Assembly: GCF_002135295.1 (NCBI RefSeq)
Contig: NZ_NEGG01000001.1
Span: 248,001 to 312,000 of the forward strand
From: Acinetobacter sp. ANC 5054
Lineage (GTDB): Bacteria; Pseudomonadota; Gammaproteobacteria; Pseudomonadales; Moraxellaceae
Direction: 5' to 3'
DNA length: 64,000 nt
Shown here one piece after another: positions 1 to 64,000 of the stretch (positions within the stretch are counted from its first letter, which is position 1; each line of letters begins with the position of its first letter). The notes below the pieces were generated by a model, which saw nothing but the letters and a program-made list of their open reading frames with translations, was not told the DNA's origin and searched no databases. The position numbers were made by a program, and so were the translations under genes.

Positions 1-231
1 CGACAAGATCTCATTCTTGGTTCGCCAGTTTTGAATACCTTCAACATAACCATGATCATGGAAGTCCGTCTTTCGCACTTCTCTGTGATGTTCCCAGTGT
101 GACTTCATGCTGTCAGGCACGGGGCTAAAGCGTGGCTGACCTGTGCGATGTGTGCCATGTAATACATATTTATGTGCGAGCCATTCGAATCCATTTGCGA
201 CCACGAGACCTGCAATAAAACCTTTCCACAT
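1..231 (-). CDS. Fatty acid hydroxylase / sterol desaturase family protein (partial, 3' end outside window)
   Basis: Reading leftwards from an ATG at 229-231, the frame stays open to base 1 (77 codons). The start follows a strong AAGGAGG ribosome site about 11 nt upstream. The product begins MWKGFIAGLVVANGFEW and carries histidine clusters HKYVLHG (near residue 20) and HWEHH (near residue 45). These are typical of the di-iron membrane hydroxylase/desaturase superfamily, and the N-terminus is hydrophobic. The catalytic region is cut off, so the substrate cannot be told. It is divergent from the AraC regulator at 344, which may control it (inference). The 105-323 frame on the same strand is out of frame with these motifs and is a shadow. 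Confidence 0.75.
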   Translation of the reverse strand, partial: MWKGFIAGLVVANGFEWLAHKYVLHGTHRTGQPRFSPVPDSMKSHWEHHREVRKTDFHDHGYVEGIQNWRTKNEILS

Positions 232-343
232 ATGTCATACCTCCTTTTCTTCCTCAAACTATAAAGAACGAAAAAGGCTAGATATTGACCTTTTTTTTTA
301 ATATTATTGACAAAACACGACAATACCCAAGAATTAGAACAAG

Positions 344-1360
344 ATGCAGCAGCTCAAAGATTACACTGGCTCGGTCTATGGTGGACTGGGACATTTACTC
401 TACGCTTATCACCAAAGTGAAGGTTTAAATATTTCCGAAAAACTGAATAAAGTTCAAAACTTAGAACGTTTTGACTATGTGGTTTGGCGTGATTTATTAA
501 TGGATTTAGATCAACAATTACAAAAACCTGCACTGGGTTTAGAGATTGCTGAACATGTCCAACCCAAGCATATTGGGATTATTGCCTACATCGCCTTATC
601 ATGTGAAAACTTAGGTGAAGCGTTAATGCGTTATCATGACTTTCACCGATTAATCTTTGATGGCAGCCCCTTACTGATTGAAATGCAAAATGATTTTTTT
701 TCGATCGGCTGGAAAGATTTGCCCATGAATATGGCGAATCAGCTGACCGATGAAATTGCGATTGCCATAATGTTGCAATTTCTCAAACTGTTTATGCGCT
801 TTGAAGATATCAATTTGCATGAAGTGCATTTTCATAATCCAGCACCGAAAAATGTCGCGCAATATGAACAGTATTTCCGCTGTAAAGTGCGTTTTTCGCA
901 GGAAAAATCCAAAGTCATTGTACCGATTCAAGAATTATCCCGCCCTTTTTCACAAGGTGATCAAACCTTACAAAAGTTGTTAATGCAGCAAGCCCAATCA
1001 TTATTGGAAAAACTGCCGAATACCACCCAAATAGACCAACGCCTACAGCAAGCCATTTTAATGGGCTTACAGAAAAATTTATTTCAAATTGAACATATTG
1101 CTACCCAACTCAATCTCTCGGTCCGTCAGTTACAACGGCACTTACAACAACAAGGGACCACCTATCAACAGCGTATGCAAGAAGTCCGTTGCATGATGGC
1201 GGAAGAGTTCTTAAGAGATCCGCATTTAAGCCTGCAAGAGATTGCGCTGTTACTGGGCTATTCAGAACAAAGTGCCTTTCAACGGGCCTTCAAGCAATGG
1301 CGCAACATCACGCCACAACAATCACGACAAATGCATATTGCTCAAATGCAATCAATTTGA
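344..1360 (+). CDS. AraC family transcriptional regulator
   Basis: A 338-aa protein. Residues ~1-210 resemble the arabinose-binding-like sensor/dimerisation domain of OruR/AraC-type regulators. Residues ~235-330 form the double helix-turn-helix: the segment around IATQLNLSVRQLQRHLQ is the first HTH, and IALLLGYSEQSAFQRAF followed by WRNITPQQSR is the second HTH with the family signature. It is a DNA-binding activator or repressor; the ligand is unknown. It lies divergent from the partial hydroxylase gene, with about 110 bp of shared promoter region, so that gene is a likely target. The ATG at 344 has only a weak ribosome site. Confidence 0.85.
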   Translation: MQQLKDYTGSVYGGLGHLLYAYHQSEGLNISEKLNKVQNLERFDYVVWRDLLMDLDQQLQKPALGLEIAEHVQPKHIGIIAYIALSCENLGEALMRYHDFHRLIFDGSPLLIEMQNDFFSIGWKDLPMNMANQLTDEIAIAIMLQFLKLFMRFEDINLHEVHFHNPAPKNVAQYEQYFRCKVRFSQEKSKVIVPIQELSRPFSQGDQTLQKLLMQQAQSLLEKLPNTTQIDQRLQQAILMGLQKNLFQIEHIATQLNLSVRQLQRHLQQQGTTYQQRMQEVRCMMAEEFLRDPHLSLQEIALLLGYSEQSAFQRAFKQWRNITPQQSRQMHIAQMQSI

Positions 1361-1520
1361 GCATTTTTTGATTTCAGATTGTGATTTGTCACAAAATCTG
1401 TTTAATCTATAGTCAAATTCATCAGATCAAATACAAATAAGATCAATGAGCACATTCAAGTGAATTTGAATTGAATGATGACACTTTATGCACAATGAAA
1501 AAAAACAACTGGAGTCATGC

Positions 1521-2207
1521 ATGAATAAATATTTAGCAGAGTTAATCGGTACGTTTTGGTTAGTCTTTGGTGGCTGTGGTAGTGCCGTCTTGGCTGCGGC
1601 ATTCCCTGAATTAGGTATTGGCTTTGCAGGTGTTGCTCTAGCTTTCGGTTTAACCGTCCTTACAGGCGCGTATGCACTGGGGCATATCTCAGGTGGACAT
1701 TTTAACCCAGCGGTGAGTATTGGCTTATGGGCAGGTGGTCGCTTTGAAGCCAAAGAACTTGCTCCTTACATTATTTCACAGCTGATCGGTGCAACATTGG
1801 CTGCATTCATTCTCTACATCATTGTACAAGGCCAAGCCGGCTTTACGGGTGTCGGTGGCTTTGCAACCAATGGTTTTGGCGAATTGTCTCCAGGTAAATA
1901 TTCGATGATGTCAGCATTGATCATTGAAATTGTCCTGACCGCGATGTTCCTGATTGTGATTATGGGTGCGACAGACAAGCGTGCGCCTGCTGGATTCGCT
2001 CCAATTGCCATAGGTTTGGCGTTGACCCTGATCCATTTAATCAGTATTCCAGTGACCAATACTTCAGTGAACCCTGCACGTAGTATGGGTGTCGCATTCT
2101 TTGCAGAAACAGCTGCATTATCTCAAGTCTGGTTATTCTGGGTTGCCCCAATTATTGGTGCAGTCATTGGCGCAGTGATTTACAAAATCATGGCGAAAGA
2201 AGCATAG
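1521..2207 (+). CDS. aqpZ: Aquaporin Z
   Basis: A 228-aa inner-membrane water channel of the MIP family, six membrane helices plus two half-helices. The two signature loops are visible: GHFNPAVS (near residue 63) and [10 protein letters not shown] (near residue 185), the latter with the conserved arginine of the selectivity filter. Length matches E. coli AqpZ (231 aa). I start it at 1521, preceded by TGGAGT at proper spacing and yielding [15 protein letters not shown] as in the family; an upstream in-frame ATG at 1488 would add a non-conserved 11-residue extension. It ends just before a strong terminator, so it appears monocistronic. Confidence 0.93.
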
Positions 2208-2224
2208 GATTTGATAGGTATGAT

Positions 2225-2253
2225 AAAAAAAGCTCACTTCGGTGAGCTTTTTT
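2225..2253 (+). terminator. Rho-independent terminator of aqpZ
   Basis: Stem AAAAGCTCAC / GTGAGCTTTT with a TTCG loop followed by a T run, directly after the aqpZ stop codon. The A run on the other side could also let it serve the minus-strand gene ending at 2292. Confidence 0.85.
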
Positions 2254-2268
2254 GTTCCATGTGGAACA
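2253..2268. promoter_or_regulatory. parS-like 16-bp palindrome (candidate ParB site)
   Basis: TGTTCCATGTGGAACA has 7-bp perfect arms (TGTTCCA/TGGAACA). It differs by one central base from the Pseudomonas-type parS TGTTCCACGTGGAACA. It lies intergenically between two convergent genes, as parS sites often do. Function as a chromosome-partition site is inferred from the match only. Confidence 0.5.
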
Positions 2269-2291
2269 TTTTTTAAGCAATATACTTGTAC

Positions 2292-2540
2292 TTATAAAAA
2301 TGGATTTTCGACTTCACTATCATCACTGCCCTGCTCTATCTGTTCAGGTAAATCTGTTTCTGCTTCTAAACTTTGCACCACATCATTTAAAAAGGCCTGT
2401 AAGGCTTTTGCCGCAGCCAAACCCGCTTGGTCCTTGGTCAGTTGTAAATTGCCATACAGGTTAATGCGATCTTCACCATTTTCTAAGGTTAGATCATGAA
2501 TTGCATGTGATTCTGTGCCATTTTCATAAGGCTTAAACAT
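2292..2540 (-). CDS. Conserved small hypothetical protein
   Basis: An 82-aa acidic protein of unknown function beginning MFKPYENGTESHAIHDLTLENGEDRI. I start it at 2540 because AAAGGAA stands correctly upstream; the longer frame to 2579 adds a lysine-rich stretch with no better start. It has no signal peptide or membrane segment. The middle (LTKDQAGLAAAKALQAFLNDVVQSLE) looks helical and the C-terminus is acidic (EQGSDDSEVENPF). It lies between aqpZ (convergent) and the endonuclease gene on the same strand. Confidence 0.65.
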   Translation of the reverse strand: MFKPYENGTESHAIHDLTLENGEDRINLYGNLQLTKDQAGLAAAKALQAFLNDVVQSLEAETDLPEQIEQGSDDSEVENPFL

Positions 2541-2654
2541 CGACTTTTCCTTTCTTGTTATCGTCTTCGAGCTATACAAATACGTGAAAAATTGACATAC
2601 GGCAAGAGATCAACCTGCCGTGCTCTTCATTTTTTCCAGTTTAAGTCGCTTGAA

Positions 2655-3761
2655 TTACTTAAGAATTTGCAATATGTACTGCAAAATTTCCTCAATCAAT
2701 TGCTTCACAAGTGCATCTTGATCGGTGCTATTGCCGGATGAAGTTGAATGTGTCTCAGTGCTTGAACTATTCGTACTCGACCCACCATTCGATTTAAACT
2801 GCTTTTGTAATGCCTGAATTTGATCTTCGGCAACATCTGCTGCACATTGGCTTTCTGCATCCCAATGTAAATAGGCAATTTCACTGTTTTGTTTTACATC
2901 AGTGGCTTTTAATGGCAAGCGATAGGTATTTCGTTTTTGGTCTTCGGTTAACTCAGGAAAAATATTGATCCCTGTGAGCTCTTCCAAAGCACAAATGCTC
3001 ATAATCTTGACGGTAGGTGCAGTATTTTTTAGCGTATTGTCAGCATAATAAACACCTGCAACGCCCTTTTTTGGCAAGTACAGCGCTTTATAGGTTGCTG
3101 TTGGCACAATGACCTTATTGCTACCGACCGTTTTTAATTTTTTTGCACTATAAATAGGGCCAGTGACCACATAGACATTTTGCTTTTGTTTGGTCACCAG
3201 CGCACGCGTTGCTTCTTCCAGTTCGCGCCACACTTGTTGATTATTTTTCGGGGCTTGCGGCACCATATTCGCCAATGAAAAGCTATCTAGCTGTGCAGCT
3301 TTGTTGGGCATATCGGCATTCGGTGCCATATGTCCACGGTCATAGCCCGTCGATTTATAGTCAGATAGCAAGGCACGAAACTCAGATGGCACACGTGTTT
3401 CTTCGTGGAAGTTATCTTCACGTGGAATCTTTTGACTTAAACGTGCCGGCGTGAGCGATTCAGCGACCCAAAGCGGGGTCTTCGACACACCTGAATACAT
3501 CAGGTTAAAGCCATTAAAACAGAGTGGAAAGCTGTTTTTATGCAAGCTCTCTTTAACCAAATAAGGTGGAACTGAACGGTAAAATTGGTCGAGACAGGCA
3601 CTATTCGAGCTTGTTGTCATCGATACCAGTTGCTGAATTTTTTCCTGCCCGAAAGCAATGGCAAAACTCCCCGTGGCCACTAAGCCCAATAGCACTTTAA
3701 TGCCATTTTGACCCAATAACTGAGATAAAGGATTTGCTGAATTGCGTTTCTTTTTTGCCAT
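2655..3761 (-). CDS. DNA/RNA non-specific endonuclease (NUC1 family), membrane-anchored
   Basis: A 368-aa protein of the ββα-metal endonuclease family. An N-terminal basic stretch and hydrophobic segment (residues ~19-40, GIKVLLGLVATGSFAIAFG) suggest a signal anchor with an exported catalytic domain. The hallmark DRGHMAPNADM (near residue 140) gives the catalytic His, and the downstream NNQQVWRELE gives the metal-binding Asn helix. Residues ~325-350 are a Ser/Thr-rich linker before a short hydrophobic tail. The likely role is degradation of extracellular or periplasmic nucleic acid (inference). It reads as a single gene. Confidence 0.88.
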   Translation of the reverse strand: MAKKKRNSANPLSQLLGQNGIKVLLGLVATGSFAIAFGQEKIQQLVSMTTSSNSACLDQFYRSVPPYLVKESLHKNSFPLCFNGFNLMYSGVSKTPLWVAESLTPARLSQKIPREDNFHEETRVPSEFRALLSDYKSTGYDRGHMAPNADMPNKAAQLDSFSLANMVPQAPKNNQQVWRELEEATRALVTKQKQNVYVVTGPIYSAKKLKTVGSNKVIVPTATYKALYLPKKGVAGVYYADNTLKNTAPTVKIMSICALEELTGINIFPELTEDQKRNTYRLPLKATDVKQNSEIAYLHWDAESQCAADVAEDQIQALQKQFKSNGGSSTNSSSTETHSTSSGNSTDQDALVKQLIEEILQYILQILK

Positions 3762-4025
3762 GATTTACAACGTTGACCATTAAAAAGGGCTATTTTTCCG
3801 CAGCTTATCAAGGGTAGGAATTTTAGTACACTTTTCTTTTTTAATTTGCTTAACAAACATACAAATATTGCTTAACAAAACAACAGTCGATGTAACTTTA
3901 TGTCGCAGTTGTACAGGCCTTTATAAGCGATCCTGAAACAGTTCCGTATGTTTGATTGAATTGTGCCAAAGAATTATGACAAGGTAAAAATACGAAATAT
4001 TGCGATAAAAATATACGGAGTCGTT

Positions 4026-4733
4026 ATGCATTCTAAAATTTTAGGTTTAGGTTTAATTTCAGGGTTAATGAGTGCAGCAGCATTTGCAGAGCCTCCCATT
4101 CAACCCGGAGATACATTAGAAAGCCTATCTAAAGTCAAAATTGTGACCACAGTGAATGGTCAACCCGGTTCAATTGAAGAACTCGTATCTAGCGGTCAAA
4201 TTAAGCTGGCTGAAGGTACTGGTACAGAAATCAGTGCAACATCAAATGAGCAAGCATTAGATCCAGCTCAAGTTGAAACCGCTCAAATTGACCCAAATGC
4301 ACCTGCGGTCGAACAACCAAGTGCAGAGCTTGCTGCAGCTGAAGCTGAAAATGCATTGCCTGCCGAACAACAAAATCTAGCGGCCGCACCACAAGCGCCT
4401 GTCACTGAACCAGTCGAAGTACAGCAAGAAAGTGCAGCGATCGCACCCGTACAAGACAGTAGCGCAGCTCCGATTATTGCATCTTCTGCTGAAACACCAG
4501 TCAATGGCGATGAACAAGCTGCGGCAGCATTGCCTGAAACAGCTCAACCACAGCAAGATGCATTCATGGCTGCGCCTGAAGCACCAAATGCGGGTGTTGC
4601 AGATGCACCAATGCAAGCCAACCCTGAAGCACCAAACGCAGACGAAGCCATTCAAGCAGCTCCAGAAGCACCTGTAGCGGATGATGCGATTCAAGCTGTA
4701 CCTGAAGCATCTGCGGATGCAACCATCAATTAA
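4026..4733 (+). CDS. Exported Ala/Pro/Glu-rich protein of unknown function
   Basis: A 235-aa protein with a clear signal peptide (MHSKILGLGLISGLMSAAAFA, cleavage after AFA near residue 21). A short conserved-looking segment (residues ~22-70: GDTLESLSKVKIVTTVNGQPGSIEEL) is followed by a long low-complexity tail rich in Ala, Pro, Glu and Gln with loose repeats of PEAPNA / PEAPVADDAIQA. It is probably periplasmic or envelope-associated. I start it at 4026 (GGAG nine bases upstream); the longer frame from 3963 would bury the signal peptide. No enzyme motif is seen. Confidence 0.75.
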   Translation: MHSKILGLGLISGLMSAAAFAEPPIQPGDTLESLSKVKIVTTVNGQPGSIEELVSSGQIKLAEGTGTEISATSNEQALDPAQVETAQIDPNAPAVEQPSAELAAAEAENALPAEQQNLAAAPQAPVTEPVEVQQESAAIAPVQDSSAAPIIASSAETPVNGDEQAAAALPETAQPQQDAFMAAPEAPNAGVADAPMQANPEAPNADEAIQAAPEAPVADDAIQAVPEASADATIN

Positions 4734-4763
4734 GACGTGCTTAGGATATTGAGATATTCATAT

Positions 4764-4805
4764 GCATGACTTTGCTCGCGCAATTCCTCCCAGAAAAAGT
4801 CATGC
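4764..4805. repeat. 10-bp inverted repeat downstream of the exported protein gene
   Basis: Perfect arms GCATGACTTT (4764-4773) and AAAGTCATGC (4796-4805) around a 22-nt loop. There is no T run, so this is a hairpin in the 3' untranslated region rather than a classical terminator. Confidence 0.5.
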
Positions 4806-4861
4806 GATGAATCGCTCAACTCAACACGACAAAAGACCAAACCTAGATATAGGAAAGAAAT

Positions 4862-4891
4862 AAAAAAGCCAGGATTGACCTGGCTTTTTTT
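4862..4891. terminator. Bidirectional terminator between 4026-4733 gene and kup
   Basis: Stem GCCAGG/CCTGGC with a 5-nt loop, flanked by six A on the left and seven T on the right, between two convergent genes. Confidence 0.85.
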
Positions 4892-4910
4892 ATTTTGAGA
4901 AAAAATCGAA

Positions 4911-6791
4911 TTAAATTTCGATTTGACTACCTAACTCCACAACACGGTTGGTTGGAATTTGATAGAAATCACTGACTGGACTGGTGTTACGTTGCATCGA
5001 AATAAATAACTTCTCACGCCACGGCGCCATGCCCTCGCCCAAAGTATGAATAATTCGATCACGAGAAATAAAGAAGCTAATTTGCATCAAGTCAAATTCA
5101 AAACCGAGTTCGTTATAAGCTTGCTCTAAAGCTGCTGGAATATTCGGCTGATCTTTAAAACCGTAGAACATCGTCACTTTATAGAAACGCTCATCCAATT
5201 TTTCCACAATAAGACGCTCACTTGCCGGTACAAATGGCACATCTCGCGTATTGACCGTAACCATCACATTACGCTCATGCAGCACTTTATTGTGCTTGAT
5301 ATTATGCAGCATCGCATGCGGCACAATTTCAGGTGTTCCTGTTAAAAATACCGCATCACCCGGTACAAATTTCGTTTCGCTCCCCATGCTTACGCTGCGG
5401 ATGAACAAGTCAATTGGTAAGGCATCTCGGCTAAGTCGATTCAAGACTAGCGCACGTCCATCTTTCCATGTCATCAGGATGGTAAATAACACCGCACCAA
5501 TTAAGATTGGCACCCAGCCCCCTGCCACAATTTTTAACGATGTTGATGCCACAAATATCAAGTCAATGAGTAAAAATGGTACGGCAAACAGTGCCACCTT
5601 CCATACCGGCCAGCGCCAAAAACCGTATGCTAAGAAAGAAATTAAAATCGTACCGCAGAGCATGGTCATGGTAACTGCCACGCCATATGCGCTGGCAAGA
5701 TTGGCACTATTTTCAAATAATAAAATTAAGATGAGCACCGAAATAAACAATGCCCAGTTAATAAATGGCAAATAAATCTGACCACGTTCAACATCCGACG
5801 TATGTTTCACCGATAGGCGTGGCAAATAGCGCAATTGAATGGCCTGATTGACCATTGAGAACACCCCAGTGATCACCGCTTGAGAGGCAATCACGGCTGC
5901 GGCTGTTGCCAATGCAATCATTGGATAGAGCGCCCATTCTGGGATCAACATATAGAACGGATTTGCCAAGGCTTCTGGCTCACGCAATAACAGTGCGCCC
6001 TGCCCTGCATAATTCAGCAGCAAACATGGCATGACCACGAAAAACCAAGCCAAGCGTATCGGTAAGCGACCAAAATGCCCCATATCCGCATAGATTGCCT
6101 CACCACCCGTCATGGTCAAGATCACCGCACCCATCGTCAAAAATGCCACATAAGGCTGATGTACCACAAAATTAAAGGCCCAATGTGGACTAATCATGGT
6201 TAAGACGAATGGTGTCTGTGAAATACTCCATATCCCCAAAGCACCAATGGATAAAAACCAAGTCAACGTTAATGGACCAAAGAATTTACCCATCGTGCCC
6301 GTACCATGGCGTTGGACTAAAAATAGCCCGGCCAAAATACCAATCGATAAGGGTTCAAGCCATTGGTTGAATACCGGTGTAGCAATACTTAAGCCTTCAA
6401 TTGCTGACAGGACCGAAATTGCAGGGGTAATAATACCGTCGCCAAAAAACAGCGATGCCCCCACGAAGCCGAGTGCAATCAAATATATTTTCTTATTTTC
6501 TGCAATACGTGTGGTTCGCAAATTCAAAGCCAAGAGCGACATAATACCGCCCTCACCGTTGTTATCTGCACGCATGATCACACTGACGTACTTAAAGCTA
6601 ATCGTCAGCATAATGCACCAGAAAATCAGCGACAGAATACCCATCACTGTGGCTTCAGTAATCGCCAAGTGTGCTGTGAGGAAACATTGGCGTAGTGCAT
6701 ATAATGGACTGGTTCCAATGTCACCGAATACTACGCCCAAAGCTGCCAATGTAATGGCAGGCAATGCGGCTTTTTGTGCAGTACTTTGCAT
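4911..6791 (-). CDS. kup: Low-affinity potassium transporter Kup
   Basis: A 626-aa integral membrane protein of the KUP/HAK/KT family, about 12 hydrophobic segments over the first ~430 residues and a cytoplasmic C-terminal region. The family signature [19 protein letters not shown] lies at residues ~19-37, and [18 protein letters not shown] at ~118. It imports potassium with protons. Length matches E. coli Kup (622 aa). It is transcribed away from tRNA-Ser, from the 6792-6872 intergenic region. Confidence 0.95.
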
Positions 6792-6872
6792 ATTTTGTCT
6801 TCAATTTTTAGACAGTATTTTGGCGAATCATAGCATCGGTCAGGAAGTTTTTCTCTAAATCTATTGTTTCTC

Positions 6873-6901
6873 TTGGCAGAATAATTTTTTTTCGCTATCA
6901 T
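6873..6901 (+). promoter_or_regulatory. Likely σ70 promoter of tRNA-Ser
   Basis: TTGGCA (6873-6878), a 17-nt spacer and TATCAT (6896-6901) stand 13 bp before the mature tRNA. Confidence 0.55.
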
Positions 6902-6914
6902 CCACCGCGCAAAA

Positions 6915-7005
6915 GGTGAAGTGTCCGAGTGGCTGAAGGAGCACGCCTGGAAAGTGTGTATACGTTTATAGCGTATCGAGGGTTCGAATCCCTCTTTCAC
7001 CGCCA
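6915..7005 (+). tRNA. tRNA-Ser(GGA)
   Basis: 91 nt including an encoded CCA. Acceptor arms GGTGAAG/TTTCACC pair with one G-U. The anticodon stem CACGC/GTGTG encloses loop CTGGAAA, so the anticodon is GGA. A long variable arm typical of class II tRNA (Ser) is present, and the T arm reads GAGGGTTCGAATCCCTC. It is the insertion site of island 1: the integrase gene follows 180 bp downstream in the same direction. Confidence 0.95.
6989..6998 (+). repeat. Putative attL core in tRNA-Ser 3' end
   Basis: TCCCTCTTTC within the T arm and acceptor of tRNA-Ser, matched exactly at 29157-29166. Confidence 0.5.
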
Positions 7006-7037
7006 TATTTTACTCTCATGATGATTCATGAGGTCTT

Positions 7038-7070
7038 AAAAAGCTTAAACCTAAAGGGTTTAAGCTTTTT
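7038..7070 (+). terminator. Terminator downstream of tRNA-Ser
   Basis: A 14-bp perfect stem (AAAAAGCTTAAACC / GGTTTAAGCTTTTT) with a 5-nt loop and a following T run. Confidence 0.85.
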
Positions 7071-7118
7071 TTACATCTTATACAATCTACTTGATCTATT
7101 GCAAGCTTGATGTAATTG

Positions 7119-7165
7119 AGGGTATAACTGGGGGTATAATATTTTACCCCTAAAATTATACCCCC
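7119..7165. repeat. Repeated GGGGTATA sites upstream of the integrase gene
   Basis: GGGTATAACT is followed by GGGGGTATAAT (7130-7140), and a perfect inverted copy ATTATACCCCC lies at 7155-7165. The same kind of sequence recurs near the right end at 29078-29100. These are candidate integrase arm-type or excisionase/AlpA binding sites and overlap the integrase promoter. Confidence 0.5.
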
Positions 7166-7185
7166 AATTCTGTGGAATTATTGCC

Positions 7186-8382
7186 ATGCTTACAGATGCT
7201 CAAGTCAGAAAAATAAAACCTTTAGAAAAGAAAACTAAATACTCTGATGAAAAAGGCATGTATCTAGAGGTCACTCCTTCTGGAGGAATGCATTGGCGAA
7301 TGAAATTTCGTTTGAATGGAAAAGAGAATATCTTCAGTATTGGTACATACCCTGAGACTACCCTTGCACAGGCTCGTCGTGCGAGAGATGAAGCACGCTT
7401 CAAGCTTAAAGATGGAATCAATCCCAATGAAGCTAAGAAGCAAAAAAAATTGCAAGCCAATGAAAATACGCTTTTTAAAGCGCTTGCAATGGAATGGATG
7501 GAAGACCGCAAACCTGTCATTAAAGAAACCACGTATTTACGCGACCTATCCGTATTTGAAAAAGACCTATTCCCTACTTTAGGCAATATGCCAATTGATC
7601 AAATCAAGGGAAAAGATGTGCTTGCATGCGCAAAAAAAATCGAAGCTCGCGGCGCACTAGAAATGGCTAAACGGTCTATTCCTCTCACTGGTCGTATTTT
7701 TCGTTTTGCTATCCGTAAAGGTCTAATTGAGAATGACCCTACACCGCACTTAGGAGAGGCTTTAAAACCGCGTAAAACAAAGCATATGGCACGCTTAGAT
7801 ATTTCTGAGTTTCCGCCCTTCCTTGAGCGTATGGACCGCTATCACGGTAATCCAATGATCAAGACCGCCATTCAATTAATGACTTTAACTTTTGTGCGTA
7901 CTGCTGAGCTGAGAATGATGGAGTGGAATGAGATTGATTTTGATAATCATTTATGGAGAATTCCAGCAAATAAAATGAAAATGGCTCAACCTCATATTGT
8001 TCCACTATCTAAACAGGCTCTTGAGCTGATTGAAGGATTACGCCCACTTACAGGCAATAAGCAATACGTGTTCTACAATCACAGCACAGCCAAACCTATG
8101 AGCAGCAACGCTTTGCTCTGCGTAATTCGCACAATGGGCTATAACGGCAAGATGACAGGTCATGGCTTCCGTGGGCTTGCTTCAACAACCCTGCATGAAA
8201 AAGGCTATATGCATGATGCAATTGAAATTCAGTTGGCACATAGAGTTGGAAATGCTGTTTCTCAAGCGTATAACCACGCACAACATTTAGAATATCGAGT
8301 AAAGATGATGCAGGAATGGTCAGATTTTATTGATAGTTTAAGAAATAAAATTGTGCCTTTCCCTAAGCGGCAAATGATGTAA
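7186..8382 (+). CDS. P4-type tyrosine recombinase (integrase) of island 1
   Basis: A 398-aa site-specific integrase. Residues ~1-85 form the DUF4102 arm-binding domain (LTDAQVRKIKPLEKKTKYSD through FSIGTYPETTLAQAR). A core-binding domain occupies ~100-190 and the catalytic domain ~205-385. The catalytic residues are visible: Arg in FVRTAELRMMEW (near 240), His and Arg in HGFRGLAST (near 326), His in LAHRVGN and the nucleophile Tyr in QAYNHAQ (near 362). Position and direction relative to tRNA-Ser fit integration into the tRNA 3' end. Confidence 0.95.
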   Translation: MLTDAQVRKIKPLEKKTKYSDEKGMYLEVTPSGGMHWRMKFRLNGKENIFSIGTYPETTLAQARRARDEARFKLKDGINPNEAKKQKKLQANENTLFKALAMEWMEDRKPVIKETTYLRDLSVFEKDLFPTLGNMPIDQIKGKDVLACAKKIEARGALEMAKRSIPLTGRIFRFAIRKGLIENDPTPHLGEALKPRKTKHMARLDISEFPPFLERMDRYHGNPMIKTAIQLMTLTFVRTAELRMMEWNEIDFDNHLWRIPANKMKMAQPHIVPLSKQALELIEGLRPLTGNKQYVFYNHSTAKPMSSNALLCVIRTMGYNGKMTGHGFRGLASTTLHEKGYMHDAIEIQLAHRVGNAVSQAYNHAQHLEYRVKMMQEWSDFIDSLRNKIVPFPKRQMM

Positions 8383-8487
8383 AAGTCTATGTAATAAACT
8401 CAATTTTTAAGTTCATTTTATATGGCTATTTTGCAGATATAATATTTTTTCTACTTAAAATTTTTAAAAGTTTCTATGGTAGGTTTG

Positions 8488-8525
8488 TTTATTTCAGCGG
8501 CCACCGAAGTTGCTGCTGAAATAAA
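8488..8525. repeat. 11-bp inverted repeat between integrase and DUF262 genes
   Basis: TTTATTTCAGC (8488-8498) and GCTGAAATAAA (8515-8525) are perfect arms around a 16-nt loop, between convergent genes. It is possibly a weak terminator; there is no long T run. Confidence 0.45.
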
Positions 8526-8608
8526 ATTTAGATATTATTTTAATAAATAATTAAACAATATGTTGAGCTAGTTAGAATTACCTAATATCGCCTTGACCTA
8601 TAGTTTCC

Positions 8609-10480
8609 TTATAATACCTCTGCAGCAACTTGATCTATGTTTGTAGGTTGCTCTTCTTCATCAGTAAATTTATATTGGTCTATTCTTTGTCCATTAATTG
8701 TCCAAGACAAAAGAGCTAAATTCAGTAAAACTTGCTGACGCTGGTGAATCTGTTCCTTTTTCCATTCATTAAAAGCATAGTTATAATCATGGATAAATTG
8801 ATTCGTTGAGGTATTTTTACCAATACTAAATTCATCATCTAGCATTTTGCTCAGTACTAGTGCTGAATTTTTATATTCAGATTGCTTTTGCTTAAACCAA
8901 TCTGCACTTAGGTCATTAAAATTATTAACTGCCTGATTAATCTGACTTTCTAATAATGTCACGTTACCTAACATGTAAACCTGACTAGAATATTCTAAAT
9001 AGTCAGCTCCATATGCTTCAGGAATTACATCTGCCTTAGGCGTCTGAGGTAAAATATGTTCGACTTGAAGACTTTGGATAAATCCATGATCTTTCAGTGG
9101 CATATTACAAAGTTCAGCTGCTTTATTTTCTAAAGTACCTAAAATATAACGTAAACGATATAACGGATTAAAAGCATCATGACGTTTCATTAAGAAAGTT
9201 TGTTTAAATTCGGCTGCCTTTTTAGTAATATATTTTGCAATGGTTTTTTCCACAGCAACTTTTACTTGTTCAATAGTTTTTAAACCACGGAAATATTGCA
9301 CCCAAATACTAAAATTATTCTCATTATATTTAGCTTGTATACCTAAAGTATTGTTCACGAAAAATAAAGTTTCTAACTGTTTCGCCAGATAATTAATTAC
9401 TTCATCTTCACAGTTAACATCTAATGCCAACAATAGCAATAAGTGCTGTCTAGACATATATTTATTGATATAGCCAATGTTAATTACAGCATGATATGTT
9501 TGATGATGGTCAGCTAAACTTGTCGCGTTAACTAGTTTTGAATAACGTTCTGAAGCACTTAATAATGCATTCACAAATTCTATTGGTTTCTTTTTATAGT
9601 TGATTAATGGCTCACCTTCAGAAATAATCCATTTATAGATATCTTCCTCACGTAAAATGCCATTATTATAATAACGCGCCATTAAAAAATAGCGTAGAAA
9701 ACGTAATGGATTCTCTCCTTCTTTACAGGCATGAATATTTCCAACAATCGTTTTCCATTTAGACTTAATATCAGGAAAATCTTTTTCATTAGCTTCACTA
9801 AAAATCAGATTTTTAACCAAATCCATAGCATCTAGACTTGCGCCACGCTGATTACTGGTTTCAAATATTTTTAATGCACCATGAAGATCTGCAGAAACAA
9901 TAAAAACTAAGACAATTTTATTGAAGAAGAAAGTAATAAAATCAACTAGATGCTCTTGTCCTTCATTATTCAAACTTCCAACATACTCATACATCGCATC
10001 GTAGGCTGCCTGCATTTTTTGAATAGATGGCGTAACCTTACCTTTGTATTCTTTTTTATGAATAAGATAGCCTACATAATTTTGGCTTTCTTCGTATTGC
10101 AACTCTACACGGTTTTGATGAGATGCCGTTTTCATATTAAAAGTCGACAACCATGATTTAATCGCAGTATAGAAGTTTTCAGCAGATTCAGTACGAGTAA
10201 TACTCTCTAAAAAATCTTTTAATGCACATAGAGTTAATACAATTGTAGTAAGACGTTGCTGACCATCAATGACATCATAATTATCATTTTTTTTAACAAT
10301 AATAACTGACCCTAAATAGTAGCTCGAATCATTACTTGAAGTTTCAAAGGCATTATCTATGTCTGTGATGAATTGTTTTACTTGATCATTAACTTTCCAG
10401 ACATATTCTCTTTGATAATCTGGAACAATAAAGAACTGATTAATATCTGAAATACTTTTTACTTGGGCATCAATTTGCAT
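8609..10480 (-). CDS. DUF262/DUF1524 (GmrSD-like) restriction-type protein
   Basis: A 623-aa protein. The N-terminal DUF262 domain has the ParB/Srx-like motif VIDGQQRLTTI (near residue 70) that binds or hydrolyses nucleotide. The C-terminal DUF1524 domain carries the His-Me finger motif LQVEHILPQTPKA (near residue 475). This pairing is known from GmrSD-type type IV enzymes that cut modified DNA and from related defence proteins. I start it at 10480 (MQIDAQVKSISDI, family-like, purine-rich upstream); a GTG at 10516 in the same frame is the alternative. It lies 63 bp downstream of hsdR on the same strand and is probably co-transcribed with it. Confidence 0.85.
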   Translation of the reverse strand: MQIDAQVKSISDINQFFIVPDYQREYVWKVNDQVKQFITDIDNAFETSSNDSSYYLGSVIIVKKNDNYDVIDGQQRLTTIVLTLCALKDFLESITRTESAENFYTAIKSWLSTFNMKTASHQNRVELQYEESQNYVGYLIHKKEYKGKVTPSIQKMQAAYDAMYEYVGSLNNEGQEHLVDFITFFFNKIVLVFIVSADLHGALKIFETSNQRGASLDAMDLVKNLIFSEANEKDFPDIKSKWKTIVGNIHACKEGENPLRFLRYFLMARYYNNGILREEDIYKWIISEGEPLINYKKKPIEFVNALLSASERYSKLVNATSLADHHQTYHAVINIGYINKYMSRQHLLLLLALDVNCEDEVINYLAKQLETLFFVNNTLGIQAKYNENNFSIWVQYFRGLKTIEQVKVAVEKTIAKYITKKAAEFKQTFLMKRHDAFNPLYRLRYILGTLENKAAELCNMPLKDHGFIQSLQVEHILPQTPKADVIPEAYGADYLEYSSQVYMLGNVTLLESQINQAVNNFNDLSADWFKQKQSEYKNSALVLSKMLDDEFSIGKNTSTNQFIHDYNYAFNEWKKEQIHQRQQVLLNLALLSWTINGQRIDQYKFTDEEEQPTNIDQVAAEVL

Positions 10481-10543
10481 TTTCTTTCCCCCCTCTCCCT
10501 CTCTAAAATTATTCACCTTTTAAATACCGCACGCTCTAATTTC

Positions 10544-13500
10544 CTAACGTAGTGGCATCTGCCCACGATTCGCCAACATATCAAAAATCAAATGACCAAA
10601 AATATGTGCCTTAGATGGATCTGAAAGCAGTTGCATCATTTGCTCTCTATGCGCTTCATGACTGCCTAGAATGGCATCATCAATAGCACGAGGGAAATCA
10701 CCCAGCATCGCTTGCTCACGTGTGTTGTTGGCAATCTGTGACATTACCCCATTATTCTCATAAACCTTGTCTGCAATGGTATTCGCATAATTAACCATGT
10801 CTTGATCGGTCAGCTTATCCGTCACAAAAACTTCATTTAAACGATGAATAATGCTAGATAAAAAATCTTCCTTTTTATCCTTAGCAGTCGCACTGCCGAC
10901 ATCATTACTTGGCTCTAGCTGATGCTCGGTACTATTGGCTTGTAACTCAATATCAATCTGACGCAGTTTAGACAAGCGATAGTGACTCATCTCGATATTA
11001 CTTAAATCAATTTCATCATCTAAGATGTTATTTTCACGTAGCATCGGTCTCAGGTTACGCGCAAACAGACTTAGCTTCTCCAGCTCTTTATCATCATAAT
11101 CCACGATTTGTGACATGAACTCATAAAAGCGAGTGAAAGTGCCTAAATCCTTTTTAAAGATTTCAAGTTCAACTTTGGCTTTTTGGGCTTCAACGAAATC
11201 CTTTTCTGCATTCCCAATCAAGACTGCATCACCTGTTTGTTTACAGCGTTCCAGCATGTCTTTGGTTTTACTATATGCAGCAATTGCCATGTTATAGCGC
11301 TGCTGCCAACGCTCAATGGCAGGCTTACAGATATTTGCCAGTACTGCATTGGATTTATTACGGCTAAAGAATGCCGTGGCAAATTGCTCAACTTCCGACC
11401 ACAAAAAGATACCATTGCTTTTGAGCTTATTAAACAACTCAAAGACCTTATCAGGATCAGTAACATCTGCTAGTTCAGCGGTCTGATAATAGGGTTGGAA
11501 CGCCTCTAAAATTTCATCCGGTTCATTAAAGAAATCCAGTACAAAAGTACCTGACTCTGCTTTACCCGGATACGTCCGATTTAAACGAGACAAGGTTTGT
11601 ACACACTCTACCCCACCGAGTTTTTTATCCACGTACATGGCACAGAGTTTAGGCTGGTCAAAACCCGTCTGGAACTTGTTGGCGACCAACATCACCTGAT
11701 AGTCATCACTGTCAAATGCCTTACGCATTTCACGCCCTTTTAAATTCGGGTTCATGTTGTGTTCAGTAAATTTCTTCCCGACCAAGGCACTGCTGTTTGG
11801 ATCTGAATCGTTAAACTCAACTTCACCCGAGAATGCCACCATGGCTTGAATCGACTGATAACCTTGTTCGGTGACATATTTATCAAAGGCCAGTTTATAG
11901 CGCACAGCTTCTTTACGTGAACTGGTCACCACCATGGCTTTGGCTTGACCACCCAATAAGCCCATCACATTCTTTTTAAAATGCTCAATGATCACTTTTA
12001 CTTTTTGTGAAATATTGTGGTCATGTAAACGTACCCATTGATTGACCTTGACCTTGGCTTTTTTTGCATCCACTTCCTGATCTTTGCTTGCCAGTTTTTG
12101 CGTCAGCTTATACACCACTTTGTAATTGGTATAGTTCTTCAGAACATCTAAAATAAAGCCTTCCTCAATCGCCTGACGCATGGAATAGACGTGATAGGCT
12201 TCAGGTTTATTCTGCTCTGACGGTGGCAATAAAGGATTTGGGCAACATCCAAATAATTCTAAGGTTTTAGGTTTAGGTGTAGCAGTAAAGGCGTAATAGC
12301 TGACATTTGGATTGGCACGGCGTGCTGCCAAGGTTGCATCTAAAATATCTTCTGAAGACAGCATGACATCTTCATCACTGCTATCAGTCATCAAGACTTC
12401 TTTGAGTTGTCGTGCTGTAGAACCACTTTGTGATGAATGTGCTTCGTCGGCAATGACGGCATAACGTCTTTCTTTTAATGCGGTACTGTTTTCAATGGCT
12501 TTGAGTACAAATGGAAAGGTTTGAATGGTGACAATAATAATCGGTTGAGATTTTTCTAATGAGGTTGCCAGTTTTTCTGACTTAGAGCCATCACCTTCTT
12601 TATTGTTAATTCGTCCTACCACGCCATCGGCATGTTCAAACTGATAAATCGTGTCTTGTAGCTGCGCATCTAAAATAGTTCGATCCGTCACCACAATCAC
12701 AGAATCAAACTGTTTATTGCCATGTTCATCGTACAAGGTAGAAAGCTGATGTGCTGTCCATGCAATCGAATTGGATTTACCTGAACCAGCACTGTGCTGG
12801 ATCAAGTATTTATGCCCTGTGCCATTCTCTTTGGCATCTTGAACCAGTTTAGTCACTACATCCCACTGATGGTAACGTGGAAAGATCAGGCTTTCTTTTT
12901 TGTATTTACGCCCTTCCGCATCTTCTTTGTCTTCAATATTCAAATGAACAAAACGTCCGAGAATATTCAGCAAATTGTCAGGCGTTAAAACTTCATTCCA
13001 CAAATACTCAGTGGCATAGCGGGTCTGATCTTCAGGTGCATCATTGCCTGCACCGCCGTCATGCGTCCCTTTATTAAAGGGCAAGAAAAAGGTGCTGTCG
13101 CCTGCCAAGTGTGTGGTCATATAGACTTCATACTGACTCACGGCAAAATGCACCAATGCACCACGTTTAAAGGTCAGTAAGGGTTCAGGCTTATTGGTAT
13201 CAGGGTCTTTGGGTAAGCGTGTCTTTTTATATTGAGTAATGGCGTTTTGTACAGTCTGCTTAAATTCAGATTTAAGCTCCAGTGTAGAAACAGGTAAGCC
13301 ATTAATAAACAGTACCAGATCAATGCGCCATTTTTTGGCTTGCTTGCCTGTACTTTCTAATTCTGTTTTTGTTGCGTATGGGCTATAGACTAACTCAGGT
13401 ACAACACGGCAAATGTTCTGCTCATAACGTGCTAAGGTATCGGCATTGAGATTATGCTCAGGTTTAAACTGGCATAATTTAAAACGTGCATTACGAATTT

Positions 13501-13810
13501 TGAGTCCATGACGTAACACGCCCAATGTCCCGTAACTACGTGATGCTTGATCTGTGGCATTGATGTCAGCTTTTTTAAGCTGTACCACCAAGGCATCTAT
13601 AAATTTTTGTTCGGAATCTACGGGATAGTTTTGGCAAAACTTTTTCCATTCTTCCGGTTGAGTATTTTGTACAAAGCTTAATACGTCTGCACTATACAGC
13701 GCATTTTCACGGTCATAGTGTTTAGCTGTACCCAATACCCAACCGCTGTTTTGTAGTTGCCCGATAATATCGTTTTGGAAGATATTTTCCCGAGTAGCAT
13801 CTAAACTCAT
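10544..13810 (-). CDS. hsdR: Type I restriction endonuclease subunit R
   Basis: A 1088-aa restriction and translocation subunit. The N-terminal PD-(D/E)XK nuclease is visible as WRIDLVLFINGLPVSTLELKS (residues ~158-178). The SF2 motor has Walker A HSAGSGKSNSIAW (near 338), DEAH box IADEAHSSQSG (near 453), FTATPKPKTLELFG, and motif VI-like TLSRLNRTYPGK. It cuts unmodified DNA after ATP-driven translocation, in complex with HsdM and HsdS. Its start overlaps the hsdS stop by 4 bp (ATGA), showing translational coupling. All key motifs are intact. Confidence 0.95.
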   Translation of the reverse strand: MSLDATRENIFQNDIIGQLQNSGWVLGTAKHYDRENALYSADVLSFVQNTQPEEWKKFCQNYPVDSEQKFIDALVVQLKKADINATDQASRSYGTLGVLRHGLKIRNARFKLCQFKPEHNLNADTLARYEQNICRVVPELVYSPYATKTELESTGKQAKKWRIDLVLFINGLPVSTLELKSEFKQTVQNAITQYKKTRLPKDPDTNKPEPLLTFKRGALVHFAVSQYEVYMTTHLAGDSTFFLPFNKGTHDGGAGNDAPEDQTRYATEYLWNEVLTPDNLLNILGRFVHLNIEDKEDAEGRKYKKESLIFPRYHQWDVVTKLVQDAKENGTGHKYLIQHSAGSGKSNSIAWTAHQLSTLYDEHGNKQFDSVIVVTDRTILDAQLQDTIYQFEHADGVVGRINNKEGDGSKSEKLATSLEKSQPIIIVTIQTFPFVLKAIENSTALKERRYAVIADEAHSSQSGSTARQLKEVLMTDSSDEDVMLSSEDILDATLAARRANPNVSYYAFTATPKPKTLELFGCCPNPLLPPSEQNKPEAYHVYSMRQAIEEGFILDVLKNYTNYKVVYKLTQKLASKDQEVDAKKAKVKVNQWVRLHDHNISQKVKVIIEHFKKNVMGLLGGQAKAMVVTSSRKEAVRYKLAFDKYVTEQGYQSIQAMVAFSGEVEFNDSDPNSSALVGKKFTEHNMNPNLKGREMRKAFDSDDYQVMLVANKFQTGFDQPKLCAMYVDKKLGGVECVQTLSRLNRTYPGKAESGTFVLDFFNEPDEILEAFQPYYQTAELADVTDPDKVFELFNKLKSNGIFLWSEVEQFATAFFSRNKSNAVLANICKPAIERWQQRYNMAIAAYSKTKDMLERCKQTGDAVLIGNAEKDFVEAQKAKVELEIFKKDLGTFTRFYEFMSQIVDYDDKELEKLSLFARNLRPMLRENNILDDEIDLSNIEMSHYRLSKLRQIDIELQANSTEHQLEPSNDVGSATAKDKKEDFLSSIIHRLNEVFVTDKLTDQDMVNYANTIADKVYENNGVMSQIANNTREQAMLGDFPRAIDDAILGSHEAHREQMMQLLSDPSKAHIFGHLIFDMLANRGQMPLR

Positions 13811-15201
13811 GCGCTAAACTCCGTTTTAGCTTCATTATTGTTAATTGGATTTTGCCAATTTCGTACGTCAATTTTTCCTGTGACCACAGATGAAATAAGG
13901 GCTGTACGGCGCTCTTGCATCAGTTGGATGGCATGATTAGCTTTATTCTCAAGATTTTTAAATACTTTCAATTCATTATCAATATGTTGAATTATTTCTT
14001 GTTGTTCGTTAATTGGTGGACAAGGAATCTCTATATTAGATAAAACTCCCATACCAATATTTTGCTGAGTTCCATAACTCCAATTTAGAACTAAAGCATC
14101 ATAAAAATGATTTGAGTTAAAAACCGCAAGTAAAAATTTAGGCAAAATTTTAATTTTATTACATCTAAATACAGCTAAAGGAGACCAAATATTAAATTTC
14201 TCTTCCGTTTCAACCATTGCCACTTTACCTGTGGTAGCACCTGATTTGACCATGTAAATATCTTCTAATTTAGGAGAGTATTTTTTACTATAAATATCAT
14301 TTAATTCAGGCTTTATATACCCACGTTTTTTATCAAAATTGATTTTACCTTTATGAATTGCCTCTGCTGAAATAAAAGGAATGCCCTCATCAACAAATTG
14401 TGGTGTTTCGTGAGGTCCATCAGTGATAGGTATTTCTAGTAAATATTTAGTGCAAGGGGTTTGCCAATGCTCAGGCACTTGTCCTAACCATTCCACCCCA
14501 GAATCCTTCATCGGAACATTAGGATTTAAACCTTTGGTCACGGCATGACTAATCACCGCTTGACGCTTTTCTTTAAGTAGTTCGATCAGCTTTTCTTGTT
14601 TGGCAATTAAGGTGTCAATTTGTGCTGTTTCGTAGTCAAGGAAAGTACGAATTTGAATCTGTTCCGACAACGAAGGATAAGGTACTTTAAGCTTTTTTAA
14701 TTCTCCAAGATTTATTCGTATACGTGTTGTACCAGTTGAAACAAGCTCAGCATTTTCACGAACACAATCAGAATTAATAGCCCAAATTAAAAAATTTAAG
14801 TCTACTAACTTTAAGTTGGGGGTTAATTTTACACAGTCTGCAACAATTACATATTCTTTAAACTCATCTGATACAACAGCCGCCCTCGCCACTGGGTCTG
14901 CCATCTTTGCTATCACGATGTCTTGAGGCAATGCTAAATGTCTAACCAAATCCTTTTTTTTATTGTCAGATATAAACTTCATATTCCTTAAAATATGCTT
15001 TCCATCTCGAATATTATTTAATTGGATTAAAGGTACACCCTCATCAAGATAATCATCTGATTTCAAATCAGAACCAAAAGGACCATCTACAAAAGCATTT
15101 TTTGTTTGCATGGATAAAAAGCCTAAACGCTTTTCTTGCCAATGAGTAGGCAATTCTGTTTTAAAATAATCGCTATAACTAAATTCTTTATAAGTCACCA
15201 T
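13807..15201 (-). CDS. hsdS: Type I restriction-modification specificity subunit S
   Basis: A 464-aa specificity subunit with two target-recognition domains, each followed by a conserved helical spacer. TRD1 spans ~15-180 and ends in PSLSEQIQIRTFLDYETAQIDTLI. TRD2 spans ~225-400 and ends in PPINEQQEIIQHIDNEL. The motif WLGQVPEHW at ~245 mirrors LPTHWQEKRLG near residue 18, the usual half-repeat organisation. It fixes the bipartite DNA target of the HsdRMS complex. It overlaps hsdM by 1 bp and hsdR by 4 bp. Confidence 0.95.
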   Translation of the reverse strand: MVTYKEFSYSDYFKTELPTHWQEKRLGFLSMQTKNAFVDGPFGSDLKSDDYLDEGVPLIQLNNIRDGKHILRNMKFISDNKKKDLVRHLALPQDIVIAKMADPVARAAVVSDEFKEYVIVADCVKLTPNLKLVDLNFLIWAINSDCVRENAELVSTGTTRIRINLGELKKLKVPYPSLSEQIQIRTFLDYETAQIDTLIAKQEKLIELLKEKRQAVISHAVTKGLNPNVPMKDSGVEWLGQVPEHWQTPCTKYLLEIPITDGPHETPQFVDEGIPFISAEAIHKGKINFDKKRGYIKPELNDIYSKKYSPKLEDIYMVKSGATTGKVAMVETEEKFNIWSPLAVFRCNKIKILPKFLLAVFNSNHFYDALVLNWSYGTQQNIGMGVLSNIEIPCPPINEQQEIIQHIDNELKVFKNLENKANHAIQLMQERRTALISSVVTGKIDVRNWQNPINNNEAKTEFSA

Positions 15202-17534
15202 TATGAATGCACCTCTTGAAGAAGCTTCATAATCTCACTGCTGACCGCATCTAAATCTGCATCAATCTCTTTTAAATCACGTGGTGGTTCATACACGTAG
15301 AAATGACGATTAAACGGAATCTCATAACCGACAATACCAATTTCACCATCTTTATCATCACGCTTATCGGCATTGATCCAAGCATCCGGCACATGCGGCT
15401 GAACTTCACGTTTAAAGTAAGACTCAATTAAATCTGTGGTATCTACGTTTGGATTAAGCGCAATATTTTCCGCATCACGTAAATCACCATCTTGTACAAA
15501 TTCAACCACTTTACCGTTGTAAGTAAACTGACCATAAAGAGGATTTTCAGCACCTTTTACGACTTTACTGATGACTGGCTCTGCTTCAGAGTTTTTCCAC
15601 GTAATCGCATCTAAGAATTGTTTTTTCTCTTTAGTGTCTAACTTAATATCAGTCGCTTTAAAGGCTTGCTTTAAGGTTTCATCAAAACGATTAAAGTCAT
15701 CACTTTGCGCTGTGCCAATATGCGTTTGTAGAGCCTGAGCCTTTTGCATGAGTTCTTTTTGGAATAACCAAATTTTGCTGTCTAAAATATCTTTAATATC
15801 TTTTTCTTTTAACTCTGGATATTCTGCTTTAACTAAAGCACGAACTTCCAGCGTAACTTCGGATAAATCACCATAGCTTTGATCTGTGGGTGCATCTGTC
15901 CATGTTGTAGCAAACTGCGCATAAATGCTTTGCATCACAGCATTAAATGGCTTGGGTGCAAAACGTAAAGATGCAACAGCATCATCGGTAATTTGTGCAG
16001 ATAACCGTAATGGACGTTCAATGGTCACACGGCGGTAACCAAACTCATAACTGTTAAAGATTTTACTGGCAAAGGTTTTAGCGGTTTCAGCTTTTGGCCT
16101 CGTAGGCTGGCGACCACGGTTAGATTTTACATCTGCGGATTTATCCAGTGTACGTGCTTCCACCACTTCGAAGTCACCAAAACTGCGGATAATGGTCTTG
16201 ATATCATCTTCGCTCATCTCATTCCGCTTAGAGCCGAGAGACTTACGCATCTTGCTGTACAAATGACTGCCATCAATGAGCTGTACTTTTCCTTTACGCT
16301 CAGCATCTTTCTTATTACTGAGTACCCAAATATAGGTGGCAATCCCTGTGTTATAGAACATGTCATTTGGTAAAGCGATAATTGCTTCTAGTAAATCAGC
16401 TTCTAAAATATAACGACGGATTTCACTTTCACCACTGCCTGCACTACCCGTAAAGAGCGGTGAACCGTTCAAAATGATACCGATACGACTTCCTTGTTGA
16501 TGCTCAGCATCAGGCTGACGCATCTTGCTAATCAAATGCATCAAAAACAATAACGAACCATCAGACACACGTGGCAAGCCTGCACCAAACCGCCCATCAA
16601 AGCCTTTGACCTGATGTTCATCTTTAATATCTTTTTCAATCTTTTTCCAGTCCACCCCAAAAGGTGGATTGGACAGCATGTAATCAAATTTATCCTGTGA
16701 GAGTTGGTCATTGGATAAAGTATTTCCGAGTTTAATTCGGCTAACATCCTGACCTTTAATTAGCATGTCTGCTTTACAGATGGCATAAGACTCAGGGTTT
16801 AGCTCCTGACCAAAAGCGCGCATTACCGCATTCGGATTTAGCTCAAGTACATATTCCATCCCTGACGATAAAAACCCACCCGTACCAGCCGTTGGATCAT
16901 ATATGGTACGAATGATGCCATCCTTACTTAAAGCTTCATCATCTTCCATAAATACCAGTGATGTAGTTAAGCGTACAATGTCACGTGGGGTAAAGTGTTC
17001 ACCTGCAGTATCATTCGAGCTTTCAGCAAAACGACGGATCAACTCTTCAAAAACTAAGCCCATTTCATGGTTAGAAATAGCGTCAGGACTGAGATCAGTT
17101 GTGGCAAACATCTTGACGACTTTATAAAGCAAGTTGGCATCATCGAGTAAACCGACAAATTCATCAAAATTGAAATGATCAAAAATCTCACGTGCATCTT
17201 TAGAAAAACTTTGCACATAAGTTTTTAAATTGGCTTTAATATCAGTTTGACCCATCTTGCCTAAATCCATAGGCGAAGTATTAAAGAATGCCAAATCATT
17301 GGTGACACGTAATAAGAACTTTTCTTGCGCTTCTTCAGGTAAGTTCAGTGGCTGAATTCTTTCATGCTCTGCCACCACCGCAGTTTTACTTTCTGCAAGG
17401 ACACACTCTAGGCGACGCAACAAGGTGAACGGCAAAATGACACGTCCATATTGCGATTGTCTAAAATCACCACGAAGTAAATCTGCAACCGACCAAATGA
17501 AGGCTGCAACCTGAGAAAAGTTATTATTCGACAT
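15201..17534 (-). CDS. hsdM: Type I restriction-modification methyltransferase subunit M
   Basis: A 777-aa N6-adenine methyltransferase. The helical N-terminal HsdM domain (~8-150) is followed by SAM-binding motif [14 protein letters not shown] (near 218) and catalytic motif [11 protein letters not shown] (near 290). It is longer than classical HsdM (~530 aa): residues ~480-777 form a C-terminal extension with helical stretches, as in a subset of the family. I start it at 17534 ([22 protein letters not shown]); a TTG five codons upstream is in frame. It is the first gene of the restriction operon. Confidence 0.94.
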
Positions 17535-17769
17535 ACCAACAATTTCCAAAGCTTGAAAGCTATAGCATTTTTAAATTAGATGGATTGTGCCTGAAATGAA
17601 GATGGGTTTTCTAGAAATAAAAAAAAATAATGTCAGTACATGTCTTGCTAACATTATTGGTCGTTTATTCATTATGCTGTTATGTTCTTTAGAGCCAAAG
17701 AAATAGATAGGGGGGAAAAGGACTCAACCTCATGTGGTAATTCAAGTGTGATTATCTATTTAAAAATAA

Positions 17770-17790
17770 GGGAGCCTAAGCTCCCATTTT
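17770..17790. terminator. Hairpin terminator after the AlpA-like gene
   Basis: GGGAGC/GCTCCC stem with a short loop and six T on the plus side, immediately downstream of the minus-strand alpA-like stop. The T run favours plus-strand termination, so it may also insulate the AlpA gene from readthrough. Confidence 0.5.
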
Positions 17791-18021
17791 TTATTCACGA
17801 CTTTGTATCTTATCCTCAATCCATTGATGTACTTCCCAAGCCACCCAACCAATACGAGATTCACTTAAACGTACCGGTCGTGGAAATGTAGAATCGTAAT
17901 ACTTTGAATCCACTTTTATCATTTCATAAATTTTTGCTCGACTAATACTTGTAAACTCAATTACCTCATTGATATTAATAATTTGATTCATTACAAAAGT
18001 TTGACCTGTGAACGCATTCAT
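17791..18021 (-). CDS. AlpA family DNA-binding regulator (excisionase-like)
   Basis: A 76-aa small MerR-like winged-helix protein. The HTH is visible as INEVIEFTSISRAKIYEMIK, followed by TFPRPVRLSESRIGWVAWEVHQWI, the classical AlpA C-terminal half. Start ATG at 18021 has AGGAGT upstream. AlpA proteins activate integrase or act as excisionases on P4-like elements; here it is separated from the integrase by the restriction operon. Candidate targets are the GGGGGTATA repeats near both island ends (inference). Confidence 0.9.
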   Translation of the reverse strand: MNAFTGQTFVMNQIININEVIEFTSISRAKIYEMIKVDSKYYDSTFPRPVRLSESRIGWVAWEVHQWIEDKIQSRE

Positions 18022-18117
18022 GATGTTTACTCCTGATCATTGATGCGAGCGTGTATTCGCTCAGATAATAGGTCAGTCCAATAAAATTTTACTGAGCCCA
18101 ATTTCATCCACTCCCAT

Positions 18118-19047
18118 CTAATTCACAGCCCGTACATTCTGCTGTAAGCCCTGCTGAATCTCCTGTATAAAATTTTTTGCCTGATGGAGCTTAGGCTTTA
18201 CCTTGGTTTTCGACTCAGGCTGTATTAGCTCAGACTTAACAGTCTCATCCATATAAAACTCCTCGACTAAATCCAATCCTTCCTCGCTATTCACTTCAAA
18301 TCTTGCATTGTCATAACCCTGCCATGCTGCTTGATCAAGTGAGCTTTGATTAAACCCTGCAGCCTTGCTTTGCTGATCAATGTCCTTTGCCACTTGAATG
18401 GCTTGTTGGAGATTAACGCCATCCCTGAGCGTTAAATCCACGTAATAGACAGGCGTTCGATAACTTTGTGTGGTGGACTTGCCTCTCAGCGTGAGTTGCA
18501 GTGGCAGACATGACAGCAAGCCATTCGATGCTGAGTAGTAATAACTTAGTCGTGCCGCCAAAGTGCGAATACTATTAAAGCCTGTGGTTCTAAAGATGAA
18601 GGTGCCGAGTTCATCTGATTCATCTAAATTGACATGCAATCGCCCATAAGGCTTGCAATTGCCGCCTTGCGCCATTGAGCACAGATCAGGTGATGGACAA
18701 GGATGCTGCTCAACACCTTGATTGGTGAGTCGCTGACAGGTTTCGCCATTACCCACACAGACAGGCCTGCCTGTCTGACGGTCAAATAAGCTGTATTCTG
18801 CCCGCAGATTCAGCTCAGGATCATTGAAGATCATCCGAACCGGAATGGTTCTGAGTTTTTGATTGGATGCTTTAGCTCTAAGCTGTTCATCCAATGGATG
18901 CTTGATCCATCCATCTTTGTTTTGGATTTGGCTGGTAATGGTAAATTGATCATCCTTTTCAGGCAGACGCTTTCCGCTCTTTTCAATCACCTTGCCGATA
19001 CTGATGCGCCCTAGAATCGGCGGTGTAATTGCTAAACCTTTAATCAT
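18118..19047 (-). CDS. Gp3-like recombination directionality factor family protein
   Basis: A 309-aa protein beginning MIKGLAITPPILGRISIGKV. It resembles a family annotated either as hydrolase/metal-binding protein of integrative elements or as phage Gp3-like recombination directionality factor. A cysteine cluster (CVGNGETCQRL…HPCPSPDLCSMAQGGNCKPYG, residues ~97-135) suggests metal binding. It lies with YqaJ nuclease and DUF932 genes, a set commonly found together on elements. Its role in controlling integration direction is inferred from the family; no test is possible here. RBS GAGGAAA precedes the ATG. Confidence 0.7.
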   Translation of the reverse strand: MIKGLAITPPILGRISIGKVIEKSGKRLPEKDDQFTITSQIQNKDGWIKHPLDEQLRAKASNQKLRTIPVRMIFNDPELNLRAEYSLFDRQTGRPVCVGNGETCQRLTNQGVEQHPCPSPDLCSMAQGGNCKPYGRLHVNLDESDELGTFIFRTTGFNSIRTLAARLSYYYSASNGLLSCLPLQLTLRGKSTTQSYRTPVYYVDLTLRDGVNLQQAIQVAKDIDQQSKAAGFNQSSLDQAAWQGYDNARFEVNSEEGLDLVEEFYMDETVKSELIQPESKTKVKPKLHQAKNFIQEIQQGLQQNVRAVN

Positions 19048-19106
19048 GGTAATTTCCTCTTCTGTTTAAATGAGTTGCTGTGTTGGCTTAAAAATGAAAT
19101 GGGCAT

Positions 19107-19134
19107 AAAAAATCCCATGCTCTCAGGCATGGGA
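19107..19134 (-). terminator. Terminator-like hairpin between YqaJ and Gp3-like genes
   Basis: 8-bp stem TCCCATGC/GCATGGGA with a 6-nt loop, followed on the minus strand by T6 then ATGCCC. It lies 60 nt before the Gp3-like start codon. It is one of three similar leaders in this cluster. Confidence 0.7.
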
Positions 19135-19166
19135 TGTTTGGGGCATTGTTGAATAGAATGCTTAGG

Positions 19167-20198
19167 CTAATCGGTATAGATATTAAAGCGCCGTGAACCC
19201 TGTTTGCTTTGCGGGAATTGGCTGAGGTATTCAGGGTGTAATTTCAGCAACGCCTTGGTATCTAAGCCGATCGAGTCTTTAGACTTTTTCCACGTCACTG
19301 AGCCTACTTTAAAGGTCGCGCGTTCAGCCTGCTGCATCTTGGCCTGCAGCTGGTGCTTCAGCTGATCAAACTGCTCCTGATGCTTTTCAATGTGATTGCG
19401 CGCCTGAATCAGCTGTTCAAACTGCTGGTTGGCCTGCTCATCCTCAGATAAGTCTGCGGTGCTCAATGGCACATGTTCAGGATACAGCTGCTGTAAAGCC
19501 TTGGCTGCCGATGCGCTTGCATCTGCATCCGGCGGTGTATCCTTTTCCACACATTCCCAAAAGTAACGTTCTGCATTCACAATATGCTGAATGACTGATT
19601 CAGAACGAGTCACTTTAAAAATTCGGGTTTCATGCCCGCAGATTAGCACACAGATATGCGCGGCCTTCTTGCCTGTCACCGCCAATTGATGCTGGACTTG
19701 GCACAAGACATACAGCGGTACGCCATCCCGCCACAGCTTGGCGCCATGCTCCCCTGCAGTTTTGCATTCCAGCACCTGAACGTCTTCACTGCCGACCACT
19801 GAATAATCCAGATTCGCCAGCATGAAATGCTTGTCTGGATCAGGATGCTGCAGCACGGCATTCACGCGGCGGACTTTTCGGTTGGTATGCATGCTGTAGT
19901 ATTCAGCGACCAAGGGTTCAAGCTGTTTACCCCAGTACAAAGGCGCATGGCCTTCGCTTTCATCGTCGATGGATTGTCTAATCCGTCCAGTCTTGATCAT
20001 CCACAGTTCCAGCATCGACATGTAAGGATTAAGGCCACAGGCTGCGGCGCAGTCACTGCTGCCGATGCCCTGACGCCTTACTTCCAGCCATTCGGCCTGA
20101 CTGAGTTTTCGGGTATCAACAAAGCGTTTTGCCATAAATAGCTTCGGTATGCGGGTGTGCTGCGTTTGGTTTTGAGAAATGGTCATTGCTGAGTTCAT
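19167..20198 (-). CDS. YqaJ-like viral recombinase (λ-exonuclease fold nuclease)
   Basis: A 343-aa PD-(D/E)XK exonuclease of the YqaJ family. Visible motifs are EWLEVRRQGIGSSDCAAACGLNPY (~37-60), GKQLEPLVAEYYSMHT (near 97), the catalytic LANLDYSVVG (Asp near 128) and VLECKTAGEHGAKLW (Glu-x-Lys near 141), then QVQHQLAVTG. The C-terminal ~100 residues form a coiled coil (EDEQANQQFEQLIQARNHIEKHQEQF). It probably resects DNA ends for single-strand annealing recombination of the element. No RecT-like annealase is apparent beside it. Confidence 0.85.
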   Translation of the reverse strand: MNSAMTISQNQTQHTRIPKLFMAKRFVDTRKLSQAEWLEVRRQGIGSSDCAAACGLNPYMSMLELWMIKTGRIRQSIDDESEGHAPLYWGKQLEPLVAEYYSMHTNRKVRRVNAVLQHPDPDKHFMLANLDYSVVGSEDVQVLECKTAGEHGAKLWRDGVPLYVLCQVQHQLAVTGKKAAHICVLICGHETRIFKVTRSESVIQHIVNAERYFWECVEKDTPPDADASASAAKALQQLYPEHVPLSTADLSEDEQANQQFEQLIQARNHIEKHQEQFDQLKHQLQAKMQQAERATFKVGSVTWKKSKDSIGLDTKALLKLHPEYLSQFPQSKQGSRRFNIYTD

Positions 20199-20237
20199 GT
20201 TGATTTTCCTATTTTGATTTTGTTAAATTTCGGGCAT

Positions 20238-20264
20238 AAAAAAGCCGCATCTGCAGATGCGGCT
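20238..20264 (-). terminator. Terminator-like perfect palindrome between DUF932 and YqaJ genes
   Basis: A perfect 22-bp palindrome (20243-20264, centre CTGCAG) followed on the minus strand by a T run then ATGCCCG, 40 nt before the YqaJ start. Confidence 0.7.
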
Positions 20265-20314
20265 GTGACGTATTCAAGGTGTGTGGTGAAGTAACTTTTG
20301 GGGCGTGATTAAGA

Positions 20315-21358
20315 TCAGGCAATCATACGCAGGGCCTGTTCCAGCCCCCGCTGCTTGAGTCCAGCGCCTGCACCGAACCATGCAGAATCCAAACGGTGAT
20401 CCTGACTCATGGCGCGGCGTTCATGGTCTGTGAATTCGGTAATCGCGCACAGCAAGCCATAGGCGGTGTCTTTGGATGAGGACAACGTTGCACCTCTCCC
20501 CTGACCATTAAACATCTGCATCGTCTTATTCATGGATTTGGCATTCGGTTCAGCTTTTTCCTTCGCATTGGCTTGCGCGGCCTGAGCCGCTACATCACGG
20601 TAGAATTGGATAATATTGTCCTCTGGATCAGCCATGCTCATGCTGCTGTTGTTAAACACCGCATCGAAATAGGCCGCGGCTTCCTGCTGAGTGACTTTGC
20701 GCTGCGCCAGCTGTTTCATTTCATACATGTGCTCATCCCATGCACGCACAGAGATGCCCAGCTGCTGCTTGACCTTGTCTGCATCAAAGCGGGTGCTGTG
20801 CGGAACTTTGACTACACCCGCACTGCTGTTCTGACCTTTCAGGGCAATGGCTAAAGTGTTGTTGCACACCACACGGATAGAAGTAAATTGCGCCGTGGTC
20901 GCCAGCGTGCCGTCACAAGCGGTTGCCAGCAGCATATAGCCATTGCTGACATCCTTGCCTTTGAGTGCTGCGCTTTGCCCTGTTCTGGCTAAAGCCCAGA
21001 ACTTCTTGCCGCCTTTCAGTACACCTGCCGTTTCCAATTCAAAGCCAGATTGCTCCGTCAGGTCACGGTAGAATTCCAGAATTTCACGGGGCTGGACTTC
21101 CTGAAAGCGCTGGCTGACCACGGATAGAGGCGCATGCGTGTCAGAACGGTATAAGACCCGCTGTTCCTCGAAAGGCATGATGATGCTTTGCCCGCGTTCA
21201 TTCTGCGCCATGTAACTGACATTGGAGGATTCAATGCGCCAGTCCATGCCCGCCTGCTGCGCCCAAATTTCTATAGGCTGGTTTGGGCTAAGCTGATTGC
21301 CTAAGCCATGCCAAGGGGTGTCACCGACATAGGCCATTTGTTCAATTTGATGTGCCAT
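20315..21358 (-). CDS. DUF932 domain protein
   Basis: A 347-aa protein of the DUF932 family, widespread on phages and integrative elements and of unknown function. The N-terminus MAHQIEQMAYVGDTPWHGLG and the central VSQRFQEVQPREILEFYRDL and FTSIRVVCNNTLAIAL segments are family signatures. I start it at 21358 with AAGGAC upstream; the longer frame to 21493 runs through a hairpin and has no better start. It probably belongs to the recombination set with YqaJ and the Gp3-like gene. Confidence 0.85.
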   Translation of the reverse strand: MAHQIEQMAYVGDTPWHGLGNQLSPNQPIEIWAQQAGMDWRIESSNVSYMAQNERGQSIIMPFEEQRVLYRSDTHAPLSVVSQRFQEVQPREILEFYRDLTEQSGFELETAGVLKGGKKFWALARTGQSAALKGKDVSNGYMLLATACDGTLATTAQFTSIRVVCNNTLAIALKGQNSSAGVVKVPHSTRFDADKVKQQLGISVRAWDEHMYEMKQLAQRKVTQQEAAAYFDAVFNNSSMSMADPEDNIIQFYRDVAAQAAQANAKEKAEPNAKSMNKTMQMFNGQGRGATLSSSKDTAYGLLCAITEFTDHERRAMSQDHRLDSAWFGAGAGLKQRGLEQALRMIA

Positions 21359-21376
21359 GAGTTTTGTCCTTATAAA

Positions 21377-21427
21377 CAAAAAGGCTGCTGAACCCCATCC
21401 CTTGATTGGAATGAAGTCCAGCAGCCT
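21377..21427 (-). terminator. Terminator-like hairpin in the DUF932 leader
   Basis: 9-bp arms AGGCTGCTG (21382-21390) and CAGCAGCCT (21419-21427), followed on the minus strand by five T, ending about 19 nt before the DUF932 start codon. So close to the ribosome site, it could act as an attenuator. Confidence 0.6.
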
Positions 21428-21599
21428 GATTAAGATTGGTCTGATGAATATGCTGATCGAGCCTTGTGTAATAGACTCAATAAACGCATTCAATGTATTG
21501 ATTCATCTTTATGTTATATAAGTGAAATTTCTTTCAATACGCTCAATGACTCAACTGTACAGTACATGGTGTGTATGTAGAATAAATACAGCCCTCAGT

Positions 21600-22220
21600 T
21601 TATTGCGGTGACATCACAATTTCACGCCCATCCTTCAATACCGCAACCACCTCACGGACATTGCGCGGATCACAATTCAAGAAGAAGCGCACTGATTGGC
21701 CGTATAGAATTGGGTTGGCGCCGTCACGATAATCTGCTTTACAGTTGCCGCGGTTCACCACCACCCGATCGAGAGTAATGCTGTCGGACAATGAAATTAA
21801 ATGCAGATAAGCCGTTTCAACCACATGCTTCCCACCAAAGACCTGATTCTTGATTTCGATGCGGTACTGCATGGATGCATCACCTTGAGCAGATTCGGCT
21901 TGATCTGCATTTTCAGCTTCCTGCCGGTTCAGTGTTTCCCATTCATCCCAGCCTTTGGCGATAAACTCGCGCATTTCCTGTACTGGCGTCACTTCTAAGT
22001 TGCTGAGATAATAGCCTGCCAGACTGGCAGTCTCTTCATTCGGTGATTTTTCCAAGGACTCCAGATCCTGTATTTCTTTTTCAGTCAGTTGATCGGCTTG
22101 TGCCCTTGCTTTGACTTCTTGTGTTTTAACTGCGGTATGCTGCGCTTGTACGGCTTCTGGTTTCTTTTCACAGCCGACTGTTAACATGGCAAAGGCTGCC
22201 AGCATCATCATTTTTTTCAT
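21600..22220 (-). CDS. Putative lipoprotein of island 1 (large)
   Basis: A 206-aa predicted lipoprotein. MKKMMMLAAFAMLTVGC gives a signal peptide with lipobox LTVGC, cysteine at residue 17. A helical region (QTEKEIQDLESLEKS-like, ~45-100) is followed by a β-rich C-terminal domain with two cysteines (residues ~165-190). I start it at 22220 with GAGGG upstream, so the signal peptide is at the N-terminus. It is the last of three consecutive lipoprotein genes. No known family is recognised; surface or entry exclusion is only a guess. Confidence 0.7.
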   Translation of the reverse strand: MKKMMMLAAFAMLTVGCEKKPEAVQAQHTAVKTQEVKARAQADQLTEKEIQDLESLEKSPNEETASLAGYYLSNLEVTPVQEMREFIAKGWDEWETLNRQEAENADQAESAQGDASMQYRIEIKNQVFGGKHVVETAYLHLISLSDSITLDRVVVNRGNCKADYRDGANPILYGQSVRFFLNCDPRNVREVVAVLKDGREIVMSPQ

Positions 22221-22255
22221 TTTACCCTCATCGCCTGTATGTTCAGGCATTCATG

Positions 22256-22567
22256 TCAAGGTGCTGGCCTTTCCATACACTGCTGATAATATTTATCTCG
22301 GAAGACTTGTTTGGTTTTCTCATAAGTTGCTGTACCGCCCCGACCATATTCAAAGGCATCATGAATGATCGGCCTGAGCTGTTCTCTCAGCTCATCGTTA
22401 TCACCTGCGAGCATATAAGTCGCTTCGGCAAAGCCGCCATAGTTCAATCGAGCCTGCATCACAGTTTCAGCAACATCCGCTTCTTCCTGACAGGCCTTTT
22501 CTTGTTTGGAGGTACAGCCTGCAAGCAATGCTATTGCTGCTACCAGAAGTAATTTATTGTTGAACAT
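22256..22567 (-). CDS. Putative small lipoprotein of island 1 (middle)
   Basis: A 103-aa predicted lipoprotein starting MFNNKLLLVAAIALLAGCTS, with lipobox LLAGC. I place the start at 22567, 4 bp after the stop of the preceding gene and behind TAGGA. The longer frame to 22831 overlaps that gene and lacks an N-terminal signal. The mature part is charged, mostly helical, with cysteines near residues 25 and 97. Function unknown. Confidence 0.65.
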   Translation of the reverse strand: MFNNKLLLVAAIALLAGCTSKQEKACQEEADVAETVMQARLNYGGFAEATYMLAGDNDELREQLRPIIHDAFEYGRGGTATYEKTKQVFRDKYYQQCMERPAP

Positions 22568-22571
22568 GTTC

Positions 22572-22856
22572 CTAGCCTCTGCATTTACCCACGGTATAGC
22601 CTCTGGCAAAGTCCAGACGGCGTTGATCTTCATCACTTGTAATCGGGACTGTGAAGAATGGCTTGCCAAATTGCTCGCGAATGCTGTCATAACGGCAAGT
22701 GCAGGATTCTTCACTTTCAACTGCCGTCTTAATGGCGGCGTTGGGATACATGCATTGTTCGATATAGGCTTTACGGTCTTTCGCATCCGCAGATGAACAG
22801 GCGGATAAAACAGGTAAAAGCAGTGCAGCAAGCAGGCTGAATGTTTGAATTTTCAT
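22572..22856 (-). CDS. Putative small lipoprotein of island 1 (first)
   Basis: A 94-aa predicted lipoprotein: MKIQTFSLLAALLLPVLSACSS with lipobox LSAC. The mature part has four further cysteines (near 35, 52, 54 and 92) that could form disulfides. GAGGGGAG precedes the ATG. It is first in a tight three-gene run of lipoproteins. Function unknown. Confidence 0.65.
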   Translation of the reverse strand: MKIQTFSLLAALLLPVLSACSSADAKDRKAYIEQCMYPNAAIKTAVESEESCTCRYDSIREQFGKPFFTVPITSDEDQRRLDFARGYTVGKCRG

Positions 22857-23118
22857 AAAGCTCCCCTCTGGTATAGTTCTGTATTGAAATCAAAATTTAA
22901 GACACAGCAACGCATGCTTCCCTTTGCAGGAAGATATGCAGATATGAATAAAATGAGACAAATAAATCCCATCAACTGCTTAGTGAAAAGTCAGCTGTTT
23001 GAAATAGATTTCAGTACAGTAAGGGGATGTTTTGAATAACCATGATGGACTCCTAGATGTATTAGAAGTTCTACCGAATCACTGCTATTTGATTATGGTG
23101 GCAGAACAGAAGGGGGTT

Positions 23119-23258
23119 AGCAGACTGATCATCTAGTATCAGCACGCGCGAACGCGTCCCCCTCCCGTTCTACCGCAAAGGGGGACGAGAAGGTTTCGCA
23201 CAAGACTCATACTCAGGAAGAATATAAGTACCTGATACGCTAGATGGATCGGTCTGCT
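23119..23258. repeat. Large nested inverted repeat (candidate replication origin or structured RNA)
   Basis: The outer arms AGCAGACTGATCATCTAG-TATCAG (23119-23142) and its near-complement (23232-23258) pair with a few bulges. Inside lies a perfect 9-bp stem CGTCCCCCT/AGGGGGACG (23155-23163 and 23179-23187) with a 15-nt loop, preceded by CGCGCGAACGCG. The surrounding 22857-23561 stretch contains no convincing gene. The GC-rich cruciform in AT-rich DNA, on an element coding for a Rep-like protein, suggests an origin or packaging/processing site; a structured RNA is the alternative. Confidence 0.55.
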
Positions 23259-23561
23259 AAAACCGACTGGCAATGTAGGCCAGCATGCTAAGAATAATGG
23301 TGAGGGGGATTGAAGTCAATTCAGATAGTTATGAATACGGTTTGCTTTGTATGTCTATATTTTTATAAGTCACTTACGTGACTATGCCATTCCATTTCTA
23401 ACTTGAAGCCCTACTCTCAAAATTTTAGATAATTATTTAAATAATAAGATTAAAACGCTACTAAGCATAAAAAGCCATTCTAGAGTTGAGCACCCCAGAA
23501 TGGCTTTAATTAAGATATAGCTATTAATCTTAGGTAGTTGAACGGAATAAAATCGTTCTTT

Positions 23562-24734
23562 TTAATATTGTTCACCAATATAAAGCTTAAGAGCAAGGAT
23601 AGCTTTTTCTTCAGATTCATTAATTAACTTTTCAGCATAATAACTCGTCATTTTATAACCAATCCCTGCAGCAATCGCTTGCCCCACTAAAGGCACCCAT
23701 GAACTAAAACTTTTAGAAGCCTGTGCTACAGCCAATTTAGGCAAGATCTGTTTAATTCCAGCCTCCGTAGCATATTGAGCTAACCATTTACTAATTCCCT
23801 GAATCGTTCCATGAAGTTTACCGCTCTCTTCACTTTTTTTAATATAGTCAGCAATACTTGAATCAACTAGGCCATAACTTTTTAGAACTGTTTGAGTTAA
23901 CTTAACCAAAAGACCGACATCAAATGCAACATTGACGCCCAACACTGGGTTTAAGCCATTCGCAGCCGATAGATATGCATATCTTTTAGCAACTTCTGTT
24001 ATCGTTTCTCGCTTCGCTTTAATAGCATCCTCGCTATATGCTGCGGACTCACTAATAAATTTTCCCTTTTTTATATTGGGTAAATTTTCAGAAATGTCTT
24101 TTATTAATCGAGCAGTATCAAAATGTGCAATCTGTTTAGGCTTAGATGACACTAAATAAATTTTAGAGATATCAGAAACATCCGTGTTATGAATCATATC
24201 ATTTAATACCATTTCTATAACTTCATCTCTAGAAAGGTCATTATCTTCAGCGCCATCTCGTACAGCATCATCCATCTTTGTACGTACTAAAAAAATAGGC
24301 TTTTTAAGTTCATTTGTAACGTAATTAAAAAGCTTAATATCAGCTTCATAAAAACGGTTTGCTGTTACTAAAATAATGGCATCAAATTCAGATAATTTCA
24401 TGTCATTGACGTAAGATTCAAAAGGAAAGTTAGCTGTACCACAACCTGGCAAATCAACTAAAATAATTCCATTCTCTGTCTTATATTCTTTTGGCTCCAT
24501 TGTTGTTTCAACAAAGCCTACAGGAGCGATTTTCGATCCTGCGATTGCATTGATTAAAGAGGATTTACCTGATCCACTTTGACCTGTAACAGCTATTTTG
24601 ACTTCTGTATTTTCCCACAAATCTACTTGAGCTTTAATATTATTAAGTACATCCTCAATAGAGCTTTCTTTTGCCGAAGAGCCATTAAACATCTTATCGT
24701 TAATAACGCCTTGTAAAGTTTCAAAAATACCCAC
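23562..24734 (-). CDS. Dynamin/IRG-like GTPase with C-terminal hydrophobic region
   Basis: A 390-aa P-loop GTPase. G1 is [18 protein letters not shown] (near residue 50), switch I carries a Thr (VETTMEPKEY), G3 is LVDLPGCGTANFPF (near 93) and G4 is RTKMDD (near 150). The C-terminal third is helical with hydrophobic glycine-rich stretches (SWVPLVGQAIAAGIGYKMTSYY), suggesting membrane association. The layout recalls interferon-inducible GTPases (IRG/IIGP) and their bacterial relatives. It starts with GTG after AGGGGAA. A defence or membrane-remodelling role is inferred; it stands alone between structured DNA and the Rep-like genes. Confidence 0.75.
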   Translation of the reverse strand: MGIFETLQGVINDKMFNGSSAKESSIEDVLNNIKAQVDLWENTEVKIAVTGQSGSGKSSLINAIAGSKIAPVGFVETTMEPKEYKTENGIILVDLPGCGTANFPFESYVNDMKLSEFDAIILVTANRFYEADIKLFNYVTNELKKPIFLVRTKMDDAVRDGAEDNDLSRDEVIEMVLNDMIHNTDVSDISKIYLVSSKPKQIAHFDTARLIKDISENLPNIKKGKFISESAAYSEDAIKAKRETITEVAKRYAYLSAANGLNPVLGVNVAFDVGLLVKLTQTVLKSYGLVDSSIADYIKKSEESGKLHGTIQGISKWLAQYATEAGIKQILPKLAVAQASKSFSSWVPLVGQAIAAGIGYKMTSYYAEKLINESEEKAILALKLYIGEQY

Positions 24735-24996
24735 TTAAAATTCCCCTATTTATGAGTTTTAAAGTCATATGATTATCAATTAATCAAACTAGAAAAAGAA
24801 GATCGTACGAATAATTAACGACATATTTTGTCGTACAAATTATCTTCATTAAACTCAATAAATCTTACAAGAAATTCTTTTACAAACAACAACCATCTGC
24901 TGATTTTAGGAATTGGAGCAAGTATTTCCACCCCAGTTCCTCAAAATACAAAAAAATAGCCTTTTGACCAGTAATATATAAGTCAAGAATTTTGAC

Positions 24997-25956
24997 TTAA
25001 GTTATTTTTAATCCCCTACGCTTGGTATTTTCAAACTCCCCATGCCCAAAGGTTTGCATATCTTTTATGACTTTCACTCGAAGTCGCTGTGAGTCTTTTT
25101 CAGGCAAGGTCAAGTAATTGATCACCGAGAGTAAACGCTCCCAATCACCAACTCTATCCCTTGATACTATCCCAAGACCAATTTCACAGCCGGCCATACG
25201 TAACTTATGAATATACTCCTTGCTATGGGGGTTAAAATAGCAACCATGGCCTTGAGTAATCTCTTGCCATTTATCCCCTATACACTGCGCATAATAAGAG
25301 CCTTTCTGAACTTTAGTACCATCATAAATAAGTAGCAAATGGGCATGATACCCACCATTATTTTCCGTTGATTGTTCCAACGCCCAAGCATAGCCATGCA
25401 GATGTTGAAAACAGGTATCTTTATTCGATAAACGATTCCGCATCTTTTCAAAGTGCTTATAGAATTGCTCTATATTAATCTGACCCTTTGAATCATTTTT
25501 GTACGCAAGATCTACTCTCACTATCAATAACTTAGAGTAATGATGGAAAAGCTTACCAACATAATCTTCTAAGCTATCTGTGTTGTTTTTTTCTTGTAGA
25601 GAAAATTGATGTAGTTCATTCTGAACTTGACTCTTACGATCCTTGATTTGTTTTTCAAATTCCTTCAACTGTTCTAGTTTAAGCTGAAGCACAAAATCAT
25701 AATCATCTGCATTAGGGTTACAGAAAGGGTCATAACGCATTGAATCTATTTCTAGCTTCAACTCCACAAAAACAGCGTTGTAATCACTATAGTGATGATC
25801 CACATCATAGATATGTTCGAACTGCTCTAATAGCGCCTTCAAGACAGGTTTAAATGATTCTTCAAAGCCGTACATCATGATATCAATGATGAAATTCTCA
25901 ACTCTAATCAAGAGAGCTGGTTCAAAAAGATGATGAAGTGATGAAGTGGATGACAT
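24997..25956 (-). CDS. YagK/YfjJ-type (inovirus Gp2-like) replication protein
   Basis: A 319-aa protein whose C-terminal half (~140-319) resembles the YagK/YfjJ domain found in E. coli cryptic prophages and annotated in inoviruses. The strand-loop LLIVRVDLAY (near 150) is followed by GYAWALEQ and the HUH-type motif GGYHAHLLLIYDG (near 202). The downstream segment INYLTLPEKDSQRLRV is typical. It probably starts rolling-circle replication of the element by nicking one strand (inference from fold and motif). Which Tyr is the nucleophile is not certain. Flanking hairpins at 26137-26237 and 23119-23258 are candidate targets. Confidence 0.72.
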   Translation of the reverse strand: MSSTSSLHHLFEPALLIRVENFIIDIMMYGFEESFKPVLKALLEQFEHIYDVDHHYSDYNAVFVELKLEIDSMRYDPFCNPNADDYDFVLQLKLEQLKEFEKQIKDRKSQVQNELHQFSLQEKNNTDSLEDYVGKLFHHYSKLLIVRVDLAYKNDSKGQINIEQFYKHFEKMRNRLSNKDTCFQHLHGYAWALEQSTENNGGYHAHLLLIYDGTKVQKGSYYAQCIGDKWQEITQGHGCYFNPHSKEYIHKLRMAGCEIGLGIVSRDRVGDWERLLSVINYLTLPEKDSQRLRVKVIKDMQTFGHGEFENTKRRGLKIT

Positions 25957-26136
25957 GGTTACTCCTAAAAAGTGTTTTTAACCATGTCATGAGTTATCTC
26001 TGTATTTTTTTAAGAGGCTTGTAAATCTTTTCGGAGCACTCTCATACTTTCCCGTACAGAGTTATCAGAAAAGGTATATGAGCAATCACATCATGAAAGA
26101 AAGGTTACAGTGATTAATTGAAGTCTGTTCGTAGTC

Positions 26137-26237
26137 AGTATCTTATAAATCAAGAGTCTAGGATGAATTAATAATATAAGATACCAACTAAGCAGGTTGT
26201 ACAGCACGGTGAGAATTACCTATACAATCCTGCTTAG
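26137..26237. repeat. Two adjacent hairpins upstream of the YagK/YfjJ gene
   Basis: Hairpin A: GTATCTTATA (26137-26146) / TATAAGATAC (26175-26184), perfect. Hairpin B: CTAAGCAGGTTGTA (26188-26201) / TACAATCCTGCTTAG (26223-26237), complementary apart from one bulged base. They fill the 25957-26352 gap between two Rep-like genes and are candidate nicking-origin structures or operators. Confidence 0.55.
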
Positions 26238-26352
26238 TAGCATAACAATAGCCTGTAAATACTAGAAATATGTCATAAATCAACCAAGCTAAAGTCACCC
26301 TTACTAGACCATTTTTTTAAGAAAAATGCGATGCTGATTCAATACCTTTAAC

Positions 26353-28698
26353 CTAGGATAACTCTTGTTGTGTTTTAGGTTTCTGCCCTGGTGTCAGCCT
26401 TTTTTCATTGCGTACCCAACCTTGAATTGGATGAAATAAACTCTTGTAACAAATGTATGGCAAGTACTTTTCTTTGAAAGCCGCTCTAATCATTTTGTCT
26501 GTAGTCTCAATTTTTAAGGGTCTTGACGAAAGTTCGATCACACTATTCAAAATAGCATGGTGTTCTAGAAGGTAAGCAAATTCTGCTTTTATAAAAGCAA
26601 GAGAACCACTATGAGATGAGTCCTCTGAATTTCGATATTTTTCATTACGCAGGTTTATAAACTTTTCCAAAAATGAATATAAACTTCCGTATATATCAAC
26701 AGACTGTAATTTTGAGTCATAATTAAAAATCAAGGTTAGGTCTGCATACAACGCTTTTTCTTTCCCAATCTCGAATACTTTTTCATCCCAACGCAGGATA
26801 TACCCCCTCAACCATCGTAAAGGTTGAGTTGAACGTCCTACACGAAGGAATTCTGTCACAATTGCTGATTGCTCTTTTTTGCTAAAATTACCGCCATGCA
26901 GACGACCAAATTTAAGATGCAATCGATGAACAAGCACATCCCTTTCTAAAAGGTAATCAGCATATTCTGACAACGTTTCAAATGACTTATCTAACTCTTT
27001 AAGTTGCCTGTTATAATTATTCACATGCAGAATTGCTTTAAAACTTCTTAATATCTCTTCATACTTTTGAATTGTTTCAGGGCTTATTGGCTGATCATTC
27101 AGACTCAATAACTCGCCCTCCTTAGAAGAAATGAAGTTACTGAAATCAGTTCTATTTTGCGACTCAAAATCAGAGGCTCCTATTTGAAAGAAAGGAAAAT
27201 CCACACCATTTAAGTGTTTGAAAAGACCAGACCAAATACGCCCTAAACGCGTCAGGCTATCGCTATAAAATTTAGGAGAACAATTCTTATTAGCGATGGC
27301 TGAAGTTGCTACTATGTTGAATAGTTTTGGTGGAACCGTTTTCAATGTCTCACAAAAAAGCTCAATCAAATAAAGTAAGCTGTTGCGTGGAATTTTGTCC
27401 TTGTGACTGACAGGAAACAGAACACAGGGTAAATCCATCAATTTAACTTTATCGAGATAATTTTGGGTTATTTGAGGGAGGTGCTGGCAATCATAGTTTT
27501 TGTTAAGCTTAGAAAGTGCTAAAAGCTCATCAAATGTGATCTGTTTTTTTATATCCTTTTGCAGTAATGCCTCTTGAGGCATTAAAGACTGATTTGAGAG
27601 TGCCTTAAGCATATATTCATTGCGGTCGTAACCGTCTATGTTCAGGCTTATGACTTGATCTACAGAAAAAAAATAGCTGTAAACCCAGTACCAACAATTA
27701 AAACGTGATGGTCGATTGCCTTTTTTAATTAAACCCACGGCAGCGCTATTATGATAAGTACGGAGATGATTATTCCAATTTTTCATGGTGTAACTTTCAG
27801 CAGACAGACCAGCTTTATTTTTCATTTTTTTATCTAACTGAGCAATAACCCCATCTTCTGAGAAATTCGAATGTTTACAATTAAACATCAATATACAATG
27901 TAAATTTAGACCAGCTTCTTGCATCGGTTCTAATTTTAATAAGTAACTTTGTAAATTTTCAATTTCATCAATCAACTGGCGTATAGCATCGATTTTATCT
28001 TTAAGTACTTTGAATAAGTCCGTGTAGCTGTCTGAACCATTATGGGAAAGTGCAAATAGCTTAATGTCCAAGCACATGATATATATTTGCCCATTTCGAT
28101 CTAACATATCATTAAAATACTGAAAATAACTCTCCTCTTCATCTGGCAAAGCAAAGGTTTCTTTAACCATTTCATCAGTTTTTATTTTTGGTTTTAAATG
28201 TTCAGATATTTCAAAATAGACCTGTGCCAAATGTTCACGTGGAATGGAACTAAAATCCCCAGAGCTGTTTACACAAAATTTCTTTTTTTGAAAAATCTGA
28301 TTAAAGTTTATGACAACATTTGTCTTTTGTTCCAATCCACCTTGAACTTCAGTCTCCCCCAAATATTGTACAAATTTTCTAAATGCGGGTATCTCCAACC
28401 CATGCCATTCAGGCAATAGTCCAGACGTATATTGCAAAGAACCAACATTTTTTAAGAAATTTTCTCTGCTCTTAAAGTCCATTTTTTCAAATCTTCTTTT
28501 ACTCATCACCTCATCATTCTTGATATTTAACAGCCACTGATCATAAAGCTGAATGACGTCTATTGATTCCCTGAAAATGAAAATATTCTGGTTCACTCCC
28601 TCTTGCTTGGCTTCGTCATAAGTCTTTCTATATCGAACCCTAAGCAAATCATACAGTTCATTTTTTAAAATTTTAGGTAAATTAAGACTTATGTTCAC
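26353..28698 (-). CDS. Unknown 781-aa protein with two degenerate Rep-like (YagK/YfjJ-like) modules
   Basis: No family is securely recognised. By eye two segments match the strand pattern of the neighbouring YagK/YfjJ protein. Residues ~205-300 read IYIMCLDIKLFALSHNG … LNLHCILMFN; residues ~585-665 read LVHRLHLKFGRLHGG … LRGYILRWD … LYADLTLIFNYD. In both the HxH metal motif is lost (LHC, YAD), so nicking activity is doubtful. The rest is rich in Lys, Asn and Phe, without membrane segments. It lies upstream of the YagK/YfjJ gene on the same strand, 400 bp apart. It may be a regulatory or structural paralogue. Confidence 0.6.
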   Translation of the reverse strand: MNISLNLPKILKNELYDLLRVRYRKTYDEAKQEGVNQNIFIFRESIDVIQLYDQWLLNIKNDEVMSKRRFEKMDFKSRENFLKNVGSLQYTSGLLPEWHGLEIPAFRKFVQYLGETEVQGGLEQKTNVVINFNQIFQKKKFCVNSSGDFSSIPREHLAQVYFEISEHLKPKIKTDEMVKETFALPDEEESYFQYFNDMLDRNGQIYIMCLDIKLFALSHNGSDSYTDLFKVLKDKIDAIRQLIDEIENLQSYLLKLEPMQEAGLNLHCILMFNCKHSNFSEDGVIAQLDKKMKNKAGLSAESYTMKNWNNHLRTYHNSAAVGLIKKGNRPSRFNCWYWVYSYFFSVDQVISLNIDGYDRNEYMLKALSNQSLMPQEALLQKDIKKQITFDELLALSKLNKNYDCQHLPQITQNYLDKVKLMDLPCVLFPVSHKDKIPRNSLLYLIELFCETLKTVPPKLFNIVATSAIANKNCSPKFYSDSLTRLGRIWSGLFKHLNGVDFPFFQIGASDFESQNRTDFSNFISSKEGELLSLNDQPISPETIQKYEEILRSFKAILHVNNYNRQLKELDKSFETLSEYADYLLERDVLVHRLHLKFGRLHGGNFSKKEQSAIVTEFLRVGRSTQPLRWLRGYILRWDEKVFEIGKEKALYADLTLIFNYDSKLQSVDIYGSLYSFLEKFINLRNEKYRNSEDSSHSGSLAFIKAEFAYLLEHHAILNSVIELSSRPLKIETTDKMIRAAFKEKYLPYICYKSLFHPIQGWVRNEKRLTPGQKPKTQQELS

Positions 28699-29156
28699 TG
28701 AAACCCTCTATATACAACAATTATAGAATTATTATTAAAATGTTAATCGGTACTTTTTATCACAATAATCATATTCCATAAATTAAAAATCATCATATTT
28801 ATTGTTATTATTCAAAATCTCAAAGTAGTTATCAAATCAAAAGGATTGAGTACAACTGTCCAATTATTTTAAACATTGCTCGAGGCTTTTTAAGGTAAAA
28901 ATATCCTTAACTCAGTGAGAGTCAAAACAGGTTACTGACTGCTTGGCAGTAATTAAAAAAATATAAGGCGAACCAAGTGAACTTTATGAAGTGAAACTAG
29001 AATCTGATAGCTATCCAATTATTTTATGCTAGAGTAAAGGCAGTACTTCCACAGTACCGTGGTACCCGAATTAAGACGGGGGTATAGTTAGGGGTAAAAT
29101 AAAATATTTATTATTAAATAATGTTTAATTTTAATTACTTAAATTAACAATATGAC
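28699..29156. other. Non-coding right end of island 1
   Basis: AT-rich DNA with no convincing gene on either strand. It contains the promoter side of the 781-aa gene, a small GGTACC-centred palindrome near 29060, and the right-end GGGGGTATA repeats. Confidence 0.5.
29078..29100. repeat. Right-end copy of the GGGGTATA repeats
   Basis: GGGGGTATAG (29078-29087) and GGGGTAAAAT (29091-29100) repeat the order and approximate spacing of the sites at 7119-7140 beside the integrase. Presence near both island ends supports a role in integration or excision. Confidence 0.5.
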
Positions 29157-29166
29157 TCCCTCTTTC
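29157..29166 (+). repeat. Putative attR of island 1
   Basis: TCCCTCTTTC matches the tRNA-Ser 3' end at 6989-6998; GCCA follows directly, whereas the tRNA has ACC before GCCA. Confidence 0.45.
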
Positions 29167-29199
29167 GCCAGAATTTAAACTGCACATCCATGCAGACAA

Positions 29200-29234
29200 A
29201 AAAAGGTTTAAATCTTAAAGATTTAAACCTTTTT
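29200..29234 (+). terminator. Terminator just outside the right end of island 1
   Basis: A 15-bp perfect stem (AAAAAGGTTTAAATC / GATTTAAACCTTTTT) with T run. Its position after the att-like sequence mirrors the terminator after tRNA-Ser at 7038-7070. The rest of 29235-29614 shows no gene. Confidence 0.75.
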
Positions 29235-29614
29235 TATTTTGTATTAATGCTTTTATCTAATACATTCATACTTATTTTTTAGAATAAAAATCTGAGCTAA
29301 GGTTTCTACAACTGTTCATTTTGTGATTTAAATTCACTTTAAGGTTGCCTCGAAACACGCCGGGCTTGATTTTTTAAGCCAATCATTCCGCTTGATTTAG
29401 ACACGAATATTTACAAATACAGAATTTATAGTCTAAAGACAATTACTTAAGCCTATGCTAAAAATGAATTATTCACATGAGAGGGGCGTGCAAACATCTA
29501 TTTATTTTTCTCAACATCATTGAATTGAAACGCAACGAATTTACGCTAAAACTTGATCAACCAAAAACACAATAAACGACCTTTCACATAAATCACTGCT
29601 ATTCGGGAGATGAC

Positions 29615-29842
29615 ATGAATAACAGCCAGAACTATGTTAAGCAGATCAAGAACGCCAAACGTGGTGGTTATACTCCAACCCTTGCCAAAGACATTAACAA
29701 ACATAAAATTCAAAAAGCACAGCGTCTGATTGACGAATGGCGCAAACTTGCCAATGAGCTCCGCCCCCAAATGCAACTTGATATGGCCTATACCTTAGAG
29801 GAATGTGCACAGGATCTCGATCAAATTTTAAGAACCAAATAA
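29615..29842 (+). CDS. Small conserved hypothetical protein
   Basis: A 75-aa basic, helical protein: MNNSQNYVKQIKNAKRGGYTPTLAKDINKHKIQKAQRL-type N-terminus, then KLANELRPQMQLDMAYTLEECAQDLDQIL. ATG preceded by GGGAG. No membrane segment or known domain; probably a cytoplasmic host protein. It lies just outside island 1, before tRNA-Thr. Confidence 0.65.
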   Translation: MNNSQNYVKQIKNAKRGGYTPTLAKDINKHKIQKAQRLIDEWRKLANELRPQMQLDMAYTLEECAQDLDQILRTK

Positions 29843-30015
29843 TACCGCTTATTTTTCTTACACGCCTTAAATGAATACCTTTCCATCGCCCATATTAAAT
29901 GGGCGATTTTATAAAAATGTTATTTTCAAAATTTATTCTTGAATCATGAGCAGCATAAATATTCAATTCAGACTTTCAAACGTATAAATAAAGCACGATT
30001 TGCATGTTTTTTGGC

Positions 30016-30043
30016 TTGCGCCTAAGTAAAAAATCTGTAAAAT
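30016..30043 (+). promoter_or_regulatory. Likely promoter of tRNA-Thr
   Basis: TTGCGC, 16-nt spacer, TAAAAT, ending 12 bp before the tRNA. Confidence 0.45.
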
Positions 30044-30055
30044 GCATTCCACAAC

Positions 30056-30131
<76 letters not shown>

Positions 30132-30184
30132 TTTCTTAGCCTCGCTTTTTAGTGAGGCTTTGATGTTTCTAGGGCCTGTATTTT

Positions 30185-31012
30185 TTAAGGCTTGCTGACA
30201 CTGATTTGCACATAGCGAATCAACCCATCTGTATATAATTTTTCACATAATTTAGCTGTCATCTGAATCTTTAAATGATCCAGTGTAAGCCCTGTTGCGC
30301 GCGTTTTTTGCTGCTGTACATAACGCGCAAAACCATGAAAAACAGCTTCACTCAAATCTTCAATACTCAGTACATCAAACCCTGTATTTTCAATTTGAGT
30401 CTGTAAATCAGATTTTGAATTTAAATGTTTTACATTCACATCTGCGGCTTTGAGTAGACTTTGATATTTGAGCTGTTGAATTGAATTTAAATTCAAAAAA
30501 TCTTCTGACAGCATTAAATAATGAAAAGCGAAACGTCCTTTTGAATTCAAAATATCAAAAACTGATAAAATTAATGAATTCAAATCACTATGATAAGCTG
30601 CATCCACACAAAGTACGGCATCCATACTGTTTTGTGGATAAATATTTTTTAAATTCAAAAAAGAATCTTGGTGAATTTTTAGGTTTGAATTTAAATTTTT
30701 TTGGATTTTTTCCACACAATTTTGCTGTAATTCGACTGCGGATAAGTTTTGAATTTGAAAGTTTTCCAGCCAAAAAATTAGGCTTGCACCCTGCCCACAA
30801 CCTATGTCAAGCAGACGATCTTGAGATGTTAAGTGGATGGATTGTGCGAGATGAAATGCGAGATTTTGACAGGCTTGGGGATAGGAGGACGTTGCATCCT
30901 CCCAATAGCCCAAATTGCTCCAAGCAAGTTCTGCGTCATCTCCCAGTATTCGACTGTTAATCGCATATTTATGGCTAGGAAAATATTGCTGAATTGCTTG
31001 AAGCCATTTCAT
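30185..31012 (-). CDS. Class I SAM-dependent methyltransferase
   Basis: A 275-aa Rossmann-fold methyltransferase. Motif I is LLDIGCGQGASLIFWLE (near residue 75), and the acidic residue after strand 2 lies in LSAVELQQNCVEK. Motif IV-like AVLCVDAAYHSDL (near 140) and motif post-I order fit the small-molecule or lipid methyltransferase type. Its ATG at 31012 stands one base after the stop of the FAD oxidoreductase gene, so the two are coupled; a longer in-frame start at 31045 would overlap that gene. The substrate is unknown. The DNA is rich in GAATTTAAATTC-like words. Confidence 0.8.
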   Translation of the reverse strand: MKWLQAIQQYFPSHKYAINSRILGDDAELAWSNLGYWEDATSSYPQACQNLAFHLAQSIHLTSQDRLLDIGCGQGASLIFWLENFQIQNLSAVELQQNCVEKIQKNLNSNLKIHQDSFLNLKNIYPQNSMDAVLCVDAAYHSDLNSLILSVFDILNSKGRFAFHYLMLSEDFLNLNSIQQLKYQSLLKAADVNVKHLNSKSDLQTQIENTGFDVLSIEDLSEAVFHGFARYVQQQKTRATGLTLDHLKIQMTAKLCEKLYTDGLIRYVQISVSKP

Positions 31013-31013
31013 T

Positions 31014-32312
31014 TTAGTAACCGAGTTGTGGGGCAACCTCAACATTAGGTTTTAAACCAACAAATGGCAATGGCGCACCAAAGATTTCTGCAATATGCAT
31101 GGCAGAAGTCACTGCCGACTCTAAAATTGGCAAACCATCACATGACCACGAACCGCAGAAAAATACTTTACGATCTGCGGCTCTATGACGCTGTTGCAAC
31201 TCTTTGTTCAATGCAACGGTATGTGAATCCACCACTGCACGAGTCAACGTCACTGAAGAAATCACTTTTTTCGGGTCAATGTCAGTCACTGGACGCCACG
31301 TTTGGAACACAGGTGTTTTACCGACCAAACTTGGTTCAATCGAGTTCAACCACACTGTAAATTGCTGACGAGTAAATTTACGGTCCATCATATAACTGAG
31401 TACTGACCAATCTTTACGTTTCGGTGGCATTACAGTTTGATCCGTATGAATCACCAACTCACCTTGTTCGAACTTAAATTTCTTTAATAGTTCAATATCA
31501 TCGGCAAATTGTGTTGGATCCAAAAACGCTTCAGTTTTAGTCGTTGGTGTTGCGACAACGACACGGTCAAATTCTTGATGACTACCTGACGCATTTTCCA
31601 CAATCACTTTATCGTCTTGCTCACGAATTTTAGTAATAGCCGCACCACTTTGAATGTCGATGCCTTCAATTAATTTATCGACCAATGCCGGCGTCCCACC
31701 TTGCAAACGTAGCAGAGCATCACCATTGGTCAATTGGCGTAAGAAAATCAACAACGGTTTTGCTGGCCATTCACCAATCGTTTTCGGATTACAGGTACAG
31801 ATCGTATAGAGCACCGGCATGACTGCACCGTGCAAAAACACTTCTTCAATCTCATTCTGATTAATAAATTCAGCTAAGGTGATATCTTGATTTTTAGATT
31901 TAAAAAATTTCGTAATTGCTGTTTTGAGTTGCAACATCCCTTTGACTAAACGCCAGCCATATTGCTGTAAACCTTTACGGTTATTAATAATCGGAAAATT
32001 ACCAATTCGGCTTCGTGTCGTCGTGAGCCATGTTTCAGTACGATCTTCAAACAGCCAGCTACATGCCATGTAAGTACGCACTGGAAAGGTTTTAATCCCT
32101 AAGTGTGTCGCTAAACTTAGAGTGTTTTTCCATAAATGCGGATTCATTACACGTAAAGGCGCGTCAATTAAACCACCTTCAAACTCAGTGCTATGACTAT
32201 CCATACCACGACCAGGCAGAGCTTCGAAAATTGTAATTTTATGCCCTGCATCTTTAAGAATTCTTGCGGTAGCCAGCCCAGCCATGCCGCTACCGATGAC
32301 TGCAATATCCAA
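31014..32312 (-). CDS. FAD-dependent oxidoreductase (amine oxidase/desaturase-like)
   Basis: A 432-aa flavoprotein. The dinucleotide-binding motif VIGSGMAGLATARILKDAGHKITIFEA is at the N-terminus, and the second FAD contact is FCGSWSCDGLPILESAVTSAMHIAE near residue 385. It resembles NAD(P)-binding flavin amine oxidases such as phytoene desaturase-like proteins often paired with lipid methyltransferases. Here a methyltransferase follows 1 bp downstream, suggesting a joint lipid or pigment modification (inference). Confidence 0.82.
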   Translation of the reverse strand: MDIAVIGSGMAGLATARILKDAGHKITIFEALPGRGMDSHSTEFEGGLIDAPLRVMNPHLWKNTLSLATHLGIKTFPVRTYMACSWLFEDRTETWLTTTRSRIGNFPIINNRKGLQQYGWRLVKGMLQLKTAITKFFKSKNQDITLAEFINQNEIEEVFLHGAVMPVLYTICTCNPKTIGEWPAKPLLIFLRQLTNGDALLRLQGGTPALVDKLIEGIDIQSGAAITKIREQDDKVIVENASGSHQEFDRVVVATPTTKTEAFLDPTQFADDIELLKKFKFEQGELVIHTDQTVMPPKRKDWSVLSYMMDRKFTRQQFTVWLNSIEPSLVGKTPVFQTWRPVTDIDPKKVISSVTLTRAVVDSHTVALNKELQQRHRAADRKVFFCGSWSCDGLPILESAVTSAMHIAEIFGAPLPFVGLKPNVEVAPQLGY

Positions 32313-32737
32313 TTTTCTATTCCATTTATAAAATTCGAATAAAAGTATGACCGATCACAAGTCAAAAATAGCTATTAAAAAATACCAGATTCGTATTTTT
32401 TGTATGGATTTGCGTACAGTGCATTTTGGCGTAATTTAACAAATAATCGCACTTTTATTTACCATACATAAATATTGGTTTTTTAAAACAATTTCTATTT
32501 ATTTTAATAATTTCTTATAAAACCAATCAATTAAATTAACCATTATTATAACAAATGGTTTACTTATTGCACTTTTATCGCTAAGATTCGCGCCATAATA
32601 AAGTGATAACCACATCACAAAATATAAAACTAAGAATGATAAATAAATCATGATTAAAAGAAATGAAACAGCGCAATATAAAAAGCCTCTGATGATTCAG
32701 AGGCTTTTTTTTCGACTATTTAAAGTGGTCATTTTGC
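32313..32737. other. AT-rich intergenic region
   Basis: No gene seen. It holds the promoter side of the FAD oxidoreductase gene and the pirin terminator. Confidence 0.5.
32679..32714. terminator. Terminator of pirin gene
   Basis: Stem AAAAGCCTCTGA/TCAGAGGCTTTT around TGAT, T runs on both strands, just downstream of the minus-strand pirin stop. Confidence 0.8.
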
Positions 32738-33616
32738 TTAAACTTTAGAATTCACAGCAATTTCACCAAATTTTCCAGCATTAAAATCATCAAAGGCTTG
32801 AATGATTTCATCTTTGGTATTCATCACAAATGGACCATAACCTTGAATCGGTTCATTTAAAGGCACACCGCTCAGCAACAAAAACTTGCTGTCTTGCAAC
32901 GCTTGTAGCTGAATCGCGATATCTTCTTTGGCAAACATTACCATCGAACTATCCAACACTTTATTGGTCCCGTTCACGATCACTTCACCCGATAAAACCA
33001 CCAAGATGGTGTTATGCCCTTCAGGCACATGTAAAGTGGTTTCGTATTCGGCTTTCAGCTCACCATCCCAGACATTAATAGAACTGAACGTTTGCGCTGG
33101 CCCATGATGACCACCCATTTCACCCGCAATCACACGGATATGACCTGCGCCTTCATCCATTTCAATCCGTGGAATGTCGCTACGGCTAATGGCTTGATAG
33201 TGTGGCGCTGTCATTTTGTCTTTTGCAGGTAAATTCACCCACAATTGCACCATTTCAAACACGCCACCCGCATGGGCAAATTCAGGCGAATGAAATTCTT
33301 CATGCACCACGCCTGCACCCGCAGTCATCCATTGCACATCACCGGTCTGAATCGTACCACCACCACCTGCTGAATCTTTGTGGGTCACTTCGCCGCTATA
33401 GGCCAATGTCACCGTTTCAAAGCCACGATGTGGATGCGAGCCTACACCATGTTGTGCAGTGGTTGGATCGAAGGGATAAGGTGCGGCATAATCAAGAAGC
33501 AAAAATGGGCTAATCGCCTGACCTAAACGGTCATAAGAAAATAAGCTTTTCACTGGAAAACCATCACCCACCCAGTTCATTTGCTGATTACGATATACAC
33601 CAATGACTTTTTTCAT
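32738..33616 (-). CDS. Pirin family protein
   Basis: A 292-aa bicupin. The N-terminal cupin holds the metal ligands in GSHPHRGFETVTLAYSG (near 60) and VHEEFHS (near 105). The C-terminal domain (~175-290) is the pirin_C type. Pirins bind iron and some are quercetin dioxygenases or redox regulators; the exact role is unknown. RBS GAGGAG precedes the ATG. It is divergent from the YcaC-like hydrolase over a 315-bp region that holds no gene, and may share its regulation by the LysR protein at 34664. Confidence 0.9.
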   Translation of the reverse strand: MKKVIGVYRNQQMNWVGDGFPVKSLFSYDRLGQAISPFLLLDYAAPYPFDPTTAQHGVGSHPHRGFETVTLAYSGEVTHKDSAGGGGTIQTGDVQWMTAGAGVVHEEFHSPEFAHAGGVFEMVQLWVNLPAKDKMTAPHYQAISRSDIPRIEMDEGAGHIRVIAGEMGGHHGPAQTFSSINVWDGELKAEYETTLHVPEGHNTILVVLSGEVIVNGTNKVLDSSMVMFAKEDIAIQLQALQDSKFLLLSGVPLNEPIQGYGPFVMNTKDEIIQAFDDFNAGKFGEIAVNSKV

Positions 33617-33931
33617 CTTTAGCTCCTCTATTCATGCGTTTGGATGAACATGTGGCTATTTTAGGCTTTAACACTATGATGTACTAGAAATGAAATGGCA
33701 TTCTCTATCTCAAATTTGCAACAATAAATCTTAAAATCAAACTAATTTAAAATAAAATTCAAAATAAAAAATAGATTTATGACAATCAAATAAATTTTTA
33801 TCCTATTTTTAAGATAAAGCATCTCGTTAGTGTTGTTTTCAGACTCTTTGTTTGGGCCTATTCTAAATGGGTACACATCACCACCCCGTTGTGTGGATCG
33901 ATGAATAGAACACCTGAATGAGGAAAATAAA

Positions 33932-34555
33932 ATGGGCAAGCCTTACGTACGTTTAGACAAAGATAATGCTGCGGTGCTACTTGTTGACCATCAAACTGGT
34001 CTATTGTCATTAGTCCGCGATATTGATCCAGATAAATTTAAAAATAATGTTTTAGCACTCGCAGCATTAGCTCAATATTTCAAGCTTCCAACGATTTTAA
34101 CGACAAGCTTTGAAGACGGTCCCAATGGCCCGCTCGTACCTGAACTTGTGGATATGTTCCCAGATTCGCCTTTCATTGCACGCCCTGGCCAAATCAATGC
34201 TTGGGACAACGACGACTTTGTTCAAGCCGTGAAAGCAACAGGTAAAAAACAACTCATCATTGCCGGTGTAGTCACTGAAGTATGTGTGGCTTTCCCGACA
34301 CTTTCAGCACTTGCTGAAGACTTTGATGTATTCGTGATTACCGATGCGTCTGGTACATTTAATCAAATGACACGTGACGCTGCATGGGACCGTATGTCAC
34401 AAGCAGGCGCACAGCTGATGACTTGGTTTGCTGCTGCAGGTGAATTACACCGCGATTGGCGCAACGACGTTGACGGTTTAGGTACTTTGTTCGGTGCACA
34501 CATTCCAGATTACAAAAACTTGATCACAAGCTATGTAAAAAACACAGCAAAATAA
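33932..34555 (+). CDS. YcaC-like isochorismatase family hydrolase
   Basis: A 207-aa cysteine hydrolase. Catalytic Asp is in LLVDHQTGLLSLV (near residue 19) and the nucleophile Cys in GVVTEVCVAFPTLSAL (near 117), preceded by the cis-peptide-type VT. The pattern and length match YcaC proteins, whose substrate is unknown. GAGGAAA precedes the ATG. Neighbours: divergent pirin and a LysR regulator downstream in the same direction but behind a terminator. Confidence 0.88.
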   Translation: MGKPYVRLDKDNAAVLLVDHQTGLLSLVRDIDPDKFKNNVLALAALAQYFKLPTILTTSFEDGPNGPLVPELVDMFPDSPFIARPGQINAWDNDDFVQAVKATGKKQLIIAGVVTEVCVAFPTLSALAEDFDVFVITDASGTFNQMTRDAAWDRMSQAGAQLMTWFAAAGELHRDWRNDVDGLGTLFGAHIPDYKNLITSYVKNTAK

Positions 34556-34568
34556 TTTATTTACCAAT

Positions 34569-34597
34569 AAAAAAGCGATCTTCGGATCGCTTTTTTT
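34569..34597 (+). terminator. Terminator of the YcaC-like gene
   Basis: AAAAAGCGATC-TTCG-GATCGCTTTTT, UUCG tetraloop and a T7 run. Confidence 0.9.
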
Positions 34598-34663
34598 ACC
34601 TCATGCATAAATTGACGTATGATGATTTGAATTTAAATAAATTTTCACTGTATAAGGTAATTC

Positions 34664-35587
34664 ATGCATTCATTTGATGACTATTACTACTTTTATTTGG
34701 TGGTAAAGCATGGCGGATTCAGTGCGGCCAGCGAAGCATCGAACATCACCAAATCCAAACTTAGCCGACGTATTTTAGACCTCGAAGCCAAATATAATGT
34801 CACGCTCATTCAGCGTTCCACCCGTCATTTTAAAGTTACGACCTTAGGACAGGAACTGTATGAGGAATGTACCAAAGTCATTCAACAAGTGGAAAGTGCA
34901 CATAGCGTTTTACTCAAACAAAAACATGAACCTGAAGGCTTGGTGAAAATCAGTTGTCCACCAGTCATGATGGAATATCAGATTCGCCCTTTGCTGAATC
35001 AATTTCTTAAAAACCACCCCAAAGTGCAAGTTGAATTGGAATTGACCAGTCGCCGTGTGGATGTGCTGCATGATGATATTGATCTGGCGATACGTACCAA
35101 TTTCGCTGAAAATGAAGATTCCAGCATCATCGTGCGTGACGTGATTAAGACCGTACATTGTCTGGTGATTAGCCCTGAGCTTTTGCAAGATCGTGTCCTG
35201 CAACATATTACGGAATTATCTGAATTTCCAAGTATTGTGTTAGGTACGCATAAAACCCGCTATCAATGGCTGTTACACCATATTGAACAGCAAGAACAGA
35301 TCGAGATTCCGCTACAACCGCGTGTGAAAAGCAATGATTTATCTGGGGCCTATTATGCCGTTATGGATGGGTTAGGGATTGCAGATTTACCCTATTTAAC
35401 CGTGAAGGATGACATCGAAGCAGGTCGCTTAATTCATCTTTTCCCTGAATGGTGCTCCAATGTCGGGACAGTGCAATTGGTCTATGCCTCACGTAAAGGA
35501 CAGCGCTTGGTCATGGAACAATTAATTGAATTTTTGGTGGCAGGCATCCGTGAATACGGCCCTGAACACGATGGCTATTTAATTTAA
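34664..35587 (+). CDS. LysR family transcriptional regulator
   Basis: A 307-aa regulator. The N-terminal winged HTH is FYLVVKHGGFSAASEASNITKSKLSRRILDLEAKYNVTLIQRSTR (residues ~8-52). The effector domain (~88-295) is of the PBP2_CrgA type with VKISCPPVMMEYQIRPLLNQFL. Likely targets are the adjacent YcaC-like and pirin genes, by position only. Confidence 0.9.
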   Translation: MHSFDDYYYFYLVVKHGGFSAASEASNITKSKLSRRILDLEAKYNVTLIQRSTRHFKVTTLGQELYEECTKVIQQVESAHSVLLKQKHEPEGLVKISCPPVMMEYQIRPLLNQFLKNHPKVQVELELTSRRVDVLHDDIDLAIRTNFAENEDSSIIVRDVIKTVHCLVISPELLQDRVLQHITELSEFPSIVLGTHKTRYQWLLHHIEQQEQIEIPLQPRVKSNDLSGAYYAVMDGLGIADLPYLTVKDDIEAGRLIHLFPEWCSNVGTVQLVYASRKGQRLVMEQLIEFLVAGIREYGPEHDGYLI

Positions 35588-35607
35588 AATCCATTCACTC
35601 ACGCAAT

Positions 35608-35636
35608 AAAAAAGCCAGAACTCAGTTCTGGCTTTT
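35608..35636. terminator. Bidirectional terminator between lysR-type gene and ahpC
   Basis: AAAAAGCCAGAA-CTCA-GTTCTGGCTTTTG between convergent genes. Confidence 0.85.
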
Positions 35637-35664
35637 GCTTATTTGCAAGAGCTTACCTTACAAA

Positions 35665-36228
35665 TTAGATTTTACCGACAAGGTCAATCGATGGCGCAAG
35701 TGTCGCTTCACCTTCTTTCCATTTTGCAGGACACACTTCACCTGGATGCGTATGTACATACTGTGCTGCTTTAACTTTACGCATGAGTTCAGATGCGTCA
35801 CGGCCAATGCCCCCAGCATTAATTTCAACGATTTGGATTTTACCTTCAGGGTCGATCACGAAAGTACCACGGTCAGCAAGACCATCTGCTTCAATCAGTA
35901 CTTCGAAGTTTTTCGCTAACGTCCACGTTGGATCGCCAACCATTGGGTATTCGATTTTCTTAATTTCTTCAGAAGAATCATGCCAAGCTTTGTGCGTGAA
36001 GTGTGTATCAGTCGATACTGAATAGATTTCAACGCCCATTTTTTGGAATTCAGCATAATGATCAGCAAGATCGCCTAATTCTGTTGGACATACAAAAGTA
36101 AAATCCGCAGGATAGAAGAACACAACAGACCATTTACCCATCATATCTTTTTCAGAGATTTCAATGAATTGACCGTTTTGGTATGCAGTTGCGTTAAATG
36201 GTTTTACTTCAGTATTGATTAAACTCAT
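35665..36228 (-). CDS. ahpC: Peroxiredoxin, alkyl hydroperoxide reductase subunit C
   Basis: A 187-aa typical 2-Cys peroxiredoxin, same length as E. coli AhpC. The peroxidatic Cys lies in [19 protein letters not shown] (near residue 47) and the resolving Cys in [10 protein letters not shown] (near 166). It reduces hydrogen peroxide and organic peroxides; the partner reductase AhpF is not next to it. AGGAATA precedes the ATG. An OxyR-type site upstream could not be confirmed by eye. Confidence 0.95.
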
Positions 36229-36437
36229 GTGATATTCCTCTAACTCATTTCGGGGATTGCTTATCTGTGAAGCTAGAATACGAAAAACATCAGTATAGGT
36301 AAAACCGAACTTTTTTATAAAAACTATCGGATTTTTAGATTTATTATTTATATCAAGATTTAACGTTCCATCGATAAAGACTATTGAATGGAATCAGTAG
36401 AACCAGTTATATCAATACTCAATGTCAGCCATGCCGC

Positions 36438-36705
36438 TTACGCAAACTGCAGTTTGTAGTCTGAAGGATTGGTTTTGACTTTGCCTGAAAGCCATGCACG
36501 ACAATAACTTTCGGTTGCAGGGAACCATACTTTCTTAGATTCCATTGATTCAATCATTTGAGCCTATGAAGCCCGGTATAAAAATAATAGGTACAACCAA
36601 TTTAGGCCCAATAACGGCATTACAAATAGTTTTATTAGTGCTTGGAGTCACAACAGACTTGAAGCAATCCCCAGTACTATCAATAGGAGTTTTTTCAATC
36701 GTCAT
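36438..36705 (-). pseudogene. Remnant of a T6SS lipase effector (Tle-like)
   Basis: An ATG at 36705, nine bases after the Tli4-like stop, opens a 51-codon frame: MTIEKTPIDSTGDCFKSVVT … ending VVPIIFIPGFIGSND and a stop at 36550. The motif PIIFIPGFIGSN is the N-terminal signature (IFIPGIMGS) of α/β-hydrolase phospholipase effectors. One frame over, reading continues as MESKKVWFPATESYCRAW to a stop at 36438, where VWFP is also expected after GS in these lipases. So a frameshift and a deletion have removed the catalytic GxSxG region. The frames are seen; identity as a lipase is inferred from this motif and the immunity neighbour. Confidence 0.6.
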
Positions 36706-36713
36706 AATTATTC

Positions 36714-37718
36714 CTAGAATTTTTTTATTGTTTCAAGAATTGATTCATATATTTTTAGGGCTTCTTTTTCTGAAAGGTCTGAAGTCTTAACATTATTACC
36801 ATCGTATCCAGTATCAAAATCAAACAGTACAGCAGGATCATTAATCTTCTGAGCTGTTCCAGCATGTTCCCAAGTTGCAATAATCCCATTTCTGCCTTTC
36901 ATTGGAGCTTTGCTTATCCACTCCAATCCACTGAGTTGATCACCGCTAGTTTGGTTTTTTGTACCTTTTCTGATTGTTTTGAATGATGTGTACGTTAAAT
37001 GAAGAATCCCATCACGTTTTAGATTGCTTTCTGTGCGAGTAATTAAATCTGGCAATTGATGAGCAACAGCATCGACTTGCATACTCGTTTTCACAGATGG
37101 CATATCGCTCATACTGAATGCAATCGTATGTGTACTTCTTCGGAACTGTGAATCAGAATCTTTAATAAATCCATTTAAGATACAAACACCTTTCTCAGAA
37201 GGAACTGTATCGTTGTTGCGAGCACTGATATTCGCAATGATCTTATTCATTTCATCAAAAACTAGATCTTTCTTCTCTGGCATGTATGGGATTTCAAACT
37301 TGAACAATGTATTCCGATCTAAGACCCAAAATTTAAGCTGTAAAGGAGCACCTTCGATAGTTCCCGGTATCCCAGAGAAAATACGTACTGACTTAGACCC
37401 AACTTTTTTTAATTCTGTGTCCAAAATAATTGTAGAAACTTTACCAGAAAAGTACCTTTTTACTGATGCATATTCAGCATTTAAATCAGCAACGGATGAT
37501 CCAGTTTTACTCGTGATTAGGAATGAGTTGTATTTATCACCACCACCAAACTGAACGGCATTGTTTGGCAATTGGATGGTATATCTGCCAGCACAAAAAC
37601 TTTTAGCGTTTTTTAAATCAACCATTGGACTAAATCCCTTAGAATTATTGTTTGTGTGGGAGCAACCAGTACCTATAAACATTGAAGTCATTAAAGCTAG
37701 TTTAATAATTGTTTTCAT
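36714..37718 (-). CDS. Tli4-like T6SS immunity lipoprotein
   Basis: A 334-aa exported protein: MKTIIKLALMTSMFIGTGCSH gives a signal peptide with lipobox IGTGC. The body resembles the Tli4 family, which protects the periplasm from Tle4-type phospholipase effectors: FCAGRYTIQLP near residue 40 and KGVCILNGFI near 195 fit the family's repeated two-domain pattern. A start two codons upstream (37724) is possible. It is followed directly by the decayed lipase gene, so it is now an orphan immunity gene that may still protect against kin attack. Confidence 0.7.
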   Translation of the reverse strand: MKTIIKLALMTSMFIGTGCSHTNNNSKGFSPMVDLKNAKSFCAGRYTIQLPNNAVQFGGGDKYNSFLITSKTGSSVADLNAEYASVKRYFSGKVSTIILDTELKKVGSKSVRIFSGIPGTIEGAPLQLKFWVLDRNTLFKFEIPYMPEKKDLVFDEMNKIIANISARNNDTVPSEKGVCILNGFIKDSDSQFRRSTHTIAFSMSDMPSVKTSMQVDAVAHQLPDLITRTESNLKRDGILHLTYTSFKTIRKGTKNQTSGDQLSGLEWISKAPMKGRNGIIATWEHAGTAQKINDPAVLFDFDTGYDGNNVKTSDLSEKEALKIYESILETIKKF

Positions 37719-37847
37719 TGGCATTTCTCTCGAATATTAAATATTGATAGTGTTATTAATTTCTAACTATACGTTTAAATTATATTTATCAAAATTTGTA
37801 AAATTTAATTGATATTTTAATAAAAAATTAAGTACTAGGAGAATGTA

Positions 37848-37934
37848 ATGAATAAATATAATTTATATCTTTTAACAGTAATTTGTATTTTATTATCGGG
37901 TTGCACTACTTGGAACCCATGGGGGCACTGGTAG
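37848..37934 (+). CDS. Tiny lipoprotein (28 aa)
   Basis: Short frame MNKYNLYLLTVICILLSGC followed by TTWNPWGHW and stop. AGGAG stands 7 bases before the ATG and the lipobox LLSGC is canonical. It would leave a 10-residue lipidated Trp-rich peptide, reminiscent of entericidin-sized lipoproteins. No homologue is recognised; support is RBS plus lipobox. Confidence 0.5.
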   Translation: MNKYNLYLLTVICILLSGCTTWNPWGHW

Positions 37935-38230
37935 AAGTCACAAATATTGTCATATAGTTACTGATAATCAAATAAAACTATTGAACTGTAAAATAATAAA
38001 AAAGTTTACAGAATTATTTCTAATATCTGCAAACTTTCTTTTAACTAACTATATCTAAAGAATAATTTTATAAACTTTACAAAACCATATCTTTAGAGTG
38101 TCTCAAAATGGTTAACTATACAATAAACATAAAATAAATATTATTTTTAATAAAATTCAAAAACTTATATAATTAAAAATCAAACTTTTAATTTAAAAAT
38201 TTAATTTTTATACTTTTTTCTCTTAAATTC
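37935..38230. other. AT-rich intergenic stretch left of island 2
   Basis: Extremely AT-rich, no gene or clear signal seen on either strand. Confidence 0.5.
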
Positions 38231-38246
38231 ACCTATAAATACAATA
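38231..38246 (+). repeat. Left terminal repeat of island 2
   Basis: ACCTATAAATACAATA, matching 54921-54937 except for one missing G. AAATACAATA also recurs at 54965-54974 and 55031-55040. Confidence 0.5.
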
Positions 38247-38248
38247 AA

Positions 38249-38272
38249 AAGAGCTAGTAATAACTAGCTCTT
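38249..38272 (-). terminator. Terminator of the helicase/winged-helix operon
   Basis: 10-bp perfect stem AAGAGCTAGT/ACTAGCTCTT, loop 4 nt, T5 on the minus strand, 54 bp after the stop of the 462-aa gene. Confidence 0.75.
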
Positions 38273-38325
38273 CTTTAAAAAATAAAGATCTGAATAAAGA
38301 CAAGAATGATGTAACTCTTCACCCA

Positions 38326-39714
38326 TTAACCATTTTTCTTAAACATTGGACCAAAGCTAATTCCATTTTCATCTGTTGGTCGTTGCCATGCATCAAATAA
38401 ACTAACCAAACTACTGACCAGAGTACTATCGTAACTAATTGAACCGATTGGGAATGAGGTTAAGTAATCTGCTTCCGAATCCAACACATGTAGAATTATC
38501 ACAGCAAATTCGTTTTCAACTACAATTAATTCAAAATTACCATCAAGCAAACCTTCTTTAATACCGTAAAAATATTTTTGATGATCTTTTCCAATAATCT
38601 TTCGGTAATTTTGTACGGAAACACGATCTCGCTCATCTGACATCGATAAGAAACACTTTAGCTGTATTTCATCGTTTTGTTTATTTTTAAGTTGCCCTAA
38701 AGCACCGACAAATGTATTGAATCTAAGAGATTTACCCCAAAATGCATCATCTGGAGCTAACCAATAAATATTCTTTACAGGACGATTCTTCGCAAGAACA
38801 TCTTTGATCTTATTCAATATCAGCTTTGAATTACCTTGGCTATAACAAGGTCCAATAAACAAGTGATTTCCTTCATTTGCTTTGTTCTCTATAGGATTTA
38901 AGCTATCAAATAATGCGACTGGTGCCAAAAAACGACCATCTTTAAAATATTGGTGCAAATTTAATTGTTCAAAGCCCTCAAGGTTCTTCACGATATCTCG
39001 AATATTATTCCCTTTCTTACTCTGCCCTAATGCTTGATAAGTCTTATCTTTAAGCTCATCGCTCATAATAGAGTCCAAAACTTTTATAGGTTGTGGATCC
39101 GCTTGAGCATCTATATTAAGGTCTAGCGACTTACGTACAGTGCATTCCCTAACCTTCTTTACAGTTCCCATTTTGTAGATGGCTGGTCTACCATCCATTT
39201 TTTTTAGGGTGATAATGTCATCTTCAATGAGTTGATAAAATTGCTTCTGAAATCTATCTCGAACAATACTTTCACTATTTGCTGCATGTTCGCTTGAAGC
39301 GATTAGTTTTAAGCCGTACATATTAGTATCAGGATTCTGAGCTATGTAATTAAAATTAGTAAGCTCATAAACTAGACCATGTGTATGTTCCAAGATCGAA
39401 GCAACCTTAGGTATAGAATCCACAGTTGTAAAGTATTTCATTGATTTGTTCGTCAAATGAAATAACCCATCTTGTTTAAGCTCAATCTCGTTATTTGTAA
39501 TCAGTTGATCTAAAACTATCCGTGACTCTCTTTGATTCATACCCAAAAAGTTTGCAATGTTTTTGACCGACATTGGGCTGATACGCAGTAAACGCATAAT
39601 CATTGAATCAATAAATTTTGGCATTTGGCTTGATGTATAACTGAATTTTATTTCAAACTTCTGTGCCGGAATCAAAATATCAACATCATGATATGGGATG
39701 CTGTAATTACTCAT
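38326..39714 (-). CDS. Unknown 462-aa protein with N-terminal winged helix, partner of the helicase gene
   Basis: No family is recognised. Residues ~35-105 look like a winged-helix DNA-binding domain (IMRLLRISPMSVKNIANFLGMNQRESRIVLDQLITNNEIELKQDG). Residues ~150-190 may be a second one. The C-terminal third (~285-455) has alternating strands and helices (NHLFIGPCYSQGNSKLILNKI … IYWLAPDDAFWGK … LIVVENEFAVIILHVL) reminiscent of a PLD-like or Rossmann-type fold but without an HKD motif. Its start overlaps the 1681-aa gene by 8 bp, so both proteins are made together; it may be a sensor or DNA-recognition subunit (inference). Confidence 0.7.
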   Translation of the reverse strand: MSNYSIPYHDVDILIPAQKFEIKFSYTSSQMPKFIDSMIMRLLRISPMSVKNIANFLGMNQRESRIVLDQLITNNEIELKQDGLFHLTNKSMKYFTTVDSIPKVASILEHTHGLVYELTNFNYIAQNPDTNMYGLKLIASSEHAANSESIVRDRFQKQFYQLIEDDIITLKKMDGRPAIYKMGTVKKVRECTVRKSLDLNIDAQADPQPIKVLDSIMSDELKDKTYQALGQSKKGNNIRDIVKNLEGFEQLNLHQYFKDGRFLAPVALFDSLNPIENKANEGNHLFIGPCYSQGNSKLILNKIKDVLAKNRPVKNIYWLAPDDAFWGKSLRFNTFVGALGQLKNKQNDEIQLKCFLSMSDERDRVSVQNYRKIIGKDHQKYFYGIKEGLLDGNFELIVVENEFAVIILHVLDSEADYLTSFPIGSISYDSTLVSSLVSLFDAWQRPTDENGISFGPMFKKNG

Positions 39715-42700
39715 GACTGATACCTCGACTTGTCTTTGTTTTGATATTTGCGTTTAGTTTGAATTCATTTTTTCTATCAGCAATATATTGGTAACGTGTC
39801 CTATCGCTTGAATACTCCTTAATATAGTTAAGCACTTCACCAAGCGGTGATTCTTGATGTTTTGGCATACTCCATAAACGTGAAGCACCAAAAATAACTA
39901 AACGATCCATTGCCCTAGATAATGCAACATTAATTCGGTTTGGCATGTTCATGAATCCAATTTTGTTATCTGGGCTATTTCGGGTTACAGACAGAATGAT
40001 GATTCTATTCTCTTTCCCCTGATAACTATCGACAGTATCAATTTTTACTAATGATCTAAAATCTTCATTCCAAGCTTTCGAATTGAACTGCTTGCGTAAA
40101 TAACGCTTTTGTTCACCATACATACATATAATGCCAATCGGAGGCTCATTAGGCTTAGATCGTTCTTTTAACTCTTTTAGTAACTCCTCATCTGCATGAA
40201 TTTTTTCTAACAAACCAATAATCTTACGAGCTTCATGCTTGTTAAAGAAGGTTGTTCCAACACCATCACTAAATTTTTCAGACGTATCGACCCATGTGAC
40301 AGTAGAACGTAATTCTTGAACCGAACAATGCTGGTATATATTTGGTACGACTCGAACCATTTTCTCTTGGTAAGGCTTACCTAGAGGCTCAATAACGCCT
40401 GTTACTAATTCCTTATCATAGAAACACGCAGAAACCATTTCTCCAATTGCTGGAGCCATACGATATTGAACTAATAACTTACCCTGTACAGCCTTACCAT
40501 ATGGCGAATTAAATAATCGTTCAAAATCACTTTTTAAGTTCGCTTCAATACGGTTTTTTGTAAATCCTAACTTTCGACCAAGGGCTTTAGCATGTTCAGG
40601 TGAATATAATGGAGGTAATTGTTTATGATCTCCAACTAATAAAATGCGTTTAGCAGATTGCATCGCAATAGCCAATTCTGAAGAAATTGACCTCGCTGAC
40701 TCATCAATAATGACCCAATCGAATGATTGGTTCGCAATATCAATAGAGTGATGTCCTATACCTACACAGGTACCGCAGATAAATTGTCTAGTTTTAGAAA
40801 GGTATGTTTCGTAATTAGCATTTGGACTATCAATCAGTTGATCATAGTCGAAAGCAATTTGCACCAGGGCTTTAGCGTTATTTGCAGCCTTACCCTGAAC
40901 CTCAAAAGTCTCGTCCAGCATCTCCCATATTTGATTTTCTCGATCTGAGATCTGACGACTATTCCATCCTAATAATGAAGTATGCAATTCCTTTGAATAA
41001 TCCTTAAGTCTTTCGATAAGCTTCGTTGACAGGTTATTCCATTCAGCCTTGGAGATTAATTGATTATCTTCTGATTCTGTTGATATCCACATTCTAGATA
41101 AGTGGCCAAACAAATGTACTTTTAAAAACAAAGCACATGCCAAATAATCTCTGTCAACACCTATCGACTGACTCAAAGAAAGAACTCGATCTTCCATTTC
41201 CGTTAAGAATAGATTGCGATGTGTCGATATGATCGAATCAGAAAATACATCTTTTAGATTATTCGATACTGCATTCTCTCTGTTACTGAAACGTACAATC
41301 TCTAAAGGCGTATTTAGTCGGTGCGAGTGTTTTCTTATGCGTTCAGCAGCAGTATTAACAGCTTCATGTGATTGACTGACCATCAATACATTATTGACGT
41401 TTTGTTTTTCAAAAAGAAAGTGAACAAATGCTGCAATAAATTCAGTTTTACCTGTTCCTGGAGGACCTTGTAGAATTGAAACAGGCCCGTAGTTTATTAA
41501 TTTTCGAAAAGCCTCGCGTTGAAGATTGTTCAGACTGACAATAACCTCACCTTGCTCATTATGTTGATCATATCTCTCGAAGTCCTTATCAGTGACTGTA
41601 ATATCATAGTGAGTCGGTCTAATCTCTGAATTAGGCTCGAAATATTCTACCAAGTTTGGAATATCTGATTGTCTTCTTAGAATTTGCTCTAAAGCATTTT
41701 TTCTTTTCAAGAATGAAGATTTATCAGCTTTTGTTCTTAAATATAGAACTTCACCAACCTTAATTTTATCGGCGTGTTTAACACCTTTAACTCTTAATTC
41801 ACCTGCAAGTGAGTTCTGAATATCAATATCACCTACTCGAAACTCTCTATCTTCTCCATTAAAATCAATAGTCTTGTAAATTAGGCTTATAAGTGAATCT
41901 TTAGGAAACTTATCTAATACATCATTGTCATCTTCATATCTTGCAATGTAAATTTTACTATCAACCAAATGTAATGGTTGTGACAAGACGATATATGGTA
42001 ATGCCTCAGTCTCAGTCTCTAAAATTGCCTTCCATAGCTTCTTAGTATCAATATTTAGAGCAGCTAGTTTCTGAATATCATCGCTTAAGTTGTCATCTCT
42101 AGATTTTGATGAATGTTCTACTGGAAGTTGATTTTCTTGTGTAAATAATTGTTGATCTGCCTTGTAGTCTTCAGATAACTCCAAATTGTTACTTACATCA
42201 ACACTTTCATCTTGATCATTAGCTTGCTCTTGAAGGACATCATTAATAGCTGTTGAAAACTCATCAATTTTAAAAAGAAATTCTGATAGTTCAGCATATT
42301 CAGGTCTACCTACGGAATGTCTAATATCAAGAGCCACATTTATTTCAAGCATAGCCTGATCTATGACGTAATGTGGAACAACATCTGATTCACGCACTCC
42401 CGTTACAAAGCGTATAGTCTTAGTATTTGGATCTAGAATAAACTGTATTGAACCCCCAATACCTTGCATCTTAACAACAACATCATTTGCATTACGTCCC
42501 TTTTCTAATGTTACATAGACACGTTTATTATCTGCAAAAATTTTAAGCTCCGGAAATTTATCAGGTACAGGAATGCGAAGCGTTGGAGTATCACCATGAA
42601 TTTGTTCAGTTTCAATACTTTCTAATAACCGGTTTAGATCGCCTAAAGGATATTCTGATTCTTTAAGTTCTATATTTACAGCATCGCTAACCCATTTGAA

Positions 42701-44752
42701 TTCTAAACTATCATTTCCTATTTCAAATCCAAGAATTTCACACACCAGTCTCATAATTGCATAATTTTGACACTGTTCATTTGTAGGATTATCAATATAG
42801 GATGGATAATACGCACTTTCGTAATCTAGATATTCCTTAATATCAATGATGTCATTAAAAATAAAACTATTATCATCCAAATTGAATAAAACACTTTGAT
42901 GGTCAATTCTTCCGATTGGCAAACCTAACTTGTGTAGATGGATGATGGCCTCAATCAAATTAGCTGCCAAAAATAATCTTGATTCTTTCGTAGTTTCAAT
43001 TTGGTCAACAGTTATACCTTCAACCAACTTGTTAACTAGAAATAAAGATCTTGATTTTGATGAAATACCAAATCTTTCTATGCTTGGTAAATAGAATAAG
43101 TTTTGGGAGTTAGCTTCTTTAATACGTTCAAAAAAGTGCTGATATTTTAAAATATCGCTAGATGAAAATTCATTTACATGGACATCAGACCATTCTTTGA
43201 CACATAAGTCACCTGAACGATATAAGATAATGTCTCTCTCATCATCTTCATAAATTTCATCATCTTCCGGATATAATCTATTCAGCTTTTCTGACGTAAT
43301 ATATTCATTTAAACATGAAATATTCGCTATAAATTCTACTGCTTGAACAGGCCGTTTTGTATTGAACTCTCTTAGAAATTGGACAGCATCTTCGATTTCA
43401 AGATTTATAGCCTTTCTCACTAAATCCGCTAACCAATGGTCGCTATTCACACATATATTATTGAGAGCTTTTGGGGTTAAACGAATATTTAACCACAAAT
43501 GCCATGCGATAACCGCTAACATATAAGCGTCTTTTTTAAATGCTTGTACATTGGCAATTTTTGATTTTTGCCCATCTGCAATAAAGACTAAATCAGGCTG
43601 GAAATCACGAATATTATTAGTTATATTTTTTGAATCCGATGTCAAAAAATGTGAAATGGCTACATCTTTTTGAGGTGATATCCAAATACAATGCGAATTA
43701 ATATCTCCATGTGAGATACCAAGATTATGCATTTCAGAAAACTTGCTGAGTAAAATCTGAATTAGATTTAACTTATCTTCTTCATTCAAATTTGGACAGA
43801 TTGTCGTAATAAAATCATTAAACCTAAGATGACTTTGACGATACTCAACCAATTCATTGTACTGCTGAGTGATTTGATCTTCTTCTGGCATGATTAATGG
43901 AACTAGTGCCGTATTGTACAAATGAGTACTTTGCTTAAATTCAGCACTAATAACTCGCTCATGGTTTAACAACTCTGCTCTCATTTTAGGAGATTGAATA
44001 CTCAATTGGTGAAAATTTGAGAACATCCATTGTCTTATGATTGCCTTGTCAGAGCGTGAAATAGTCGAGGTAGCTTCGTATTCGGTATATAACTTTTGAG
44101 GATGACTTAGAAGCTCTTCATCTTGTTTATATTTTTGAACAATGATTCTTTTAGGTGGCGCACTTTTCTGTATAAAGATTTTATCAATGAGGTCGAAATC
44201 TTTATAAAGGTGTTGAGCATCTGGGTGTGGCTTAAATTCTTTATTAAATGAACTTTTATTGGCGAACTTTAAGAATTTATCAAGGCTAATGACATGCTTT
44301 TGTTCATCATCAGGTAAATTTGAAAAATTCACCTTGCCACACATTACAACAAAGAAATATACCCTTGGAACAAAGCCTGGATTACCCTTAAATTTATCTT
44401 TGAGTCCCTTTAACTTACTGACAAGGATAAATTGTTTTTGTCGTGTCAATGAAACAGGTGATACCCCCATATCACGCTCATCCATGTACCAATTACCATT
44501 GGCAGACTTAATTGATTTACCATTCCAGTCTTTCAATTCAATAATTATGAGGACACTGTTAGTCACTAAAATTAAATCAAACTCTCCCTCTTTTTTTGAA
44601 ATCGAATCAACTAAGGTATAGCCTGCATAACCATACCAAGGACTATTTTTTCGCATTTCATCTTCAGCACTAAATGCTTCTCGGATTTTGGAAATCGCTT
44701 TAGTTTCGTGGTGATGAAGCCCATTTGCTTGGGTTTTAATAATTAAAGACAT
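39707..44752 (-). CDS. NERD nuclease / kinase-like / SF1 helicase fusion (candidate defence effector)
   Basis: A 1681-aa protein. Residues ~10-170 form a NERD (PD-(D/E)XK-type) domain: EFDLILV (near 59) and IIIELKDWNGK (near 72). Residues ~215-480 look like a protein kinase with catalytic-loop-like LGISHGDINSHCIWISP (near 348). Residues ~490-730 repeat the fold with a decayed loop (IGRIDHQSVLFN). Residues ~1040-1660 are a UPF1/DNA2-type SF1 helicase: Walker A GPPGTGKTEF (near 1095), VIIDESARS (near 1350), GDHKQLPPL, QYRMAPAIGEM and NRINVALSRAMDRLVIFG. Related NERD-kinase-helicase fusions occur in bacterial defence loci. All nuclease and helicase motifs look intact. Activity against phage is inference. 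Confidence 0.85.
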   Translation of the reverse strand: MSLIIKTQANGLHHHETKAISKIREAFSAEDEMRKNSPWYGYAGYTLVDSISKKEGEFDLILVTNSVLIIIELKDWNGKSIKSANGNWYMDERDMGVSPVSLTRQKQFILVSKLKGLKDKFKGNPGFVPRVYFFVVMCGKVNFSNLPDDEQKHVISLDKFLKFANKSSFNKEFKPHPDAQHLYKDFDLIDKIFIQKSAPPKRIIVQKYKQDEELLSHPQKLYTEYEATSTISRSDKAIIRQWMFSNFHQLSIQSPKMRAELLNHERVISAEFKQSTHLYNTALVPLIMPEEDQITQQYNELVEYRQSHLRFNDFITTICPNLNEEDKLNLIQILLSKFSEMHNLGISHGDINSHCIWISPQKDVAISHFLTSDSKNITNNIRDFQPDLVFIADGQKSKIANVQAFKKDAYMLAVIAWHLWLNIRLTPKALNNICVNSDHWLADLVRKAINLEIEDAVQFLREFNTKRPVQAVEFIANISCLNEYITSEKLNRLYPEDDEIYEDDERDIILYRSGDLCVKEWSDVHVNEFSSSDILKYQHFFERIKEANSQNLFYLPSIERFGISSKSRSLFLVNKLVEGITVDQIETTKESRLFLAANLIEAIIHLHKLGLPIGRIDHQSVLFNLDDNSFIFNDIIDIKEYLDYESAYYPSYIDNPTNEQCQNYAIMRLVCEILGFEIGNDSLEFKWVSDAVNIELKESEYPLGDLNRLLESIETEQIHGDTPTLRIPVPDKFPELKIFADNKRVYVTLEKGRNANDVVVKMQGIGGSIQFILDPNTKTIRFVTGVRESDVVPHYVIDQAMLEINVALDIRHSVGRPEYAELSEFLFKIDEFSTAINDVLQEQANDQDESVDVSNNLELSEDYKADQQLFTQENQLPVEHSSKSRDDNLSDDIQKLAALNIDTKKLWKAILETETEALPYIVLSQPLHLVDSKIYIARYEDDNDVLDKFPKDSLISLIYKTIDFNGEDREFRVGDIDIQNSLAGELRVKGVKHADKIKVGEVLYLRTKADKSSFLKRKNALEQILRRQSDIPNLVEYFEPNSEIRPTHYDITVTDKDFERYDQHNEQGEVIVSLNNLQREAFRKLINYGPVSILQGPPGTGKTEFIAAFVHFLFEKQNVNNVLMVSQSHEAVNTAAERIRKHSHRLNTPLEIVRFSNRENAVSNNLKDVFSDSIISTHRNLFLTEMEDRVLSLSQSIGVDRDYLACALFLKVHLFGHLSRMWISTESEDNQLISKAEWNNLSTKLIERLKDYSKELHTSLLGWNSRQISDRENQIWEMLDETFEVQGKAANNAKALVQIAFDYDQLIDSPNANYETYLSKTRQFICGTCVGIGHHSIDIANQSFDWVIIDESARSISSELAIAMQSAKRILLVGDHKQLPPLYSPEHAKALGRKLGFTKNRIEANLKSDFERLFNSPYGKAVQGKLLVQYRMAPAIGEMVSACFYDKELVTGVIEPLGKPYQEKMVRVVPNIYQHCSVQELRSTVTWVDTSEKFSDGVGTTFFNKHEARKIIGLLEKIHADEELLKELKERSKPNEPPIGIICMYGEQKRYLRKQFNSKAWNEDFRSLVKIDTVDSYQGKENRIIILSVTRNSPDNKIGFMNMPNRINVALSRAMDRLVIFGASRLWSMPKHQESPLGEVLNYIKEYSSDRTRYQYIADRKNEFKLNANIKTKTSRGISHE

Positions 44753-44760
44753 AAAAAATT

Positions 44761-44960
44761 AAATCCATAAAACGTAGATATTGAAAATCAATTCAATAAA
44801 AAAATAAATATTAAGAATTAAATCAATAAAATGGTAAGCACTTGAAATTAGATTAATTAAAATATGGATATACGAAAAAAACATAAAAATACGCCCTATA
44901 AAAAAACAGATTGAAAAACAAATCCATAAAAGATAGACGTAAAAAATAAAATCTATAATT
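44761..44960. repeat. Phased ~30-nt degenerate repeats upstream of the helicase gene
   Basis: AAATCCATAAAA-like words start near 44761, 44790, 44820, 44850, 44890, 44920 and 44949, i.e. spacings of about 29, 30, 30, 40, 30 and 29. Copies at 44761 and 44920 are the most alike (AAATCCATAAAA followed by CGTAGA or GATAGACG). The block fills the promoter region of the 1681-aa gene; iteron-like protein binding is the simplest reading. The rest of 44961-45209 holds no gene. Confidence 0.5.
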
Positions 44961-45209
44961 TTCTAGATTTGCAACTTTTATTAAATTTAAAACTTGGTTA
45001 TATAGTTATGGGCCAATGCAATTGTGCACAAGCTCAAATTTAGGTAGGTTTTTTTTAGTTATCTTTCCTTGGCATTTTTAGCCAACAATAATTTATGTAT
45101 GAAATTTAACTGCACCAAAAACATAAGTAAAGAGCTTTTTTCAAAAAATTAATTTTTATACCATCTGCTTATATGCTCAAAAACTTATTCGTTAAATCTT
45201 CTACATTGT

Positions 45210-45428
45210 TTAATCGAAACTCATAGGAAGTAATTCATGTAAATTTACTTCAAGAGCTTTCGCTAAATCATAGAGTTTTTCGAGTGTTATATTTACTTCT
45301 CCACGCTCAATACGCCCCATATAGCTACGATCGATATTACAAAGCAGAGCTAACTTTTCCTGTGAAATATTTTTCTCTTTTCTATGTTTCCGAACTAATT
45401 GTCCAAAAGCGATACTAAGTTCTGACAT
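45210..45428 (-). CDS. XRE-type helix-turn-helix regulator
   Basis: A 72-aa single-domain HTH_3 protein: FGQLVRKHRKEKNISQEKLALLCNIDRSYMGRIERGEVNITLEKLYDLAKAL. It is the size and type of restriction-modification controller (C) proteins. It is divergent from the 163-aa gene and sits between the helicase unit and the rest of the island. The repeated GGACTATA operator at 45470-45496 is its likely binding site, giving autoregulation (inference). Confidence 0.88.
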   Translation of the reverse strand: MSELSIAFGQLVRKHRKEKNISQEKLALLCNIDRSYMGRIERGEVNITLEKLYDLAKALEVNLHELLPMSFD

Positions 45429-45469
45429 TTCAATTCAATTGATCAAAAAACAGAACTATCACTATTTGA

Positions 45470-45496
45470 GGACTATATATCCACGGACTATAATCC
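45470..45496. promoter_or_regulatory. Direct-repeat operator between XRE gene and 163-aa gene
   Basis: GGACTATATATCC (45470-45482) and GGACTATAATCC (45485-45496) repeat 15 bp apart in the divergent promoter region. TATAAT within the second copy could be the -10 box of the rightward gene, so binding there would block it. Confidence 0.55.
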
Positions 45497-45524
45497 TCTT
45501 TTATTATTTTATGCTGTGATTGTT

Positions 45525-46007
45525 ATGTCTATAAGCAATATGCCTATGTTTGAAATTTTTCCACCACTTTTTAACAGTAAAAAGATTGAGCAATGGACAG
45601 CTAATGAGTTTTGGAAACACTTAAAACTTAGTAAAAAAGAACGCAATCGCTTCAATCGACAACGCATGTATCGGTTACTTAGAAAATTAGTGGAAGATGG
45701 TTATTTAACTAAAGAAACCAATTTAGTTAACCCTCGTTTTTCAACGTTTTCAGAAACCAATAAGCTTGATCAATTACGTGAAATTACGGAGGTATCTTTG
45801 GATTTTATACAAATGAGTCACTCTAAAGAAGAAACTCAAAAGAAAATCTCAATACTAGAAAAACAATTAAAAAGCTTTTCTTTATTAGAAAAGAAATTTC
45901 CCAATTCAGCTATTAGAATTAATGTTGAAAAAAATAAATGCATTGAGGCATTAACTGATCTCAATGCATATAGTACAGCTTTAAATTGCATCTTAACCTC
46001 TCTCTAG
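45525..46007 (+). CDS. Small winged-helix-like protein, possibly a Gmt-island accessory
   Basis: A 160-aa protein starting MSISNMPMFEIFPPLFNSKK; a GTG three codons upstream (45516) is the alternative and no strong RBS marks either. Residues ~20-70 (WTANEFWKHLKLSKKERNRFNRQRMYRLLRKLVEDGYLTKE) fit a winged-helix DNA-binding domain. Residues ~95-160 form a coiled coil (EETQKKISILEKQLKSFSLLEKKF). It is the only rightward gene of the island and converges on the PLD-like gene. It could be the GmtX-type member of the trio or a regulator; I cannot decide. Confidence 0.65.
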   Translation: MSISNMPMFEIFPPLFNSKKIEQWTANEFWKHLKLSKKERNRFNRQRMYRLLRKLVEDGYLTKETNLVNPRFSTFSETNKLDQLREITEVSLDFIQMSHSKEETQKKISILEKQLKSFSLLEKKFPNSAIRINVEKNKCIEALTDLNAYSTALNCILTSL

Positions 46008-46025
46008 AGGTTAGGAGATAAAAAA

Positions 46026-49000
46026 TTATTCAGCCGAATTGAAGGTTAACTCCTGATTACTTAATAAATTTTCACTCCACTCAACAAAATTTATTAAGTC
46101 ACTCTCACTATACCAATCTTCTAAGGGACGAATGGCGACAAGCCCATTTGAAAGTTCCAATAAATTATCAAGTTGTTCATGTTTTTCACTATTCTTTTGA
46201 TTTAGATAATATCTACATAATTTAGTAAATACTGAAATCCACATCGAAATTTTAAGGGCATCATTCCAACGAGACCAATTAGAAGTACTAGCAAGTGGTC
46301 GTTGAACGATTCTTCTTTGATTCTCAAAAATATCTTTAACATCATTCAATGAAGATAACTGGAATGAAAAGCCACTATTTGCCCATAAATATGCACTAAT
46401 ATTGATTAGATTTCCTTCTCTTTCTGAAGAAAAAATTAATGGTCTATTAGGCTCTTTCAACTCTAATATTTCGATAAAATCTTTAAGCCAAATCTTACAA
46501 GCATCATCAAAACCAATACGCTTATTATCCAATAATGGCTGAATAATATCCCTAAATAGCCACAGACCACTCCACGTAAGCTTATGCATGTGGCCTCTTG
46601 CAGCATCAATAAAAGTTTCTAAATTTTCATAAGCAATATGCTCTGGAAGTACAATCCATAACACATCCAATATATTTTTATAAGTATCAGCAGAATCAGT
46701 GTTCTCATGATTTCTATTAAGAATCCATGCAATAAACTGAATTTTTTCAGCATATTCAAAATTCGCTAAACATTTATTAATTTTAGCAAGATCGGAGGAT
46801 GAAATTATACTCTGTTCCAAAGCATTCCAACCCAACCACCTTAAAAACGCAATTTTGCTCGCAAGTAATATCTGTAATTGTTCATTTGAAATAGAATTAA
46901 ATTCAAGATTTAATGAAATTTCACTAACTATCTGACCAAGCAAAGATAATTCAATTATCTTAGTTGAATTAAAATCTGTGACTAGCTCTCTCTCTGCTAT
47001 ATCAATGAGTAACTTCGGTTCGTATTGCCATAGATATTTGATTGTATAAAATTCGGCCCAAGTTAAAGCACTATACTTTGTTGATTGGAAAAAATTTCGT
47101 ACCCATATTGAACTTTGAGTTAACTCTACTAGTGTTTTTCTAAAGTAAGTTGGGTCAATTACTGAAACTTCGTTATCATCATTAAGATGATTTCTTTGAA
47201 ATGAATTTGACAAAAATTTTGAAAGGAATAATAAAAACTTACTTTCAGTCTTCAACTTTTCTAAATTAGAATCACCAGTTGTTGTACGGGCTAATATCTC
47301 TCCTATAACTTTCCATGCCTCCATAAAATCAACAAGTTCACCATCAATTTGATTTAAACAAAGAAATAATCCTTCATCTGGTAAGTCATGGAGTGATGCA
47401 TTTTGTATCACACCCAATTCATTCATTTTTTTTATTAAATTATCTCCAAATAAACCTTTTAACACAGGCTTCTGTAGCCATACACTTAATATTTTTCCAG
47501 ACAATTCATTATTCAAAAATTCTAAAGGTTCGTATATTTTATTTTTTATAGAAATATTATTTGAATCAAATATTATAGAAATAGAACTATTATTATTTTT
47601 AAGAGATGAAGAATTTTTTAAGCTTTTTATGAGATCAAAAGTATATTGGTTTATTTTGTAAAGTACATCTATTGGAATAGGAGTGACTAATAGTGGATAA
47701 TCTTCTGTCGCCTTCTGAAAGGAATTAGATAAATGATAACCCTCAATAGGTAGTCCATGATCTCCTATTATCAATATATATCTATCATGCAAATAGCCTG
47801 CTTTTAATCCATAGATTTTAATTTTTTTCCTCTGTAATAATTTCCTATTTTGCTCACAGTTGATTAGTAATTTATCAACCCCTATTTTTACAAAGTTATC
47901 AGTCTTTTGATGATTAGTAGCACTTGAATCTCGAGGTTTAGGTAGGCTTCGAAAAATTGAATATTCAGCATTTGACGATGCACTAAGCATTAGTAAATTT
48001 AACCCAACATCTTCAAAGTATGGGTCGAAAATAGCAATATGGTTATTTGGATATTTTACTAATAGCTCTTTAAACCATTCAACGAATAGTAACTTTCCTT
48101 CGCCATTATCTGAGCGAATGAAGAATTTCCCACTTGATTTAGGAGGATTTAACTTATGAAATATCGATCTCAAAGTACGATTTTCTTCAGTCCATGGATC
48201 AATCCTATCTCCTATAATTCGATTTTCTGAAATATTCCCACTATGTTCTAGAGTTAGAGCAGCCTCTACACGGTTACCCATATTTGAATTAACAGTTTTT
48301 TCAAGCCAATCAAACTTTAAAGTTTTTGATTGATTACCAATCACATGCATTCGAAAATTAACTTCCTTAATGTAAGTAATCCTCCAACTGCAACACAAAT
48401 ATCCTTCGGTTAAATTATTCTCTTTAAATCCAAAAACATCAATTTTTGTAGCGTCTGTAATTTTGAATAATTTTTCATCTATATCAAAATTATATTCGAA
48501 TATTCCATCACCTATAGATTGAGCCACACCAATTTTTGAAGAAAATACTTGATTATTATTCTCACACGCTAAATTAAATTGAAATCTATTAAAGGCTGGC
48601 ACTTGAATGGACGTAAACTTAATACTTAACCCTTCATACTTAGTTCTTTCTACAGAAAGTAAATTTTTTTCGTTATCATCCAGTGTTGGAAATACCAATA
48701 ACTCCAATTCACCCAATCTATTTATATCAGTGTCTCCAAAGTCCATGCCTGTATCTTCTTTAAGTCTTTTTAAGACGAGAGAAGTAAGACCAACACTATA
48801 ATTTCCACAAAAAAAGAATATAGATCGCTTATCATCGCAGCTTATTGCAGCACTCAACGCACCAGCACCACCATGAGGGCTAAGTAAAGAATTCTGAATA
48901 GATGCATCTCGATTCAGTAAATAGATAGTAGGTCTAAAAACTGAGTTCATTTTTATAAGAATAGTATTACCAAATCGTTTACTTAAATTATCTGAAATTT

Positions 49001-49334
49001 TTAAGTTTAATGCTGTACTAATATTATTAATTGAATGACCATCACATAATTTTGTCAGAAGTTCTCGACACTTTGAACTCTCAATTAATAAGTTTAATTG
49101 AGTAACACTAGCACGAAAATTCTCGACACTTTGAGAAGTATCCTTGTCACTAAAGGACCAAGTGTTATTAAAAAAGCTGTATGGAACCAAACGCCCGTAT
49201 ACTATTCTGTTCTCCACAAGATCATCTTTTTTTATTTGTAGTATCCACAGTTGTAAAGCGCAAGGTTTGCTTTTAAATAAGAATAATCTTTGAAGGCGAC
49301 TATCTTCTATTAAGTCGCTCAATTGATAAGACAT
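46026..49334 (-). CDS. VPA1262-like large protein with PLD-type domain
   Basis: A 1102-aa protein. The N-terminus (~1-170, CALQLWILQIKKDDL … LSPHGGAGALSAAISCDDKR) recalls the VPA1262 family N-terminal domain known from the Vibrio island VPaI-6. Residues ~410-580 look like a phospholipase-D-type nuclease half: HIAIFDPYFEDVGLNLL, then YLHDRYILIIGDHGLPIEGYHLSNSF (near 525), where HxR replaces HxK as in several PLD-like proteins. The C-terminal ~450 residues are helical repeats. It is 101 bp downstream of the 138-aa gene. Probably a cytoplasmic nucleic-acid-acting defence protein; family recall is from memory. Confidence 0.65.
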   Translation of the reverse strand: MSYQLSDLIEDSRLQRLFLFKSKPCALQLWILQIKKDDLVENRIVYGRLVPYSFFNNTWSFSDKDTSQSVENFRASVTQLNLLIESSKCRELLTKLCDGHSINNISTALNLKISDNLSKRFGNTILIKMNSVFRPTIYLLNRDASIQNSLLSPHGGAGALSAAISCDDKRSIFFFCGNYSVGLTSLVLKRLKEDTGMDFGDTDINRLGELELLVFPTLDDNEKNLLSVERTKYEGLSIKFTSIQVPAFNRFQFNLACENNNQVFSSKIGVAQSIGDGIFEYNFDIDEKLFKITDATKIDVFGFKENNLTEGYLCCSWRITYIKEVNFRMHVIGNQSKTLKFDWLEKTVNSNMGNRVEAALTLEHSGNISENRIIGDRIDPWTEENRTLRSIFHKLNPPKSSGKFFIRSDNGEGKLLFVEWFKELLVKYPNNHIAIFDPYFEDVGLNLLMLSASSNAEYSIFRSLPKPRDSSATNHQKTDNFVKIGVDKLLINCEQNRKLLQRKKIKIYGLKAGYLHDRYILIIGDHGLPIEGYHLSNSFQKATEDYPLLVTPIPIDVLYKINQYTFDLIKSLKNSSSLKNNNSSISIIFDSNNISIKNKIYEPLEFLNNELSGKILSVWLQKPVLKGLFGDNLIKKMNELGVIQNASLHDLPDEGLFLCLNQIDGELVDFMEAWKVIGEILARTTTGDSNLEKLKTESKFLLFLSKFLSNSFQRNHLNDDNEVSVIDPTYFRKTLVELTQSSIWVRNFFQSTKYSALTWAEFYTIKYLWQYEPKLLIDIAERELVTDFNSTKIIELSLLGQIVSEISLNLEFNSISNEQLQILLASKIAFLRWLGWNALEQSIISSSDLAKINKCLANFEYAEKIQFIAWILNRNHENTDSADTYKNILDVLWIVLPEHIAYENLETFIDAARGHMHKLTWSGLWLFRDIIQPLLDNKRIGFDDACKIWLKDFIEILELKEPNRPLIFSSEREGNLINISAYLWANSGFSFQLSSLNDVKDIFENQRRIVQRPLASTSNWSRWNDALKISMWISVFTKLCRYYLNQKNSEKHEQLDNLLELSNGLVAIRPLEDWYSESDLINFVEWSENLLSNQELTFNSAE

Positions 49335-49435
49335 AAGTTACCCTTTATTCTATTTAAACTAAATAAAGCAATAATAACAATATGTTTAAAAATTCAATAT
49401 ACTTTAAAATTCATAATATTAGGTATTGATGGAGT

Positions 49436-49852
49436 TTATTTTTTCACCAATGGAAGATCTAAAGTGGCTAAATCTACATTTGGCATTTGAGATAAGTTGT
49501 ATTGCCATCTTCTATATTGCTCAACCCACACGTTTTCTCGATCTTTCAGCAATTCCTCTAAGTGTTTTATTTGGTTTCTTAGATCTTCGTTTTCTTTAAT
49601 CAACATATCAATAGTTACATCATTCGCCGATGTAATAGTCTTCGATTTTGCTTCTCTTAATGTTTTCTTTCGAAAATTAAAAGCCTGCTTTACAGGCTCA
49701 TAGCTCATTAAAGTAAATTTTGAAATTGAAGGTCTATTCAATGCACTAGCGACCGATATTGCAAAATTATCCCAAGTTAACTTTCCAGACCATTTATTTA
49801 AAATGGACTCGATAATTTTCATTTCATTTACATCAATCAGCTTGGGTTTCAT
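49436..49852 (-). CDS. VPA1267-like small coiled-coil protein of the recombinase operon
   Basis: A 138-aa basic protein. The N-terminus (LTWDNFAISVASALNRPSISKFTLMSYEPVKQAFNFRK) looks like an HTH with a conserved-looking RPSISK-type loop, then a coiled coil (TIDMLIKENEDLRNQIKHLEELLKDRENVWVEQYRRW). It overlaps the 715-aa recombinase gene by 4 bp, so it is co-translated. It resembles the VPA1267 type that accompanies these recombinases in Vibrio islands; likely an accessory DNA-binding factor for recombination. Confidence 0.65.
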   Translation of the reverse strand: MKPKLIDVNEMKIIESILNKWSGKLTWDNFAISVASALNRPSISKFTLMSYEPVKQAFNFRKKTLREAKSKTITSANDVTIDMLIKENEDLRNQIKHLEELLKDRENVWVEQYRRWQYNLSQMPNVDLATLDLPLVKK

Positions 49853-51996
49853 AATTCACCTGTTAATAAAGCCAAAAACGAAGTACTTGACTCCTTGATT
49901 ATTTGTGCAGAAATTGGATTTTTTTCATTAACTGCATTCACTAGTTTTTGCTCCCCTAAAGCTATTTTGGTCAAACTGATATCTAACTCTTCAGGAATAC
50001 GTAATATTAAACCATCAGGTAATTGATCATTTTCTAAATATTTTATTAAGGTCTTAATGATTGCTAATTTTTTTCCATGATAGATTAACCATGAATTTGC
50101 CCCAGCAAATCCGTCATTGGTTGCAGCGGCTGCTCTATTCAGTTCATCTTGATAAACAACCTCTAGTTCCTTGAGTTTTTCAAGATTTTTTGGAAGGCCT
50201 TTCACACATGCATGTTCTTTACAACTAATACATTCGCCTGCCTTTGTACAAGGAGTCATTGTCCAATCATGTTCACAATATCCATAACCAGACACCTGAA
50301 CAGTACCTACACGATCTTTATGACCTAACATCTTAAACGTTACAGGTACGTTTAATTTCACCGCTGTTAAAGATTTCGTACCGTCTAAACTTTCTAATCC
50401 TAACTTAGTTAGTAATTTTCTTGATTCTTCTGTTTTTTCCTCAAGTGTTCTCAAATCATATGCTAGGTTATCTTCAACACGGCTTCGACCAGCATACATT
50501 GCAAGATCTAATGAGTTCATTTCTCCACGTTCAGCTTCTGTAGAGAGCCATACACGTATTTGATGGGAAGTGATTACTAAATTTGTCCCATCTTCATTAA
50601 CTAAACCTAATTGGCTAAAAAGCGAATCTTTACCTGATATTCTTTCATGGATAGCACCTAGGGCATCATTTAATAAATTTAGATTGGGGCACTCAAAACT
50701 GTATAATTTAGGTGCAAATACCGCATGAAATTCATTTTCACGTACTAGGCATAGCAATTCAGATACAGGTTTACCAGTTTCAGGTATAAATGGCCAATTT
50801 GTAAATTTCTCTTTATATTTATCGATTGTATACTTAGCTAAATCTCTATAAGTTATACATTTTTTTCCTTTTATTAGCTTATGAATCCATTTTTGTGTAA
50901 ATACCTGAGCGAATACTTCAGTATCAGTCAATCGCCATGCTTTAGTATCCGAAGGAAGGCTTTGTATACACATTGCTCCTGCAAACTGTTCAATAGTCAA
51001 AGGTTCATCTTCTCCATGATCAGGAGAAGTAATGCATTCTTCATGACGATAGAATTCATCAGGATGCTCTATAGCCCATTGAGTAGCTTTTCGAGCAGGC
51101 TCTCCTATTTCTTTGAGCCTTTCAATTGCTAATTGAATTGTTGGAACAATATAAGGGTGAATAGGCTTCTTAATTAATCCTCCTCCCTTTTCAGCCTTCC
51201 ATGCTATATTCCATAATTGATCAAGACCTGTATTTTTCTTTTCTATTTCACTTAGTTCTTCACTTGATAAACAATCTACTGTAAGAAAACCAAGTTCGCC
51301 TCCTCGGCTAGGGGCTGCCAAAAGCAACGCAGATTGTGCTGAATAAAATTTTTGATAAGGAGTTTTTGCTAATCTAAATGCATCTGCTAAAGCACCTATC
51401 TCAAAAGAGCTGAGCAAACGTTCTTCTTGCCATTCTCTATCTTCCTTAGAAGTCCCTTGTGCTTTGTTACCCGGTCTTTTCCACGAATTTTTCCACGTAG
51501 GGATAGTAATATTAATTTTAAATTTTTTTAAATCCTCTAGAAAAGCTTCTAGCATTTGACCATAACGGTATCTTGAAGCTTCAGAACTACGCTCATAAAT
51601 TAATTCCGATATCTTTCTTACAACAATCCCATCAATTAACAGAACATCAGCTTTCAAGTAAATTTGAATCAAAGCATCATGACTAGCTTTTAATACCATC
51701 ATCATGTTGCCAGGGTTAGTCGCTTTCCAGGTCTGATTATCGCGTACATAAGCTTTTGCGAAATCAAGGAAAGGCTGTTGCATAGGTGTACCAGTTTTTT
51801 TCCCTTTAGGAGCCAAACCAGTGAACTCCATTGACTGTGATCTGCCATTAGCTAATCTATGTTTCCAATTTGAACTTGCAAATCCTCCTTGATCTTCATA
51901 GATACTTAACTCATTCTTAGCACGTAAAATGAAATCATTTAAATTTTTCTGACAATCTAATGCATGTTTTGGTACAAATTGAACAAAATTACTCAT
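49849..51996 (-). CDS. Large tyrosine-recombinase-family protein (third of the trio, GmtZ/VPA1269-like)
   Basis: A 715-aa protein with a divergent tyrosine recombinase core: Arg in LAAPSRGGELGFLTVDCL (near 232), His/Arg in TSHQIRVWLSTEAERGEMN (near 480) and a late Tyr in EDNLAYDLRTL (near 512). After the core comes a Cys/His cluster GYCEHDWTMTPCTKAGECISCKEHACVKG (~585-615), likely zinc-binding, and a helical tail. It overlaps both neighbours by 4 bp. It probably cooperates with the two upstream recombinases to move the island; whether its own active site works is uncertain. Confidence 0.75.
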   Translation of the reverse strand: MSNFVQFVPKHALDCQKNLNDFILRAKNELSIYEDQGGFASSNWKHRLANGRSQSMEFTGLAPKGKKTGTPMQQPFLDFAKAYVRDNQTWKATNPGNMMMVLKASHDALIQIYLKADVLLIDGIVVRKISELIYERSSEASRYRYGQMLEAFLEDLKKFKINITIPTWKNSWKRPGNKAQGTSKEDREWQEERLLSSFEIGALADAFRLAKTPYQKFYSAQSALLLAAPSRGGELGFLTVDCLSSEELSEIEKKNTGLDQLWNIAWKAEKGGGLIKKPIHPYIVPTIQLAIERLKEIGEPARKATQWAIEHPDEFYRHEECITSPDHGEDEPLTIEQFAGAMCIQSLPSDTKAWRLTDTEVFAQVFTQKWIHKLIKGKKCITYRDLAKYTIDKYKEKFTNWPFIPETGKPVSELLCLVRENEFHAVFAPKLYSFECPNLNLLNDALGAIHERISGKDSLFSQLGLVNEDGTNLVITSHQIRVWLSTEAERGEMNSLDLAMYAGRSRVEDNLAYDLRTLEEKTEESRKLLTKLGLESLDGTKSLTAVKLNVPVTFKMLGHKDRVGTVQVSGYGYCEHDWTMTPCTKAGECISCKEHACVKGLPKNLEKLKELEVVYQDELNRAAAATNDGFAGANSWLIYHGKKLAIIKTLIKYLENDQLPDGLILRIPEELDISLTKIALGEQKLVNAVNEKNPISAQIIKESSTSFLALLTGEL

Positions 51997-53546
51997 GCTA
52001 TTTCTTCCATTGTAATTCGCTTATCACATGCATCTAAAATGGCTTTCACATGGGCCAACTGTAGGTCAAATGACCTTAAAATCAATTCACTGGCTCCATC
52101 TTTCTCTCGCTGTTCCATCTCTTCTAATAACTCTAAAAACAGCTCATCCCAAGGTGCATGTAAAAGTGGTTGGAATTTATTGCACAATAAACATGCTTTA
52201 ATTCCAGCTTGACAAGAAGGAGAGCCACCACAGTTACCAATGTGCTCATTATTAGATTTATAAACCCTACTACTAGGGTCATTTCCTCTTAAAGCCTCAT
52301 TTTCATTTTCTATTAATCTTCCTTCAAATTGAGCTGCTAAAAAGGCCATAGCATCTTTCATTTTGTCAAAGATACGGGCAGCTAATTCAGCAGTATATGC
52401 AGTGTAAACTTTTAATTGTTGTGTATCTGAATGGTCCATTAGATAAGCCAATTGGACACCAGTGATACCATGGCGTACCAAATTAGTCGCTCGCGTTCTT
52501 CTGCATCTTATTGGAGTAAAATGAATATATTCTCCAGTCCGTTCAGAAATAGCTTCACATTTTTTCGACACACTATTACTTAGAGAGTTATGTTTACTGG
52601 CACCCCCATGCAAAAAATCAGGAATAGTTTTTAACTTGTCTCTAAGATCCTCAACTGAATTAACACTATTTAAATTCTTATTATTCAAGAAAATAGGGAT
52701 TTGATTTAAATCTTCTGATTCAATTTCGGGTAAATATCTTTTAACTTTTATTTTTACCTCATTAATTAAATTCATTAAAATTAAATACATATCTTCAGTA
52801 ATGCTTAAACTGCGCATTTCTCCTCTGAATATACCTCCTCGTTGTTTTGCGCGTGGGATGTTTAACTCGTACTTCATTCCATCTAAACTATTTTGAATAG
52901 TTAAATCACATATTCTTAATGCTAAGATTTGTGTAGGTCTACGAGCTGTAGCATATATGGTATAAAACCATGCAAACTCTTCTAAAGTGAGTTTTCCTAT
53001 ATTAAAAGCATTTCCAGCCCACACTAATAAGAATTGTTGTTCCGTTAAAGTATATGGACCTGTATAAGGACAATTTTGTAAAACTGCTTTTCCCTTGATA
53101 TTGCCGCTTAGAATTAGACGATCTAAAGTATTTTCCAGTCCCTTTTCCAACCCCTTAAAGTCCCACTCTAACCAGCATCTTAATAATGCTCGAATTGTTC
53201 CAAGTTTGTACTCATTCTCTTGATTTAAAGTTGCTTTGAGACTCAAAATCAATTTTGATGTAATCAATCCTTCTTGATACATATCAGAAGATAACAAATA
53301 TGTTTTTGTATAATTCCAACAATTGAATGTATGGTGAGAAGATACCTCTTCTGCAAGCCTTGCGATTGTTAATTTAAAGCCTTCATAAACTACTTTATCA
53401 ATCTCTTGATTGACTAGTCTCCAATTAATAGTTCTATTTTTATCTAAAATCCATACATCCTCATTCAAATTAAATGCATATCCTGCCTTGGAGTATCTCG
53501 TCGAATATGTCTGTTCTGTTTGAGAAAAACTAAGTTCTGGCATCAT
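51993..53546 (-). CDS. Tyrosine-recombinase-family protein (second of the trio)
   Basis: A 517-aa protein. The recombinase core shows Arg in YATARRPTQILALRICDL (near 197), the box II pair in TPIRCRRTRATNLVRHG (near 350; Arg-x-x-Arg where the usual pattern is His-x-x-Arg) and DHSDTQQLKVYTAYTAE (near 375) with His and candidate nucleophile Tyr. A C-terminal cluster HIGNCGGSPSCQAGIKACLLCNKFQPL (~440-470) suggests zinc binding. Coupled by 4-bp overlaps to the genes on both sides. Confidence 0.8.
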   Translation of the reverse strand: MMPELSFSQTEQTYSTRYSKAGYAFNLNEDVWILDKNRTINWRLVNQEIDKVVYEGFKLTIARLAEEVSSHHTFNCWNYTKTYLLSSDMYQEGLITSKLILSLKATLNQENEYKLGTIRALLRCWLEWDFKGLEKGLENTLDRLILSGNIKGKAVLQNCPYTGPYTLTEQQFLLVWAGNAFNIGKLTLEEFAWFYTIYATARRPTQILALRICDLTIQNSLDGMKYELNIPRAKQRGGIFRGEMRSLSITEDMYLILMNLINEVKIKVKRYLPEIESEDLNQIPIFLNNKNLNSVNSVEDLRDKLKTIPDFLHGGASKHNSLSNSVSKKCEAISERTGEYIHFTPIRCRRTRATNLVRHGITGVQLAYLMDHSDTQQLKVYTAYTAELAARIFDKMKDAMAFLAAQFEGRLIENENEALRGNDPSSRVYKSNNEHIGNCGGSPSCQAGIKACLLCNKFQPLLHAPWDELFLELLEEMEQREKDGASELILRSFDLQLAHVKAILDACDKRITMEEIA

Positions 53547-54910
53547 TTTTCTTGCCCCTTCTTAATATAGGAATCCATTTTTTCAAGCTCACGCTTCAAT
53601 AACTTTTCTGCTTGTTCTTTTGTATGACGAAGATTATAAACTTGGGCAGAATGTTCACTTTTATGACCATTGATATACATTCTTTGCTGAATTTCTTTTT
53701 TCTCAGAAATCACCTCATCAATACGGCCATCCTGAGATGCTTTATGATTGTGTTCATCAATATTATTTGAAAATCGATTATTGAAATCATGTCTAAAGCC
53801 ATGCCTAGTTACTCTCTTTTTAACCACGAACCCATTCTTCTTAATGAAATCAGCTAATTCTTCATTTCCAGAAATTTTTTCAACAATTCTTGAAAACTGA
53901 GTTAAAGAGAGAGGATGTCCTTTACTAACCCCCTTATAAGATATAAATAAGAATTTGTGAGTATGAGCATTTGGGATAAAACGACGTTCTTCTAAAACAT
54001 ACTTACGAAGCTGATCGCTTAAATCCTGATTTATAGGCAAATCTCTTTCTAAAGTTTTAGCATTCGGTTCATCAGTTCTAAATTTATCTTCTGGATCATC
54101 ATGCCGTGATTGGATCTGAACTACATTTCTTGCAAAATCAATATCTGAAACTTTTAATTGCAGAACCTCTCCTGCTCTCATACCAGTTTCATAAAGCATC
54201 CATAGAAGTAAATAATTTCTTTGCCTTACAGATTTTGTATAAGGATTATAAATATTCGAGGGTTCTGCTATTTCCATAACATGTTTGAAAATATCAGGGT
54301 GAGGGGCCTTCTTATTAGGGTCGGAACTTCTAGTCTTCGAACCACCATATCTTTCTTTTTGTTTTAATATTTGAGCCTTTGTATTTTCAATGATATCTAG
54401 ATAATTATAAAAAGAAGGTTTATTTCTCAAAATATTAATGGCCACAAATTCAAAGAAATTAGCAAATATTGTTATTCTATTTATCGCGTGTTCTTTCTCC
54501 ACTGTAGCTGCTGGTATTTTTCTAATAGGAAATATAATTTTTAAATTTTGATCATTACTTCGATGCTCTGTTTTTTTTCTCAAATTTCTTCGTGCTTCTT
54601 TTGTAGTTAATTTACAATGATCTCTTAATTTCTGAATTTCCAAGTCACTAAAGAAAAGAACTTGTGAAGACATATTTTTTTGACTAGCAGCTCTAATAAT
54701 ACGTTCAGAGATTCTCTCACCAATGCTCATTTCCCAGATATAGATATGAGCCAAATGATTGAGATACGCTTTTTGTGTTGTATGCTTTTCGGAACGAACA
54801 TTCGTAGTTAAAAATAAAGTAGTCCAAAAATCAGGAAGACCAAGACTATTTATTAATAATCCAAATCTTTCTCCACCTTCTGCAATATAGTTTTTACGAT
54901 GTAAGCTCAA
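53543..54910 (-). CDS. Tyrosine recombinase (first of the trio, GmtY-like)
   Basis: A 455-aa site-specific recombinase with the most complete active site of the three. Arg is in YETGMRAGEVLQLKVSDIDF (near 245), His and Arg in RVTRHGFRHDFNNRF (near 372), then His in INGHKSEHSAQVYNLRH (near 418) with the nucleophile Tyr. An N-terminal core-binding-like region includes QKAYLNHLAHIYIW. It is first in the operon and starts 11 bp inside the right terminal repeat, the usual place for an island's integrase. The gene after it overlaps by 4 bp. Confidence 0.85.
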   Translation of the reverse strand: MSLHRKNYIAEGGERFGLLINSLGLPDFWTTLFLTTNVRSEKHTTQKAYLNHLAHIYIWEMSIGERISERIIRAASQKNMSSQVLFFSDLEIQKLRDHCKLTTKEARRNLRKKTEHRSNDQNLKIIFPIRKIPAATVEKEHAINRITIFANFFEFVAINILRNKPSFYNYLDIIENTKAQILKQKERYGGSKTRSSDPNKKAPHPDIFKHVMEIAEPSNIYNPYTKSVRQRNYLLLWMLYETGMRAGEVLQLKVSDIDFARNVVQIQSRHDDPEDKFRTDEPNAKTLERDLPINQDLSDQLRKYVLEERRFIPNAHTHKFLFISYKGVSKGHPLSLTQFSRIVEKISGNEELADFIKKNGFVVKKRVTRHGFRHDFNNRFSNNIDEHNHKASQDGRIDEVISEKKEIQQRMYINGHKSEHSAQVYNLRHTKEQAEKLLKRELEKMDSYIKKGQEK

Positions 54911-54920
54911 GTACTTAACA

Positions 54921-54937
54921 ACCTAGTAAATACAATA
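54921..54937 (+). repeat. Right terminal repeat of island 2
   Basis: ACCTAGTAAATACAATA. It runs into the inverted repeat AATACAA-TAT-TTGTATT (54929-54945), the symmetry expected of a tyrosine-recombinase core site. Confidence 0.5.
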
Positions 54938-54987
54938 TTTGTATTATATAAAGTTATTAAACAAAAATACAATATTTTTCAAAGAAA

Positions 54988-55019
54988 TAAAAAAAAGAAC
55001 TTGATATAAATCAAGCTCT
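54988..55019 (-). terminator. Terminator of ssb
   Basis: 10-bp stem AGAACTTGAT/ATCAAGCTCT whose single mismatch becomes a G-U pair only in the minus-strand RNA, followed there by U8. It therefore belongs to ssb and places the island end to its left. Confidence 0.8.
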
Positions 55020-55057
55020 TTCTCTTTAATAAATACAATAATTAAGTATTGTACAAT

Positions 55058-55657
55058 TTAAAACGGTAAGTCATCATCTAAATCTGCAGGTGCTGGTGTC
55101 GGCGCAGGCTGTTGTTTCGGCGCAAAACCACCTGGGTTGTTGTTGCCATAACTATTGCCTTGAGCAGGTTGATTATTGCCATAACCACCTTGATTATTAC
55201 CGCCCTGATTGCCGTAACCGCCAGACTGGTTATTGTTATAACCGCCTTGGTTATTGCCACCTTGCTGATTGTTAAAACGTGGTTGATTAAAATCACCACC
55301 TTGACCTTGCTCACCTTGTTGGCGATTGTTGTCAAGCATCTGCATTTGTTCGCCACGAATTTCAGTTGTGTAGCGCTCTTGACCGCTTTGGTCTGTCCAT
55401 TGACGTGTACGAAGTGAACCTTCGATATACACTTTAGAACCTTTGCGCAAATATTGCTGTGCAATTTCACCTAAACGATTATGTAGCACGATACGGTGCC
55501 ATTCAGTTTGCTCTTTACGCTCACCTGTATTTTTATCAGTCCATGAATCGCTTGTTGCAATTGAGAACTGAGTGAGAGAACCACCATTTGGGAAAGTTTT
55601 TGTTTCAGGGTCACGACCTAAAGTACCAACTAAAATGACCTTATTTACACCACGCAT
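55058..55657 (-). CDS. ssb: Single-stranded DNA-binding protein
   Basis: A 199-aa SSB. The OB fold occupies residues 1-110 ([25 protein letters not shown] … [36 protein letters not shown]). A Gly/Asn/Gln-rich linker (~118-180) holds [15 protein letters not shown] repeats, and the acidic tip DDDLPF recruits replication and repair proteins. It binds single-stranded DNA as a tetramer during replication, repair and recombination. Downstream of the MFS gene on the same strand. Confidence 0.97.
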
Positions 55658-55708
55658 CAGACGTATTCTTCCTATTTGTTGCTATTATTTACTTTATAAG
55701 AGTTATGC

Positions 55709-57073
55709 TTAAATGGCTACCTCTTTCCCTAACAAGTGCGTTAAATGTTGTCGCGCAGATTCATCCATCTGCTGCTTATCCACTTTTACATAAGCCACTT
55801 GCTGGTCAGACATCACCACAACTTCTTCAATACCACGAATTGCCAAAAGCTGAGAAGTCCATTCATCCGTTTGTTGATCATTCGGCAAGCTGAAGACCAT
55901 CGATGATAGATAACGCGGCTGAGCCAATCCAAAACTGATCAAGAGCCAAATCACGGCCAAAACCGTCAAGATGCCCCATCCCATCGCAGTATTATTTAAA
56001 AGGAGAAGTTGCCCGCCAATCATACCACCAAAAAATGCGCCCAGAAACTGACTGCTGGCATTCACACCCATGGCCGTGGCTTTAGACTGAATTGGGGCAG
56101 CTTTAGACAGCCATGACGGCAATAATGCTTCCATCACATTAAAGGCAATAAAGAATAAACCTAAGCCTGTAATCAAAATATATTTTGATTGAAAACCAAA
56201 AATTAGAATACCTAAACCCAGAATGATCCCACCGATTGCGGTCAGGAAAATACCGCGCATTTTGCGATATTTTTCCGCCAAAATAATGCTTGGGAAAGCA
56301 AAGAACAAACTAATCACCAACAATGGCAAATACACAAAACCATGTGAATGTAGCGGAATATGAGCTGATTCGATCAACTGTGAAGGCACATAAATAAACA
56401 TGGCAGTCAGCAATAAATGCAATGAAAAAACTGACACATGTAGACGATTTAAATCGCCCATTTTCAGCACTTGTTTGAGCTGAGTCAGATAGCCTTGTTG
56501 GAAATTTTTATGATGACGGGTGACTTTCGGCACTAAAAGCAGCATCGAAATTGCAGCAAGTCCCATAAACGTTGTCACCCAAAATAATCCTGAGATTCCC
56601 ACCAGACCTGTCAGCCAAGGGCCTAAACTAAATGCTATGACGAAGGAAAGACCGATACTCATGCCCATCATTGCCATGGCTTTGGTGCGCTGTTCTTCAC
56701 GCGTCACGTCAGCCAAAAGTGCCATCACCACGGCAGAAACTGCGCCGCCGCCGGCAATCGCACGGCCAATAATCACGCCATAGATGGTGTCTGACATGGC
56801 AGCAATCGCACCACCCAAAGCAAACAGCAGCAGGCCAAAAACCACCAAGGGTTTTCGGCTATAGCGGTCCGCAATCAAGCTAAATGGTATTTGCAAGATG
56901 GCTTGAGTCAGTCCGTAAATCCCGACAGCCAAGCCAATCAACGCAGGTGTTGCCCCTGCATACTGCTGCCCTGCCACAGAAAATACGGGAATAATCATGA
57001 ACAGACCCAGCATGCGCAAGGCAAAAATACTGCTCAATGCAAAGGTCGAGCGTCGTTCAAGAGCATTCATCAT
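55709..57073 (-). CDS. MFS transporter, YajR-like
   Basis: A 454-aa major facilitator with 12 hydrophobic segments. The motif A region reads LIADRYSRKPLVVFGL (near 65) and the N-terminus FALSSIFALRMLGLFMIIPVFSV is that of YajR-type carriers. The C-terminal ~65 residues (EWTSQLLAIRGIEEVVVMSDQQVAYVKVD) match the soluble YAM domain of YajR. Substrate unknown, probably drug or metabolite efflux by proton antiport. It is 51 bp upstream of ssb and may be co-transcribed with it. Confidence 0.88.
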   Translation of the reverse strand: MMNALERRSTFALSSIFALRMLGLFMIIPVFSVAGQQYAGATPALIGLAVGIYGLTQAILQIPFSLIADRYSRKPLVVFGLLLFALGGAIAAMSDTIYGVIIGRAIAGGGAVSAVVMALLADVTREEQRTKAMAMMGMSIGLSFVIAFSLGPWLTGLVGISGLFWVTTFMGLAAISMLLLVPKVTRHHKNFQQGYLTQLKQVLKMGDLNRLHVSVFSLHLLLTAMFIYVPSQLIESAHIPLHSHGFVYLPLLVISLFFAFPSIILAEKYRKMRGIFLTAIGGIILGLGILIFGFQSKYILITGLGLFFIAFNVMEALLPSWLSKAAPIQSKATAMGVNASSQFLGAFFGGMIGGQLLLLNNTAMGWGILTVLAVIWLLISFGLAQPRYLSSMVFSLPNDQQTDEWTSQLLAIRGIEEVVVMSDQQVAYVKVDKQQMDESARQHLTHLLGKEVAI

Positions 57074-57177
57074 AGCTGGTTAAAAATTCATTAATCATGG
57101 ACAGGGATTATAGGACATTCAGCATGCAACACAGCAGGATTTTTATTTAAATTCACGTTCATCATCATCGGGCAAAT

Positions 57178-57205
57178 AAAAAGCGCAGCCAATGCTGCGC
57201 TTTTT
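57178..57205. terminator. Terminator of the DUF475 gene
   Basis: AAAAAGCGCAGC-CAAT-GCTGCGCTTTTT just after the minus-strand stop at 57228. Confidence 0.85.
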
Positions 57206-57227
57206 AGAAACTGAAGTGCAAATAGCG

Positions 57228-58319
57228 TTACTCGTGACCCAGTTTTTCCTGATGCTTTTTATATTGAATGGATGCAATAACCGCCCACACAATAAATGCC
57301 ACACCAATAAGACCTGTAACCACTTCTGGCACATGTAGGCCCGTACCGCTCGCCAACATAATGAAGGCCAAAGCACCAATCGCATAGTGCGCACCATGTT
57401 CGAGGAAGATATAAGCATCCAAAGTGCCTTTATCGACCAAGTAAATGGTCATTGAACGCACGAACATTGCACCAATAGCCAGACCCAGCATGATGATCAC
57501 GACATCCGAAGTAATCGCAAAAGCACCAATGACACCATCAAAACTAAATGACGCGTCTAGTACTTCTAGATAAAGGAAACCACCAAAGCCCGCTTTAATC
57601 ACGCCTGTAGGTACACCATTGGCATCATGTCCAACCGCATTTCCGTCTTCGTCTACTTCAGGTTCGCCGCCCAACAAGTGACTCAGCACTTGAACGCCGA
57701 TATAAACCACGATACCCCAAATACCCGCCATCACGACAGCAAGGCGTGTTTCTTCAGCAACATTTGCCGCCATAACCAATAAAGCAATTAGGGCAATAAA
57801 TACGGACATTGCAGGAACGTTTGCAAGATTGGCCAAACGACGTTCTAACCAACGGAACCAATGGGTATCTTTACCTTCATCGAGGAAGAAGTTCAGGAAT
57901 ACCAACAACAAGAAAGCACCACCAAAAGCTGCAATTTCTGCATGATGTGCCATCAACTTCGCTGAATACTGTATTGGATCATTTAATGCCAATTGGACAA
58001 CTTCCATTGCCCCCATGTCTGCAGTAACCGCCACAATCACAATCGGGAAGATGAGACGCATACCAAATACAGCAATCACGATCCCGACAGTTAGGAAGAT
58101 CATTTTCCAAAAATGATCCCAGCCGCGAAGAACGGATGCATTTACAACCGCATTATCAAAAGACAAAGACACTTCCATGACCGCTAAAATCGCAGTAATG
58201 GTCAGCGCTGTGAGCATGGCTTGTACGCCTGCATTTGGGCCATGGTTCAAGCCCCAATATGCTGCAATCGCCAGACACACGATCGTAAAAATGATTGAGA
58301 AACCAAAATGTTTCATCAT
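57228..58319 (-). CDS. DUF475 (TerC-like) integral membrane protein
   Basis: A 363-aa membrane protein with about nine hydrophobic segments. Family signatures are MEVSLSFDNAVVNASVLRGW (near 55) and VLDASFSFDGVIGAFAITSD (near 245), acidic membrane motifs shared with TerC and thought to bind metal ions. A charged loop (GGEPEVDEDGNAVGHDANG) separates the halves. I start it at 58319 (MMKHFGFSIIFTIVCLAIAAYWG) behind AGGT; the frame to 58424 adds an unlikely tail. A metal-export role is inferred from TerC relatives. Confidence 0.87.
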   Translation of the reverse strand: MMKHFGFSIIFTIVCLAIAAYWGLNHGPNAGVQAMLTALTITAILAVMEVSLSFDNAVVNASVLRGWDHFWKMIFLTVGIVIAVFGMRLIFPIVIVAVTADMGAMEVVQLALNDPIQYSAKLMAHHAEIAAFGGAFLLLVFLNFFLDEGKDTHWFRWLERRLANLANVPAMSVFIALIALLVMAANVAEETRLAVVMAGIWGIVVYIGVQVLSHLLGGEPEVDEDGNAVGHDANGVPTGVIKAGFGGFLYLEVLDASFSFDGVIGAFAITSDVVIIMLGLAIGAMFVRSMTIYLVDKGTLDAYIFLEHGAHYAIGALAFIMLASGTGLHVPEVVTGLIGVAFIVWAVIASIQYKKHQEKLGHE

Positions 58320-58527
58320 GATAGATCGACCTGTTAATTCAATATGAATAAAAAACCAGCACAATACTGATTTTAGAGATGAGTTTAATGGCGCAATTAT
58401 GACGTGTTTCCATGATGAAACCACAAATTATTCGTTACATTTTCGATAAACACTTTAAGATGAATACTTTAAAGGTCATCATTGGATGATGTACTGACAT
58501 TATTATTTTTATGTGCAGGAAAGTCTC

Positions 58528-59190
58528 ATGCAGTTCTCAGAAAAAGTTTGGCAGCACAATGCTGAATTATATCAACAGATTTTAAATTTACCTTTTAACC
58601 AAGAATTAGCACAAGGCACATTAAGCCGCGACGCATTCAGTCATTATGTCATCCAAGATGCTCATTATTTGTTGGCCTATGGTCGGACATTGGCAGTATG
58701 TGCAGCAAAAGCCTTTGATGCTGATGATGTGATTCAATTTTCTGAGGCTGCGAAAATTGCCATTGTGGTCGAACGCAGCTTACATAATGGATTTATGCAA
58801 AGTTTTGGTATCAGCAAAGATCAGTTTGAAACCACACCACTGACTCTTGCCTGTCATCATTACACTTCATATTTAACGGCAACCGCATGGTCTGAAAGCT
58901 ATCCTGTGGTACTGGCTGCGTTACTGCCTTGCTTCTGGATTTATGCTGAAGTGGGTAAAGCGATTGTCAGCCAATCTGTGCCAAATAATCCATATCAAGC
59001 TTGGATTGACACCTATGCAGGTGAGGAATTTAACACGGCTGTACGCAATGTGATTGCAACCATCGACAAAGTCGCAGCGCGATGTGATGCAGACACTTTG
59101 GCAAAAATGCATGCCGCCTATACGCATGCAGCTAAACTCGAATGGTTATTTTGGGACAGTGCTTACCAACAACGCACTTGGCCGATTTAA
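58528..59190 (+). CDS. tenA: TenA family aminopyrimidine hydrolase (thiaminase II)
   Basis: A 220-aa helical TenA-type protein. FNQELAQGTLSRDAFSHYVIQDAHYL (residues ~20-45) and the C-terminal YAGEEFNTAVRNVIATID and LEWLFWDSAYQ match the family. It lacks a Cys at the usual nucleophile position: the segment reads TLACHHYTSYL with the Cys near 112, and TENA_E-like variants exist, so the exact reaction is uncertain. TenA hydrolyses aminopyrimidines for thiamine salvage. Start at 58528 with AGGAAAG upstream; GTG at 58513 is less likely. Confidence 0.85.
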   Translation: MQFSEKVWQHNAELYQQILNLPFNQELAQGTLSRDAFSHYVIQDAHYLLAYGRTLAVCAAKAFDADDVIQFSEAAKIAIVVERSLHNGFMQSFGISKDQFETTPLTLACHHYTSYLTATAWSESYPVVLAALLPCFWIYAEVGKAIVSQSVPNNPYQAWIDTYAGEEFNTAVRNVIATIDKVAARCDADTLAKMHAAYTHAAKLEWLFWDSAYQQRTWPI

Positions 59191-59207
59191 AATATTTAAA
59201 AAACACG

Positions 59208-59235
59208 ACAACGGTCTTGGCATTCAGACCGTTGT
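59208..59235 (+). terminator. Hairpin after tenA
   Basis: 10-bp stem ACAACGGTCT/AGACCGTTGT, 8-nt loop, no clear T run; between convergent genes. Confidence 0.5.
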
Positions 59236-59263
59236 GCTGACTGAACATGAGTTTTACGCAGGA

Positions 59264-59986
59264 TTAGCGTTTAAAACGATACCAGCCTAAGAAAATGCCA
59301 ACGCCAATCATCACTAAAAAGATGGCAAATTTGGCTTCACGCATTTCACTACGTACCCGATGACGATCTTGGGTGGCTTCGGATTGAAATTGTGATTTCA
59401 CCAATGGATCAAGCTGAGCAATCGCGGCAAGGTCTTTAGGCTTTTCACCTTCCCCAAACAGGATATACAAAGCTTTCACATCCATTTCATGCATTTGCCC
59501 CAGTTCAATACTCAGCTGTGCCGATGGTGAATTATATTCAGGCACCCAATCTTCAACTCGGGCATACACATGGGCACGACTGACATCAAAGACTGAAGCA
59601 TCCTGTATTTTTTTGCCCGTCTGATCCTGAATTAATGCTGCAAAGTCTGCATACTGTGAAAATGAAAATTCTTTCTTTTGGGCTAATCGAATTCCTTCAA
59701 AACCATATTCTTCAATTTTTTTGGCTGGATTATTTTTGAATAAAATGCCCTGTGGTACGACCTTAAAATCCAATACCGTATCGTCAGGAACTTGATTGGT
59801 CTGTAACACCATATAGACCACCGACCACATTTGCGCATTGGGTGCGATGGCAGAGGCTTTTGCGCTATAACTTTGCCCTGCTTCTGGCGCAATAAACTGC
59901 TCAAAGGCGAGGATTTTTGTGTCATCCGCCCAAGCCATAACGCCTAAACAAAGCCCCAAAATACCAACTAAAATTTTAACCCACAT
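59264..59986 (-). CDS. Exported, C-terminally anchored protein of unknown function
   Basis: A 240-aa protein with a signal peptide (MWVKILVGILGLCLGVMAWA) and a C-terminal membrane helix (FAIFLVMIGVGIFLGWYRFKR). The periplasmic part (~22-215) has β-rich segments (VLDFKVVPQGILFKNNP … ASVFDVSRAHVYARVEDWVPEYN). No family is recognised. Probably bound to the inner membrane facing the periplasm. Confidence 0.7.
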   Translation of the reverse strand: MWVKILVGILGLCLGVMAWADDTKILAFEQFIAPEAGQSYSAKASAIAPNAQMWSVVYMVLQTNQVPDDTVLDFKVVPQGILFKNNPAKKIEEYGFEGIRLAQKKEFSFSQYADFAALIQDQTGKKIQDASVFDVSRAHVYARVEDWVPEYNSPSAQLSIELGQMHEMDVKALYILFGEGEKPKDLAAIAQLDPLVKSQFQSEATQDRHRVRSEMREAKFAIFLVMIGVGIFLGWYRFKR

Positions 59987-60150
59987 ACTGTGCTCTTTTA
60001 TTTTTTATCAAATCATTTTTTAGCCATTATAGAGATTTCATCTATGATAAACACCACACTTAAATCTAATAAACCATTGGAAAAAATGAATATTATCTAA
60101 TTATTCTTCTATTTTATTAATCAATAACTAATCACAACACTGAACATCAT

Positions 60151-60492
60151 TTAAGCGTGAAAACTTTGCCAAGCATAAATCAATACACCCGCGGCAATCA
60201 CCCAACTTACGGTCGCTACACTTAAACAGGCAACCAGACTCAACCGGGTCGCCAACAGATAAACCATCAACAAATAAATAAAATACGGAATTAAAGAACA
60301 CAGTCCAAACAATGCGGTTTTTTGTAGTGCGGCTGCCCCTTGATCATTCGCTACAATGACATGGGCAATCAATGCAAAAGTGGGAAATAAAGGTACTAAA
60401 CCTGCAATGTAAAATGCTTTGCTTTTAGAAAGTAGTGCAATTAGCACAACCACAGCAGCACCCATCAAGCTTTTTAGAAATAATGACAGCAT
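60151..60492 (-). CDS. glpM: GlpM family membrane protein
   Basis: A 113-aa membrane protein of four helices, closely following the E. coli GlpM pattern (109 aa): LKSLMGAAVVVLIALLSKSK, YIAGLVPLFPTFALIAHVIVA, IPYFIYLLMVY and the C-terminal WVIAAGVLIYAW. Function in GlpM is not established. I start it at 60492 (MLSLFLKSLMGAAV) to match that length; the frame from 60546 adds 18 basic residues without an RBS. Confidence 0.8.
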   Translation of the reverse strand: MLSLFLKSLMGAAVVVLIALLSKSKAFYIAGLVPLFPTFALIAHVIVANDQGAAALQKTALFGLCSLIPYFIYLLMVYLLATRLSLVACLSVATVSWVIAAGVLIYAWQSFHA

Positions 60493-60657
60493 CAGCTTCT
60501 TAGAATAATCATGAGGATGCACTAGTTTAACGACTGCACGCTGCATGGGTGCAACTATTTGATGGATTTAAGCTTTCATTCAAAGAGAATAAAAATTGCA
60601 ATGAAGCTGCTTTTATTCAGACAGTGACTCCACCCTGTTTAATTTGGATTATTTGTC

Positions 60658-61035
60658 TTATTTACACCATAAACTGCCAGTAAATCGTGCTTTTTGCTCT
60701 AGCGCCAAGTGTTTAAATTGGGCCTGAATTTTCTGTTCATCTTGAGCAATCAGATGTTGATTGGCATCGACAATCGCCAGCATTAAATCGTATTGCTTTG
60801 GAATTTTATCACAGGCAATTTTTTTCTTTTCTGCTTCGGTTTGAGCCTGCCCTAATTCAGCAATATATACATCTATTTTTTCACTTTCGGCATTTAAGGC
60901 CGTGGTCGCTTCTTCTAAGCTGTCATATTTCTGCGCTTTTACATCTGCATGTTTTCCGCAGGCACTCAATATAAGCGTCGTTGCCATTAAAGTCGCCATG
61001 CCCAGTATGTGCATTTTGTGAAAATAACCGTTCAT
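60658..61035 (-). CDS. Small lipoprotein of unknown function
   Basis: A 125-aa predicted lipoprotein: signal MHILGMATLMATTLILSAC within the N-terminus, lipobox LSAC. The mature part is helical and Lys/Gln/Glu-rich (SLEEATTALNAESEKIDVYIAELGQAQTEAEKKK), with cysteines near residues 74 and 124. AGGACAGGACA precedes the ATG at 61035. Upstream of and divergent from uvrA. Confidence 0.7.
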   Translation of the reverse strand: MNGYFHKMHILGMATLMATTLILSACGKHADVKAQKYDSLEEATTALNAESEKIDVYIAELGQAQTEAEKKKIACDKIPKQYDLMLAIVDANQHLIAQDEQKIQAQFKHLALEQKARFTGSLWCK

Positions 61036-61212
61036 TGTCCTGTCCTATCCTGCCGATCATCTCATGCAAACTGGCATTTACGTGATCAGTCAAATTTTGA
61101 TTCGGCCATTTTTCTCACAAAGCCACGCATAAATCTAGGTTTAATTTACACTTGAACAATTTTCATGCGCTATCATATACAAGTTTTCGATCACCCTTTT
61201 CAGGACCCTTGC

Positions 61213-64000
61213 ATGAGCCAAAGTCATATCCGTATTCGAGGCGCACGTACCCATAACTTAAAAAATGTGTCACTCGATATTCCACGCGACAAGTTTGTGG
61301 TAATTACGGGGCTTTCCGGTTCAGGTAAGTCCTCTTTGGCCTTTGATACTTTGTATGCGGAAGGTCAGCGTCGTTATGTCGAGTCACTGTCTGCCTATGC
61401 ACGTCAGTTCCTCTCTCAAATGGAAAAACCTGAAGTCGATTCAATTGAGGGCTTAAGCCCTGCGATTGCGATTGAACAGAAATCAACCAGTCACAACCCA
61501 CGTTCGACTGTTGGTACCATCACCGAAATTTACGACTATTTACGTCTGCTCTATGCACGTGTAGGTACGCCCTATTGCCCTGAACATGACCTCCCAATGG
61601 TCGCGCAAACTGTTTCAGAAATGGTCGATGCAGTCAAAGGCTTAGAAGAAGGCACAGCACTGATGTTGCTTGCCCCTGTGGTGCGAGACCGTAAAGGCGA
61701 ATACACCAACTTATTTGAACAATTACAAGGCCAAGGTTTTGTCCGTGCACGTGTCGATGGTGAAGTGATTGATATTGATACACCGCCTGAACTCGACAAA
61801 AAGAAAAAGCACACCATCGAAGTGGTGGTTGACCGTTTTAAAGTCCGTGACGACCTCGGTAACCGTATTGCAGAAAGTTTTGAAACTGCACTGCGTATGG
61901 GTGGCGATATTGCCATTTTGTCGTGGATGAAAGGCGAACAAGAAGATCGCGTATTTTCTGCCAAGCACTCTTGCCCTGAATGTGAACGTGCAGTTGGGGA
62001 ACTTGAACCACGTCTATTTTCCTTCAACAATCCATTCGGTGCCTGCCCTGTCTGTGATGGTTTAGGGACACGTAGCCATTTTAGTGCTGAAAAACTCATT
62101 CCAAGTCCAGATGTATCGATTAGCCAAGGTGCGATTCGAGGTTGGGACCGTCAACGTCCGTATTACTACAGCATGATCCAAAAAGTCGCCGATCATTTTG
62201 GCTATTCTTTGGAAACCCCGTGGAATGAACTGGATGCCGAGACCAAAAAGAAATTCCTTTACGGTACAGGCAAGGAAAAAGTTGATCTCAGTTATATTGA
62301 TGAACGTGGTCGCTCGCACAAACGGGTACAAGCCTTTGAAGGGATTTTGCCGCATTTAGAACGTCGCTACCGTGAAACCGAATCGAACTATGTGCGTGAA
62401 GATCTAGCGCAGTATTTATCCAATGCGGCCTGCGATGCTTGTGGTGGCTCACGTCTGAATGAAATTTCACGCCATGTTCGAGTTAAAGATAAAACCATCG
62501 CGCAGATCACTAAAATGTCGATTGGTGATGCTGAAAACTATTATCAAGACCTCAACTTGAGTGGCGCCAAAGGCGAAATTGCCGATAAAATTTTCAAAGA
62601 AATTCGTGAGCGCCTACATTTCTTAGTGTCTGTCGGTTTGAACTATTTAAGCCTATCGCGTTCTGCTGAAACCCTGTCTGGTGGTGAAGCACAGCGTATC
62701 CGTTTGGCATCGCAAATTGGTGCAGGCTTGATGGGTGTGATGTACGTACTGGATGAACCTTCGATTGGTTTACATCAACGTGATAATGACCGCCTGCTTG
62801 AAACTTTAGTCCGCTTACGTGACCTCGGCAATACCGTTTTAGTTGTTGAACATGATGAAGATGCGATTCGTGCAGCGGATCATATTATTGATATCGGGCC
62901 GGGTGCAGGTGTACACGGTGGTCATGTGATTGCCGAGGGGACTTATGAAGAAATCCTTGCCAATAAAGATTCACTCACGGGTCAATATCTTTCAGGTAAA
63001 TTAAAAATTGAAGTGCCTAAACAGCGTATTCAACCCCCTAAACCTGAAGAGCAAATTAAGTTAATGGGCGCTGCGGGTCATAACCTGAAAAATGTCGATT
63101 TGACTATTCCTTTAGGTGTGATGACCTGCGTGACGGGTGTGTCAGGTTCAGGTAAATCGACGCTGATTAATCGTACTTTGTTACCACTTGCAGCAACTCA
63201 GTTGAATGGTGCAACTACACTCACTGCTGAAAAATTTGACTCAATTGATGGCTTACAATTCCTTGATAAAGTCGTGGATATTGACCAAAGCCCGATTGGA
63301 CGTACACCGCGTTCTAACCCTGCAACTTACACAGGTTTGTTTACCCCAATTCGCGAACTGTTTGCGCAAACGCCTGAAGCTAAAGCTCGTGGTTATGCAG
63401 CAGGTCGTTTCTCATTTAACGTGAAAGGCGGTCGCTGTGAAGCCTGTGAAGGTGATGGCATGATCAAAGTTGCAATGCACTTCCTGCCTGATATGTATGT
63501 ACCTTGTGATGCCTGCCACGGCAAGCGCTACAACCGCGAAACCTTAGAGGTCGGGTATAAAGGTCGCAACATTTCTGATGTGTTGGAAATGACCGTAGAA
63601 GATGCGATGCATTTCTTTGACGCAATTCCTGTGATTCACCGTCGTTTAGAAACCTTGAATCAAGTCGGCTTGGGTTATATCCGTTTAGGTCAGTCTGCAA
63701 CAACACTTTCGGGTGGTGAAGCACAGCGTGTGAAATTGGCACGTGAGTTGGCGAAACGCGATACAGGTAAAACCTTGTATGTGCTTGATGAACCGACCAC
63801 AGGTCTGCACTTCCATGACATTGCTAAGTTACTCGACATCCTGCATGAGCTTCGCAACAAGGGAAATACCATTGTGGTGATTGAGCATAATTTGGATGTG
63901 ATTAAAACCGCGGATTGGATTGTGGACTTAGGCCCTGAAGGTGGTGCAGGCGGCGGTATGATTATTGCCGAAGGTACACCTGAAGTTGTTGCGAAGAATA
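61213..64000 (+). CDS. uvrA: Excinuclease ABC subunit A (partial at 3' end)
   Basis: 929 codons visible; only the last ~15 residues of a ~945-aa protein lie beyond the window. It is a double ABC ATPase: Walker [17 protein letters not shown] (near residue 32) and [14 protein letters not shown] (near 640), with signatures [13 protein letters not shown] and [12 protein letters not shown]. Zinc ligands appear in [24 protein letters not shown] and [14 protein letters not shown]…CDACHG. It recognises bulky DNA lesions with UvrB in nucleotide-excision repair. No LexA-type box is evident upstream, as expected for Acinetobacter. Confidence 0.97.

Follow-up and report, generated by a model that had tools for sequence, protein, structure and literature searches.

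What mobile element is served by four overlapping genes, three of them recombinase-like, on the minus strand of the 64,000-nucleotide stretch of Acinetobacter DNA analysed here (the window)? The four open reading frames are intact, encode proteins of 455, 517, 715, and 138 aa, and correspond to ginA, ginB, ginC, and ginD. Each adjacent pair shares a 4-bp ATGA (53543-53546, 51993-51996, and 49849-49852), so that the coupling proposed in a sequence-only reading of this DNA was found at all three junctions; the next gene begins approximately 100 bp past ginD. The same reading had suggested a multi-subunit integrase, which was essentially right, as the operon represents ginABCD of a GInt and excision and integration of Pseudomonas GInts each require all four gin genes (PMC5385486). 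We conclude with high confidence that these genes are the ginABCD operon of a GInt, which has inserted at the ssb 3′ end and has a 16.9-kb body (about 38112-55060) that includes defence genes (Table 1). This assignment is based on the order and overlaps of the gin genes, the recombinase matches, the Pro-Phe site in ssb, the right ends shared with relatives, the empty sites, and the AT-rich 3′ end.

Table 1. Features of the ssb-associated element and its surroundings, in window coordinates.
Feature	Position	Strand	Description
Older GInt remnant	37993..38111	-	Left-end remnant from an older GInt of another family; lies left of attR
attR core copy CCATTT	38106..38111	-	Similar core and arm in L057, L058, L059, and L060
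attR element-side arm TATTGTATAGTTAA	38112-38125
AT-rich 3′ end of element	38112..38325	-	G+C 0.173
MkoB	38326..39714	-	Mokosh; 462 aa; PDLC03923, 354 bits
MkoA	39707..44752	-	1681 aa; Mokosh-type defence protein with NERD and SF1-type helicase domains; PDLC03921, 1768 bits; Pfam AAA_11, AAA_12, NERD
163-aa predicted protein	45516..46007	+	Matches in 39/175 genus genomes
VPA1262-family protein	46026..49334	-	1102 aa; NF040699, 963 bits
ginD	49436..49852	-	Small protein, 138 aa; weak matches to coiled-coil families
ginC	49849..51996	-	Large tyrosine-recombinase-fold protein, 715 aa; R231-K270-H478-R481-R504-Y513; C-terminal Cys/His cluster 574-597
ginB	51993..53546	-	Tyrosine recombinase, 517 aa; R203-K234-(I346)-R349-H372-Y381; C-terminal C439-x5-C-x6-C-x2-C
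ginA	53543..54910	-	Tyrosine recombinase, 455 aa; TTG start; complete R245-K285-H370-R373-H416-Y425
Terminator-like hairpin	54989..55026	-	At the left end of the element, where it could terminate ssb transcription; 1 found, shuffle mean 0.0
attL arm TAAATTGTACAATA	55047-55060		Exact cut positions inferred
attL 6-bp core CCGTTT	55061..55066	-	Pro-Phe codons of the SSB tip; from sequence, attL/attR comparison in five genomes, and empty sites
ssb	55058..55657	-	Target gene; stop codon after the Pro-Phe tip supplied by the element's left end

A scan of named genomes for GinC yielded 77 loci, of which 71 contained all four gin genes, invariably on one strand and in the order A-B-C-D (71/71); ginD was present in 75 of the 77. 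The A-B-C-D operon was also encountered at a locus adjoining an ABC transporter gene. Judged by substitution patterns, the gin genes are under purifying selection, with dN/dS values relative to the nearest relative (G097) of 0.19 for ginA, 0.12 for ginC, 0.06 for ginD, and 0.13 for ginB, the last over residues 1-340 only, as the remainder of ginB is interrupted in G097. Because the order recurs in relatives and dN/dS is low (0.06-0.19), the arrangement does not represent a chance assembly. A decayed, immobile GInt whose gin genes no longer work, a reading that concerns activity and not identity, is improbable; extra DNA splits the G097 sister element at three points and single left-end relics without gin genes do occur, but the window has four intact gin genes with these dN/dS values, and both ends of its element are intact. 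The element could nevertheless be inactive despite its intact genes.

Two other classes of element with several recombinases were weighed against a GInt. SE elements likewise have four genes at one end, two for catalytic recombinases, one for an odd protein resembling a recombinase, and one for a small coiled-coil protein, and follow a 6-bp footprint logic (PMC10214605); however, the odd protein is second in SEs and the odd, Pfam-negative protein of the window is third, SE and GInt proteins are treated as separate clusters in that paper (the two being set apart here by description), and both the position at ssb and the many relatives linked to ssb agree with published GInts, which makes an SE very improbable. 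An element of the RIT (recombinase in trio) or Tn554 type seems, if anything, slightly more remote. RITs have three overlapping recombinase genes, and Tn554 combines a long and a normal recombinase with a small TnpC-like protein (PMC3414803, as far as its accessible text goes). Against this, the same text lists only RitA, RitB, and RitC, with archetype recombinases of 315-410 aa, as compared to 455, 517, and 715 aa plus a 138-aa protein in the window, and only TnpA, TnpB, and TnpC for Tn554, where kinship was judged by description; insertion at the ssb tip, moreover, is described for GInts.

The ssb coding region ends LPF-stop. Short direct imperfect repeats (CCGTTT/CCATTT) flank the element; the left copy shares bases with the ssb 3′ end and leaves the ssb product unaltered. 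Among the named loci, ssb ended in Pro-Phe just before the ginA frame in all 61 with an ssb match (16 of the 77 lacked such a match), so the same insertion point is used across many bacteria. Cut positions inside CCGTTT are deduced and thus putative. The pattern TTAAAACGGTAARTC, searched with 3 mismatches allowed, matched 5 times against 5.84 expected and did not reveal a usable right end, and ATTGTATTT repeats at the ends were not clearly above chance across the window (5 found, 2.5 expected, with 10 of 100 shuffles reaching 5). The right end was fixed by comparison with relatives; right ends in five Acinetobacter genomes have TWTTRTATRGTTAA-CCNTTY in common, a pattern composed after inspection of three of them. 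The hairpin stretch at the element's left end contained no promoter-like match (1.5 expected). Empty or near-empty sites, all from other species of the genus and not from the same species, were consistent with these ends: of 29 related species, 19 have the DNA found at 35.6-36.5 kb of the window, to the left of the island, within 1.5 kb of ssb, and 12 have it within 0.25 kb; 7 of the 19 have at least 1.2 kb of extra DNA in between. The insertion point is thereby narrowed to the Pro-Phe codons at the SSB tip, which would explain why very different GInts have this target in common.

Beyond attR, the 37993-38111 segment does not appear to be ordinary chromosome: across 99-122 bp it is 80-85% identical to the left ends of six ssb-adjacent GInts that belong to a different family (family 2). 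A gin remnant of this older island was not found; the gin proteins of one family-2 GInt matched only ginA, ginB, and ginC of the window (E up to 0.01). The element thus sits between ssb and an older GInt end, and two more genomes show the same arrangement. Gin-less elements in two genomes (G035 and G042), examined as candidates, had left-end-like sequence; they are termed relics because no matching right end was seen. Since the ssb tip and stop codon are left complete, each insertion would regenerate the target, which would explain stacking, and arrival of a new element between an older GInt and ssb may represent a simple route by which defence genes pile up there.

Related gin operons carry differing cargo, and the cargo of the window element also occurs in A. 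haemolyticus CIP 64.3, behind a gin operon that is 56-81% identical. The 163-aa ORF was considered as a fifth gin gene since, in A. tianfuensis, it is found convergent after ginD; it was rejected, being matched in only 4 of the 77 named gin loci (with flanks limited to 10 kb) yet in 39 of 175 genus genomes.

GinA and GinB contain a catalytic recombinase domain, and GinC is a recombinase relative. GinA and GinB both match Phage_integrase, with an E value of 9e-16 for GinA and PF00589. Residue alignments, subject to length limits, took in 72 of 73 GinA, 74 of 75 GinB, and 72 of 77 GinC matches. R245, K285, R373, and Y425 of GinA were found in all 72 aligned relatives and H370 in 71, while position 416 was occupied by W (48), H (23), or Q (1); two divergent GinA proteins (L222 and L223) have K and D where the others have H and W. 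GinB matches NF041502 at 435 bits (cutoff, 350), and all 31 of 31 aligned members also match this model. RRTR, previously taken as the catalytic box of the second protein, is not that box, which instead reads I346-R-C-R349; the first His of HxxR is thus lost, and R203, K234, R349, H372, and Y381 are retained. This R-K-R-H-Y set was present in 67 of 74 aligned relatives; the exceptions have H372 replaced by Q (four) or Y (one), S234 together with F381 (one), or two unknown residues (one). Divergent GinB proteins vary further, with N in the R203 column (L222 and L223), Q (L221) or V (L226 and L228) in the H372 column, a gap at K234 (L225), and the first His retained in L218. C439, C445, C452, and C455 were found in 74/74 aligned relatives, confirming the Cys cluster noticed earlier in this protein. 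The structural check proposed for the second and third proteins came out in favour of recombinases, as AlphaFold models of both rank tyrosine recombinases best, including Cre and XerA for GinB.

GinC differs from the earlier picture, in which only the first protein had a near-complete catalytic set. HQIR is a recombinase landmark of the third protein, as had been recognized, but an incomplete account of it, since it retains R231, K270, H478, R481, and Y513, the sole substitution being R504 for the third-box His. The R-K-H-R-R-Y set was conserved in 70 of 72 aligned named relatives, the exceptions being N for H478 (L133) and H for R504 (L141), with R231 in 72/72. It was also conserved in all 12 divergent GinC proteins chosen by hand (regions from 11 of the 22 other matched genomes plus one second copy), three of which adjoin ssb and one an ABC transporter gene, as in experimentally studied GInts. 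Among the 22 other matched genomes, 19 had a frame covering the six columns (two had pieces only and one had no usable frame); R231, R481, R504, and Y513 were present in 19/19 and H478 in 18, with G in the remaining genome. Four had R or N in the Lys column, although three of these four read K in another alignment. C574, C583, C589, and C592 were found in 71 of 72 aligned relatives, a figure partly biased by one of the two search patterns, which spanned residues 592-599; the Cys cluster described for this protein is thus real and conserved. Because searches of Pfam, NCBIfam, and the sequences of solved structures gave no match for GinC, its fold assignment relies on the AlphaFold model, for which the best Foldseek/VIA matches were the tyrosine recombinases XerH, XerA, and Tn1549 Int (Z 13-14, a range that, according to the aligner's notes, mostly helical models may reach without a clear relative). 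These matches barely cover the part beyond approximately residue 535; the uniform ranking of recombinases and the residue spacing also argue for a predicted recombinase fold.

Two papers have reported GinC to lack the first Arg or to lack catalytic residues. Our residue counts appear to contradict these statements, so that either our alignments or the statements would need revision once set against the DSM 4166 protein. Because R231 is also present in the GinC encoded beside an ABC transporter gene, the kind of site occupied by the original GInts, we take the mismatch as grounds for amending the published description, not for removing the element from the GInts. Pseudomonas GInts excise as a circle (PMC5385486). 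By analogy with these published elements, GinA, GinB, GinC, and GinD would together act on attL and attR, with strand exchange across the 6-bp Pro-Phe codons of ssb, forming a circle able to re-insert at an ssb tip. GinA may be the main nuclease and GinC, with Arg for the third His, a second, slow or strand-specific nuclease that is not purely structural, while GinB and GinD may organise the recombination complex; we give this division of roles, taken jointly, about an even chance. Somewhat short of even, and hence tentative, is the joint proposal that GinC is catalytic with a fixed third-box His-to-Arg change, that most GinB proteins have a complementary loss of the first His, and that ssb is a self-renewing site at which GInts stack. 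If true, GInts would use three recombinases, all active but each tuned differently, and this could account for the strand bias and the missing empty site observed in GInt and SE movement. With this residue pattern in GinC, the strand that each of the three recombinases cuts could be probed directly through Tyr-to-Phe changes.

Among known systems, Tn554 and RIT elements also have several tyrosine recombinases per operon but, in the available parts of PMC3414803 and PMC10214605, are not listed with a ginA/B/C/D set. SEs also have four genes for recombination, target-site specificity, and a 6-bp core flanked by arms that form imperfect inverted repeats, but their gene order is intA-tfp-intB-srap (PMC10214605). 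GInts, which the accessible text of PMC10121019 also calls Tn6571-family transposons and reports as defence-carrying elements in E. coli, share with the window element ginABCD at one end, variable cargo, an AT-rich far end, short direct imperfect repeats, and insertion at the end of ssb with an unchanged product (Bardaji 2017, PMC5385486). The island itself is ordinary, in that insertion at ssb and defence cargo have both been published for GInts (PMC5385486, PMC10121019). It differs from published GInts in its Acinetobacter host, its Mokosh and VPA1262 cargo, and its insertion before an older GInt end; less expected is its GinC, a protein described in print as missing its first Arg or its catalytic residues, which here, with R-K-H-R-R-Y, appears to keep almost the whole catalytic set.

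The minus strand of the window carries four intact ORFs encoding proteins of 455, 517, 715 and 138 aa, and an ATGA overlap joins the genes at each of the three junctions, which confirms the overlapping four-gene operon proposed in the sequence-only reading. GinA (455 aa) and GinB (517 aa) both matched the Pfam family Phage_integrase (E 9e-16 and 2e-6, respectively); GinB also matched the NCBIfam family NF041502, "site-specific integrase" (435 bits; cutoff 350). GinC (715 aa) had no match in Pfam or NCBIfam searched at E 0.1, and 37 aligned GinC sequences yielded 0 matches in NCBIfam at E 0.001.

Residue positions of the three larger proteins were read from alignments. GinA of the window presents R245, K285, H370, R373, H416, and Y425, with position 416 occupied by W in 48 of 72 relatives and by H in 23. 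GinB presents R203, K234, R349, H372, and Y381, and R-K-R-H-Y is found at these five positions in 67 of 74 relatives; the column of the first His is variable, with His in 0/74 relatives but present at the divergent locus L218. For GinC, R231, K270, R481, and Y513 were each found in 72/72 relatives, H478 and R504 each in 71, and the complete RKHRRY set in 70. The spacing of 23 residues between R481 and R504 and of 9 residues between R504 and Y513 was found in 69 of 73 GinC sequences (window counted), and matching spacing was present in 74 of 75 GinB sequences; XerD has the same two distances. RKHRRY was also found in all 12 divergent GinC proteins selected from wider matches. A frame spanning the GinC columns was present in 19 of the 22 other genomes of this wider divergent set, with R231, R481, R504, and Y513 in all 19, H478 in 18, and a Lys column that was alignment-dependent in four. 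No report of the RKHRRY pattern in GinC was found in titles or abstract openings of the open literature searched. As judged from these alignments, the published description of GinC probably needs correction.

The structural models of GinB (mean pLDDT 84.5, pTM 0.66) and GinC (mean pLDDT 84.3, pTM 0.63) both had tyrosine recombinases as top matches, so that the recombinase character suggested earlier for these two proteins is supported at the level of predicted folds. Foldseek matched the GinB model to Cre, XerA, and the integron integrase 2a3v (E down to 4e-6) and the GinC model to Cre and XerH (E 1e-4). Structural matches spanning GinC residues ~70–534 included XerH (Z 14.0, rmsd 4.2, 292 aligned), the Tn1549 integrase (Z 13.4, rmsd 4.2, 287 aligned), and XerA (Z 14.4, 271 aligned, but rmsd 14.6); because helical models can reach such Z values without a clear relative, Z alone is not decisive for GinC. 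In the GinC model, R231 is immediately ahead of a short helix, K270 lies between two strands, H478 is at a helix start, and Y513 is at a helix end.

Read on the minus strand, ssb...TTA-CCGTTT-TAAATTGTACAATA forms the left junction of the element and TATTGTATAGTTAA-CCATTT-TGAGAC the right. The same right-end design was found at four further loci (L057, L058, L059, and L060) with a search pattern composed after inspecting the ends in the window and in two other Acinetobacter genomes, G097 and G115. The 6-bp core is the Pro-Phe codon pair of the SSB tip, which is unchanged in the protein because the element supplies its own stop codon. From the repeats, and from the proposal in PMC5385486 that GInt cuts are staggered by 6 nt, we infer that strand exchange takes place on the six core bases. 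The element is 16,949 bp long, with a G+C content of 32.6% (measured flanks, 38.7% and 43.5%; last 214 bp, 17.3%). A terminator-like hairpin is located immediately inside its left end, where the search gave no promoter-like match.

Coordinates of features in the window, or in the named locus
Feature	Position	Strand
ginA	53543–54910	−
ginB	51993–53546	−
ginC	49849–51996	−
ginD	49436–49852	−
ssb	55058–55657	−
attL core	55061–55066	
attR core	38106–38111	
VPA1262-family gene	46026–49334	
163-aa cargo protein gene	45516–46007	opposite to neighbours
Left-end-like sequence adjoining attR	37993–38111	
336-aa protein gene	36714–37724	
Peroxiredoxin gene and its upstream DNA	35.6–36.5 kb	
Second defence cluster	8609–17549	
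GInt-like left end	L073:980–1360	
gin-like operon of pPAD8	L172:4666–10432	

When the ssb region was compared in 29 other Acinetobacter species, DNA matching the peroxiredoxin stretch was found ≤1.5 kb from ssb in 19 (within ~0.25 kb in 12 and at least 1.2 kb away in 7), which gives an empty or near-empty site in related species; in the window, ~1.7 kb of extra DNA separates it from the GInt. Within this extra DNA lies a gene whose 336-aa product has, at its C terminus, a Tle4-immunity domain (PF18426). The sequence adjoining attR shares 80–85% identity with the left ends of six family-2 Acinetobacter GInts, all beside ssb, which marks it as a left-end remnant of another GInt family; GInts thus stack at ssb. 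In two further genomes, G166 and G001, the right end of the window's gin family adjoins similar sequence. Of the five genomes that have this gin family, three (window, G166, and G001, but not G097 or G115) therefore carry the element between ssb and another GInt's end. GInt-like left ends also lie 3′ of ssb at L073 and L074, with no gin genes and no matching right end beyond them; these are relics.

The cargo includes Mokosh genes identified by PADLOC (MkoA, 1768 bits; MkoB, 354 bits) and a gene for a 1102-aa protein of the VPA1262 family (963 bits). In the window, G097, and G115 alike, the VPA1262-family gene accompanies Mokosh on the GInt; it is possibly a defence gene so far undescribed. 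The 163-aa cargo protein had no family match above cutoff; its relatives are widespread in the genus, and in A. tianfuensis a homologue comes after ginD. G097 carries the window's island with extra DNA at three places (before ginA, within ginB, and within the VPA1262 gene). In A. haemolyticus CIP 64.3 (G115), the same four cargo genes are 80–97% identical to those of the window but the gin genes only 56–81%, which suggests exchange of cargo and recombination module. E. coli GInts are known defence carriers (PMC10121019). Outside the element, the window has a second defence cluster, in which a gene identified by PADLOC as HEC-06-like accompanies type I restriction-modification genes.

A GinC scan over named bacterial genomes yielded 77 loci, in which profile searches found ginA in 73, ginB in 75, ginC in 77, and ginD in 75; all four genes were present in 71, in A-B-C-D order on one strand in 71/71. 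The 61 loci with an ssb match all had ssb on the same strand, ≤400 nt from the ginA frame, and with a Pro-Phe end; the other 16 had no ssb match. Among Acinetobacter genomes, 19/175 had a GinC match (window's own genome counted). Genome G085 of this genus carries two gin operons, L064 and L065, whose identity to the window is equal; one lies at ssb, the other elsewhere. The P. aeruginosa plasmid pPAD8 has a gin-like operon immediately 3′ of a plasmid-borne ssb.

PMC5385486 describes GInts as carrying ginABCD at one end, variable cargo, and an AT-rich far end, flanked by short imperfect direct repeats, and as requiring all four gin genes for excision and integration; the end of ssb is occupied by several unrelated GInt lineages. 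The window element shares ginABCD at one end with the GInts described there and is of this known kind. One of the divergent GinC proteins, that of S. chloritidismutans AW-1, is encoded in an operon that diverges from an ABC transporter gene, the type of site occupied by the GInts studied by experiment (PMC5385486).
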